Positions 1 to 64,000 of a stretch of 64,000 nt of DNA are shown here, piece after piece. Position numbers and translations under genes: made by a program. Origin of the DNA: Cymodocea nodosa. Its lineage: Eukaryota > Streptophyta > Magnoliopsida > Alismatales > Cymodoceaceae. The notes beneath the pieces are model-generated. The model saw only the letters and a program-made list of their open reading frames with translations, was not told the origin of the DNA and made no database searches. Position 1 is the stretch's first letter; each line of letters begins with the position of its first letter. The stretch is taken from contig CM072343.1 of the NCBI GenBank assembly GCA_036874045.1, forward strand, positions 12,110,001 through 12,174,000, written 5' to 3'.

Positions 1-2620
1 AATAATTAAATGGTTAGATAATGATATAATTTATCCGATTTCTTATAGCTCGTGGGTTAGTCCAATCCATGTAGTTCCCAAGAAATCAAGATTAACAGTT
101 ATTAGGAATGAAAGTCAAGACTTGATACCTACTAGAATTCAATCAGGCTAGAGAGTATGTATAGACTATAGAAAGTTGAATGCTATGACCAGGAAAGATC
201 ATTTTCCTTTACCTTTTATAGATCAAATGCTGGAAAGATTAGCAGAGCAAGAATATTTTTGTTTCCTAGACAGGTATTCAAGATATAACCAAATTCCAGT
301 AGCATTAGAGGATCAAGAGAAAACAACTTTCACCTGTCCTAATGGAACTTATGCTTTTAAGAGAATGCCATTCGAATTATGCAATACACCAGCCACCTTT
401 CAAAGGTCTATGTAAGGCATATTTACTGGAATGACTGATGATTTCCTAGAAATATTTATGGATGATTTTATTGTTTATGGCAATTCATATGAAGTTTGTT
501 TAAAAAATTTAGACCAAATATTAAAACGCTGTGTGGAAAAAAATCTGGTTCTAAATTGGGAAAAATGTCACTTCATGGTTAAACAAGGAATAGTCTTAGG
601 GCATGTTGTTTCAAAGAAAGGGTTGGAAGTAGATAAAGCTAAAATAGAAGTAATTTCTAATCTACCAGAACCTAAATCAGTAAAAGATATTAGATCATTT
701 CTAGGACATGTTGGTTTTTATAGAAGATTTATTAAAGACTTTAGCAAAATAGCTAGACCTTTAACTAATCTATTAAAAGATGTCCCATTTAACTTTGATA
801 AAAATTGTAAGGAAGCATTTTTCAGACTTAAAACTAGCTTAATTTCAACTCCTATAATTCAAGCACTTGATTGGAGTCATACATTTGAATTAATGTGTGA
901 TGCATCTGATTTTGCTGTAGGAGCAATGTTGGGACAAAAGATAGAAAAATCTCCTAGAGTGATTCATTATGCAAGCACAACCTTAAATGATGCTCAAGTT
1001 AATTACACAACTACTGAAAAAGAACTATTAGCTGTTGTGTTTGCCTTGGAAAAGTTTAGATCGTATTTGATTGGAGCTAAAGTAATAGTATACACGGATC
1101 ATGTAGCTTTAAAACACCTAATAGCAAAAAAAGAAACTAAGACTAGATTGTTCCGATGGATATTATTATTACAAGAATTTGATCTAGAAATTAAAGATAA
1201 AAAAGGTTGTGAGAATGTAGTAGTAGATCATTTATCAAGATTACAAATAGAAAAATCAAATATTGAAATTAAGGATAATTTTCTTGATGTACAATTAATG
1301 ACTATCAACACAATACCTTGGTATGCAAACATAGTTAATTACTTAGTTACTGGTTTAACACCTAAGGATTGGAATAGACAGGATAAGAAATTGTTTTTCT
1401 CAAGAGTAAAATATTACTATTGGGAAGACCCATACTTATTTAAGAAATGTCCTGATCTGGCTTTAAGGAGGTGTGTTCCAGAAATTGAATATCAGAGCAT
1501 ATTGTCTTTCTGTCATGACCAAGCTTGTGGAGGGTATTTTGGCTCAAGGAAAACTGCTGCAAAAATTCTGTAATGTGGATTTTATTGGCCAACACTATTC
1601 AAAGATGCTCATAAATATTGTTTAAGTTGTTTAAGATGTCAACAAATAGGAAGAATATCAAAGAGGAATATGATGCCTCTTAATCCTATTGTTGAGGTTG
1701 AAATCTTTGATGTGTGGGGAATAGATTTTATGGGTCCATTTCCTATGTCTAATCAATTTAATTACATATTGTTAGGGGTGGATTATGTATCTAAATGGAT
1801 AGAAGCTATTCCTACAAAAACTAATGACAACAAAGTGGTAATACAATTTATAAGAACCAATATATTTACTAGATTTGGAATACCTAAAGCTATTATCAGT
1901 GATAGAGGAACTCATTTCTATAATAGAAGTTTTGAAGCCTTAATGAAGAAATATGGAGTAAACCACAAAATTGCAACATCATATCATCCGCAAACAAGTG
2001 GACAAGTAGAAAGTGCTAACAAACAAATTATGTTAATCTTAGAAAAAGTATTAAATCCTACTAGAATAGATTGGGCTAATAGATTGATAGATGCACTTTG
2101 GGCTTATAAAACTGCTTATAAGGCAAGCTTAGGTATGTCACCTTTTAGGCTAGTATATGGAAAAAGTTGTCATTTACCAACTGAAATAGAACATAAAGCT
2201 TATTGGGCATTAAAAACTCTGAACACTAATCTAAATCAAGCTGCTGAAAATAGGAAAATGTAATTAATTGAATTAGAAGAATTTAGGAATGAAGCTTATT
2301 TGAAGACTGTAAGAGAAAAAGAGAAAATGAAATTCTAGCATGATAGGAAAATTATTCCAAAAAGCTTTGAAATAGGACAAGAAGTATATCTTTACATGGC
2401 TAGACTCCATAACCATCTAAGAAAATTAAGATCTAGGTGGGCAGGACCTTACATAGTTCGAAATATTTATCCCTATGGAGCTATTGAGATTGAAAATCCT
2501 AAAAATCAGAATATCTTTAAAGTAAATGGACAAAGACTTAGACCTATTTTGTAAATACCAAAAAACTCCTTTGGAATTATAGAAGAAGTAAGAGTAGAGG
2601 ACTACTCGAGCTTTACTTAG
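1..2620 (+). pseudogene. Ty3/gypsy pol fossil: RT, RNase H, integrase (copy 1)
   Basis: This is the polymerase polyprotein part that would copy element RNA into DNA and integrate it. The RT palm lies at about 150-640, with the FMDDF catalytic box near 460. RNase H follows at about 880-1230 ([12 protein letters not shown], then [20 protein letters not shown] and YTDH). Integrase runs from about 1510, with an HHCC zinc finger (CHDQACGG onward, then CLRCQQIG) and a DDE core ([30 protein letters not shown]). The C-terminal tail, ending EDYSSFT, matches copy 3. Protease lies outside the window. The frame is broken about five times. The lineage call (Athila-like) rests on the downstream env-position ORF and on the tRNA-Asp PBS of the sister copy. 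Confidence 0.9.
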
Positions 2621-3213
2621 TAGGAAATCAGTTTTTATTTTATTTTCATTTTTATTAAAATTAAAAAAATAAAAAATATAAAAAAATCGTTGTGGTTTAA
2701 CCGATTGGATCCATCGGTATGATCGGAACATAAAAAAATCTATATTAATTTTAGTAAAAAAATTTGGTTTTACCGAAACATAGTATTGATTCAATTAGAA
2801 AAAAAGTCGGTCTGACCGAAACATAGTATCGGTTAAATCGATAAAAACTAAAAAAATATATATATATTATCTTAAGTATTTTTTATTATATCTGTCTGTA
2901 CAGGAAGTCCGTTGAGTTACGCTTAACTCAACAAACTTACTTTGTTGAGTCTTTAGTTAGTCAACAAGCTGACTTCGTTAAGTTAACTGTAACTCAACAG
3001 AGTATTGTAGTTAAGTCCACGGACTTAGTCCATGGAGTTATCTGTAATTCCACGGATGAGAGAGCGAGAGTTGGTTTGGGAAATGACCCGATTACCTACC
3101 TAAACTTAGGGCTTATTTAGACTAAAACTTAGAGTTTTGGCGACGTTATCTGGCAGATCAATTAGAACTTAGAATAGAAAGATCAGAGCGATTCTGTGCC
3201 ATTGTGTAACTCC
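2621..3213 (+). repeat. Noncoding spacer with ACCGAAACATAGTAT repeats and CGTTGAGTTA hairpins
   Basis: An AT-rich gap between pol and ORF2. About 2690-2850 holds three or so imperfect units centred on ACCGAAACATAGTATCG and flanked by CGGTT/AACCG, which can pair. About 2905-3055 holds a cluster of GTTGAGTTA and TAACTCAAC words, then CCACGGA variants. The same two blocks occur at the matching place of copy 3 (47040-47410), so they belong to the family. No coding capacity is seen. Confidence 0.7.
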
Positions 3214-5426
3214 ATGATGAGGAAGATGACACCCGAGTTCTGGGAAGATGCTGTTGACACATCAAAATTTCTGAAAGAGTCGAGGAATGGCACACACGAT
3301 AGAAAATCAGAAATACGACAAGAGAAAAAGACCTACAGAAAGTAGAATTCAAACTTTTCAACTTGAGAAGAGTTTTAGTAGATTTGGGTATACAAATACC
3401 CCAGATAATGGAAACAAGAATCAGAGTAACTATAGAAATTGCTATCAGTAAAGAAAGAAAAATCAGGCCAAACAATGAAGTAGCCCTAGAGCTAATCCAG
3501 CACAAGGCCAAATTATGGTTTAAAAGGCGCATTGCTGGTCGTGCAAGGGGTGAAATGAGGCGGCAACAGCAAGTAGAAGAAGAACAAGAGGAGCCGATTG
3601 CTAAAATACCTGTTCCTAAGGAACAGCAGCCAGGACCTTCAATTCCACCATTCAGGCTGTTGGCACGAGCAGCAATGTTGGGGCCTTCAACTGAAGAGGA
3701 ATTAAGAGAATTCTAAAGACTGGTTCAAGTTGGGAAAAACCAAGGAGAACCAGAAGATGTGGCAGTAGCTAAAGTACACTTGGTATTTGATGCACTTTGA
3801 AAGAAGAGGGCTGCAAAAAAATTGAAAGCTCAATACAAAATTAAAGTTGAACAGCATCAAAGAACCACTATCAGATTTGCTACAAGAGGAGAAGCTGAAG
3901 CTGGTCCTTCTAGACCAGCAAATATTGAAAAAGTTAAAAAGGAAGAGCCAGTACCTGTGGCTCAAAGGTGTGTAGAGCCTTTGTTTATGGATTTAATCTC
4001 AGAAATGGAAGAGGAAGACCAAGCACAATTAATCAAACGAAGGAAAGGAAAAGAGATAGTGCTTGAATGTCAAAAGGAGATTAAATCTGAAGTACCAACA
4101 TCAACAAGGCTGGTAGAGCCAATTTTGGTGAACCTGCTATCCAATTCTGAGTAGGAGCAGGAGGAGCAGCAAAAGCAAAGAGAAGAAGAAAAACAGGCTG
4201 AAACTAGTCTGCAGCCTGTACAAGAAGAAGAAACAGAAATTAGGGTAGAAGTTGATTTGCCCATGACTCCATCCCAATCTACCACAAAATTAGAAAGAAC
4301 AGTGACATTGCAGATTGGTAGTCAGGAGGAAGAAGAAAGAACAGAAACTGAACGAGAAGCTAAACAAGTCCATATGGAAAGAAATGACTTTGCAGATTCC
4401 ACTAAAGAGCAAGAAACAATTCAAGATAGAGTGGAGAGTTCTACCGGCTCACCACCATAGACAAAAGTAGAAGCAAATGTTCAGGAATCTGCAGAACATT
4501 TTCAACAAGTTCAAGTTCAACCTATGGAAGGGGAAGATCAAGAACAAACCCCTCTAGAACAACAAAGTCACATTCCTAACCCGACTGAAGCAATAGTTCT
4601 GAATGAAGTACACTTTTGGAGTCAGGAAGCTTATAATAAATGCCAAGAGATTAGGGATTATGATATCATATACAGTAGACCAGTAAATTGGGACGGAATG
4701 CAAGAAATTAAGGAATTATTTGAGTTCCAAGGTCTACTACAATTTATTTCTCAGCAGAAAGGGCATGCAATATATGAAAATCTAGTGCCTTGCTTTTATG
4801 CTAATTCAAGAGAAGAAGAAGGACAATTAATTTCCAACGTGGAGGAAGCTGATGTACATATAACACTAGAGCTTCTCCACAACATTGTTGGATTGAATAA
4901 TGAAGGAAAAGAAATTTTGGAAAGCACAACTGCCGTTGAATGGATAGAGTAGAAAATCAAGGACAGTTTGGTTATCAATCCTAGTGTGCCATTATTAAAT
5001 AAACTGAAGCATTTAAATGGTAAAGCACACATGATAGCTAACATTTTGATTAAAAATGTCTACCAACGACAGGGCCATGACATTGAACTGAGTCAATTTG
5101 TCAAGTGGGCCACTTATGCAGTTGTGAACAGAATTCAAGTTAATTGGAGTCAAGTCTTCTTATCCAAAATGAAGTCTACAAAGAAGAAATTATTTTATGG
5201 AGATTTGATACCTATATTGATGGTAGACTGTCTTGATTTCATGAAATGGACATCCAAAAGGATAAGATCAAGAACCATTTTAGTGAAAGAATATAGAAAT
5301 TATGCTGCAGTTGAAGTATCTATACCATCTAGAGGCATTATTGTTGCTGTAGAAAGGATAGAACAATTAGAGCAACAAATAGAAAAACTCTAGAAGGAAG
5401 TAGATGAACTTAGGAATAGAGCCTAA
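3214..5426 (+). pseudogene. Env-position ORF2 fossil, coiled-coil and plant-transposon-protein-like domain (copy 1)
   Basis: An ORF downstream of integrase, where Athila-type elements carry an env-like gene. It starts at the ATG before KMTPEFWEDAVDTS. The N-terminal third is Lys/Glu-rich and likely coiled coil. The middle is very Glu-rich and low in complexity. The last 230 residues form a compact domain (YENLVPCFYAN, then LELLHNIVGL, NRIQVNWSQVF, KKKLFYGDLIP). That domain resembles the 'putative plant transposon protein' domain often found in plant retroelements. It ends with a short coiled coil (VERIEQLEQQIEKL). I see no clear signal peptide or membrane segment, so an envelope role is not supported. 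The frame is broken a few times. Homologues occur at 47579-49798, 27338-28460, 13440-14540, 20775-21719 and 62603-64000. Confidence 0.75.
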
Positions 5427-6719
5427 TTGTATAGTTCGTCTACTTGTACTTGTATATATTTGTATGAAAAATATCTGATTTGATTGTACTGTAATTTATT
5501 CATATTAATGAATATATGTTTTTCAGATATATTTTTCATGCATGTTTAGAATGATGAAATGGATGAACTATATTGAATGTTATATAATTTGTGGAACATT
5601 ATGCATGAATGTTTAAAAAGATTTACAATTTGCTGAATGACAGGATTAAATAATAGATGCTTGAAAATATCTACATGCTGCAAGGTAAAATGTAAATTCT
5701 GAATAAAATGAAATGAACTGCAAGTTAAATATTTATATAATGTTTAGATTTAAACGAATTTTGATTAGAATGCTACATTAATGACATGCATTTAACTTTA
5801 TTTCAGTTAGCAGAGTGTAAGAGAAAAATGTAAAAAAACATAGAGGTACTTATGAGGAGTAGACTTAAAGGTTGCAAGTGTTAACTCAACGAAGTAAGTT
5901 CGTTGAGTTAAACTTAACTCCACAAGGCTAGTAATATAATATAAGGTCACTCCGTTGATAGTTAAACTTTCAGATAGTTAACGTCTCATTTTTGTCAAAT
6001 ACTTTATGTTAAAAACTCATATAGTTAAGTTATCTACACGTGTGTTTTTAATGTTTTAAGTTGTCACGTGTTTTCCAGGTGCGTTCGGTAATGAAAAATT
6101 GAATAGTTAGATAACTGTTCGATTTTTGATACGCATGGATAGATAACTATTCGAGTTTTATAAAAGGACTAACGAACAGATAAATTTCTTTGTTCAGTCA
6201 CGTGTTTTGCAGGTGCAAAAACTCGAAGAGTTAAATGATAAGTGTTTGAGTTTTTACAGGACTTAAAGGAAAATGTTCGACTAAATCGAAGTTAGTTCGT
6301 AGAGTTAGCAACAGTAACCGACGTTGTTCCATTGAGTTATCTGTATCTCAACGAGGTTAGTTCGTGGATTAAGTAGAACAGATATTCTTTTAACCACGAA
6401 CGAAACTTCGTCAGCTTAGTGGTTACCAAAATTTGAAATTAGTAGTGGTACACGTACCCATAAAAACTAGAACCACACTGCACGTTACAAGACACGTTCT
6501 TGCAACGAGATTTATTTACTTTATGGATGTGCATTATATATATAGAATAGAATGTTATTTACGAGTTACCAGCACTTTTGAAAGAAAGGAGAATGCATTG
6601 GGGAACTAGAAGGAGAAGTAGTTGATTCAACTTCATCCGTCAACAAATATTTACTGAATAGAAAGCTTCAGACTGATATGTAATTAATCTTCTGCTATTT
6701 TACTATATGTTAAGAATTT
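5427..6719 (+). promoter_or_regulatory. Inter-ORF region: hairpin words, TATA-like site, leader exon (copy 1)
   Basis: 1.3 kb of noncoding DNA between ORF2 and gag. It has GTTGAGTTA-type words at 5880-5960 and 6290-6420, several CACGTG G-boxes (6037, 6065, 6202), and a TATA-like run (TTATATATATAGA) near 6534. Downstream lies sequence matching the leader exon that precedes the F-box gene in copies 2 and 3 (about 6590-6675). A downstream promoter for gag and F-box is possible but inferred only from position and the TATA-like run. Confidence 0.4.
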
Positions 6720-8226
6720 ATGAGCACATGGACTCGTTCTCTTAGTAGTAAACGATTAGTAAGAACACCTACCCAGGAGTATTCAACATAGAGGCGTACT
6801 GAAACATTTTCTGAATTGGACTTTAACAAAATCCTTAGGGGTGTAGCTAACCTTTCTTTAAAAGAGAACGAAGAGATGGATGCTCTAGTAGAAAAACCAT
6901 TAGGAGAAATTCTGTACCCTAAACTAGTTGATGAACCTTCATGTATTTGATTCCCAAACTTTGAGGGAGTTAGGTTTGAACTGAAATCTAATTATATTAG
7001 TCAATTGCCACATTTTCATGGATTAGAAAGAGAGGATTCCTATTATTTCCTTAGAGAATTTAATGAAGTTTGTCAAATGATGAAAATGTCGAACATGAGT
7101 ATAGATGCTATTAAACTTAGATATATCTCTTTTGCTTTAAAAGACACAACTAAGAGATGGTTATATACTTTGTCGCTTGATTCAATTTCTACATAGACTG
7201 AATTTTGCTTTGTTTTTCTGAAAAAATATTATCCAACACATCAAATGATTAAAAATAAAAAAGAAATATTAATGTGTAGCCAAAAACAGGATGAATCATT
7301 CTGAAAATATTTTGAAAGATTTAAAGATTTACTGACTCAATGTCCACATCATGCAATGAGTAAAGCACAATTAATAGGCATAATTTATGAAGGCATAGAT
7401 GTTTCAACAAAATCTTTATTAGAATCTACTTGTCAAAATGGATTTCTGAAACTATGTAGTGAAGAAGCATGATCATATTTAGAAAACTTTGCAAAAAGAA
7501 CTACATAGTGGGAAAACTCAGCTAAAGTTATTGCAGATAAAAGAATATTGCCAAGGGGAATGCATAAAATAGATTCAAGTACTATGCTTGAAGTGAAACT
7601 AATTGAATTAACAAAGAAAATAGAAGAGTTATCATTAAATCAAAAACTAGTAGAAAAGAATGCAAACATTAACGATCTAGATATTATTTATGCTAGAAAC
7701 CAGAAAGAAAACTTTGGAAATTCATATAACCCTAATTAGAGAAATCACTCGAATTTATCTTAGAGAAACAACAATTTTCAGGGAGGAGAAAATATAAATG
7801 ACAAGAATATAAGTTATGAAGCATTAATAGAACAAGGGTCTAGAATAGAGAAATTAGAAAAGATAATCCAATAATTAAACAATCGTCTAGATCTTGCATT
7901 TGGAAATGCTGCAATTCAAAATCAAATTAGAAACATACCACTTAGACAGAAGGAATCAATGGAACAAGAATATAAGTTATGAAGCATTAATAGAACAAGG
8001 ATCTAGAATAGAGAAATTAGAAAAGATAATCCAACAATTAAACAATCGTTTGGATCTTGTATTTGGAAATGTTGCAATTCAAAATCAAAATAGAAACATA
8101 CCACTTAGACAGAAGGAATCAATGGAAGTAAGACCTACTAGAGGATTGCCAATACAAGCAATGCCTAACCTTGTTAATAGAACTGTTAATGAAATTGATA
8201 CCTCTTTTGGGAGGGTAGCTGAATGA
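6720..8226 (+). pseudogene. Capsid-type gag fossil located downstream of pol (copy 1)
   Basis: Encodes the capsid part of an Athila-type Gag, which would assemble the virus-like particle. The start is MSTWTRSLS at 6720, as in copy 3. The hallmark block is LPHFHGLEREDSYYFLREF around 7000-7060, followed by the region aligning with copy 3's KYYPTHQ, then a coiled coil (LTKKIEELSLNQKLVEKNA), an NSYNPN segment like the Athila NTYNPGWRNHPNFSW region, and a Gln/Asn-rich tail. No zinc knuckle is present here. The frame is broken about six times. It lies between the leader exon and the F-box gene, 1.3 kb past ORF2; normal Ty3/gypsy order puts gag first. Confidence 0.85.
7801..8124 (+). repeat. 162-bp tandem duplication inside the gag tail (copy 1)
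   Basis: Two head-to-tail copies, 7801-7962 and 7963-8124, each starting ACAAGAATATAAGTTATGAA and ending in AAGGAATCAATGG. They differ at only a few sites. 162 bp is 54 codons, so the repeat keeps the reading frame. Copy 3 has a single unit at about 51823-51985, so the duplication is private to this copy or its subfamily. Confidence 0.9.
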
Positions 8227-8405
8227 AGCAGTATAACTAAAGTAACTATATATATATATATAAGTTTATTTGTAGTTAATAGTATCGTAGAGTTAGTCCT
8301 TAACTTAATAAACTTAGTCCATTGAGTTATGCCCTAACTCCACGAGGGTGTGTAGTAGTTATGTTAATTTTTGTCTCTACTAAAATTTTTGTTTATGTTA
8401 TACAG

Positions 8406-9544
8406 AATCAACAAATGGAATTGATACAATTACCGTTGGATGCACTAAAGGAAGTACTAAGTAACTTGTCAACTAAAGATATGTGTAGGCTGTGTTGTGT
8501 ATCAAAGGAAACTAAAGACTGTATTAGAGAAAAATATTTTCATGGACTACAAGCTGCAAAAATGACTAAGATTAGAGATGGATTCATGTGGAAGTCATTT
8601 AATCGTAGTTCAATTAGCCATGAATATCTGAATATGGAAGAAACTACTGAAATTCCACCCAATACATTAGAAGGAATAGATCATATTATGGGGGTGGATG
8701 AAGGATTAATTACATACAAGACCAAATCAAGGTATGCAATTCTATTACCTGATATTTTGATCAGAAATCCTATCACAAGAGAATAATGGAATATAGGAAG
8801 ACCTAATAGATATGAAGTACCAACTGAAAATTGTGGGTCAGCTTTAATATTTTCTGATAAAAATTCGACCATTCCTGAAAAATTATATTATTGAAGACCT
8901 ACAAGAAATTGGGATGAAGATTTATGCTTGAGTGTGTATAATTTTCTGAATAGATCTTGGACTGAAAACACTATGATATATCTAGGACAGAAATCATTAA
9001 TTAACAGCATGCATGTCATACTTGATGGATATATATATATCTAGTCACAAATATATCAATTGCATTTAGATCTGATTTATACATAATAAGCATAGATAGT
9101 TATGATGAATATATAGAAATTTTGCTTATACCAAAAGAAATAGCTAAACCACCATCTACAGAATTTGATAAAATTCAAATAGGGATGTGGTATAATGAAT
9201 ATGATGATCCTACTTTATGTCTGATAAGATGGTGGGATGAGTTGATGAAATTTCAAATATGGATCATGAAAGACATAAATGAATGGAAGTGGGAAGAGGA
9301 GTATATTGAAATAGATGTAGAAATAGAAACTGCTACATTATCTTGGAACCGAAAAGGATCCCTTTTTGCATTTCATTTCATTAATGGTAATACACTTGTA
9401 TTTAGCATTGATAATATATTGCAAGTTTACAAATTAAGAAGGAACATGAATTGCATTAAAATAGAATTAATAGCAAGAAGAATTATGACTAAAAAGTTTG
9501 CTAGGACTAACACATTTATTCCATTTGTTTCTACTTTTCAATGA
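8406..9544 (+). pseudogene. F-box/FBA protein gene carried by the retroelement (copy 1)
   Basis: A captured host-type gene. F-box proteins bind SKP1 in SCF ubiquitin ligases and select targets for degradation. The F-box is at residues ~5-45 after the ATG at 8415 (LPLDALKEVLSNLSTKDMCRLCCVSKETKDCI spans it). The rest resembles an F-box-associated domain: INxxHVILDGY-type strands, YDEYIEIL, IQIGMWYNE, FQIWIMKDINEWKWEEEYIEI, and a FIPFVSTFQ end. Length is near 380 codons, normal for this class. A TTATACAG acceptor directly precedes the homologous exon at 8406. The reading frame has a handful of breaks. Sister copies lie at 25268-26433 (-) and 50698-53412 (+). Confidence 0.85.
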
Positions 9545-11325
9545 TGTTCTTAAGATGTGATTTTGTGCTTTTAATGTTGTATGTTTTTTGCATTTACTTT
9601 TAGAAAAATTTTAGTTTTAGTTTATTTTATAAAAAAAAACAAACAAAAACAAAATATCAATCCAGTTTGTTGGTATCTATGCTAGGAAACCAACTAGCTT
9701 GCTTGTGAGCCACCAAAGGCATAGGAGCTTGAGTTCCACACAAGATAATGATTTATAAATATCTGTTAACTGTTATTTTGTTATATATTCTACTTTTATC
9801 TGTGAATAAAAAGTTTTTTAGTATCAAAAATCAGAATATGCAGAAGGAGATACAAACGAAACAAGGTATGTAACTGATTACTTATCTTGAATTTAGATTT
9901 AAACTCATTCATTGAGTTAGGTGCTAAATCAATGAAACTATATTCATGCCTGCTACAATTACCGTATTTATTGTTAAATCTTTTACATTGAGGACAATGC
10001 AAAATGTAGGTATGGGGGGGAGGTAATTAAAGTAACAGCCATATAAGTTTGTTAATTAAAGGAATTAAAATGGTACTGAAAAGTTTGTGGAAATTGAAAT
10101 TTTTTTATGAACTTGCTGTAACTATCTGATAATTGAGACTGTAAAATTTTTATAAAGGGTAACTACTTGAATGTTATATTTAGAAGGCTATATAAGATGC
10201 TATAGAATTTACTATTTATGCAAATCTAGATATAGTATCTTATGTTATTTTTCTTCTGAATTTCATGAGTTTAACATTTTCACGATTTTAAAATGAAATC
10301 AAAATGCTTAATGAAAAATTAGTAAATTATCTGAAGTCCTAAAAGAGCTGAGATGTGAATTCTAGATTAAATGAAACACATATGATTAAAGATACATTTA
10401 ATTTGACTAATTAAACTTATAGAATGATTTATGTGTAGATCTTATTAAACTACAAAAAAAGTATGAGCTTATTGTTATGGATTCATATTTTTAGTAAATG
10501 ATAGAAGCAAGACTATATGAGATTGGTGTTTTATTGCATCTGTATTAATGAAATACGTACATATACAATATGTGAAGAAAAAAAAAAGGAAAATTTGAGA
10601 GTTTATTGACTTGTTTGATCACTAGCCTTTTGTACTTGAGTAGATAGGTATGTAAGGATTGTTGACCTGAAAAAGGACTCTTGAAATCTAGCAACCTAAG
10701 ATCCTGATCAGATTTGGGATTGTTGATTGAAAGCTCGTTACATGGGTACATTAGAAAGCTCTTGTATGATTCAAGCTTGTCAAATTAACTTTTAAAGTAC
10801 AAAAATACTTATACTGTTCTGAAAAGATACAAGTGTTTTGTGAAATACAGATATCTTTTGAATCGAGTATATTTTATGTTATCTAGAATTGCTGAAATAT
10901 GAATCTAAGAATTGACCTTTGAAGTTGTTTAATGGAGATACAATTCTTTATTCTACTTGTCTTAATCATATTGAATTGGATTGTACTTTGATTCGTATGT
11001 TGTTGAAATTTCTTCTAGAAATTTTATTAGAAAATTCAGGATGATAGATGATGAAAAGAAGAACAAATGATAATATAATTAACACCTACGTGATGATGAT
11101 ATACTTTGTATTTAATTTGCATATATTGTAAGTATATTTGTAGATTGAAGAGGAGAAAACAATGTTAAAACAGATTACTGAAATATATAGAATATTTATA
11201 TAATAATACAAGTTCTTATGCTGAATAGAAGAAAAAAGGAAGAATTAATTCTAGCACTTTTAGAAAGACTAATTAATTAGATCTTAGTTTGCCAAGGGAC
11301 TAGCAAAATTTAGGTATGGGGGGAG
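9545..11325 (+). other. 3' noncoding tail of copy 1 with two polypurine-tract motifs
   Basis: No gene is seen. Near 9985-10030 lies the motif CATTGAGGACAATGCAAAAT followed by GTAGGTATGGGGGGGAGG, typical of the 3' end of Athila-type elements. A second tract, AGGTATGGGGGGAG at about 11312-11325, directly abuts the LTR. Between them, 10601-10800 is a block of about 200 bp strongly conserved in all four related copies of the window. The rest is AT-rich. Confidence 0.7.
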
Positions 11326-13415
11326 TGTTTAGAATGAAAAAGTGCATAATATTAACGATTAAATGATGGTTAATTGCATAATATTTAGCTTATCATATGA
11401 GAATTAAGCCATTTTGTTATAATTGCACTGTTATATGCATTAATGAAAGAATTTGCTTAATTTCAAGGAATTAATGTTAATTTAGTATATTTCTGAACTA
11501 TTGGTAAATTGTAGGCTGTGAAATTCTTAAGTATCCGAATTTTCTATTATTTCGGACAGTTATGTTTAACGCACCAAATAGTTATGCTTAACGTATCGAA
11601 TAGTTATACTTAATGTACCGAAGAGTTATGTTTAAATTACCGAACAGTTATGTTTTAAAAGAATATTTTATTATTTCCTGAAGTACACGGGTCGAAACCA
11701 TAATGCATGACTTAAGTGGACTTTCGATGAGTTATCTCTAACTATCCAAAATTGCAGCTGGGCATCGGATAGTTATGTGTAACTCTCTGAAATCTCCTTT
11801 TATTATAAAACTATTGATGACACGTGTCGTGATCTGGAAGATTGACTTAAGTTATATATCAGTGAGTTATCTGTAACTATCCGAAATGCATCTAGACATC
11901 AGATAGTTAAGTTTGTAAGTATCTGAAATGCACCTAAGCATCGGATAGTTAAATTTATGCACGTGTTTTATAGTTAAATCAACGAAGTAAGTTCATTGAG
12001 TTATCTGTAACTCCATGGACCATTTATTTTCTAATATGCCACTGTAGCGGTTGTAGGAACAAGATAGTTGGAAAATAAAACCACGATCGCACGTATCACG
12101 TAGGAATTCACTCGTCGAAGGGAGAAGAAATCATCGTCGTTCATATGAATGAAGGAAATCCAACCGATCATTCAAGCAGAAGCAATTACCATTGAAGAAA
12201 TATAAAAGAAAAGAAGAAAAAAAGCAGCAGGGTGGTGGCCGATGTGTGTGGCTAGTGTGTGCAGAGGAGGATCACTGAGCTTTCTATAGGCAGCGTCAGC
12301 AATTCTCTGAAGTACTACACCAACCATCACCACCACCACCATAATCACCAACCATCGGAGGTCTGTGAGGATACTTTCCTGATGTTGGGTCGATTCCGAG
12401 CCAAACACAGTGCCTGACAACTACTGTGAGGAGTGATCGCATCGCGGGAAGGGAAGCCATTTTCACCAAGCACCGACTCATATCTCAGGAGATCGTAAAG
12501 CTTCTAGCCTTGGTTTCGGGTTGATGCCAATATGCTGAAGAGGAGATCATCTTGCAATTCTAGACTCGCAATTCTATAGGGAGAGGAGACAGAATTGTAA
12601 GTGGTTTAATTTTCAGTGGTGTAATCGCGTCGCATGTAGTGATGGAAGTATTTACTATCGACTGAGATTATTTTACATTTCACCTGTCACCCATTTTCAT
12701 GCTCATATCAAAACAAAAATACCAAAAATAACTTATCTATGTTTGTATTTTGTATTTGGGTATTGTATTGTTTGTTTTGTATCGTGATTAATGTTATCTT
12801 TGTCAGTGTTGTGATTGTTTTATGTTTGTTTTAGTTTTACAGTTTACTAAAATTGGTTCGTTCAATAGACTTAAAGATTTTAATGGTTACTGTTTGAATT
12901 ATTTGAATGTTAGTATTGCCTAATGATAAATCCAGTGTTTACTAACATTAAAGAGCTTAATTGATGTTATTTACAATCTGTGGAACCGCCCAATGGTTGG
13001 CCGAATTCCTCTATAAATAACAGTATTAAATAGGAAAGACAGGCTCGTGGAGTTAAGTTAAGTCCACAAGGTTAGTCCGTTGAGTTAGCCATAACTCAAC
13101 GAACTTAGTCCATTGAGTTAACTATAACTCAACGGAGAGCTTATTGAATATATAAATTTGATTGTTAAAAATGGAACAGTTTGCAATTCTTAAGCAATTC
13201 CCTATGAGATCGACCTGTACTTGCACACTAATAAAATAGACACTGTGCACTTGCAGTTAAAATACAAATTGGAATTAATATCTAATTTGTATGAAAGGTT
13301 GTTTGTTTACTTCTAAAAAGGAATTTAGTGATATAGGCATAAAGATAAATTAAGTAAGTAAAAACAGAAGTTAACAAATCCAAGTTGTTCTAACGCATTG
13401 CTGGGTAGCCAATCA
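11326..13415 (+). repeat. LTR of copy 1 (2,090 bp)
   Basis: Begins TGTTTAGAATG right after a G-rich polypurine tract and ends ...CCAATCA. It aligns along its length with the LTRs 40061-42223 and 55160-57334. Contents in order: an AT-rich start; a U3 zone with TAACTATCCGA/TCGGATAGTTA inverted words and G-boxes (11821, 11959); a TATA-like TATAAAAG at 12201-12208; a GC-richer transcribed leader with a conserved GTAAGT donor-like site near 12598; a U5 with CGTTGAGTTA hairpins (13070-13140); and the GATCGACCTGTACTTGCAC block near 13210 that is typical of this LTR class. Older-looking than the LTRs of copy 3. Confidence 0.85.
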
Positions 13416-13422
13416 AGTTTTC

Positions 13423-13440
13423 TGGTGCCGTGCTGGAGAT
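13423..13440 (+). other. Degraded tRNA-Asp-type primer-binding site after the copy 1 LTR
   Basis: TGGTGCCGTGCTGGAGAT follows the LTR after a 7-base spacer, as the PBS TGGCGCCGTTGCCGGGGA follows the 5' LTR of copy 3 after 7 bases. A PBS after what is otherwise a 3' LTR implies a tandem LTR-internal-LTR-internal arrangement at some time. The second internal region is now lost. Confidence 0.55.
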
Positions 13441-14540
13441 CCAAACAGTCTCTATCCGAGATACTATAAGAGGAAGAATATCTGTACATTCCTCTTTAGA
13501 TGAAATATCTTCAAAATTCATAGACTTAGTGTCTATGCCATCAAAAATATCATGATAATTGATATCATCTGTATATGTATCATTAAAATTTCCTACGTAT
13601 TCTCTTTCCATAGGAAAAGAATGTTGGCTTGCAACATGATGTGAAAAGCTGTCTATTGTATTAAAGGAAACATTATGCACTAATGTGACACAATACCTTA
13701 GAGTGTATGCTTGTAATCTGATATTTGTCACATCTGTTGGGATTCCTAACACAAAAGTCTGTCCAACTTCTGCAATGAAACATAGTTTTTCATTTTTTAA
13801 CGATTCTTTTCTTTGCTGCAATATGCCTTATACACCTATAGTCAGTCCAAAATATTCTAATGTCTTCTTTTTCCGACTATATGTCTGTAGTGTTTCTAGT
13901 TGTTTAGGAGGTTCTAAAGTTTTCTTAATTTCTCTTATTAAAGGTACTTGTGGTCTTGATGTTCCTTCACCATGATGCCTAGGTTGCAATAATGGAATAT
14001 AGAGTTTTAATCTCTCAACCTCTACCATTTTTAGTTGATAAACTTTTTGTCCTTCACTTCGAAAGCCCATTTTCCAAATGGCAGTTTTCTGTTCATCAAT
14101 AAATTGTTGGATGTCATCTAAAATAGCCAAGGGAAAATAATGTTGGGAATACAAAGATTCTAATTCCCTATGGCATTTTCAATCATTGGTCCCCATTTCC
14201 TTCCATAATAAGTAATAAACTATACCAATTTTTCAAGTACTTGTCCAAAACTTGTAACAACTGTAGGGTTAGGTTGTAAAGTTCGTTTCTACATTTATAA
14301 CATGGAAAGTTTGGTCTATTTTATTCTAAATTGTGTTTCAACATAATTTTGAATAAATTTTCAATAGAAATTTTTCTCGTCTTGGACAACTTTTCTAATT
14401 TCATGTAGTACTTCATTAGAAAAAGTATACCTTGAGTAGATATCGTTGATTTCATTTTCTATCTTCCGAAGTTCCATCTCTATTTTCTACACTTTTGTCA
14501 TTCTACCACGACCTCTTTCACATCCTGACATTATCAATTA
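13440..14540 (-). pseudogene. N-terminal part of an env-position ORF2, diverged subfamily
   Basis: Read on the - strand from an ATG near 14530 (start MSGCERGRGR). It resembles the start of the ORF2 at 28460 in pattern: a basic Gly/Arg N-terminus, then YFPLAILDDIQQF against YFFPQGILDEVRQE, and GTSRPQVPLI against GTTRIPQIPI. The reading continues toward 13390, where it runs into the LTR/PBS by chance. The conserved C-terminal domain is missing, so it is a truncated remnant with a few breaks. Function unknown. Confidence 0.5.
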
Positions 14541-15418
14541 ATCTTCGTTGTTCACTGTAGAACTTAGTGAAAGTAAAGATTGTGAAACTAGGGTTTTACC
14601 AAGGTAGAAACACGAAAGGTTGGTAGTAAAACATTTATAACTCTTCGAGTTTATAAACAGATAAATGGATTCAATCATTGAATTCATAAATATAAAATTC
14701 GTTACTGATAAATAACTCGAATGCTTACAATAACTGTACGAGTTTAATAACCAATAATAGCAAAATACTTAGCATAATTGTTCGTGTAAAGAAACTAACT
14801 ACAAGCTAAGTGAAAAGTGAGAAAACTCAAAGACTTATGATAACTATTCGAGTTTTGTGAGTAGTAAAGCACATAACTATACGACAAACTAGAATAGTTA
14901 TTGTCATAGTTTAAGTCTTTCTAAAAAATATAATAATATTAAGTTAACTATTCAAGTTTCTCGGATGGATATGTGGAGAAGTCAAAGACTTAAGCATAAC
15001 TGTTTGAGTTTCAACATGAGACATAATAAAGCAATGAAATTCAACACATGCATAATTCTAATTTAAGGAGTTCAAATATTTTTGGAAACTTATAAACCTA
15101 ACTATCCGATGCTCAGATGCATTTCAAACAATTACCAGATAACTTACCGAACATTCACTTAAGGTATGCATTTAGGCTTCAACACATGTACTTCGGGAAA
15201 TAATAAAATATTCTTTTAATCATTTAAAACATAATTGTCCAGTATATACAATATAACTTTCTGAAATAATAGAAAATTCAGATACTTAAGAACTAAAAAG
15301 CCTGTATTTCACTGACAGTTCAGAAATGTACTTAATTAATGTTAATTTCCTGAAATTATACAGATTCTTTCAATAAAGCATATAATAGTTCATAATGGTT
15401 GAATTATTATATGAGAAA
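14541..15418 (-). repeat. Partial LTR (U3 part), minus orientation
   Basis: The right part (about 15090-15418) aligns with the U3 start of the related LTRs, for example 29650-29970: ACTATCCGATG, CATTCACTTAAG, ACTTCGGGAAATAATAAAAT and AAAGCATATAATAG words. Similarity stops at about 15418, short of the LTR terminus. The left part (14600-15080) has repeated 'ACTCGAA/TTCGAGTTT' words like those at 6100-6240. No gene is seen. Confidence 0.55.
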
Positions 15419-16545
15419 TTGCTCCCCCTACATAAATGTAGTCTAAAGAATCTATGGCGTACTTAAACTGGGTTGTCAAGCCCCAATAGATTTGTCATTG
15501 AAAGGTCAAATAGCTGACTTAAGTTGGTTACTAAGCCTTAAATAGATTTGAGTCTCTCTACTTTTTTTTTAAATTTAAATACAGAAATAAGTAGTAGATT
15601 TAACAATTTAGACTTTCTGACTTTTATCTTATTCAGTTTACAAAAGAAAATTCAAAGAGATATACCTTCAAGTAACTTAAAAGAATTCAATAATGAGTAC
15701 ACGAACTTAAAAAAATAAATGCAATACATTATGTGTAAAGAATAGATAATAACAAAGATGATATGCATAGATTATGGTAGAATTGTTATAACACTTGTAA
15801 AAGAAATTAAGCTTGAGTACATTGCCCTTTTTTTTTTTTTTTATATTCATATATATATATACTTTATGTATTACCTCCCACAATATCATCTTTTTACGTG
15901 ATCACAATCCCTTGTTTAGGGGAAAGATAACTAGTTACTCAATGACAAGTGAGAACAGGTAATTTTTTTTTTTTAAATAGAATCTGAATTACTTGTAAAA
16001 TGAGTTTTCAGTCAGCACATCCCAAACTAGTTGGTTCAAGTGACTAGGGTTTAAGATCCCCCAACAAACTTAATTACTCAAGTAATTGCAGACAAAAAAG
16101 AAATAAAACAAGATAGTAAATTAAATAAGAGGCAACCGCAAGACTTAATTTTTCTAACAGTATGTTAATAACTTTCCTTTAATAAATGGTACATATTTTC
16201 TATGTATTTTCTAGTTAAAATTTCTATAATAGCATATACATAAGTAACAAAAATACAGTTGGCACTCACATTGAATCAAATTAACTTTCCTTAAGTAATC
16301 TTTTCTGAATTTTTCTTAAATAAATTGACTTCAATAAAAATCAGAATTTCATAAATTCTTAACTACTAGTAAATAGTAATTCTAAAATAGATATTTTGAG
16401 TTTGTTTATATATATATATATATATATAATTAATAAAGAAATTAAATTCTAAAGTTACGTTATAACAAACCAAAATGTTATGCAATGAACAAGAAAATTT
16501 AAACATCAGATAACCTACAAATACCAAGTTCTAATCGTAATTTTG
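15419..16545. other. No recognised gene; AT-rich, probably 3' untranslated part of copia remnant B
   Basis: I see homopolymer runs (T17 near 15832), a TA microsatellite at about 16410-16428, and a TTGCTCCCCCTACA word near 15420 that could be a reversed polypurine tract. It directly follows, in - strand sense, the RNase H end of the copia remnant. No LTR ends could be fixed. Confidence 0.4.
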
Positions 16546-18629
16546 AAAAGGTATTTTAATCTAAAGGTTTTGTAAATAGATCTGCTAATTGTTCTGTGGT
16601 AGGAACAAAATTTAATACTATTTTTCCTTTTATAACATTATCCTTAGAAAATGATGTCAAACTTCTATATGTTTAGCTTGTGAATGTAAGACAAGATTTT
16701 TAGACAAACTTATTGTAGAACTACTATCACAAAAAATCTTAGTTGGTTCATAGGCTAAATGAAAATCTTTTAAAGTTAAGAAGAGATTTTATCTCTTGGA
16801 ACCCATTTATGAGTGGGTCCAAGAATTTTAAAGAGGGTCATATCAAAATAATCAATATTTTTAAACTTCAACTTATCTATTTTCTGATAATTATTCTTGC
16901 ATTTATTTATCTTAGTGTTATAATTATTAGAACATTTATCTCTATGTAAACCAGAGTTGAAATTTTCATTTCTAACATTATTTGATTACTAATCCTAATA
17001 TTCAATATTTTTTAAATATAAAGAAAACTAATCAAAAATATTAAAATTCTCAAATGTCTTAGCTTGATTTTTCTGAAAATTTCTTTTGAAATTCTTGCAT
17101 CGTGTGCTATCATTTATATGCTACATTTTTTTAATTTGCACATATTTATCTCCCATTTTAATCACACACAATAGTTTTTCTCTTACTATTCCTAGTACTA
17201 GAAATAAAGACATTATTTTTAGCAGTACCATCATGCAATATATAATTTTTAGAAGATGCATCGTGTAAACCAATACCATGTTTTTCTACATTTGATATTT
17301 TACTACTAAGTTCATTTGTTATAGTTTGACTATTATTCCATTTACTTAATATAGCATTTTGATTACAGACCTTAATATTTAACATATCAATTTCTGAATT
17401 TAAATCAATAATAGTCAGTTTCAGTTTTTCAATTTCACAGATCATTTTCTTTTTATCATCAATTAAATTTTCACAATTAGCATGCAATTTTCTTTCTATT
17501 GCAGTAAACTTTAAAATTTCCTATACATGCTTTTGATTTTCTTCTTTAAATTTATTCAATGTAGAGTTAAGAAAATCAATCTTATTTTTAGATTCATCTA
17601 GCATTTTCCTAGTGTTCTTTCCTTCTTTTTTTACTTATATTTTCTAGTCAGTTTATTGTATTCAACAAGTAATCCATCAAAACTAGCATTTTGATTAGAG
17701 GATACCACATTGGATTTCGCCATGAAGCATACATTTGCTAGATTTTCTTCTAAATCTGATGTTGATGAGGATTCATTTTCAGATGTTAAATCCTTTGTTT
17801 CTTCACTTTGTGAAGCTGATGAGCCATCCCATGTCACTTTAAGTACCCTTCTCTTTCTAAATTTCTTACTCCTGAAATTTCTCCTCAAATTCTTCTTATC
17901 TTTGTTGAGAGGACAATCAGTTTGAAAGTGACCCGGTCTATTGCACTTGTAGCATATGATTTTGTCTTTCATGAATGACTTCATCTCTATATCTCTAGAC
18001 GTCTTTGCTGACCTGAAGTTCCTACGTTTCTTCAACAGATTTCTAAATTTTCTAATCAATAATAGTAAATCAACATCAGAATCACTAGTCACTTCTAAGA
18101 CTTTATCAGCCTCAAAAGCCAGATCCCTTCTAGGATTCTTCCCTTTTGGATCTAAATGTTGTACTTCATAGGCTGTTAGATTTCCTATAAGATCATCAAG
18201 AGTATATGTATTTAAATCTTTGAACTCTTCAATAGATGTTGTCTTTTGAGCCTAAATTTTAGTTAAAGATCTAAGGATCTTTCTTACCAAGTCTTTTTCC
18301 TCGAATTTCTTGCCTAAAGATTTTAATGAATTTACAATCTCAAGAAAACGAGAAAATATATCAGAGATACATTCATTTTCATACATTTTAAAAAGTTCAT
18401 ATTTATGTACTAACATATTAATCTTAGATTCCTTGACTTAGTACCTTCGTTAGCAACTTCTCATGCATACCATATCTCATATGCAATTTGATATGCAGAA
18501 ACTTTGTTTAATTGATCATGAGATAAAGCACAAAATAAGATGTTTAAACCTTTAGCATTCAGTGTCATTTGCTCCTTTTCATCAAAAGTCCAAGTATCAT
18601 ATGGAGTCGTAACTAACACTATAGGATTG
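16546..18629 (-). mobile_element. Internally deleted Ty1/copia remnant B (gag and RNase H end)
   Basis: Read on the - strand. 18629-17631 is gag: PYDTWTFDEKEQMTLNAKGL and a zinc knuckle CYKCNRPGHFQTDC near 17910-17950, with a Ser/Glu-rich stretch after it. 17487-17158 is a coiled-coil gag tail. 16745-16555 is the C-terminal end of copia RNase H (SLSKNLVLHSQAKHIEVRHHFLRD type, then LADLFTKPLD). Protease, integrase and RT are missing, so the element has a large internal loss in addition to other breaks. The gag start and PBS are cut off by the LTR at 18630. Confidence 0.7.
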
Positions 18630-20279
18630 TGTAGGATCATATGGCTACACAAGAGGGGGGTGAATTGTGTATTTCAATATTTTCAAATATAATTGAAACT
18701 TTAAAACTCAAAAACAAGTCAAGACATTATTTTCATAAAATCATTTTTATTCAAGGTTTCAATTACAATATACAATTCAATTCTCCTCAGAAATTGTAGA
18801 TGCAATTATATCTTGATACCATGTATCATCTAAAAAATTTCATAACTACAAACAAAGAAAACTAATTTGCAGAATTTAAAACATTTCTCCCTGTTTGAGA
18901 TCTTTCTTCTTCTTCTTCTCTTTCTTCTTCAGCAATTCTTCAATGACGAATATCTTGTCTTTTTATGCTTCACTGAATTTGCTTTCTTCTGATACTTTAA
19001 ATCTTTAGTGACGTAAATCTTACCTTTTCTACTTCACTGAATTTGCTTCCACCTAATACTTTAAATCTTTAGTGACATATATCTTACCTTTTTATGTTTC
19101 ACTGAATTTTCTTCCACTTGAGAGATTTTCCCTGAAGAGGTGTTTTTGATCCCTAAAAAGATTTTTCGTTTGATGTGCAGGGTTAGTTTGATCCTTGAAA
19201 AGATTTTTCGTTTTGTGTGCAAGGATAATTTGATCAACGAGAATTCTATGCCTTTTATATTGTATCTTCATTTCATGCATATCCTCCACGTTTAATCACT
19301 ACCAGTTGTCCACTTCTTCACGTCTTTTCTTTTTCCTTTATCGAAGTACACACGTTTTGACCCACGTTTACATTTTGAATTTTCTTTAATCATCAGTCTT
19401 GGATCTCTGAAAAATTTCCTGCAATATAAACTTTCTCGTCCAAAATTTTTCATCAATGTAATAAGAAGTCATTACTTTAATGTTAACTAAACGAGTAACA
19501 CAAGTATATATATAACTTAACGTTTCTAACTTAACGAGTTCCTCATGTGCCAATTCACGTGACTAGTATTGTAGCTAACTCAACGAACTAAGTTTGTGGT
19601 GTTACACTAACTCAACAAACCATCTCTGTTGTGTTACAATAACTCAACGAACCAGTGATAAACAAATGTTTTTATAATAAGAGTTTTACCACATGCAAAA
19701 ATAACAACTTAAATTTATAACGCTAACCTAACGCATTGCCTTAGTGTTCAATATAGCAACTCAACACATTTAGTTATGTTAACTTAATGAGTTAAACATG
19801 TGCACATCACGTGATACAATATAACATTCGTAACTTATAATTTCACCACATGTATAATACTAACTTAACGAGTTCGTCTCTTCTTTTACTCACTAACTTA
19901 ACGAGTTCTCACGTGACCTATTTTAACCTTTAAGCCTCTAACTTAACGAGTTCTCACGTGACCTCTATACAAATAACACTCTAACTTAACAAGTTGTCTA
20001 AACGTGCACTGTACATGATATAGAAAATATAACTTTAAAATATATCATGCTTTTCAATAAAAACACACGTTAACTTAATGTTTAGTTAAATGAGAAATTA
20101 ATGCAATGAAACAACTAGTTATTAACTTAGTATAATTCCAGATCCAATATAGACAAGTATTTATATCATTAAACTTTTTGTATTAATTGATGATTTTAAT
20201 TTCTTTTCACAAGCAATAGTAATTGAGCAAATATGATTATTTTCATTTAGCACACATCATCAAAACAAAATACTCAACA
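18630..20279 (-). repeat. LTR of copia-like element C, left copy (1,650 bp)
   Basis: On the + strand it runs TGTAGGATCATATGG ... ATACTCAACA, and the same LTR occurs at 60512-62158. It is directly followed by ATCTCCCCCTTTTT, the reverse of a polypurine tract, so this is the 3' LTR of a - strand element whose interior lies to the right. It contains many AACTTAACGAGTT and CTCAACGAAC words and TCACGTGA boxes (19558, 19910, 19951). Element B's gag abuts its left end with no PBS between, which suggests insertion into B or a deletion junction. Confidence 0.75.
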
Positions 20280-20774
20280 ATCTCCCCCTTTTTGATGATG
20301 ACAAAATCATATTAAATCAATTATGAAATATATTTAACTCAACAAAGCACCTTCGTTGGGTTAACTTTTAATTCAACAAACAAGTTTGTTGACTTAAGTT
20401 CATGTAAGTATATTTCTATTGTTTGTGTAAATTTCACCTCTCAGAATTAAAACTTTCAAATGTCAATAATTATATAAGTATCATTTTTCTAATTATCATC
20501 TGTTAGATTACAATAACCATAAATATCATCTCCCTTTATATTATATGTAATTAAAATCATAATCATCTTTTTATAACCTTTCTCCCCCTTTTTGTCATTA
20601 ATCAAAAAGATAATTACAGAGAAGATATATATAGTAAGAGATATATTTACAACAACAATTTCTGTAAACAATAATAAGAATTGAATACATTTACAGAAAA
20701 ATGTATTATGCAATGAATCAAACAATGAATACAAACATTACATTTTGTATTCAGATACAAGCAAACAAAAAGTT
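20280..20774 (-). other. Polypurine tract and 3' untranslated part of element C (left copy)
   Basis: ATCTCCCCCTTTTTGATGATGAC at 20280 is the polypurine tract read on the other strand. A second CTCCCCCTTTTTGTCATTAAT lies at 20582, so the motif is doubled, as it is at 62159 and 62405. No gene is seen. Confidence 0.6.
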
Positions 20775-21719
20775 ATCGATCCCTCCTAAGTATATCACTT
20801 ATAGCATTACATATATTATCTCCTAGATGCCTAATATCATTTCTGATGTCATTAAGCATTGCATCTAAGTTAGGAGGTAGTTGGGGTTGTTGTTCTGCTA
20901 GAACTGAATAACTTTGTTGTTGTGATTGTATATGTTCTGTACAGCCAAGTTGTTGTTGTCATTGAGTTTTATGCATGGCCTAGTATTTTTGCAAATCTTT
21001 TATACTAAATGTTCTCATGCCTTTAGTTTCAGAGGGCCAGTCGGATAAATTCAATTGGCTTGTAAGGAGTCTACATACAGCGTCACCATAAAATAACTTT
21101 GAACTCATATGCTGTAGTTGAGAAGTAAAAACATCAAACCAATTGATTTGAATTCTATTCAATAGACCATAAGTTGCATATAAACAGCTCTGCTGACTTC
21201 CATATTGAGTCCAACTCTCTAAAATAAATTTACATGCAATATATTTGCAATGAACCTTGCCTCTGCATTCAGATTTTCCATTAATCTCATTTCAGAATAT
21301 ACATTTGGAATTTTTGATAAAGACTTAATGATCCATTCCAGTTGTCTAATCATGTCAAATCTATTTGTAACAACACCTTCATTCTTTAATCCCAAAACTT
21401 CAAAAATTAACTCAGGAACAATATAAACTCCTATTGATTTATTTGAGTTTTCAAAAAAATTTCATTCTTGACCAGAATGCTATAAAAAGCTGCAATAAGC
21501 TCTGTGTATTGCTTCCATTTCGTTCCAAATGGCAAGAATTGAATGAGTCCTTGATACTTAAATAGATCTCTTATTTCCATCAAATTTCTAAATTTTATTG
21601 GTCGTGCATGTAGAATCTAACTTGTAATCAGATTATTATATTTCTGCAATGCTTCTTCAAATCTAAAATGAATTGAATTTCCTTGAATAATTATTGTTCT
21701 ATACAAAGAAGTTGATACC
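20775..21719 (-). pseudogene. Env-position ORF of element C, homologous to Athila-like ORF2 (left copy)
   Basis: Read on the - strand and ending just before the polypurine tract. Recognisable parts are NRIQINWFDVFTSQLQHMSSKLFYGDAV (about 21170-21085), which pairs with NRIQVNWSQVFLSKMKSTKKKLFYGDLI of the Athila-like ORF2, and then KDLQKY and a Gln-rich tail. The upstream part is cut by insertion of the LTR at 21720. The frame is broken several times. The fuller copy is at 62603-64000. Confidence 0.65.
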
Positions 21720-23546
21720 TGTTCGTGTTTTCCCAGCACTACACTAGAAAAACTTGGATTTGTTACTTCTATTTTTACTTAGTTAATTAATCTTTATGCC
21801 TATTCTTTCTTTTAGAAGTAAACAAACAACCTTTAATATAATTTAGATATTAATTCCAATTTGTACTTTAACTGCAAGTGCATAGTGTCTATTGTATCAG
21901 TGTGCAAGTACAGGTCGATCCCACAGGGAATTGCTAACGAATTTAAGAAATGTTTGATTGTAAACAATTCAAATTTATATTCAATAAGCACTACGTTGAG
22001 TTACAGTTAACTCAACGGACTAAGTTCGTTGAGTTATGGATAACTCAACAAACTATCCTCGTGGACTTAAGTTAACTCCACGAGCATGTCTCTTCTTTAT
22101 AATACTGCTAATTACAGAGGAATTCAGCCAACCATTGGGCGATTCCACAGATTGTAAATAACATCAATTAAGCTTTTTAATGCTAGTTAACATTGGATTT
22201 ATCATTATGCAATACTAACATTTAGATGATTCAAACAGTAACCATTAAAATCTTTAAGTTGTTTTGTACGAACCAATTTCAGTAAACTGTAAAATTAAAA
22301 CTAACATAAAACAATCATAAAATTGATACAGATAACATTAATCACGATACAACACCAACAATACAACACTCAAATACAACATACAAACAAAGATAAATTG
22401 TTTTTGGTATTTTTGTTTTGATGTGATGGGCGAAAGGTGAAATGTAAAGTAATTTCACTTGACAGTAAATACTTCTAACACTACATGCAACACAGTTACA
22501 CCACTGAAAATTGAACCACTTACAATTCTGTCTCCTCTCCCTATAGAATCGCGAGTCCAGAATTGCAAGATGATCTCCTCTTCAACATACAGGCATCAAC
22601 TCGAAGCCAAGGCTAAAAGCTTTACGATCTCCTGAAATATGAGTCGGCGCTTGGTGAAAATGTCTTCCCTTCCCGCGATGCGATCACTCCTCACAATGGT
22701 TGTCAGGCACTGTGTTTGGCTCGGAATCGACCCGACATCAGGCAAGTATCCTCACAGACCTCCGATGATTGGTGATTATGGTGGTGATATGATGGTTGGT
22801 GTGATACTTCGGGGAATCACCGATACTATCTGCAGAAAGCTCAGTGCTCCTCCTCTGTATACACTGGCCGTCCATCGATCACACTCTTTCTTTTTTTTCT
22901 TCTTTTCTTTTATATTTCTTCAGTGGTAACTGCTTCTGCTTGAATGGTTGGTTGGATTTCCTTCCTTCAGATCAACGACGATGATTTCTTTCTCCCTATG
23001 CAATTGAATTCCTGCGTGATACGTGCAAACGTGGTTTTTCCTTCCAACTGTCTGTTCCTGCAACCGCTACAATGGCATATTAGAAAATATATAGTCCGTG
23101 GAGTTACAGATAACTATAAAACACGTGCAAAAATAACAACTTAAGTTTATAACGCTAACCTAACGTGTTGCCTTAGTGTATTTTTATGTAACTCAATGCG
23201 TGCAGTTATACTAACTTATCGAGTTATAACGTAAGTAAATCTACCAGCTCTCAACACGTGTCAGCAATAGTTTAAACATAAAATAACATTCCGGAGAGTT
23301 ACAGGTATAACTATCCGATGCTCAGATGCATTTTCGGATACTTAAGAATTTCACAGCCTGCAATTTACCGACAGTTCATAAATATACTAAATTAACATTA
23401 ATTCCCAAAAATTAAGCAAATTCTTCAATTAAAGCATATAATAGTGCAATTATAACATAATGGCTTAATTCTCATATGATAAGCTAAATATTATGCAATT
23501 AACCATCATTTAACCGTTAATAATATGCACTTTTTCATTCTAAACA
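21720..23546 (-). repeat. 3' LTR of copy 2, minus orientation (1,827 bp)
   Basis: On the + strand it runs TGTTCGTGTTTTCCCAGC ... TTCATTCTAAACA, followed by the reversed polypurine tract CTTCCCCCATACCTAAATTT. It contains the GTGCAAGTACAGGTCGATCC block near 21903-21920, hairpin words CTCAACGGAC/GTTGAGTTA (21990-22085), the reversed donor-like CCACTTACAATTC near 22520, and the GC-rich leader zone (22600-22870). It is inserted in the env-position ORF of element C. Confidence 0.8.
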
Positions 23547-25267
23547 CTTCCCCCATACCTAAATTTTGCTAGTCCCTTAGCAAACTAAGATTTAATTAAT
23601 TGGTCTTTCAAAAAGTGCTAGAATTAATTCTCCCCCTTTTGTTTTTTGTTTTTCTTCTATTTAGCATAAACATATATTCTGTATGTTTTAGTAATCAACT
23701 TGCAAAGATATTTAGAATATATGTAAATTACATACAAAGTATATCATCTTCATATAGGTGTTAATTATATTATCGTTTGTTCTTCTTTTCATCATCTGTA
23801 ATCCTGAATTTTCCAATAAGTTTTTCTAGAAGAAATTTCAATAACATACAAATTAAAGTACAATCCAATTCAATCTGATTAAGACAAGTAGAATAAAGAA
23901 TTGTATTTGCATTAAACAACTTCAAAAGTCAATTCCAGATTCATATTTCAGCAATTCTAGATAACAGAAAATATACTCGATTCATAAGATATCTGTATTT
24001 CACCAAACACTTGTATCTTTTCGGAATAGTATATATATATTTTTTTTTTTGTACTTTAAAAGTTAATTTGACAAGCTTGAATCATGCAAGAGCTTTCTAA
24101 TGTACCCATGAAACGAGCTTTCAGTCAACAATCCCAGATCTAATCAAGATCTTAGGTTGCCAGATTTTCAGAGTCCTTTTTCAGGTCAACAATCCTTACA
24201 TACCTATCTGCTCAAGTACAAAAGGCTCGTGATCAAACAAGTCAATAAACTCTCAAAGTTTTTTTTTTTTTTTTTTTTAAAAAAATAAATGCACACACAA
24301 AACAAAGCATTAATCACATACTGTATATGCACGTATTTCATTAATACAGATGCAGTAAAACACCAATATCATATAATCCTGCTTCTATCATTTACTAAAG
24401 ATATGAATCCATAACAATAAGTTCATACTTTATCTGTAGTTTTATAAGATCTACACATAAATCATTCTACAAGTTCAATCAGTCAAAGTAAATGTATCTT
24501 TCATCATATGTGTTTCATTTAATCTAGAATTCACATCTCAGCTCCTTCAGGACTTCAAATAATTTTCTGATTAAGCATTAAATATTCTGATTTCATTTTA
24601 AAATTGTGAAACTGTTAAACTCATGAAATTCAGAAAAATCATAAGATACTATATCTAGATTTACATAAATAATAAATTCTATAGCATCTTCTATAGCCTT
24701 CTAAATATAACATTTAAGCAGTTTATAAAAATTTTACAATCTCAATTATCGGATAGTTACAGCAAGTTCATAAAAATTTTCAATTTCCTCAAAACTTTGT
24801 AGTACCATTTTAATTCCTTTAATTAACAAACTTACATGGTTGTTACTTTAATTACCTCCCCCCCATACCTACATTTTGCATTGTCCTCAATGTAAAAAAT
24901 TTGACAATAAGTACAATAATTGTAGCAGGCATGAATAAAGTTTTGTTTGATTTAAAATTCACGATAAGTAATTGGTTACATACCTTGTTCCATTTGTATC
25001 TCTTTCTGCATATTCTGATTTTTGATTTTGAAAAACTTTTCATTCCCAGATAAACACAGAATATAAAACAAAATAACATTTAACAGGTATTAATAAATCA
25101 GTGTCTTGTGTGGAACCCAGGCTTCTATGCCTTTGGTGGCTCACAAGCAAGCTAGTTGGTTTCCCAGAACAGATACCAACAAACTGGATTGATATTTTGT
25201 TTTTTTTTTTTGTTTTTTTATAAAAATAAATGCAGAATACGCAACATTAAACACACAAAATCACAGC
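23547..25267 (-). other. 3' noncoding tail of copy 2
   Basis: No gene is seen. It carries the LTR-proximal polypurine tract (23547-23560), the conserved 200-bp block (24051-24250), and the internal motif ACCTCCCCCCCATACCTACATTTTGCATTGTCC at 24853-24886 (read reversed). T-runs lie at 24041-24050 and 24260-24278. It ends 3' of the F-box gene with the conserved GCCACCAAAGGCATAG-type words (25115-25140, reversed). Confidence 0.65.
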
Positions 25268-26433
25268 TTAAGAACATGATTGAAAAGTAGAAACAAATGG
25301 AATAAATGTATCAGTCCAAGCAAACTTTTTAGGCATAGTTCTTCTTGCTATTAGTTCTATTTTAATGCAGTTTTTGGTCCTTTTTAATTTGTAAACATGC
25401 AATATATTATAAATTCCAAATACGAGTGTATTACCATTAATGATATGTAATGCAGAAAGAGATCCTTTCTGGTTCCAAGGTAATGTAGCAATTTCTATTT
25501 CTACATCTATTTCAATATACTCCTCTTCCCACTTCCATTCATTCATGTCTTCCATAATCCATATTTGAAATTTCATCAATTCATCCCACCATCTTATCAA
25601 ACATAAAGTAGAACATCTTTTTCATTATACCACATTCCTATTTGAATTTTATTAAATTTTTCAGATGGTGGTTTAGCTATTTCACTCGGTATAGGTAAAA
25701 TTTCTGTATAATCATCATAACTGTCTATGCTCACTATGTATAAATCAGATCTATATGCTATTGATATCTCCGTGACTAAATAAATATAACCATCAAGTAT
25801 GACATGTGTTTGGTTAATTAATGATTTCTGTCCTAGATATATTATAATGTTTTCATTCCAAGATCTGTTCAGAAAATTATACACACTTAAGCGTAAATCT
25901 TCACCCCAATTTCCTGTAGGTCTCCAATAATATAATTTTTCAGGAATTGCAGAATTTTTATCAGAAAATATTAAAGTTAACCCACAATTTTCAATTGGTG
26001 CTTCAAATATATTAGGTCTTCCTATATTACATTCTTCTCATGTTATAGGATTTCTTATCAAAATCTCAGGTAATGATAAACTTGCATACCTTGGTCTCGT
26101 CTTGTATATGATTAATCCTTCATCTATCCCCATAATATGACTCATTCCTTCTAATGCATTGGGTGGAGTTCCAGTAGTTTCTTCCATACCCAGATATTCA
26201 TGGGTATTTGAACTACGATTAAATGACCTCCATATGAATCCATCTCTAATCTTAGTCATTTTTGCAGCTTGTAGTCCCTGAAAATATTTTTCTTCAATAC
26301 AATCTTTAATTTCCTTTGATGCACAACACATCCTGCACAGATCTTTAGCTGACAAGTTACTTAGTATTTCCCTTTGTGCATCCAACGGTAATTGCATTAA
26401 TTCCATTTGTCGATTCAGTCTGAAGCTTTCCAT
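25268..26433 (-). pseudogene. F-box/FBA gene, intron-free form (copy 2)
   Basis: Starts at the ATG 26433 with MESFRL, encoded by what is the leader exon in copy 3, and runs straight into NRQMELMQLPLDAQREILSN at 26415. This copy therefore has the spliced arrangement in genomic DNA. F-box at residues ~10-50 (LPLDAQREILSNLSAKDLCRMCC), a middle region with YASLSLPEILIRNPIT and LSVYNFLNRSW-type strands, and an FBA-like C-terminal half (FQIWIMEDMNEWKWEEEYIEI, FIPFVSTFQ). About 388 codons, with roughly three breaks. In function it would be a substrate receptor of an SCF ligase; the target is unknown. Confidence 0.85.
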
Positions 26434-27337
26434 TCTATAAATATTTGTTGTCGGATGAAGGTTGAATCAGCTGCTTCTCCTTCCAGTTCCTCCAACGCTT
26501 TCTCCTTTCTCTTAAAAGTGCTGGTAACTCGTAAATAACATTCTGTTTCATATATATACTGCGCATCCATAAAGTGAATAAATCTCGTTGCAAGAACATG
26601 TCTTGCAACGTGCATCGTGGTTCCTGTTTTAATGGGTACGTGCACCACTTCTAATTTCAAATTTTGGTAATCGCTAAACCGACAAAGTTTCGTTTGTGGT
26701 TAAAAGAATAACCGTTCTGCTTAATCCACGAACTAACCTCGTTGAGTTACAGATTACTCAACAGAACATAGTCGGTTACTGTTGCTAACTCCATGGACTA
26801 ACTTCGTTGAGTTACAGATAACTCAACGGAGTGACCTTATATTATATTACCGACCTCGTGGAGTTAAGGTTAACTCAACGGAATTACTTCATTGAGTTAA
26901 CACTTGGCAACTTCTAAGTTTCACTCTCGTAAGTTTTCTATTCTGTTTTTTTTTTTTTTTTTCTTTGTCATTCTGCTAACTGTAATAAAGTTAAATCTAT
27001 GTCATTAATGCCTCATTTTGATTAAAATACATTTAAATCTGAACATTATATAAAGATTTAAATTGTAGGTCATTTTATGTTATGAAGAATTTACATTTTA
27101 CCTTATGACATGTAGAAATTTTTAAGCAGTTATCCTATCATTCAACAAATTGTAAATTTGTTAGATATTCATAAAGTTCCACAAATTACATAATATTCAA
27201 TAAATTCTATTCATTTCACATTCAAATAAGTATGAAAATTGCATCTGAAAAATTATATTCATTAATATGAATCAATTACATTACAAGTACATCATACAAT
27301 TTCATACAATTTTACACAAGTAGACGAACAATACAAT
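26434..27337 (-). promoter_or_regulatory. Leader exon and inter-ORF region of copy 2
   Basis: Homologous to 49799-50697 and 5427-6680. Adjacent to the F-box ATG lies the conserved leader (CTGGAAGGAGAAGCAGCTGATTC-like on the - strand). Next come a TATATATAC run near 26550-26560 and the GTTACCGACAAAG-type words. At 26740-26920 there is a cluster of CGTTGAGTTAC/TAACTCAACGG hairpin words. A T-run sits at 26948-26962. An 81-codon open stretch at 26415-26660 is not open in copy 3 and is probably untranslated leader. Confidence 0.45.
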
Positions 27338-28460
27338 TTAATCTCTATGCCTAAGTTCATCTACTTCCTTCTGGAGTTTTTCTAATTGCTGCTCTAATTG
27401 ATTTATCCTCTCTACTGCTCCTGCAATTTCTCTAAAAGGTACAGCTAATTCTGCAGCTACAAAATTTTTGTATTCTTTCACTGAAATGGTTCTAGATCTT
27501 ATCCTTTTTGATGTCCATTTAGTGAAATCAATACTATCCACCATCAGCAGTGGAATCAAATCTCCATAAAATAATTTCTTCTTTACTGTTTTCAACTTGG
27601 AGATAAAAACTACAGACCAATTTATTTAGATCTTATTTACAACTGCATACGTGGCCCATTTGACAAATTGACTTAATTCTATGTCATGGCCTTGTCGTTG
27701 ATAGACATTCTTAATCAGAATGTTAGCTACCATGTGTGCTTTACCATTTAAATGCTTCAATCTGTTTAATAATGGCACACTAGGATTGATAGCTAAACAA
27801 TCCTTAATTTGCTGCTCAGTCCATTCAACTGCAGTTGTATCCTCCAAAATTTTTGTTCCTTCATTCTTTAAACCAAATATGTTGTGGAGAAGCTCTGGTG
27901 TTATCTGTACATCAGCTTCCTCCACGTTTGAAATTAATTCTCCTTCTCCTTCTCTTAAATTTGCATAGAAATAGGGCACTAAATTCTCATATACTGCATG
28001 CCCTCTATCTTGAGATATAAATTGCAGTAGACTCTACTTGTTTTGAATATAAAAGGGTAGGGATAGCTGATTCATGCTCTTCCTCAAATGCATGTAGTCT
28101 TGTACCATTTATTGGTATTTGAGGAATTCTAGTTGTACCTACACCTTTTTCCAAATATTTTGCATATTGCTCGAGAAATGCAATCTCAACACATTTCATT
28201 CTGTATTCTCTATCATATTTACTTCGAATACTCATATATGTAATATTTTCATCAGTATTTTGAAGCTCTTGTCTAACTTCATCTAATATACCTTGAGGAA
28301 AGAAGTAATCTCTATAAATTTCTGCTAACCTTTTGTCCACTCGAAATATTTTCTTGAACCAAGAGCGTGGAACTTCATCATTCTCTATTTCTTTTTCTTT
28401 TGCATCTCCTCTGCTTTTGCCTTTTCCTCTGGCACAACCTTTGTAGAACTTGGAGACCAT
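27338..28460 (-). pseudogene. Env-position ORF2, short form (copy 2)
   Basis: Start MVSKFYKGCARGKGKSRG at 28460; end LQKEVDELRHRD at 27338. The N-terminal part (YFFPQGILDEVRQELQN) is diverged from copies 1 and 3 and resembles the remnant at 13440-14540. The C-terminal domain (YENLVPYFYAN, TPELLHNIFGLKNEG, INWSVVFISKLKTVKKKLFYGDLIPLL) is very close to copy 3. The long Glu-rich middle of the other copies is missing, so this form is about 375 codons against about 740. Two or so breaks. Function unknown. Confidence 0.7.
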
Positions 28461-28904
28461 CGTCGCAGGTTGTAACAACAATAAGCGGGAAAGATTTTCT
28501 TGACAAAGTTTACGAATAACCTAAGTGTCCGTGTAATAAGTGTTTAAATAGGGTTTTCAGGTGAGTAACTCAATGTGTATAAGTCGGGTTTGGATTTCAA
28601 ATGAGTATTGAATATAGTTTATTCAATTAAGGTTCCCGAAATATTCAATTATAACTCTTTGAGTTAACTAACCTAACGAGTAAAACGCTGTCTAGAGGTA
28701 GTTTTACACGTTACCTTATATAACATAATGTTCAGTTAGTACACTTAAAACAATTCTCGGATGCTTCCAACTGAAATGTTCCGAACACACCACAATAGCT
28801 ATACCTTAACATTTTCTTGAGAACATTGTAAACTATTTTAACATTCCTGTCCTTTGAATCTAAAATAGTTTGTTTGTCTTTTTAAATTATTTCATCAAGA
28901 ATCA
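28461..28904 (-). other. Untranslated stretch before ORF2 of copy 2; no gene
   Basis: An AT-rich leader containing AAAACCCTATTTAAACAC and CTCGTTAGGTTAGTTAACTCAAAG words on the - strand. It does not align with the pol-ORF2 spacer of copies 1 and 3 except for short AAAACCCTA/GTTTAAAC motifs. LTR-like sequence begins at 28905. Confidence 0.4.
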
Positions 28905-30055
28905 TGAACCAAGAATTGTAAGATGATCTCCTCTTCAGCATACTGGCATCAACCCAAAACCAAGGCTAGAAGCTTTACGATCTCCTGAGATATGAGTCAA
29001 TGCTTGGTGAAAATGGCTTCCCTTCCTACAATGTGATCACTCCTCACAATGGTCGTTAGTCACCATGTTTGGCTCAGAATTGACCCGACATTAGGAAAGT
29101 ATCCTCACAAACCTCCAGTGGTTAGTGATTTTGGTGGTGTGGTGTGGATCTTCAGGAAACTTCTGATGCTTCCTGTAGTTAGCGTAGTTCTGCACCTCTC
29201 CCACATACTCTTTCTTCATCTTTTATATTTCTTTCAGTAGTAATTGCTTCTGCTTAAATGATCGGTTGGATTTCCTTCATTCATATCAATGATGGTGATT
29301 TCTTCTTCATTCCACAAGTCAATTCCTATGTAATACATGCAATCGTGGTTTTCCTTCGAATTTCCTATTTCTACAACTACTACAGTGGCATGTTAGAAAA
29401 TAAATGGTCCATGGAGTTATGGTTAACTCAACAAACTTACTTCATTGATTTAACTATAAAACACATGCAATAAAGAAATAACTTATAAACTTATAACACT
29501 AACACAACGTGTTACCTTAGTATATATTTAAGTAACTCAACGCATATAGTTATGCTAACTTAATGAGTTAAACATGTGCAGCTCATGTGACATAATAAAA
29601 CATTTAATTTTAACACGTGCATAATTCTAACTTAACAAGTTCAGATATTTCAGATACTTACACACCTAACTATCCGATGATCAAATGCATTTCGGATAGT
29701 TAACAGATAACTTACCAAACATTCACTTAAGTCATGCATTAAGGTTTCAACACGTGCTCCAGGAAATAATAAAATATTCTTTAAGCATTTAAAATATAAC
29801 TATCTGGTATACGAAATATAACTCTCCGAAATAACAAAAAATTCAAATACTTAAGAATTAAAAAGCCTATAATTCACTAATAATTCAGAAATGTACTTAA
29901 TTAACGCTAATTCTTTGAAATTATGCAGATTCTTTCATTAAAGCATATAATAGTGCAATTATAACATAATGGCTTAATTTTCATATGATAAACTAAATAT
30001 TATGCAATTAACCATCATTTAACTGTTAATATTATACACTTTTTCATTCTAAACA
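28905..30055 (-). repeat. LTR fragment, minus orientation (diverged subfamily)
   Basis: The right end is a clean LTR terminus (TTTTTCATTCTAAACA at 30055), and on the - strand it runs U3, TATA zone and GC-rich leader down to about 28905, where similarity ends inside the leader. The last ~800 bp of the LTR are missing. It is closer in sequence to the D LTR at 31535 than to the 3' LTR of copy 2, so it may belong to a different insertion. Confidence 0.65.
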
Positions 30056-31534
30056 CCTACTATCATATATTGTATTTTCTTTAAATCTTTTACATTGAGG
30101 ACAATGCAAATTGTAGGTATAGGGGAAAGGTAATTAAATTAAAATCAATGTAATCTTGCCAATTGTAGGAATTATGATTGTTCTCCAAATTTCTATAGAA
30201 TCTGATAAAAAATTTTGTGAATTTTGCTTCAACTTTCTGAAAGTACACTATAACTATTCGAAAATTATTTGAAACCTTCCAATAGCTGAAATTGTAAAAT
30301 TTATTTTTTATTTTTTAACAACTATAACTATCTAAAAATTATATTTAGGATCTTACATAAGATACTATAATACTTTACTGTTAATACAAATCTGAGATAT
30401 CTTATCTTACGTTTTTACTGAATTTTATGAATTTAACAGTTTTACAATTTTAAAGGGAAATCAGAATGTTTAACTGAAACTCAAAAATTTGTCTGAAATC
30501 TTGAAATGTTGAATTATTGATTTTTAGATTGAATGAAATGCATGTGATCAAGGATACATTTAACTTGATTGATTAAACTTGTAGAATGACTTATGTGTAA
30601 ATCATATTAAACTACAATAAAAAGTATGAGTTTATTGATATAGATTCATATTTTTCAGTAGATCATAGAAGCAGAATTATATGAGATTTATGCTATATTG
30701 AATCTGTATAAATGAAATACATATATACTATGTTGAAAAGAAAAAATGAGGATAAAGTAAAAAGCTTTGAGAGTTTATTGATTTGTTTAATCACAAGTCT
30801 TTTGTACTTAAGCATATAGGTATGTAAGTATTGTTGATCTGAGAAAAGACTCTTTAAACTAGCAACCTAAGGTCCTGATTAGATTTGGGATTGTTGACTG
30901 AAAGCTCGATACATGGGTACACTAGAAAGCTCTTATATGATTCAAGTGTTTCAAATTAACTTTTAAAGTAAAAATATGCATATACTGTTTTGAAAAGATG
31001 AAAGTATTTTATTAAAAGTATAGATATCTTTTGAATCAAGTATGGTTTTTATTTTCTATGACTACTGATGTTTGAATCAAGATTAGACTTTTGAAGTTAT
31101 TTATTTGAAATACATTTTGTTATTCTTCTTGTTTTAATCATATTAAGTTGAGTTGTGTTTTGATTTGTATGCAGTTGAAATTTATTCTAGAGATCATATT
31201 GGAAAATTCAGGATAACAGATGTTGGAAAAAAAATTGATAGTATAACTACCACCTATTTTATGTAAGTATATTTTATATGTAATTTAAGTATTTTTGAAA
31301 TATATTTGCAAGAAGGGTAGGAATAACAATGTTAAATTAAATTACTGATTTGTAGAGAATATCTTAATATTAATCTAATTTTAGTATTTTGAGAATACAA
31401 TATGAATAGATATTTTTCAAACAAAAGGATACAAATTTATGAAGAAAAGAAATAGTTCTAGCATTTTAGAAAGATCAATTAACTAGATCATATTAGTTTG
31501 CTAAGAGACTAGCAAAAAGTAGGTATCGGAGAAG
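30056..31534 (+). other. 3' noncoding tail of Athila-like element D
   Basis: A + strand tail starting abruptly at 30056. It holds the CATTGAGGACAATGCAAATT motif and a G-rich tract near 30095-30130, the conserved block at 30773-30969, and the LTR-proximal tract AGGTATCGGAGAAG at 31521-31534. Upstream coding parts of D are not found here; they are displaced or lost. No gene is seen. Confidence 0.65.
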
Positions 31535-32638
31535 TGTTTAGAATAAAAAAGTGCATAATATTAATTGTTAATGAATGGTTAATTATATAATATTTAGCTT
31601 ATCATATGAGAATTAAGCCATTATGTCATAATTATATGATTACATGCCTTAATTAAAGAATATGCATAATTTCAAGGAATTAGTGTTAATTAAGTATTAA
31701 AAGATTGAAAGCCTAGTTTACGTGTGATTTTATAAGATAAGTTTACAAACTCTCGTAATTTAAACATTATAAATTTGTACATTGATTCCAAAATGACATG
31801 TGTCTTAACCTTAATACATGACTTAAGTTGTCTTTCGAAAGGTTTTGATGTAAACTATCCAAAATGTGTTTGAGCATAAAGAGTTACATTTTGTAAATAT
31901 CTGAAATACCCCTTTACTATCGAAAAGTTTGGTTTAAAATTATAAGTTATTTCTTTACGACACATGACAAAGATATTATTTATATATATACAAGTTTGTT
32001 GAGTTAAGCTTAACTCAATAAGATAAATCTATCGAGTTAAGCTTAACTCAACTAGGTAAGTCTATTGAGTTATAGTTAAGTCAACGAAATAAGTCCGTTG
32101 AGTTACACTAACTCTACGAACCAGTTATTTTCTAATATTCAAATGTAAGCAGTTGTAGAAATAGGAAATTCGAAGAAAAACCACAATTGCACATATCACA
32201 CAGAATTTAAATCATGGAATGAAGAAGAAATCACCATCGTTGAATTGAAGGAAAAAGATCCAACCAGTCATTTAGGCGAAAGTAGTTACTATTGAAAGAA
32301 TGAAGAAAGGAGGTGGAGAATCGCATTAACTGTAGCAAGCGTCGATCGTTCCTTTAAGTTTCACCAAAACCACACCACCAATCACCAACCAATGGAGGTC
32401 TATAAGGATACTTTTTGGATGTCGGGTCGATTCCGAACCAAACATGGTGACTGACAACTATTGTGAGGAGTGATCACGTCACAAGAAGGGAAGTCATTTT
32501 CACCAAGAACTAAATCATCTCTTAGGAGATAGTAAAGCTTTTAGCCTTGGTTTCAAGTTGATGCCATGATACTAAAGAGGAGATCAACTTACAAGCCTCG
32601 ATTCACGATTCTATAGGGAGAGGGATGTATGATAGTAA
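31535..32638 (+). repeat. LTR of element D, left part (interrupted)
   Basis: Starts TGTTTAGAATA after the polypurine tract and continues through hairpin words (31995-32125) and the leader zone to 32638, where copia A is inserted. The remainder resumes at 59098 and ends at 59863 (...CACCAAACA). The rejoined LTR length would be about 1,870 bp. It is clearly more diverged from the copy 3 LTRs than copy 1's LTR is. Confidence 0.8.
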
Positions 32639-34078
32639 TGTTAGGATCAATAGGCTCACTAGAGGGGGGTGAATGGTGTAAGTGTGTAAATTTTACTTCT
32701 TTTTAAGTTAATCGACTAATTCAAATTAACAATGAGTTGAATTAATTTAAATAGATGCAAAACAGTAAATAGAAAGAAACATAGGGCAATTTTTAGGTGG
32801 TTCACTAATACGGCTAGTCCACCCCCAAGATTCACTTGGGCTTCACTAAGTATGTAAATACTTACAATCACTTGCTTTCAGGTTAAAGCAAGAACCAACA
32901 CTTGAGCTTTCAGGTTGAAGCTCAGCAACCAACCTTTCTTCGAGCTTTCAGGTACAAGCTCTTAACCAACAAAGAGTTTTCAGGTTGAAACTCATGAACC
33001 AATACTTGAGCTTTGAAGCAAAGTTTGAGCGTAGGGAGCTTTGTATGCTGTAGTGAACTTTGAGAGTATTTTGTATTTTGCAGACTTGAGAGTATATCTG
33101 AGAATTTTTTAGTGGCTCACATTATATGATTTTCGTTATTCTAATCTTCCTTATACTTCTCATATTTATACCAAGCGGTATAATGATCATATTCACTTCC
33201 AACAGATGTATTCTATTGTACTTGTTAGGTATTTAGTCCCAAAAATAGTAAGTTACCATTCTGTATACTGTTCAGTAAGTAACCTTCTGATTTCCTTAAA
33301 TTTTTGGATGGTTAACTATGTAACTCTCCAAAGAACATTTGAAACTCACCGAAAATCTACTTAAGTCCTTTTGTCTATGTCACGTGAGAATTTAAGTCAT
33401 GCACGTGAGGTAACTTAAGTTCGAATGGTTATAACTGTTAACTCACCGAAATTCTTCATCTTTCGGATAGTTAGCTACAGTATCCTCCTAAACCCTCCTT
33501 TAGGCTTTCGACTGCTTTCTTCACATTTCTGCACAAGCCAAATAGAGTGACTTAAGTTTCAGATAGTTAAGTTTGTAATCTTCCGAAATCTCAAGTTTTT
33601 CAAAAAGTTAACTTTCTAACTCTCCCAAAAAAAAATCCTTTTAAGCATCTTTTTTGGATTTCTGCACATGAGAAATTCAATGACTTAAGTTTCAGATAGT
33701 TAAATTTGTAATCTTCCGAAATCTCTTGTTTTTTGAATAGTTAGTTGTCTAACTCTCCGATCATTCAACCAACTATCTTTAAAAACTCTTTGAAGGCCTT
33801 GTAATTTCGAATAGTTATTCTTCTAACTGTCCGATTATGTTTCTATTACTTTAAACTAACTCTTCGGATACTTATGTTTGATAACTCACCGAAAATTTCT
33901 CTTCCGGATGGTTAAGCCTGGTAACCTTCTGAAATCTAGTTTATCTCTTGCAGCAAAAACTGAACTATCTATAATGACTTATCTACCTTCTGCTCTTCTG
34001 CTGAACTATCTAATCTATGAAATACAATTTATTTCCTCACATAAGTTTTTGCATTATCAAAATACAAGGGTCCTAACA
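32639..34078 (-). repeat. Copia A 3' LTR (1,440 bp)
   Basis: Reads TGTTAGGATCAATAGG ... GGGTCCTAACA on the + strand. It has an internal array of 'CTTTCAGGTTGAAGCTC' units (32876-33010), then many GGATAGTTA/CTCACCGAAA words and CACGTGAG (33378, 33402). These TAACTATCCGA-like words are also a hallmark of the unrelated Athila-like LTRs. Followed by ATCTCCCCCTTTTT at 34079. Confidence 0.85.
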
Positions 34079-34523
34079 ATCTCCCCCTTTTTGATAATGA
34101 CAAAATCCTTTACATTTAATTACATATATTTCACTCCCTAGTTTATTTCTATACATACTGTCACACAAAAACAATAAAAACAGATTTCTAGAATGTACAA
34201 GAAAATATCTCCCCTTGACTGAGTGTTGGGATTTCTCCCCCTACCTTCCACATTATTTCTCTTTAAACTTTTCTTAATGCTATGAATTGCCATGTAATTT
34301 CTTGCTATACTTCTCCCCCTTTTTGTCATTATATAAAAGGAGACTCCTAAAATTTGATTGCTGATAAACGAAGACTATTGATAATTCCTGCAAGAGTACA
34401 TGTTAGCATAAAACAAGCTCCCTTATGGTGAGCTTGAGGGAGAATAATTATGAACCCTTTTTCTTAGAGGAATAATTATGCAAAAAACAAGCTCCCTTAG
34501 GAGACTCCTAAAATTTGAATGCA
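34079..34523 (-). other. Copia A polypurine tract and 3' untranslated region
   Basis: AAAAAGGGGGAGAT on the - strand (34079-34092) abuts the 3' LTR. A second similar tract (CTCCCCCTTTTTGTCATT) lies at 34313. An 80-odd-bp segment with AAACAAGCTCCCTTA is present twice (34412-34430, 34480-34500). No gene. Confidence 0.7.
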
Positions 34524-37500
34524 TTATAAGTCATGCAAAGAACATATGCCTAGATTTCTTCTAATATGATTAAATGTTGATTCAATTAGAGGTTTTGTGA
34601 AAATATCTACAAGTTGATTTCCTATTGGAATAAACTTGAGTGAGATGTGCCCTTTTTCCACATGATCTCTCAAAAAATGATGTCTGATCTCAATATGCTT
34701 GGCTCTGGAATGTAGTACTATATTCTTGGATAAGCTTATTGCACTATTGTTATCACAAAGTATATCTGTATTTTGAATTTTCAATCTGTAATCTGCTAGA
34801 GTTTGCTACATCCATAAAATTTGAGTACAACATAAACCTACTATAATATATTCGGCTTCAATAGTGGATAATGCAATGTAGTTTTGTTTCTTACTGAACC
34901 ATGAAATTAAAGAATTTCCAAGCAGTTGGCATGTGCCACTTGTGCTTTTTCTATCTAATCTACTGCCTGCATAATCTTCATCACTATAACTTGTTAAAAT
35001 TAAACTACTGTCAACTGAGTAAAATAATCTGAAATCTTTAGTGCTATTTGGATTAAAATGTTGCATATTTTTATAGGATCTTATTGGTTATTAAAGTCAT
35101 ATTATGCATTTATTTCATTATTTAACCAATAAGAATCAATCCCCATTTTATATAGTTAAAAGTAGGAAATTATTTCATACATGCATCATTTATGAATTTT
35201 ATGGATGACTTGATACTTTGATGTATTTATTGTTGTGAAAAGTTTATAATTTAATAGGAATATCATAGAAATTAAAGATTGGAGGAAGAAAATCAAGTGG
35301 GATTTAATCCCAATCGTTGAATCAAAGATGGATCTCCAAACTTGGAAACTCTCCTTATAAAAGAGAGTGATGCACGTCTAGGGCTCTTCTCTTGGGCTCT
35401 TTTTGTTTTTCACCTCCAACACCACCAGCCGTCACCCCCTCTTGGAGCTCCACGTCTTGAAGCAAGGAAGGAGAATGCCGGTCATTCCACCACCTCTCTT
35501 CAACTCAGATCTCATCATCTTCATTCCACAAGTCATCTCCAACGTGAAAGCCTTCATTCCACATCTTGAAGGAGGGACGTCTACCTCTACAAGGGCTCTC
35601 TTCTTCATATGTGAGATTCCACAAATCGTTTCTCCACTTTCCCCTCTTCTTTGGCTTCAGATGTATCACATTTTATTATGTTTCACATAGGTAGTTATTT
35701 ATGTTCTTAGTTTTCATTGTAATAGGGTAAAAGTAGAAAGCAGATTCATTTTTATTTGTATGTTCCTTTTTGAATTAGTGAATCTTTGTTATCTTTATCT
35801 GAAAACCATAAAAATAGGTGTTGTTATTGATATATATTCATATATTCATGTTTGTTGATGCTGAAATCTGGATATTACATTCTGTTATGCATGAAACAAC
35901 ATAGAATTCGTTGAGTGTTGTGCATGTTGTTTGCAGATTTGCAGTTTTGTTGATTTGTTTTTATTCCGAGAATTCATATGTGTTCTAGAGCATTTCTATT
36001 TAACTGAAAATTCTGAAAAGCTTCACAATCGTGCTATTATAAGTCTTCTGTGATTCTCTAAAATTTCATAGTAATCCAAAAATATTTGATGTCATTTTGA
36101 AGCTATAACTGCATCAAGCACAGAATTCAATCTGAGACTCTTTTGTTGTGATTGTAACGCATTTTTCTCACAACTCAGATCACGTAAAAATTCTAATAAA
36201 TATTTCATTAATATGTAAATCTTGTCTATTTTGCAACACATTTGATTTTGGAATTTTTGGTTGAGTAATTCAGGATATATAAGGTTTTTAAGATACTATT
36301 ATTAACGCATAGAAGTTTCCAATTTTATGCAACATTTTCAATTTCCGAATTTTCAGCCATAACATTCGTGCGTTTTTAAGTGTGAAACTTTTTTTCTGAA
36401 GTTCACATTAACAGATCTAATTGAGATTAAATTTTTAGTCTAATCTATTGATTGGTCGATAAATTAAAAATCTGTGGACTTACTTTTTTTGTAGTCTAAT
36501 CTATATTTGGAAAGTATTTGCTTGCCATATTCTTGTAATTAAAATCCTAGATTATCCCCATTTCTCTATGGTTCGACCCGTACTTGCCAACATACTTCAT
36601 TAAATGCTATGCACTTACGGTTTATAAATTTAAAACTTCTAAAAAATCCAAACAAGTGCCTTGTAAATACTTGAAGATTCTTTTGATTGATTTTAGATGA
36701 GATTCTATTGGTGATGCTTTAATCCTAAGAAAAACTTCAACTCTTCTATCATGCTCATTTCAAATTTGTTTTTCATCATGTTTTGAAGTTCATGACATAG
36801 GTTTTTTGATGTAGCTCCAAAAATAATATCATCAACATAGATTTGAATGATCAACATGTGTAAATCAACAGATTTAACAAACAAAGTGTTGTCCACCTTG
36901 CCTATGATGAAATGATTTTCAGTTAAGAACTTTTTCAACTTTTCATACCATGCCCTAGGTGCTTGTTTCAGACCATATAAAGCTTTGTTTAGTCTGTAGA
37001 CATGATCTGAATTGACTTCAACTTCAAATCTGAGGAGTTGCTTAACAAATACTTCTTCTTGTATTTCTCCATTTAAAAATGCACTTTTTACATCCATTTG
37101 AAATAGTTTTATCCTCATACTACTTGCAAATGCAAGTAACATTTTGATAGCTTCTATTCTGGCTACAGGTGCAAATGTTTCTTCATAGTCAATGCCTTCT
37201 TGCTGATTATAAGTCGAGCTTTATTTCTGAGTATGTTCCCATCTTCATCTAATTTGTTTCTGAAAATCCATTTAGTCCCAATGATGGATTTTCCTATAGG
37301 TTTCTTCACTAATTCCTAGACATTATTTTTCTGGAATTGATTTAATTCTTCCTGCATAGCCATTATCTAGTAAATATCCTTACAAGCTTCATCTACTGAT
37401 TTTGGTTCAATTTCTGACACAAATGCACAATAATTGCAAATATCTTGTGCTTCGCTTCTAGTTTGTACTCCTTTGGATATATTTCCAATTATTTGTTCCA

Positions 37501-38932
37501 TGGGGTGATCAGATTTGAACTTCCAACTGTTTTGATTCTGATCTAAAGCTTGGGATCTGAGTTTTTGCTTGCAATTATCTTTTTCCAAATCTTCATTTTC
37601 ACTTTCACTATCAATCTTCAAATTTCTAAAATTCTAAATCAAATCTTCATCAAACTGAACATTTATACTTTCCTCTGCTTTTCTATCTTTATCAAAGTAC
37701 ACTCTGTAAGCTTTGCTTCTAGATGAGTATCCAACAAGTATGGTAGGTTCAGATTTTGAGTCAAACTTGTCTTTAGTATCTCTAGTGTTTAATACAAAGC
37801 ATTTGCATCGGAATGTCTTAAAATATCCAACATTTGGAGTTTTGTGAAACCAAAGTTCAAAAGGTGTCTTAGTTTGCAAAGATCTGATATGAGTTATGTT
37901 GGAGATGTGACAAGCTGTACCTACAGCTTCAGCCCAAAGAAATTTTGGTAGATCAAAGGCATTCAACATAGTTCTAGCCATTTCTTGCAATGTTCTATTT
38001 TTCCTTTCCACAACTTCATTTTGAGCTAGAGTTCTAGGGCAAGAGAATTCATGTAGGATTCCAAATGAATTACAAAAGTTTTCGAATTCATAATTTTCAA
38101 ATTCTCCTCTATGATCACTTCTGATTTTCTTCATTGTTAGTTCCTTCTAATTTTGAACTCTTATGCAAAAGTTTCTAAATTCATTACATGTCTCATTTTT
38201 ATGTGTCAAAAATATTACCCAAGTTAATCTGAAGAAATCATCTACAATAACAAAGGTATATTTTCGACCCCCAAGACTTGATACTTGAGTTGGGCCAAAA
38301 AGATCCAGATGTAAGAGTTCTAGTGGCCTTTTGGTGGTAATCTCATTTTTGCTATGAAAAGATGTTCTCTTCTGCTTGCCTAGCATATAGTCACTACACA
38401 CCCTATATTTCTTGAATTCAAGTTTAGGTAGTCCCTTGACTCGATCATTCTTGGATAATTTTCTAAGAGTCTTCATACTAACATGACCAAGTCTTTTATG
38501 CCACAACCAATCATCTTCACTAGATGCTACCAAACAAGAATTACTTGCAGAATTTTCACATAGAAAGTTTAGTGTATAAATTAAGCAATTTCTAACACCA
38601 GTAAATTTTATCTCATTTGTAGCTGGATCAATGACGTAACAATTTTCAGTAGTAAAAGAGACAGAATAACCTTTATCACATAGTTGTCCTACACTTAATA
38701 AATTTTGTTTTAGTCCATTAACATGCAAGACATTCTCAATTCCACCATTTTCAGATGTTATATTTCCTATTGCAGTAATTTTATATTTTTCATTATTCCT
38801 AAATTTAACAGATCCTGAACTTAAGCTTTTAACTGAATCAAGAAATCTTTTCTTACCTGTCATGTGCTTTGAGCATCCACTATCCACAATCCATTTTGTT
38901 GTATGTGCTTGAAGCTCCTTGTTATCCTGCAA
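34524..38932 (-). pseudogene. Copia A pol fossil: protease, integrase, RT, RNase H
   Basis: On the - strand from 38932: WIVDSGCSKHMTG (protease active site plus flanking), WHKRLGHVSMKTLRKL (GAG-pre-integrase), integrase core with HLDLFGPTQV and IRSDHRGEFENYEF then EVVERKNRTLQEMAR (37634-38350). RT occupies about 37310-36690 ([34 protein letters not shown]). RNase H is 35040-34524 (SYSDEDYAGSRLDRKSTSG, then SLSKNIVLHSRAKHIEIRHHFLRD). A solo LTR splits RT from RNase H, and some sequence between them has been lost. Several breaks. Family: Ty1/copia, possibly SIRE/Tork group; lineage not certain. Confidence 0.88.
35045..36654 (+). repeat. Solo LTR of an Athila/Tat-type element in copia A
   Basis: 1,610 bp bounded by a perfect 5-bp duplication AGTGC (35040-35044, 36655-36659). 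Its ends are inverted repeats (TATTTGGATT ... AATCCAAACA). Near the 3' end it has TTCGACCCGTACTTGCCAAC and TGCACTTACGG, the U5 block also seen in the Athila-like LTRs, so it is in + orientation. There is no interior, so it arose by LTR-LTR recombination. It belongs to a different family from copies 1-3. Two ORFs in it (35342-35690) look like chance. Confidence 0.85.
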
Positions 38933-40055
38933 TTTATACTAAAATTAAAGCTTTTGGTACCCAAATCTTCTTGGGTCCAATAGAGTTAGTCCTTAAAACA
39001 TTAAATTTATTGCCTTTTAGCAGCCAAAAATGACCCGATCTTCTTCTGATAGCAAAAACAATGGTGTCATCTCTATATGATCGAATCATGCCACCACAAT
39101 AAGGTACTTCATGTGGTGTAGCATACCCTAGGCCAAATTTAATTCCATTAGGTCATTGAGATCCTATTATTTTATCTAGTCTTTTTTGACCTTGTGTAAA
39201 TTTGCAGATGGTACTTTTCAGATCAGAGATTGTAGTTAATAAATATTTATTTTCTTCTTTTAAATCACAGTTATCACAACTATATTTATCCAGGTTAGTT
39301 TTCACATTTCTATTTTCAACTAGAGTAGTTTCTAATTCAACAAAAGAATCTTCTAAACAAGTATTCAACCATTTAATTTCTTTCTTATATTCTCTACATT
39401 GACATAAAGATTATCTACAGTACACAGAAGATTATTAACATCTAATTCATCATGCACATTTTCAGAACAATAAGAATAAGTGGAGCATACCTCTTGTGCT
39501 GCAAAGCACATGTTGGCTATAGCTTCACCTTTAGAGTCTAAAGAACTGTTTGAGGAGCTACTATCATCCCAAGTAGCTTTAAGAGCCATTTTCTTTTTGT
39601 TCTTCCATCTCTTCTTCTTATTTATCTGATCCTCTTCTTTTTGTAACGGACAAAAGGTTCGTATGTGCCCTTGCCTTTTGCATTTATAGCATGTAGAGAC
39701 TGTTCTTTTGGAGGAGCTAGACTTATTGCTTTTCTTCATGAATTTTCTGAAATTTCTCGCTAGCAGCATAATCTCATCCTCATCTGAGCTTAGAGCTTCT
39801 TTTGTTGAAGGAAATGCAATTTCCTTTTTCTTCTCAGTTTTCTTTTCAACAAATCCCTCCTGTTCCTTGTAGTCCTTCATTTGAACCTCGTGGGTCAGTA
39901 GATTGCCTAACAGTTCTTCAATAGTGTAGTTGTTGAAATCCTTGGAATCTTGAATGGAGGTAGATTTCTATTTCCACTCAATAGTTAAACTTCTCAGGAT
40001 CTTTTGTACCTGTTCACATGAAGAGAATTCCTTTCCCAAGCCTTTAAGACTGTTA
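38933..40055 (-). pseudogene. Copia A gag fossil, distal part
   Basis: From 40055 leftwards on the - strand: a UBN2-type gag continuation, an acidic segment (SSDEDEIMLLARNFRKF), the zinc knuckle CYKCKRQGHIRTFC (39690-39650), and a Lys-rich then Ser-rich segment, followed by a coiled-coil stretch (39368-39153). The N-terminal part is displaced to 57340-57598 by insertion of copy 3. Some breaks. Confidence 0.8.
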
Positions 40056-40060
40056 ATGAT
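40056..40060. repeat. Target-site duplication ATGAT, left of copy 3
   Basis: ATGAT here and again at 57335-57339 directly flank TGTTTAG...AAACA, as expected for one retroviral-type integration of copy 3 into copia A gag. Confidence 0.9.
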
Positions 40061-40384
40061 TGTTTAGAATGAAAAACTGCATATTATTAACGGTTAAATG
40101 ATGGTTAATTACATAATATTTAGCTTATCATATAAGAATTAAGTCATTATGTTATAATTGCACTGTTATATGCTTTAATAGAAGAATTTGCTTAATTTGG
40201 GGGAATTAATGTTAATTTAGTACATTTATGAACTATTGGTAAGTTGCAGGCTATGAAATTCTTAAGTATCCGAATATTCTAATATTTCGGACAGTTATGT
40301 TTAACAGACCGAATATGTATCGGATAGTTATGTTTAAATTGCCGAACAGTTATGTTTTGAGAGAATATTTTATTATTTCCTTAA

Positions 40385-40800
40385 GTACACGTGTCGAAAC
40401 CATAATAAGTGACTTAAGTGAGTTATCTATAACTATCCAAAATTACAGTTGGGCATCGGATAGTTATCCCTGTAACTCTCCGAAATCTCTTTTTATTTAT
40501 AAAATAGCTGAGGACACGTGTCATGTTCTGGGAAATTGACTTAAGTGGATTTTCGATGAGTTAGTTGTAACTATCCGAAATGCAGCTGAGCATCGGATAG
40601 TTAGACCTGTAACTCTTTGAAATATTATTTTATGATTAAACTGCTGCTGACACGTGTCGAGATCCGGTAGATTTACTTAAGTTATATATCAGTGAGTTAT
40701 TTGTAACTATCCAAAATGCATCTGAGCATCGGATAGTTAAGTTTATAAGTATCTGAAATGCACCTGAGCATCAGATAGTTAAATTTATGCACGTGTTTTA
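40385..40800 (+). promoter_or_regulatory. U3 array: G-boxes with TAACTATCC/GGATAGTTA inverted words
   Basis: Four CACGTG sites (40388, 40515, 40651, 40790), three of them as ACACGTGTC, alternate with pairs of TAACTATCCRA and TCGGATAGTTA roughly 130 bp apart. G-boxes bind plant bZIP and bHLH factors (ABA, light and stress responses), so this is the likely enhancer zone upstream of the TATA-like site at 41030. The binding role is inferred. The same array is in the 3' LTR (55485-55900). Confidence 0.6.
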
Positions 40801-41029
40801 TAGTTAAATCAACGAAGAAAGTCCGTTGAGTTATCTATAACTCCACGGACTATATATTTTCTAATATGCCATTGTAGCGGTTGCAGGAACAGACAGTTGG
40901 AAGAGAAAAACCATGTCTGCACGTATCACGTAGGAATTCAATCACGTAGGGAGAAGAAAGCATCGCCGTTGATATGAATGAAGGAAATCCAACCGACCAT
41001 TCAAGCAGAAGCAGCTACTACTGAAGAAA

Positions 41030-41037
41030 TATAAAAG
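41030..41037 (+). promoter_or_regulatory. Candidate TATA box in the 5' LTR
   Basis: TATAAAAG, conserved at 12201-12208 and 56140-56147. An alternative, CTATATATTTT near 40850, lies 180 bp upstream. The transcript start is not visible. Confidence 0.4.
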
Positions 41038-41891
41038 AAAAGAAGAAAAAAAGAAGAAGTGTGTGATCGATGGACGGACAGTGTGTGTAGAGGAGGATCA
41101 GCGTCGCAATTCTCTAAAGTACCACACCAACCATCATCATCACCATCATCACCACTATAATCACCAACCATTGGAGGTCTGTGAGGATACTTGCTTGATG
41201 TCGGGTCGATTCCGAGCCAAACATAGTGTCTGACAACTACTGTGAGGAGTGATCACGTCACGGGAAGGGAAGCCATTTTCACCAAGCACCGACTCATATT
41301 TTAGGAGATCGTAAAGCTTTTAGCCTTGGCTTCGGGTTGATGCCTGTATGCTGAAGAGGAGATCATCTTCCAATTCTGGACTCGCGATTCTAGGGAGAGG
41401 AGACAGGATTGTAAGTGGTTTAATTTTCAATGGTGTAATCGCGTTGCAAGTAATGTCGGAAGTATTTACTATCAAGTGAGATTACTTTACATTTCACTTG
41501 TCGCCCATTTCCATGTTCATATTAAAACAAAAATACCAAAAACAATTTATCTATGTTTGTATGTTGTATTTGAGTGTTGTATTGTTTGCGTTGTATCGTG
41601 ATTAATGTTATCTTTGTCAGTGTTGTGATTGTTTTATGTTTATTTTAGTTTTACAGTTTACTAAAATTGGTTCGTTCAAAAGACTTAAAGATTTTAATGG
41701 TTACTATTTGAATTATTTGAATGTTAGTATTGCTCAATGATAAATCCAATGTTAACTAACATTAAAGAGCTTAATTGATGTTATTTACAATCTGTGGAAT
41801 CGCCCAATGGTTGGCCGAATTCCTCTGTAAATAGTAGTATTAAAAAGAAAAGTCAGGCTCGTGGAGTTAACTTAAGTCCACAAGGTTAGTC

Positions 41892-41915
41892 CGTTGAGTT
41901 AGCCATAACTCAACG
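41892..41915 (+). repeat. Perfect 10-bp hairpin in U5 (CGTTGAGTTA / TAACTCAACG)
   Basis: A 10-bp stem with the 4-base loop GCCA. The same perfect hairpin is at 13077-13100 and 57000-57023. It is the cleanest member of a word family scattered through all these elements. Confidence 0.85.
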
Positions 41916-42230
41916 AACTTAGTCCGTTGAGTTAACTATAAATCAACGGAGAGCTTATTGAATATATAAATTTGATTTTTAACAAATGAATAGTTCTCAA
42001 GTTCGTCTGCAATTCCCTGTGGGATCAACCTGTACTTGCACACTGATACAATAGACACTATGCACTTGTAGTTAAAAGTACAAATTGGAATTAATATCTA
42101 AATTGTATTAAAGGTTGTTTGTTTACTTCTAAAAGAGAGAATAGGCATAAAGATAAATTAACTAAGTAAAAACAGAAGTAACAAATCCAAGTTTTTCTAG
42201 TGTATTGCTGGAAAACCCAAACAAGTTGTA

Positions 42231-42248
42231 TGGCGCCGTTGCCGGGGA
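42231..42248 (+). other. Primer-binding site, tRNA-Asp type
   Basis: TGGCGCCGTTGCCGGGGA, seven bases after the 5' LTR, complements the 3' end of plant tRNA-Asp. It is the primer commonly found in Athila and related env-class Ty3/gypsy elements. Confidence 0.9.
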
Positions 42249-42341
42249 ATTGAATTGAATTGAATTAAATTGATATAAGCAACTGTTAGAGCTGTTTCAT
42301 TTAAATAGCCAAAGTGTGTGTTTTCTTCTATAATTGAGAAT

Positions 42342-43249
42342 ATGGCATATGCTTATGCTCAAAGATTTCTGAAACCTGTAATTAGCATATGTGAATTCTA
42401 CAATTCTGAAGGACACGACATTTCTGACTGTTTGAAATTGAGACGTTTACAAATTGTTAGATCCCATGAACATCAAATGAATTATCCTCAATATAATAGA
42501 GCCAAGTATGAGAATCCTATAGTTTACCCAACTAATGGTCAGTATAGAATGTGTAATATGATGAGAGACACTGAAGTTTGGGATAGCTATGACAGACTGG
42601 AGCATAGTATAGAGCAAAATCTGGACAAACTGGAACACTTTGTGTGTCAACAACAAGAAGTCAACCAATTAAACGATAAGGAGGCATATTCAGAACCTAA
42701 AAGGGATATGATTTACGAAACTGAAAAAACTATAAAGAAAATTGATCAACAAGTGAATGCAATGGAATTAGATGATCTTGAAAAAAAATTAAAAGCATTA
42801 AACGAAAATGCAATGAAAATACAAGTTATGCAACAGGACAATGAAAATTATAATGTTATAAACCTGCATAACCTGCAAAATATACAGCAAACAGAAAAGA
42901 CTAATGCAAGAGAATTTAAAGAATGCACTTTAAAACTAAAAACAATTGAAGATCATAATCACGAAAATGATATACAAAAACATCATGATAGTAACGAAAA
43001 TCTAGAAGATGTATGTGTAACATTAAGATCTAGAACTAATATACCACCATGAACTCAAAATGAAAATCATATGAAGGTGGAGAAGAGTAAAAATCAAAAT
43101 GATAATGAAAAAATAGCTGAAAATCTAGAAATCACTGAAGAACAATCTAAATTTGCGAATGAAGCTAAAAATGATCAAACAAATCAACTAAAAGAAAAAG
43201 AGTCTTTGAAATCAAAATCTTTAGCACCCTATCCTAAAAGATTACAATA
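42342..43249 (+). pseudogene. Short 5' gag ORF: zinc-knuckle-like motif and coiled coil, no capsid domain
   Basis: Starts MAYAYAQRFLKPVISICEF. CEFYNSEGHDISDC at residues ~17-30 is a CCHC-type knuckle in spacing (C-x2-x-x4-H-x4-C) and in context equals the CEIC..GH...C box in the middle of Athila Gag. A long Lys/Glu/Asn-rich coiled coil follows. The segment VCVTLRSRTNIPP near 43015-43050 equals the Athila 'TLRSGK' box that precedes protease. The usual capsid domain (LPHFHGLE...) is absent here and lies instead at 50742-52083. A few breaks. Confidence 0.75.
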
Positions 43250-46200
43250 GACAAATCCTAAAAAACAAAAAAAAATCAGAGAATTTTTGAAAAAGTACAA
43301 GTTAATATTCCTTTGTTAGATCTATTGCAGAAAATGCCACCTTGTGCTAAATTTCTTAAGGATTGGTGTACTAAGAAAAGAGAGCGAAAAGTTCTTAGAA
43401 AGGTCTTTTTAGCTGAGCAAAGTAGTTCCCTATTTCTGCCACAAATTCCTAAAAAGTTATCTGATCTTGGAATCCTTGTTATATCATGCACCATAGGAAA
43501 TACCATTTTAGAAAGAACATTAATAGACTTAGGTGCAGGTATAAATGTTATGCCAAGTGATATATTTGCATCCTTAGGATTAGAAGGCTTAACTCCTACT
43601 AGTACGATTATTCAATTAGCTGATAGAAGTATAAGAAACCCTAGAGGAAAAATAGAGGATGTCTTAATTAAAATCAAAAATTTTATATATCCTATTGATA
43701 TTGTAATTTTGGATTCCCAACAAATTAAGTATAAAAATAGTGATACATCTTTAATTTTGGGAATGCCATATTTAGCAACATCAGGGGCTGTTATAAATTG
43801 TAAAACTGGAGTAATGAAGTTAGCATATGGTAATGAGGATACTCAATTAAATATTTTCAAACCAGAAAGGTTTGAGGAGTTAGAAATGTCCTTACATACC
43901 ATAGACTTTTTAGAGGATGAAGGTGATATGCTAGATGATGTGATTCAAGAAGAATTAAATAGGCAAATCAATTCTGAAACTTTAGAAGAAAGTGAAAGCA
44001 TAAATATAGAAGGAGATCGGGAAGAAATTAATTTAAAAAATGATGATGTTCAGTTAGGAGCTCTAGCATCTGATGGGCAGCATTTAGAATTAAAACCTTT
44101 ACCTCCTGAATTAACCTATATATTTCGGGAAGATAAATGTACCTGTCCAATCATTATTGCTTCAGATTTAAAAGAGTATCAAATAGTTAAATTAAAAGAT
44201 GTAGTAAAAAGTTATAAAGAAGTAATAGGATGGACTATGACTGATATTAAAGGGTTAAGTTCAACTTTATGCTGTCACCACATATATTTAGAAGAGAATG
44301 CTAAATCTATTAGAATTCCTGAGAGGAGATTAAATCCAAACCTTAAAGAAGTAGTCAAGAAGGAAATAGTTAAATGGTTAGATAATGATATAATTTATCC
44401 GATTTCTGATAGCTCGTGGGTTAGTCCAATCCATGTAGTTCCCAAGAAATCAGGATTAACAGTTATTAGGAATGAAAGTCAAGACTTGATACCTACTAGA
44501 ATTCAATCAGGCTAGAGAGTATGTATAGACTATATAAAGTTGAATGCTGTGACTAGGAAATATTATTTTCCCTTACCTTTTATAGACCAAATGCTGGAAA
44601 GATTAGCAAGGCAAGAATATTTTTATTTCCTAGATGGGTATTCAGGGTATAATCAAATTCCAGTAGCATTAGAGGATCAAGAGAAAACAACTTTCACCTG
44701 TCCTAATGGAACTTATGCTTTTAAAAGAACGCCATTCGGATTATGCAATGCGCTAGCTATCTTTCAAAGATGTGTGTAGGGCATATTTACTAGAATGACT
44801 AAGGATTTTTTAGAAATATTTATGGATGCTTTTACTGTATATGGCAACTCATATGAAGTGTGTTTAAGCAATTTAGACCAAATATTAAAACGCTGTGTGG
44901 AAAAAAATCTGGTTTTAAATTGGGAAAAATGTCACTTCATGGTTAAACAAGGAATAGTCTTTGGGCATGTTGTTTCTAAAAAAGGGTTGGAAGTAGATAA
45001 AGCTAAAATAGAAGTAATATCTAATCTACCAGAACCTAAATCAGTAAAAGATATTAGATCATTTCTAGGACATGCTGGTTTTTATAAAAGATTTATTAAA
45101 GACTTTAGCAAGATAGCTAGACCTTTAACTAATCTATTAAAAGATGTTCCATTTAACTTTGATAAAAATTGCAAGGAAGCATTTTTCAGACTTAAGACTA
45201 GCTTAATTTCAACTCCTATAATTCAAGCACCTGATTGGAACCATCCATTTCAGTTAATGTGCGATGCTTCTGATTTTACTATAGGAGCAGTGTTAGGACA
45301 GAAGATAGAAAAATCTCCTAGAGTGATTCATTATGCAAGCAAAACCTTAAATGATGCTCAAGTTAATTACACAACTACTGAAAAAGAATTATTAGCTGTT
45401 GTGTTTGCTTTAGAAAAGTTTAGATCATATCTAATTGGAGCTAAAGTAATAGTATACACGGATCATTCAGCTCTAAAACATCTAATAAAGAAAAAAGAAA
45501 CTAAACCTAGATTGATCTGATGGATATTATTATTACAAGAATTTGATCTAGAAATTAAAGATAAAAAAGGTTGTGAGAATGTAGTAGCAGATCATTTATC
45601 AAGATTACAAATAGAAAAATCAAATATTGAAATTAAGGATAATTTTCCTGATGAATAGTTAATGACCATCAACACAATGCCTTGGTATGTAGACAGAGTT
45701 AATTACTTAGTTACTAGTTTAACACCTAAGGATTGGAATAGACAGGATAAGAAATTGTTTTTCTCAAGAGTAAAATATTACTATTGGGAAGACCCATACT
45801 TATTTAAGAAATGTCCTGATCTGGCTTTAAGGAGGTGTGTTCCAGAAACTGAATATCCGAGTATATTATCTTTCTGTCATGACCAGGCTTGTGGAGGACA
45901 TTTTGGTTCAGGGAAATCTGCTGCAAAAATTCTACAATGTGGGTTTTATTGGCCAACACTATTCAAAGATGCTCATAAATATTGCTTAAGTTGTTTAAGA
46001 TGTCAACAAATAGGAAGAATACCAAAGAGGAATATGATGCCTCTTAATCCTATTATTGAGGTTGAAATCTTTGATTTATGGGGAATAGATTTTATGGGTC
46101 CATTTCCTATGTCTAATCAATTTAATTACATTTTGTTGGGGGTGGATTATGTATTAAAATGGCTAGAAGCTATCCCTACAAAAACTAATGACAACAAAGT

Positions 46201-46983
46201 GGTAATACAATTTATAAGAACAAATATATTTGCCAGATTTGGAATACCTAAAGCTATTATCAGTGATAGAGGAACTCATTTCTGTAATAGAAGTTTTGAA
46301 GCCTTAATGAAGAAATATGGAGTAAACCACAAAATTGCAACATCATATCATCCGCAAACAAGTGGACAAGTAGAAAGTGCAAACAAACAAATTAAATTAA
46401 TTTTGGAAAAAGTAGTAAATCCTACTAAGACAAATTGGGCTAATAGATTGGTAGATGCACTTTGGGCTTATAGAACTGCTTATAAAGCGAGCTTAGGTAT
46501 GTCACCTTTTAGGCTAGTATATGGAAAAAGTTGTCATTTACCTACTGAAATAGAACATAAAGCTTATTGGGCATTAAAAACTCTGAACATTAATTTAAAT
46601 CAAGCTACTGAAAATAGAAAAATGCAACTAATTGAATTAGAAGAATTTAGAAATGAAGCTTATTTGAAGACTGTAAGAGAAAAAGAAAAATTAAATTTTG
46701 GCATGATAGAAAAATTATTCCTAAAAGCTTTGAAATAGGACAAGAAGTATATCTTTATATGGCTAGACTCCATAACCATCTAGGAAAATTGAAATCTAGA
46801 TGAGTAGGACCTTACATAGTTCGAAATGTTTATCCTTATGGAGCTATTGAAATTGAAAATCCTAAAAATCAGAATATATTTAAAGTAAGTGGACAAAGAC
46901 TTAAACCTATTCTGAAAACACCAAAAAGCTCCTTTGGAATTATAGAAGAAGTCAAAGTAGAGGATTACTCGAGTTTTACTTAG
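43250..46983 (+). pseudogene. Protease-RT-RNase H-integrase fossil (copy 3)
   Basis: The linker VNIPLLDLLQKMPPCAKFLKDW is Athila-type. Protease at about 43480-43760 has LIDLGAGINVMP and a later LGMPYL. The RT region spans about 44380-45000 (FTCPNGTYAFKR, FMDx[13 protein letters not shown]). RNase H is at 45230-45530. Integrase follows from 45880, with HHCC finger ([27 protein letters not shown] ... CLRCQQIG) and DDE core ([31 protein letters not shown]). The tail ends EDYSSFT at 46983. About five breaks. Close to copy 1 at 1-2620. Confidence 0.92.
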
Positions 46984-47578
46984 TAAGAAATCAGTTTTTA
47001 TGTTTATATATAAATAAAAAAAACATTAAAAATATATATAAAACATAAAAATCATTGCGGTTCAACCGACTCGAACCATCGGTATGACCAGAACATAAAA
47101 AATATGAATATTAATGTTCAGAAAAAATTTTGGTTTTACCAAAATATAGTATCGATTCAACCAAACGAAAAAATTAAAAGTAAAAAAAATAAAAAAATAT
47201 ATATTTGGGTCTTACCGAAACATAGTATCGATTAAACCGGTAACAAAATAGAAAAACTATTCTCTATAATATATTATTATTATATTTGCTTTTACGGGGA
47301 GTCCGTTGAGTTACGTTTAACTCAACGAGCTTACTCTGTTGAGTCTTGAGTTAGTCAACGAGCTTATTCCGTAGAGTTAACTGTAACTCAACGGAGTACT
47401 GTAGCTAAGATCGTGGATAAAATAGTAATAGTTGGTTCGGGAAATGACCCGATTACCCGCCTAAACTTAGGGCTTGTTTAAACTAAAACCTAGGGTTTTA
47501 GGGGCATTATCCGGCAAATCATTTAGAATCTAGAATAGTAGAAATCAGAGCGATTCCGTGCTATTGTGTAACTCCACG
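46984..47578 (+). repeat. Spacer between pol and ORF2: ACCGA repeats and hairpin words
   Basis: Homologous to 2621-3213. About 47055-47240 holds units around ACCGAAACATAGTATCGATT; 47300-47410 holds CGTTGAGTTA, TAACTCAACG and TAACTCAACGGAG words. The line AAAACCTAGGGTTTTAG near 47486-47502 could serve as a splice acceptor before ORF2, but nothing here proves use. No gene. Confidence 0.6.
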
Positions 47579-49798
47579 ATGAGGATGATGAAGTCTGAAT
47601 TTTGGGAAAAGGCAGTGGACACTGCATAGTTTCTAAAGGAATCTGAAGAATAGCACACGAGGCAGAAGATCAGAAATACAATGAGAGAAAAAGAGTTACA
47701 GAAGGTAGAATCAGAACTCTTTAACTTGAGAAAAATTTTGGTTGAATTAGAAATACAGATACCACAGATAATGGAGACACGAATTAGAGTGGCAACTGAA
47801 ATTGCATTAAGTAAAGAAAGAAAAATCCAGCCAAACAATGAAGTAGCCCTAGAGCTAATTCAACATAAAGCTAGATTGTGGTTTAAGAAACGTATTGCTG
47901 GACGAGGAAGCTGGGAAATATGGCGGCAGGAACAACAAGAGGCAACTGAAGGACAAGAAGAGCCGACTGCTGAAAGACCTGTTCCTGAGGAGCAGCAGTT
48001 AGGACCTTCAATTCCACCATTTAAGTCGTTGGCACGAGCAGAAATGATGGGGCCTTCGACTAAAGAATAAGTAAGAGAATTTGCAGAACTGGTTCAAGTT
48101 GGGAAGAACCAAGGAGAATCAGAAGATTTGGCAATGGCCAAAGCACACCTAGTGTTTGATGCACTTTACAAAAAGAGGGCTACAGAAAAGTTGAAAGCCC
48201 AATATAAAATCAAATTGGAATAGCATCACGAAGCTACTGCCAGAACTACTGCCAAATATGCTGCAAAAGAAGCTGAAGCTAGTCCTTCGGGACCAATAGT
48301 TATAAAAAAAGTTAAATAGGAAGAGCCAATACCTATGGCTTGAAGGCTTGCAGAACCTACTTTTATAGATTTAATTTCAGGAGATGAAGAGGAAGAACAA
48401 GCACAACTAATCAGAAAAAAGAAAGGAAAGGAAAAAGTGCTTGAATATGAGGAAATTAAATCTGAAGTACCAATTTTTACAGGGCCTGTGGAGCAGATTT
48501 TTATTAACCTACTATCCGATTCTAAGGAGGAGCAAGAGGAGCAAAGAAAAGAAAAAAATCAGGCTAAAATTAGTCTACAGCCTGTACAAGAAGAAACAGA
48601 AATTAGGGCAGAAACTGAATTGCCCGTGACTCCATCCCAATCTATTACAAAATCAGAAAGAACAGTAACAGAACAGATTGGTAGTTAGGAGCCGCAAGAA
48701 AGTGAAGAAAATGAAGAGGCTGAAAGAAGCCATTTGGACAAAAATAATTTCACAGATTCCATTGAAGAGAAAGAAACTCTTCAGCAAATTATGGAAAGAA
48801 TTCAAGAAAGAGTGGAGAGTTCTGCCAGCTCACCACCACAAACAGAAGCAAAAGCAAAAATCCAGGAATCTGAAGAGAATGTCCAAATGTAGCCTATGCT
48901 AGAGGAAGATCAAGAATAAACCCCTCTAGAGCAACAAAGTCACCTTCCTAACCCGACTGAAACAACAATTTTGAATGAAGTACATTTTTGTAGTCAGGAA
49001 GCTTATACCAAATACCAAGAAATAAGGGGTTATGATATCATTTACAGTAGACCAGTAAATTGGGATGGAATGCAAGAAATTAAAGAATTATTTGAATTCC
49101 AAGGTCTACTGTAATTTATATCTCAAGAAAGAGGGCATGTAGTATATGAAAATTTAGTGCCCTGTTTCTATGCAAATTTGAGAGAAAGAGAAGGAGGATT
49201 AATTTCAAACATGGAGGAAGCTGATGTACAGATAACACCAGAGCTTCTCCACAACATATTTGGGTTAAAGAATGAAGGAACAAAAATTTTAGAAGATACA
49301 ACTACAGTTGAATGGACTGAACAGCAAATTAAGGATTGTTTAGCTATCAATCCTAGTGTGCCATTATTAAACAGATTGAAGCATTTAAATGGTAAAGTAC
49401 ACATGGTAGCTAACATTCTAATTAAGAATGTCTATCAATGACAAGGCCATGACATAGAATTAAGTCAATTTGTCAAATGGGCCACATATGTAGTTGTAAA
49501 TAAGATCCAAATAAATTGGTTTGTAGTTTTTATCTCCAAGCTGAAAATAGTGAAGAAGAAATTATTTTATGGAGATTTGATTCCACTGTTGATGGTGGAC
49601 TATATCGATTTCACTAAATGGAAATCAAAAAAGATCAGATCAAGAACCATTTCAGTGAAAGAATACAGGAATTTTATAGCTGCAGAACTAGTTGTACCTT
49701 ATGGAGGAATTACAGGAGCAGTAGAGAGGATTAATCAATTAGAACTTCAATAAGAAAAACTCCAGAAGAAAGTAGATGAACTTAGGCATAGAGATTAA
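47579..49798 (+). pseudogene. Env-position ORF2 fossil (copy 3)
   Basis: Starts MRMMKSEFWEKAVDTA, near-identical in layout to copy 1: a coiled-coil N-terminus (KELQKVESELFNLRKILVEL), the block IQPNNEVALELIQHKARLWF, a Pro/Glu linker, a very Glu/Gln-rich middle, then the conserved C-terminal domain from IIYSRPVNWDGMQEIKELFEF through YENLVPCFYANLRE, TPELLHNIFGLKNEG and KKKLFYGDLIPLLMVD, ending DELRHRD. About 740 codons with six or so breaks. It has no transmembrane segment that I can see. It may be nucleic-acid or capsid-associated rather than an envelope; function unknown. Confidence 0.75.
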
Positions 49799-50697
49799 AT
49801 TGTATTGTTCGTCTACTTATGTAAAACTGTATGAAATTGTATGATGTACTTGTATTGTAATTGATTCATATTAATGAATGTAAATTTTTCAAATGCAATT
49901 TTCATACGTGTTTTGAATGTGAAATGAATGGAAATTATTGAATATTATGATATTGTGAAACTTTATGAATGAATATGTAATAGATTTACAATTTGCTGAA
50001 AGACAAGATAACTACTTAAAAATTTCTGCATGTTATAAGGTAAAATGTAAATTCTACATAACATAAAATGACCTGCAAGTTAAATCTTTATATAAGATTT
50101 AGATTTAAATGAATTTTAATCAAAATGATGCATTAATGACATAGATTTAACTTTATTTCAGTTAGTAGAATAAACAAAGAAAAAAAAACAGAGAGGAACT
50201 TACGAGAGTAAGACTTAGTTATTGCTAAGTGTTAACTCAACGAAGTAAGTCCGTTGAGTTAACCGTAACTCCACGAGGTCAGTAATATAATATAAGGTCA
50301 CTCCGTTAAGTTATCTGTAACTCAATGAAGTTAGTCCGTGGAGTTAGCAACAGTAACCGACTGTATTCTGTTGAGTTTTCTGTAACTCAACGAGGTTAGT
50401 TCATGGATTAACTAGAACGGTTATTCTTTTAACCACGAATGAAACTTCGTCGGTTTAGCGGTTACCAAAATTTGAAATTAGTAGTGGTACACGTACCCAT
50501 ATAAACAGGAACCACGATGCACATTGCAAGACACATTCTTGCAACGAGATTTATTCACTTTATGGATGTGCATTATATATATATAACAGAATGTTATTTA
50601 TGAGTTACCAGCACTTTTAAAAGAAAGGAGAAGGCGTTGGAGGAACTGGAAGGAGAAGCAGCTGATTCAACTTCATCTGACAACAAATATTTATAGA
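49799..50697 (+). promoter_or_regulatory. Inter-ORF region and untranslated leader of the gag/F-box unit (copy 3)
   Basis: Noncoding. The AATTGATTCATATTAATGAATG inverted words near 49860, hairpin words at 50225-50420 (CGTTGAGTTA..., TAACTCAACG), a TATA-like TTATATATATATAAC run at 50573-50587, and a conserved leader (GGAGAAGCAGCTGATTCAAC, 50651-50670) just before the F-box ATG at 50698. The strong conservation of 50460-50700 across three copies fits a promoter plus 5' leader. Promoter use is inferred. Confidence 0.45.
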
Positions 50698-50715
50698 ATG
50701 GAAAGCTTTAGACTG

Positions 50716-52263
50716 GTATGTAATTAATCTGCTATTTATTTATGAGTACATGGACTCGTTCTCTAAGCACTAAACGATTAGTAAGAACACCTACCCAGGA
50801 ATTTTCATTGCAGAGGAGTACTGAAAAATTTTCTGAACTGAACTTTAATGAAATTCTTTGGGGTGTAGCTAACCTTTCTTTCAAGGAGAACGTAGAGATG
50901 GCTGTTCTAGTAGAAAAACCATTAGGAGAGATTCTGTATCCTGAATTAGTTGATGAACCTTCATATATTCGATTGCCAAACTTTGAGGGAGATATGTTTG
51001 AACTGAAATCTAATTATACTAGTCAATTACCACATTTTCATGGATTAGAAAGAGAGGATGCCTATTATTTCCTTAGAGAATTTAACGAAGTTTGTCAAAT
51101 GATGAAAATGCCGAACATGAATATAGATGCTATTAAACTTAGATATATCCCTTTTTCTTTAAAAGACATAGCTAAAAGATGGTTATATACTCTATCGCCT
51201 GATTCAATTTCTACATGGACTGAATTTTGCTCTATTTTTCTGGAAAAATATTATCCAACACATCAAACGATTAAAAAGAAGAAAGAAACATTAATGTGTA
51301 GCCAAAAACAGGGTGAATCATTCTGGAAATATTTTGAAAGATTTAATGATTTACTGACTCAATGTCCACATCATGCAATGAGTAAAGCACAATTAATAGG
51401 TATAATTTATGAAAGCATAGATGTTTCAACGAAATATTTATTAAAATCTACTTGTCAAAATGGATTTTTTAAATTATGTAGTGAAGAAGCATGGGCATAT
51501 TTAGAAAATTTTGAAAAGAACTACACAGTGGGAAAATTCGGCTGAAGCTATTGTAGATAAAAAAATATTGCCAAGAGGAATGCATGAAATAGATTCCAAT
51601 ACTATGCTTGAGGTGAAATTAAATGAATTAACAAAGAAAATAGAAGAGTTATCATTAAATCAAAAGCTAGTAGAAAAGAATGCAAACATAAATGACTTAG
51701 ATATTATTTATGCTAGAAACCAAAGAGATAACTTGGGAAATTCTTATCATCCTAATTGGAGAAATCACCTAAATTTATCTTGGAGAAACAATAATTTCCA
51801 AGGAGGAGAAAATATAAATGAGAAAAACATAAGTTATGAAGTATTAATTGAACAAGGAGCTAGAATAGAAAAATTAGAAAAGATAATACAACAAGTAAAC
51901 AATCGTCTAGAATTTATATTTCAAAATACTGCAATTCAAAATCAGAATAGAAATATATCACTTAGATAGAAGGAACCAATGGAAGTTAAACCTACTAGAG
52001 GATTGCCAATACAAGCTATACCTAATCTTATCAATAGAACGGTTAATGAAATTGATACCTCTTCTAGGAGGACAGCTGAATGAAATAGCATATCTGAAGC
52101 AACTATCTATATGCATATATGTTTTTTATTTTAGTTAATAGTATCGTAGAGTTAATTTTTTACTCAACGAACTTAGTCTGTTGAGTTATGCCTTAACTCC
52201 ACGAGGGTGTGCAGTAGTTAGGTTAATTTTTGTCTCTGCTAAATTTTTGTTTATGTTTTACAG
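50716..52263 (+). other. Candidate intron containing the entire gag ORF (1,548 bp)
   Basis: The 5' border CTG|GTATGT is a good plant donor. The 3' border has a T-rich tract ending TTTATGTTTTACAG. Copy 2 lacks exactly this segment: its junction at 26415/26416 joins GACTG directly to AATCGACAAATGG. Gag begins 26 bases inside the intron and stops 180 bases before its end, so retention versus removal would switch between gag and F-box products. Confidence 0.8.
50742..52083 (+). pseudogene. Capsid-type gag fossil downstream of pol (copy 3)
   Basis: Starts MSTWTRSLSTKRLVRTP. Residues ~95-230 are the Athila/Ty3 retrotransposon-gag domain: LPHFHGLEREDAYYFLREF, IKLRYIPFSLKDIAKRWLY, SWTEFCSIFLEKYYPT-like, and GESFWKYFERFNDLLTQCPHH. 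Then EEAWAYLENF, a coiled coil (VKLNELTKKIEELSLNQKL), SYHPNWRNHLNLSWRNN (the Athila NTYNPGWRNHPNFSW box) and a second coiled coil (IEKLEKIIQQVNNRLEF). It has no zinc knuckle; that lies in the 5' ORF. About 447 codons, two or three breaks. Lies within the intron of the F-box unit. Confidence 0.88.
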
Positions 52264-53412
52264 AATCGACAAATGGAATTGATGCAATTACTAATGGATG
52301 CACTAAGGGAAGTACTAAGTAACTTGTCAGCTAAAGATCTGTGTAGGCTGTGTTGTGTATCAAAGGAAATTAAAGACTGTATTGAAGAAAAACATTTTCA
52401 GGGACTACAAGCTGCAAAAATGACTAAGATTAGAGATGGATTCATATGAAGATCATTTAATCGTAGTTCAAATACCCATGAATATCTGGCTATGGAAGAA
52501 ACTACTGGAATTCCACCCAATGCATTAGAAGGAATAAATCATATTATGGGGATAGATGAAGGATTAATCATATACAAGACGAGACCAAGGTATGCAAGTT
52601 TATTATTACCTGATATTTTGATAAGAAATCCTATAACAGGAGAAGAATGGAATATAGGAAGACCTAATAGATTTGAAGCACCAACTGTAAATTGTGGGTC
52701 AGCTTTGATATTTTCTGATAAAAATTCTACAATTCCTGAAAAATTATATTATTGGAGACCTACAGGAAATTGGGGTGAAGATTTACGCTTAAGTGTGTAT
52801 AATTTTCTAAACAGATCTTGGAATGAAAATATTATGATATATCTAGGACAGAAATCATTAATTAACCAAACACATGTCATACTTGATGGATATATATATC
52901 TAGTCACGGAGATATCATTAGCATATAGATCTGATTTATACATAGTGAGAGTAGACAGTTATGATGAATATATAGAAATTTTACCTGTACCGAGTGTAAT
53001 AGCTAAACCACCATCTGCAGAATTTAATGAAATTCAAATAGGAATGTGGTATAATGAAGAAGATGATCCTACTTTATGTTTGATAAGATGGTGGGATGAA
53101 CTGATGAAATTTCAAATATGGATTATGGAAAACATGAATGAATGGAAGTGGGAAGAGGAGTATATTGAAATAGATGTAGAAATAAAAACTACTACATTAC
53201 CCTAGAACCAAAAAGGATCCCTTTATGCATTACATATCATTAATGGTAATACACTCGTATTTGGAATTTATAATATATTACATGTTTACAAATTAAGAAG
53301 GAACAAGAACTGTATTAAAACAGAATTAATAGTAAGAAGTACTATGCCTAAAAAGTTTGCTTGGACTGATACATTTATTCTATTTGTTTCTACTTTTCAA
53401 ACATATTCTTAA

Positions 53413-55145
53413 ACTGTGATTTTATGTGTTTAATGTTATGTATTCTACATTTAAAAAAAAAAAATTGAAGTTTTCATGTTCATTTTATAAAAAAAAAAAA
53501 CAAAACAAAACAAAATATCAAACCAGTTTGTTGGTATCTGTTCTAGGAAACCAACTAGCTTGCTTGTGAGCCACCAAAGGCATAGGAGCCTGGGTTCCAC
53601 ACAAGACACTGATTTATTAATATCTGTTAAATGTTATTTTGTTTTATATTTTGCTTTTATCTATGAATGAAAAGTTTTTCAGAATCAAAAAATTGGAATA
53701 TGCAGAAGGAGATACAAATGAAACAAGGTATGTAACTAATTACTCATCTTAAATTTTAAATCAAGCAAAACTGTATTCATGCCTACTACAATTCCTGTAC
53801 TTATTGTCAAACTCTTTACATTGAGGATAATGCAAAATGTAGGTATGGGGGGAGGTAATTAAAGTAACAGCCATGTAAGTTTGTTAATTAAAGAAATTAA
53901 AATAGTACTACAAAGTTTTGAGGAAATTAAAAATTTTATGAACTTGCCGTAACTATCCGATAATTGAGACTGTAAAATTTTTTATAAACTCTTTGAATGT
54001 TATATTTAGAAGGCTATATAAGATGCTATAGAATTTATTATTTATGCAAATCTAGATATAGTATCTTATGTTTTTCTGAATTTCATTAGTTTAACAGTTT
54101 CACGATTTTAAAATGAAATCGGAATGCTTAATAATAAAAAAATCAGTAAATTATCTGAAGTCCTGAAAGAGCTGAGATGTGAATTCTAGATTAAATGAAA
54201 CACATATGATTAAAGATACATCTAATTTGACTAATTGAACTTGTAGAATGATTTATGTGTAGATCTTATTAAACTATAGAAAAAGTATGAGCTTATTGTT
54301 ATGGATTCATATTTTAAGTAACTGATAGAAGCAGGACTATATGAGATTAGCGTTTTACTGCATCTGTATTAATGAAATACATACATATATAGTATGTGAT
54401 TAATGTTTTGTTTTGTGTTTGTAGTTTTGATTGAAAATAAAAAAAATAAAAAAATTGAAAGTTTATTGACTTGTTTGATCACGAGCCTTTTGTACTTGAG
54501 CAGATAGGTATGTAAGGATTGTTGACTTGAAAAGGACTCTTAAAATCTGGCAACCTAGGATCCTGATCAGATCTAGGATTGTTGACTGAAAGCTCGTTAC
54601 ATGGGTACATTAGAAAGCTCTTGTATGATTCAAGCTTGTCAAATTAACTTTTAAAGTACGAAAATATATATATATATATACATATACTGTTCTGAAAAGA
54701 TACAAGTATTTTGTGAAATACAGATATCTTATGAATCGAGTATATTTTCTGTTATCTAGAATTGCTGAAATATGAATCTGGAATTGACTTTTGAAGTTGT
54801 TTAATGGAGATACAATTCTTTATTCTACTTATCTTAATCAAATTGAATTAGATTGTACTTTGATTCGTATGTTGTTGAAATTTCTTCTAGAAATCTTATT
54901 GGAAAATTTAGGATGACAGATGATGAAAAGAAGAACAAACGATAATATAATTAACACCTATATGATGATGACATACTTGGTATGTAATTTACATATATTT
55001 TAAGTATATTTGTAAGTTAATTACTGAATCATACAGAATATATTTTTATGCTAAACAGAAGAAAAAAAAAAGGGTAAGAATTAATTCTAGCACTTTTAAA
55101 GGCCAATCAATTAGATCTTAGTTTGCTAAGGGACTAGCAAAATTT
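53413..55145 (+). other. 3' noncoding tail of copy 3 with internal polypurine motif and conserved block
   Basis: No gene. ACATTGAGGATAATGCAAAA and GTAGGTATGGGGGGAGG at 53818-53856 form an Athila-type 3' motif 1.3 kb upstream of the actual LTR. 54461-54659 is the ~200-bp block shared with 10601-10800, 24051-24250 and 30773-30969. TA repeat at 54664-54682. Confidence 0.7.
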
Positions 55146-55159
55146 AGGTATGGGGGAAG
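55146..55159 (+). other. Polypurine tract of copy 3
   Basis: AGGTATGGGGGAAG immediately precedes the 3' LTR start TGTTTAG. It is preceded by GGGACTAGCAAAATTT, also conserved at 11296-11311. Confidence 0.85.
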
Positions 55160-57334
55160 TGTTTAGAATGAAAAAGTGCATATTATTAATGGTTAAATGA
55201 TGGTTAATTGCATAATATTTAGCTTATCATATAAGAATTAAGCTATTATGTTATAATTGCATTATTATATGTTTTAATTGAAGAATTTGCTTAATTTGGG
55301 GGAATTAATGTTAATTTAGTACATTTATGAACTGTCGGTAAGTTGCAGGCTGTGAAATTCCTAAGTATCCGAATATTCTGATATTTCAGACAGTTATGTT
55401 TAAGAGACCAAATATGTATCGGATAGTTATGTTTAAATTGCCGAACAATTATGTTTTGAGAGAATATTTTATTATTTCCTGAAGTACACGTGTCGAAACC
55501 ATAATGAATGACTTAAGTGAATTTTCAGTGAGTTATCTATAACTATCCGAAATTGCAGTTGGGCATCGGATAGTTATCCCTGTAACTCTCTGAAATCTCT
55601 TTTTATTTATAAAATAGCTGAGGACACGTGTCATGTTCTAGGAAATTGACTTAAGTGGATTTTCGGTGAGTTAGCTGTAACTATCCGAAATGCAGCTGAG
55701 CATCGGATAGCTAGACCTGTAACTCTCCGAAATATTATTTTATGATTAAACTACTGCTGACACGTGTCGAGATCTGGTAGATTTACTTAAGTTATATATC
55801 AATGAGTTATTTGTAACTATCCGAAATGCATCTGAGCATCGGATAGTTAAGTTTATAAGTATCTGAAATGCACCTGAGCATCGGATAGTTAAATTTATGC
55901 ACGTGTTTTATAGTTAAATCAACGAAGAAAGTCCATTGAGTTATCTATAACTCCACGGACTATATATTTTCTAATATGCCACTGTAGCGGTTGCAGGAAC
56001 AGACAGTTGGAAGAGAAAAACCATGTCTGCACGTATCACGCAGGAATTCAATCACGCAGGGAGAAGAAAGCATCGCCGTTGATATGAATGAAGGAAATCC
56101 AACCGACCATTCAAGCAGAAGCAGCTACTACTGAAGAAATATAAAAGAAAAGAAGAAAAAAAGAAGAAGTGTGTGATCGATGGACGAACAGTGTGTGCAA
56201 AGGAGGATCGGCGTCGCAATTCTCTGAAGTACCACACCAACCATCATCATCACCATCATCACCACTATAATCACCAACCATCGGAGGTCTGTGAGGATAC
56301 TTGCTTGATGTTGGGTCGATTCCGAGCCAAACACAGTGCCTGACAACCACTGTAAGGAGTGATCACGTCGCGGGAAGGGAAGCCATTTTCACCAAGCACC
56401 GACTCATATTTCAGGAGATCGTAAAGCTTTTAGCCTTGGCTTCGGGTTGATGCCTATATGCTGAAGAGGAGATCATCTTCCAATTCTGGACTCGCGATTC
56501 TAGGGAGAGGAGACAGAATTGTAAGTGGTTTAATTTTCAATGGTGTAATCGCGTTGCAAGTAGTGTCGGAAGTATTTACTATCAAGTGAGATTACTTTAC
56601 ATTTCACCTGTCGCCCATTTCCATGTTCATATTAAAACAGAAATACCAAAAACAATTTATCTATGTTTGTATGTTGTATTTGAGTGTTGTATTGTTTGCG
56701 TTGTATCGTGATTAATGTTATTTTTGTCAGTGTTGTGATTGTTTTATGTTTATTTTAGTTTTACAGTTTACTGAAATTGGTTCGTTCAAAAGACTTAAAG
56801 ATTTTAATGGTTACTGTTTGAATTATCTGAATGTTAGTATTGCTCAATGATAAATCCAATGTTAACTAACATTAAAGAGCTTAATTGATGTTATTTACAA
56901 TCTGTGGAATCGCCCAATGGTTGGCCGAATTCCTCTATAAATAGCAGTATTAAAAAGAAAAGTCAGGCTCATGGAGTTAACTTAAGTCCACGAGGTTAGT
57001 CCGTTGAGTTAGCCATAACTCAACGAACTTAGTCCGTTGAGTTAACTATAAATCAACGGAGAGCTTATTGAATATATAAATTTGATTTTTAACAAACGAA
57101 TAGTTCTCAAGTTCATCTTCAATTCCTTGTGGGATCGACCTGTACTTGCACACTGATACAATAGACACTATGCACTTGTAGTTAAAAGTACAAATTGGAA
57201 TTAATATCTAAATTGTATTAAAGGTTGTTTGTTTACTTCTAAAAGAGAGAATAGGCATAAAGATAAATTAACTAAGTAAAAACAGAAGTAACAAATCCAA
57301 GTTTTTCTACTGTATTGCTAGAAAAATCCAAACA
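55160..57334 (+). repeat. 3' LTR of copy 3 (2,175 bp)
   Basis: Matches the 5' LTR throughout, by eye about 3-5% different, with differences denser in the first 250 bp. It contains the same G-box array (55485-55900), TATA-like site (56140-56147), donor-like GTAAGT (56522) and U5 hairpins (56990-57065). Ends CCAAACA at 57334, then ATGAT. Confidence 0.92.
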
Positions 57335-57339
57335 ATGAT
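57335..57339. repeat. Target-site duplication ATGAT, right of copy 3
   Basis: Pairs with 40056-40060. Confidence 0.9.
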
Positions 57340-57598
57340 CTCAGTAAATCTTGAAAACATTTCAATTATGTTTTCATTATCATTCATTTTAAATAATTTG
57401 TGTTTTCTTAACAGAATGCTAATTTTTGTGTCCTTTACCTGGCTTGTACCTTCATGAGTAACTTGAAGGATTTTCCAAGCTTCATGTGCAGACTTAAATG
57501 TAGAAACTCTGTTATATTGTTCAGTAGTTAGTGCACAATATATAGCCATCAAATAGAAGAGGCCTATGGATGTTTTGTCCCTCAGCAAATTGAGCCAT
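57340..57598 (-). pseudogene. Copia A gag fossil, N-terminal part
   Basis: On the - strand from the ATG at 57598 (MAQFAEGQNIHRPLLFDG-type start), continuing AIYCALTTEQYNRVSTFKSAHEAWKIL and SILLRKHKLFKMNDNENIIEMFSRF, the UBN2-type gag domain of Ty1/copia. It is cut by copy 3; the rest is at 38933-40055. Confidence 0.8.
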
Positions 57599-57636
57599 AA
57601 ATCCAGATGGTTAAATCTTACAAAGGATTAAACCTT

Positions 57637-57649
57637 GCTCTAATACCAA
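57637..57649 (-). other. Copia A primer-binding site, initiator tRNA-Met type
   Basis: On the - strand TTGGTATTAGAGC, one or two bases from the 5' LTR end. It matches the usual plant copia PBS TGGTATCAGAGC except for one base. Confidence 0.85.
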
Positions 57650-57650
57650 T

Positions 57651-59092
57651 TGTTAGGATCGATAGGCTCACTAGAGGGGGGGTGAATGGTGTAAGTGTGT
57701 AAATTTTACTTCTTTTTAAGTTAATCGATTGATTCAAATTAACAATGAGTTGAATTAATTTAAATAGATGCAAAACAGTAAATAAAAAGAAACACAGGGC
57801 AATTTTTAGGTGGTTCACCAATACAACTAGTCCATCCCCAAGATTCACTTGGGCTTCACTAAGTATGTAAATACTTACAATCACTTGCTTTCAAGTTAAA
57901 GCAAGAACCAACACTTGAGCTTTCAAGTTGAAGCTCAGCAACCAACCTTTCTTTGAGCTTTCAAGTACAAGCTCTTAACCAATAGAGAGTTTTCAGGTTG
58001 AAACTCATGAACCAATACTTGAGCTTTGAAGTAGAGTTTGAGTGTAGGGAGCTTTGTATGCTGTAGTGAACTTTGAGAGTATTTTGTATTTTGCAGACTT
58101 GAGAGTATATTTGAGAATTTTTGAGTAGTTCACAGTATATGATTTTCGTTATTCTAACCTTCCTTATACTTCTCATATTTATACCAAGTGGTATAACGAT
58201 CATATTCACTTCCAACGGATGTATTCTACTATACTTGCTGGGTATTCAGTCCCAAAAATAGTAAGTTACCGTTCTGTATACTGTTTAGTAAGTAACCTTC
58301 CGATTCCCTTAAATTTTTGAATGGTTAACTATGTAACTCTCCAAAGAACATCTGAAACTCACAGAAAATCCACTTAAGTCCTTTTGTCTATGTCACGTGA
58401 GAATTTAAGTCATGCACGTGAGGTAACTTAAGTTCGGATGGTTATAACTGTTAACTCATCGAAATTCTTCATCTTTCGGATAGTTAGCTACAGTATCCTC
58501 TTGAACCCTCCTTTAGGCTTTCGACTACTTTCTTCACATTTCTACACGTGCCAAATAGAGTGACTTAAGTTTTGGATAGTTAAGTTTGTAATCTTCCGAA
58601 ATCTCAAGTTTTTCAGATAGTTAACTTTCTAACTCTCTAAAAAAAAATCCTTTTAAGCATCTTTTTTGGATTTCTACACATGGGAAATTCAATGACTTAA
58701 GTTTCAGATAGTTAAATTTGTAATCTTTCGAAATCTCTTGTTTTTAGGATAGTTAACTATCTAACTCTCCGATCATTTAGCCAACTATCTTTAAAAACTC
58801 TCCGAAGGCCTTGTAATTTTGAATAGTTATTCTTGTAATTGTCCGATTATGTTTCTGTTGCTTTAAACTAACTCTTCGGATACTTAAGTCTGATAACTCT
58901 CTGAAAATTTATCTCTTCCGGATGGTTAAGCCTGGTAACCTTCCGAAATCCAGTTTATCTCTTGCAACACATATTGAACTATCTGTAATGACTTATCTGC
59001 CTTCTACTCTTCTACTGAACTATCTAATCTGTGAAATACAATTTTTTTCCTCACACAAGTTTTTGCATTATCAAAATACAAGGGTCCTAACA
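57651..59092 (-). repeat. Copia A 5' LTR (1,442 bp)
   Basis: TGTTAGGATCGATAGG ... GGGTCCTAACA on the + strand. Near-identical in layout to 32639-34078, about 4% different by eye. Flanked on the right by ATTAA. Confidence 0.88.
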
Positions 59093-59863
59093 ATTAAGTG
59101 ATTAAGTTTTTAATGGTGTAATCACGTCACATGTAGTGATAAGAGTTTTTACTATCAATAGAGAATTTTACATTTCACCTTTCATTCAACTTCAAGAACA
59201 TATTAAAAAAAAACCAAAAACTCATTGTATGTTTTTATATTTATCAAATTAGTTTTGTATCATTTGTTTTGTATTGTTAGTATTGTTGAATGTTTTATGT
59301 TTATTTCATTCCAGAAAATAGAAAATCATCTTACTAACTACTAAAACTAGTTCGTATAGAATTTTGAAATCCTGATTAATATGGTTACTATTTGAAATAT
59401 CTGAATGTTAGTGTTTATTAATGATAAATACCATAGAAACTAACATTAAAAGCTTAATTAATATTATTTACATTCTATGGAACTGCCCAATGGATGGCCA
59501 AAGTCCTCTGTGAATAGCAAATTTAATTAGAAGTTACTAATGAGTCTCGTGGAGTTAACTTAAGTCCACAAGGATAGTCTCTTGAGTTAAATATAATTCA
59601 ACGAACTAAGTTCGTTGAGTTAGTAGTAAATCAACGGAGTGCGTAATTCAACACATAAAAACCTCTAGTTGTAAAAATGAAAATAGTACAAAATTTTTAC
59701 TTAATCTTTATGGGATCAACCTATAATTCTACATTTATGCAATAGACACTATGCACTTGTAGTTAAAAATAAATTGGATTTAATATCTAATTTGTGAAAA
59801 TTATTTGTTTACGTCTAAAAAAAATTATAAACATATATTTAAGCAAATGAAATTCACCAAACA
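59093..59863 (+). repeat. LTR of element D, right part
   Basis: After the duplicated ATTAA it resumes the LTR leader interrupted at 32638 (GTGATTAAGTTTTTAATGGTGTAATCACG) and runs through hairpin words (59540-59640), the ATGGGATCAACCTATAATTC block and TGCACTTGTAG to a terminus CCAAACA at 59863. Confidence 0.8.
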
Positions 59864-60511
59864 CGATTACACCATTGAAAACTTAATCACTTACTATCAC
59901 ACATCCCTCTTCCTATAGAATCACAAACCAAGAATTTGTAAGTTGATCTACTCTTTAGTATCATGGCATCAACCTGAAACCAAGACTAAAAGTTTTACTA
60001 TCTCCTAAGAGATGATTCGGTGCTTGGTGAAAATGACTTCCCTTCCTACAACGTGATCACTCCTTACAATGGTTGTCAGTCACCGTGTTTGGCTTAGAAT
60101 CAACCTGACATCTAAAAAGTATTCACACAAATCTCTGATGGTTGGTGATTGGTGGTGTGGTTTTGGTGGAACTTCAAAGAACGACCGACGCTTGCTGCAA
60201 TTAGCACGTTCTCCACCTCCTTTCTTCGTTTTTTCTCTTTTCTTTTTATATTTCTTTCAGAAATAACTGCTTCCACCTAAATGACTGGTTGGATCTTCTT
60301 CATTTGTATCAATGATGGTGATTTCTTTTTAATTCCATGATTTAAATCTTACGTGGTACGTGTAATCATGGTTTTTTTTTGAATTTCCTGTTTCTACAAC
60401 TACTCACAGTTGAATATTAGAAAATAACTAGTCTATGGAGTTAGTGTAACTCAATGGACTTACTCTATTGACTTAATTGTAACTCAACAAACTTACCTCG
60501 TTGAGTTAAGC
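59864..60511 (-). repeat. LTR fragment F, minus orientation
   Basis: Directly after D's terminus the sequence is the reverse complement of an Athila-like LTR, from the leader (CGATTACACCATTGAAAACTTAATC) through the GC-rich zone (60000-60200) back to the hairpin words (60425-60510). D appears inserted into it. Its far side is cut by element C at 60512. Confidence 0.7.
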
Positions 60512-62158
60512 TGTAGGATCGAATGGTTCCATAAGAGGGGGTGAATTGTGTTTTTCAACATTTTTGATTATAATTGAAACTTCAAAAATAAAAATAAGTC
60601 AAGACACTATTTTAATAAAATCATTTTATTCAAGGTTTCAATTACAATATACAATTCAATTCTCCTCTGAAATTGTAGATGCAATTATATAACAATACCA
60701 TGTTTCATCTAATCAATTTCATAACTACAAACAAAGAAAACTAATTTTCGGAATTTAAAACATTTCTCCCTGTTTTGAGATTTTTCTTCTTCTTCTTCTT
60801 CTCTTCTTCTTCTTCTTCTTCTTCTACAATTCTTCAATGACAAATATCTGACTTTCTCTACTTCACCAAATTTGCTTTCTTTTGATACTTCAGATCTTTA
60901 GTGACATAAATCTGACTTTTTCTACTTCATTGAATTTTCTTCCATCTGAAAACTTTTCCTCGAAGAGGTGTTTTTGATCCTTGAAAAGATATTTCTTTTG
61001 GTGTGAAAGGATAATTGATCAACAAGAATTCTATGCCTTTTATACTGTATATTCACTTATGCATATCCTCCATGTTTAATCACTATCAATTTTCCACTCT
61101 TCATGTCTTCTCTTTTTCCTTCATTGAAATACACACGTTCTAACCCACGTTTTCTTTTCAAATTTTCTTTAATCATCAATCTTGGATCTCTAAAAAATTT
61201 CCTGCAAAATAAACTTTCTCGTCCAAAAGTTTTCATCAAATGTAATAATAAGTCGTTGTGTTAATGTTAACTAAACGAGTAATACAAGTAGATTTATAAC
61301 TTAACATATCTAACTCAATGAGTTCATCATGTGCTAAATCACATGTCAAGTACTATAGCTAACTCAACGAATTAAGTCCATGGTGTTATGCTAACTCAAC
61401 GAACCAACTTCGTGGTGTTACGCTAACTCAACGAGCCAGCTTCATTGTGTTACTAATAACTCAACGAACTAGTGATAAACAAATGTTTTTAAAATAAGAA
61501 TTTTACCACGTGCAATAATAACTTTAAGTTTATAACGCTAACCTAACATATTACCTTAGTATTCAATATAGCAACTCAATGTGTGCAGTTATGTTAACTT
61601 AACGAGTTAAACATGTGCAACTCACGTGATACAATATAACATTCGTAAACTTTAATTTCACCATGTGTACAACACTAACTTAATGAGTTCGTCTACTCTT
61701 TTACTCACTAACTTAACGAGTTCTCACGTGACCTATTTTAACCTTTAAGCCGTCTACTCTTTTACTCACTAACTTAACGAGTTCTCACGTGACCTATTTT
61801 AACCTTTAAACCTATAACTCAACGAGTTCTCACGTGACCTTTATACAAATAATGCACTAACTCAATGAGTTATCTAAATGTGCATTATTCATGATACAGA
61901 AAATATAACTTTAAAACATATCATGCTTTACAATAAAAACACACATTAACTTAACATTTAGTTAAATGAAAAGTTAGTATAACATAATGACTAGTTATTT
62001 AACTTAGTATAATTTCAGATCCATTACAGACAAGTATTTATATCAGTAAACTTTTTCTGTATTAATTGATGTTCTTAAATTACATTCAAAAATAATAGTA
62101 ATTAAGTAAATATGATTATATCTGTTTATCACATATCATCAAAACAAAATACTCAGCA
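60512..62158 (-). repeat. LTR of copia-like element C, right copy (1,647 bp)
   Basis: TGTAGGATCGAATGG ... ATACTCAGCA on the + strand, homologous to 18630-20279. It contains a CTT microsatellite (60786-60826), CTCAACGAAC/GTGGTGTTACG words (61355-61470), and a local duplication of a TCTACTCTTTTACTCACTAACTTAACGAG-type unit of about 63 bp (61690-61810) carrying TCACGTGA sites. It is the 3' LTR of a - strand element that extends past 64000. Confidence 0.75.
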
Positions 62159-62602
62159 ATCTCCCCCTTTTTGATGATGAGAAAAATCATATTAAATCAA
62201 TTATGAAATATGTTTAACTCAACGAAGTACCTCCATTGGGTTAAGTTTTAATTCAACAAATAATTTTGTTGACTTAAGTTCACTTAAGCTTATTTCTGTT
62301 GTTTGTGTAAAATTCACCTCTCAGAAGTAAAACTTTCAGAAAAATTTCAATAATCATAGAATCATCTCCCCTTTTTAATATATGCATTTAAACTCATAAT
62401 CATCTCCCCCTTTTTGTCATTAATCAAAAAGATGATTACACAGTATAAAAATCCGAGAGACACATTTACAACTAAACTTTTAGTAAACATTAATAAGAAT
62501 GAAATCATTTACAGTAAAATGTATTATTCAAATAATCAAGCAATAAATACAAGCATTACATTTTGTATTCAGAAACAAGCAAACAGATAAATGACAATAC
62601 AT
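62159..62602 (-). other. Polypurine tracts and 3' untranslated part of element C (right copy)
   Basis: ATCTCCCCCTTTTTGATGATGAG at 62159 and CATCTCCCCCTTTTTGTCATTAAT at 62402: two tracts about 245 bp apart, as in the left copy. The style (CTCCCCCTTTTTGATGATGAC) is typical of SIRE-type copia elements. No gene. Confidence 0.6.
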
Positions 62603-64000
62603 TTATCTATTCCTCCTAATGAGAGTAGTAATAGTAGTACAAATTTTATCTCCTAGATGCCTAAAATCATTTCTAATGTTATTCAGCATTGCATCTAAGG
62701 TAGGAAGTAGATCTGGTTGCTGTTGTACTTGATCTGAAAAGTTTTGTTGTTGTGTTTGGTTTTCTATAATGTTAGGTTGTTGTTCTTGCTGTTGTTGATG
62801 CATAGATAGATATTTTTGCAAATCTTTAATATTGAAAGCTCTCATGCCTTTAGTTTTAGAGGGCTAGTCGGATAAAGTTAATTGGTTTGTAAGAATTCTA
62901 CATACAGCATCACCAAAAAATAACTTTGAACTCATATGCTGTAGTTGAGAAATGAAAACATCAAACCAATTGATTTGAATTCTATTCAGGAGGCCATAAG
63001 TTGCATATAAATAACTTCTACTGACTTCCAAATTATGTCTGACTCTTTGAAATAAATTGGCATGCAGAATATTTGCAATAAACATTGCCTCTGCATTCAG
63101 ATTTTCCATTAATCTCATTTCGGTATATACACTTGGAATCTGTGATAACGACTAAATGTCCCATTCCAACTGTTTAACAATGTCAAATCTGTTAATAACA
63201 ACAACACCTTCATTTCATAATCCTAAAACTTCAAAAATCAATTCAGGAGATAAGGTGAACTCCTATTGAGTTATTTGAGTTGTCAATATATTGTTATTCT
63301 TGACCAGATTACTGTAAAAAGCTACAATAAGCTCTTTGTATTGCTTTCATTTTGTTCCAACTAGCAAGAATTGCATTAAGCCTTGAAACTCAAATAAATC
63401 TCTTATTTCTAATAAATTTCTAAACTTTATTGGTCGAGCATGCAGAATTGACATGAAATCAAATTATTGTATTTCTGCAATGCTTCCTTAGATTTAAAGT
63501 AAATTGAATTTCCTTGAATGCTTATTGTTCTATATAAAGAAGTTGATACCTGAAGCCTTGATTTAGAATTTAATTCATCTTCAGGAACGTCTTCTTCAAA
63601 ATGAATGTCATTGTGTTCCTTTGTCAAAATATTTTCTCGAACCCACTTAGGTAAGCTTAATTCTTCAGCTTCAATAGAGTGAGGAACATTTGCAATATCC
63701 ATTACATCCATTCTTTCAATTTCTATAGAGTGTTCAAAGTTCAAATTTTCCACAAATTCAACAATTTGTGTATCTATCTGTAATTCTTCAGTTTCTACAA
63801 TAGATATTTCCATTTGTACATGTTGTGAATTCTCAAACTCTAGTTCTATAGATTTTGAAGTAGGCTAATCTACATTAAGCTCTTCTAGAGTCTTATCCTT
63901 TTCAATAGTTGCTACTCCAAACAATCTAGCCTTTAAACTAGTTATTGCCTCAATATTTTCAAGCACATCTACAATAACTTGTTCAATATCAATTACTTGA
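62603..64000 (-). pseudogene. Env-position ORF of element C, homologous to Athila-like ORF2 (right copy, enters from right edge)
   Basis: On the - strand from beyond 64000 to 62603. The acidic N-terminal side (VETEELQIDTQIVEFVENL ...) resembles in character the Glu-rich middle of ORF2. Then come NSIYFKSKEALQKY against NEVHFWSQEAYNKC, LEIRDLFEFQGL against QEIKELFEFQGL, AFYSNL against CFYANL, and NRIQINWFDVFISQLQHMSSKLFFGDAV against NRIQVNWSQVFLSKMKSTKKKLFYGDLI. The tail is Gln-rich (HQQQQEQQP, then TQQQNFSDQVQQQ). Several breaks. It sits at the env position of SIRE-like copia elements. Function unknown. Confidence 0.7.

Follow-up and report, generated by a model that had tools for sequence, protein, structure and literature searches.

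We consider it very probable, judging from the DNA, that the capsid gene of an Athila-like Ty3-type element in the host genome lies within an intron, and that splicing of this intron followed by reverse transcription has given rise to copies of the element that lack gag. The element carries an F-box gene between pol and the 3' LTR, with the capsid ORF in the phase-0 intron of that gene and the zinc-knuckle part of Gag remaining 5' of pol. As proposed here, the unspliced RNA would most likely be both the genome and the capsid message, and the spliced RNA would give rise to the F-box protein. RNA spliced at the capsid intron would occasionally be reverse transcribed and integrated, and the resulting capsid-less copies could retain the 5' end and pol. 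Splicing and then reverse transcription had been suggested as the source of the gag-less copies in an earlier reading made from the letters alone (the sequence-only reading), and this suggestion is strongly backed here by the numbers of places found genome-wide, by how precise the junctions are, by splice signals and by trees.

A complete element with capsid and zinc knuckle apart

The window, that is, the whole stretch of 64,000 nucleotides analysed, contains copies 1 to 3 of the element. Copy 3 (40061-57334) is a complete Athila-like LTR element of 17.3 kb, flanked by a 5-bp target duplication (ATGAT, unstranded, 40056..40060 on the left and 57335-57339 on the right). On the + strand it has, in order, a 5' LTR (40061..42223, TGTTTAG..CCAAACA), the primer binding site TGGCGCCGTTGCCGGGGA (42231..42248), which we take to be of the Athila/tRNA-Asp type, a 5' ORF (42342..43052), pol (43334..46738), an env-like region (47411..49740), the F-box gene and a 3' LTR (55160..57334), the last preceded by polypurine-like TATGGGGGAAG. 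The LTR pair is 96.4% identical (K2P 0.037). These LTRs, the 5-bp target duplication, the primer site and the polypurine tract are hallmarks of Athila-like Ty3/gypsy elements, and from the LTRs, primer site and Pfam domains we judge the family to be Athila-like and of Ty3 type. The protease, RT, RNase H and integrase ORFs are broken into pieces, with Pfam RT, RNase H and rve domains matched in the pol region. The env-like ORF after pol has a weak match to Transposase_32 (E 0.0066, below the curated cut-off), and in a subfamily its block is absent and replaced by filler.

Other features were seen in and around copy 3. A-rich tracts follow the env-like ORF region (50173-50182) and the F-box exon (53455-53500), as would be seen if messages of both had been captured. 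Inverted words of the type GTTGAGTTA..TAACTCAAC recur in the LTR (41885-41948), before exon 1 (50230-50400), in the intron interior (52150-52200) and after pol (47304-47393). Two stretches, 57651-59094 and 32639-34080, are 93.7% identical and each lies beside pieces of these elements, and at 37634-39880 (- strand) there are ORFs that by eye resemble Ty1/copia-type gag and integrase.

The first exon of the F-box gene ends ATGGAAAGCTTTAGACTG (coding end ATG GAA AGC TTT AGA CTG, 50698..50715, + strand), and the second (52264..53412, + strand), which has internal stops in copy 3, continues in frame into the F-box domain. The exon-1 ATG is present in 64 of 67 rows and TATATATA is found in the leader in 66 of 67, two of the rows being duplicates. 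The leader TATATATA, which lies at about 50566 in the window, could be the promoter of a short message, the alternative being a long spliced LTR transcript. In L028, a natural gag-less copy, 388 codons are open across the join, and the protein has an F-box (E 1.8e-8; 34.4 bits for the domain against a curated cut-off of 20.5) and a weak match to FBA_1 (E 0.035, below the cut-off). A frame of at least 385 codons runs across the join in 6 of 30 gag-less loci. No relative of the F-box protein was found at E 0.001 when the protein database entries sharing words with it were compared, and a comparison by sequence with the PDB found none.

The capsid ORF (50742..51545, + strand; 267 aa in copy 3, where it is frameshifted) matches Pfam Retrotrans_gag (E 5.3e-18), and its frameshifted continuation runs to about 52084, still inside the intron. 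Its database relatives include a walnut gag protein. In the relative L038 the capsid frame is 447 aa long, and the intron protein of this copy matches two database gags over the capsid and a WRNHP stretch, by eye without the zinc-knuckle part that both of these gags carry in between. The 5' ORF starts at the missing part (CEFYNSEGHDISDC) and leads on to the protease, as judged from what we take to be zinc-knuckle and TLRSG motifs in the Gag parts of the element. A Pfam search with the 5' ORF gave no match, and the comparison with a database gag gave weak similarity (E 0.02). The usual position of a capsid gene is at the 5' end. At 84 places genome-wide (no mismatch, all listed) it is a capsid-less ORF that follows the primer site, its ATG lying 75-105 bases beyond the site. 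We infer that Gag is split, with the capsid in the intron and the zinc-knuckle part ahead of pol at the 5' end. The sequence-only reading had described the whole gag ORF as an intron, which is upheld for the capsid ORF, wholly inside the intron, but not for the zinc-knuckle part, which sits in the 5' ORF in at least 84 copies. A single-sequence structure model of the capsid had a mean pLDDT of 41 and was set aside.

Comparison of copies 1 and 3 by the Nei-Gojobori method gives dN/dS values of 0.18 for RT-RNase H, 0.26 for integrase, 0.40 for the capsid and 0.57 for the F-box exon, and a stretch of non-coding intron treated as coding sequence gives 0.94; the F-box value between copies 2 and 3 is 0.68, and decay after insertion pulls every one of these values towards 1. 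The proteins of intron and exon thus both seem to have been used, the F-box protein with the least certainty. It has to be considered that the intron is spliced while the capsid ORF within it is a passenger or non-working, with capsid supplied by another family and no switch. The gag frame of copy 3 is broken (as is its F-box frame, and both count against our preferred explanation), a gag ORF of more than 440 codons is present in 1 of the 29 relatives with the whole block, and codon-position tests among the young copies gave a weak, uninformative signal. In addition, if the intron is kept, the F-box ATG opens a short upstream frame ahead of gag. The difference between 0.40 for the capsid and 0.94 for the non-coding piece argues against a passenger, as do the near-fixed spacing of donor and capsid word at 1451 places and the start of the 5' ORF without capsid; we regard this alternative as unlikely, though with appreciable weight. 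The donor-to-capsid spans fall mostly into two classes, of about 337 and 352 bases, among 100 places listed.

Intron borders and the exact gag-less join

Under the branch-site rules for spliceosomal introns, TGCTAA (52237..52242, + strand), 22 bases from the acceptor, resembles a branch point. It lies near the end of an intron of 1548 bases (GTATGT..TTACAG, 50716..52263, + strand) that splits the F-box gene in phase 0. A rereading of copy 3 places the donor between ACTG and GTATGT at 50715/50716 and the acceptor between TTTTACAG and AATCG at 52263/52264, and the borders first proposed are correct to the single base. Among copy 3 and 29 gag-bearing relatives, 30 copies in all, GT stands at the donor in 28, AG at the acceptor in 29 and T[AG]CTAA at -22 from the acceptor in 28. 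In copy 3, T accounts for 54% of one non-coding end of the intron (26 bases), 44% of the other (179 bases) and 29% of the gag frame; plant introns are U-rich according to passages of one paper (PMC3735527). With its GT..AG borders, branch-like site and T-rich ends, the block has the features of a spliceosomal intron at the sequence level, and the cut would presumably be made by the spliceosome.

Copy 2 (21717..28032, - strand) comprises the 3' half only. It joins GACTG to AATCGAC at 26416/26415 (exact join of exon 1 and F-box exon, 26415..26416, - strand), as the sequence-only reading had stated; the G present at either end leaves the join ambiguous by one base. That reading had also taken copy 2 for a retrocopy of the spliced form. 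Its place in the spliced class is retained, but its 5' half is private and rearranged. Since it is without pol and its 5' breakpoint, 28032, was found once in the genome, copy 2 is a rearranged member of the class, and a clean full-length retrocopy is rejected. Upstream of it there are an older LTR piece and an ORF (28005-28460, - strand), which has no Pfam family above the cut-off and weak similarity (33%) to 13939-14169. At 30056-32623 (+ strand), next to the LTR fragment, there is part of an older and roughly 70% identical relative of the same 3' region and LTR.

Copy 1 (1-13400) bears gag (block 6676..8405, + strand), its donor GT reads AT and its F-box start codon reads ATA. Its gag contains a 163-base tandem duplication (7801-8127). 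When the three copies are compared, copy 1 is the odd one out at 198 sites in the left flank (versus 45 and 60 for the others) and at 183 in the right (versus 98 and 83), and copy 1 has gag, so that, under a rough clock, the gap in copy 2 would represent a loss. In the reverse order the gag-less state would come first, and the F-box gene would have received a gag cassette afterwards. The normal 5' position of capsid genes speaks for it, as the cassette must therefore have moved to the F-box gene at some time, and counts of changes alone give no direction. However, gag is present in diverged copy 1 and in two other diverged copies, L083 (whole block) and L081 (part), both about 84%; no border duplication was seen flanking the gag block; and the block starts with GT, ends with AG and has its branch-point-like site at a fixed place. 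Later insertion, which with a target duplication at the borders had been named beforehand as the finding that would count against splicing, is thus disfavoured; given the diverged gag-bearing copies and the intron-like ends we reject it as very improbable.

Genome-wide counts were made in the 375-Mb host genome (28 contigs, the window lying within contig C15) by searching for joined, acceptor and donor words with up to 2 mismatches, with reversed words as control. The joined, gag-less form occurs at 484 places (control 0), the unjoined acceptor with intron at 1472 (control 0) and the unjoined donor with intron at 3484 (control 1), and ratios between these counts are rough because the words differ in length and conservation. 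When the distance between exon-1 and exon-2 words was left free over 0-30 bases, with no mismatch, 144 places were found (control 0), and all 100 of the 100 listed span exactly 37 bases. The search for other copies that the sequence-only reading had proposed thus finds gag-less ones with exact junctions, and the scattering that it had held would speak against splicing is not seen among the 100 listed. Such exact intron-less DNA copies are taken here to stand in for spliced RNA.

A search with the F-box exon gave 4075 candidates at first look; 40 of them were scored, and the 39 outside the window were read. The whole block, of 1386-1572 bases, is present in 29 of these relatives and the exact join in 5. 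The remaining 5 keep the acceptor side but have other deletions, and no exon 1 was found in them. Eight donor places were also read: five have the whole block and three have deletions with other borders. Gag might also have been removed by ordinary deletion of DNA or by template jumps, and the family does contain such deletions (L078, L080, L081, L012, L026, L027). Their borders differ, whereas the 100 listed junctions share one, and scattered deletion as the source of the gag-less copies is rejected, its probability being close to nil. In L078 the deletion (about 934, element orientation) fuses the equivalent of window position 52109 with the F-box exon at its first base, and a second donor may have been used here with the same acceptor.

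The gag-less copies are more than 3' fragments, as some keep the 5' end or integrase. Among the 100 gag-less joins listed, six have the primer site and the start of the 5' ORF within 16 kb upstream on the same strand. In three of them the 5' end lies at 8.4-8.6 kb (8.37 in copy 3), as expected if gag alone is missing; in one it lies at 6.26 kb, against 6.04 expected if gag and the control block (see below) are both missing; and in two it lies at 15.2 and 3.8 kb, unlike the expected distances. The gag-less loci L039 and L043 extend back into the integrase region.

Trees and the number of gag losses

Trees were built from the sequences flanking the intron position. Ten of the 30 gag-less loci were dropped (eight rearranged and two representing the same places as L028 and L043), and L025, copy 1 and rows of less than 700 bases were also left out. 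In a further set of 20, 6 lack exon 1, and 4 of the 14 usable left flanks were dropped as long or rearranged. In the joined-flank tree (63 rows) the gag label changes 11 times, with at least four changes forced, and a single gag-less clade is rejected (p 8e-94). The left-flank tree has 14 changes with 70 rows, including two long ones, and 13 with the 65 rows that remain without long rows; at least seven of the latter are forced by well supported branches and one gag-less clade is rejected (p 7e-77). In the right-flank tree (55 rows), whose gag-bearing rows were picked by similarity to copy 3 and are biased in this way, there are 8 changes, at least two of them forced, and a single clade is weakly rejected (p 0.011). 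Because C/T and G/A changes, the kind expected from methylation decay, make up many of the shared differences, the clade tests were repeated with transversions only. A single gag-less clade is again rejected for the joined (p 9e-5) and left (p 3e-66) flanks, and is not rejected for the right flank (p 0.10).

A one-off deletion of the env-like block, which joins 47410 to 49741 with filler like CCTAAA and marks a subfamily, was used as a control; it is found at 224 places genome-wide. The possibility that 47411-49740 is a second intron was rejected, as the ten joins printed carry filler and no GT..AG. The nine gag-less rows with the control deletion were never rejected as one clade in six tests (p 0.13 to 0.68), this group leaving out L039, in which the left border of the deletion differs, and the gag-bearing L030, L037, L093 and L100, which have the same deletion. 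In retests with quick trees, the full control lineage including its gag-bearing members was not rejected as one clade (left, 14 rows, p 0.38; right, 12 rows, p 0.57), and the 16 remaining gag-less rows, a group about as large but without the control deletion, were rejected as one (left p 2e-51, right p 0.023). Of 100 control-deletion places listed, 16 have the exact spliced join 958-980 bases downstream and at least 11 lead into the gag-bearing arrangement, the other 73 being without assignment against a reference list of gag-bearing places that is partial. Gag-less copies without the control deletion also exist (for example L048, L050, L051, L057 and L061), and gag-bearing and gag-less members are found both within the control-deletion subfamily and in the rest of the family. 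There have therefore been at least two losses, unless sequence was exchanged within about 970 bases.

These results bear on the possibility that one past splicing accident gave one gag-less element, which multiplied on the capsid of other copies, so that continuing splicing would be unneeded. The gag-less label is clustered, with 11 changes against 21 in shuffles, and part of the 484 may therefore go back to older gag-less copies or to common source elements; the right-flank transversions are likewise compatible with one clade. The remaining tests reject one clade, the rejection holds without the control-deletion rows, and both the control lineage and the rest of the family are mixed, and we consider a single accident improbable. 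Most likely, splicing and reverse transcription occurred more than once, though recombination between copies could spread a single loss to several backgrounds.

Known elements and a possible switch

Ogre-type introns lie between protease and RT, and the intron found here follows integrase. Ogre, CRR and BARE1 are, like the present element, plant LTR elements with an intron, and according to passages of one paper Ogre splices between ORFs, CRR removes rt, and BARE1 expresses Gag after the removal of 104 bases (PMC3735527). The same passages describe BARE2 as a gag-less parasite of BARE1, report a failure to amplify DNA copies of spliced BARE RNA from the DNA of barley and expect elements to avoid reverse transcription of spliced RNA (PMC3735527). 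Unlike BARE in barley, the element described here has hundreds of spliced-form DNA copies. Its gag-less copies might multiply on capsid supplied by other copies, in the way of BARE2 (PMC3735527).

With Athila, Calypso and Diaspora the element shares the primer site type, long LTRs, the capsid type and an extra ORF after pol, and it differs from them in having the capsid downstream of pol, in an intron, and an F-box gene. In the passages seen, Diaspora has a single gag-pol ORF, and loss of its env through reverse transcription of spliced RNA is an earlier proposal (PMC1142308). Passages of another report describe splicing of the env-like RNA of Bagy2 (PMC7264820). As in the env splicing of Bagy2 and retroviruses, the donor is upstream of gag and the acceptor upstream of a 3' accessory gene; unlike in these, the donor lies in the 3' part, pol would be kept in the spliced RNA and the capsid alone removed. 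Alternative splicing sets gag output in the Ty1-copia element EVD through shGAG, as far as the passages seen describe it (PMC8892269); there splicing produces gag, and here it removes it. In the titles, abstract starts and passages of the open-access literature that were covered, neither a capsid in an intron nor an F-box gene in an LTR element was found.

A switch between gag and F-box protein through intron retention versus removal, as the sequence-only reading envisaged, is plausible: retention would give the capsid, and the two proteins would be alternative products. The F-box protein may work in an SCF complex, perhaps against silencing. Polerovirus P0, in the part of the source seen, is an F-box protein acting against AGO1 (PMC6593998), and the likeness, which is one of kind of protein and not of sequence comparison, is that of an F-box protein of a parasite; our guess would be that the protein of the element acts on silencing via SKP1, as P0 might suggest. 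Taken furthest, this would be a split-Gag element whose capsid comes only from the retained intron, in which splicing switches between shell and F-box (SCF) protein, perhaps against silencing, and leaky packaging of spliced genomes produces capsid-less parasites, a picture that we put forward tentatively and with some doubt.

If the explanation is correct, the capsid of this retroelement is made from an intron, and its hundreds of DNA copies would be a natural record of spliced retroelement RNA being reverse transcribed. The element would also offer a testable switch between a structural and an accessory protein.
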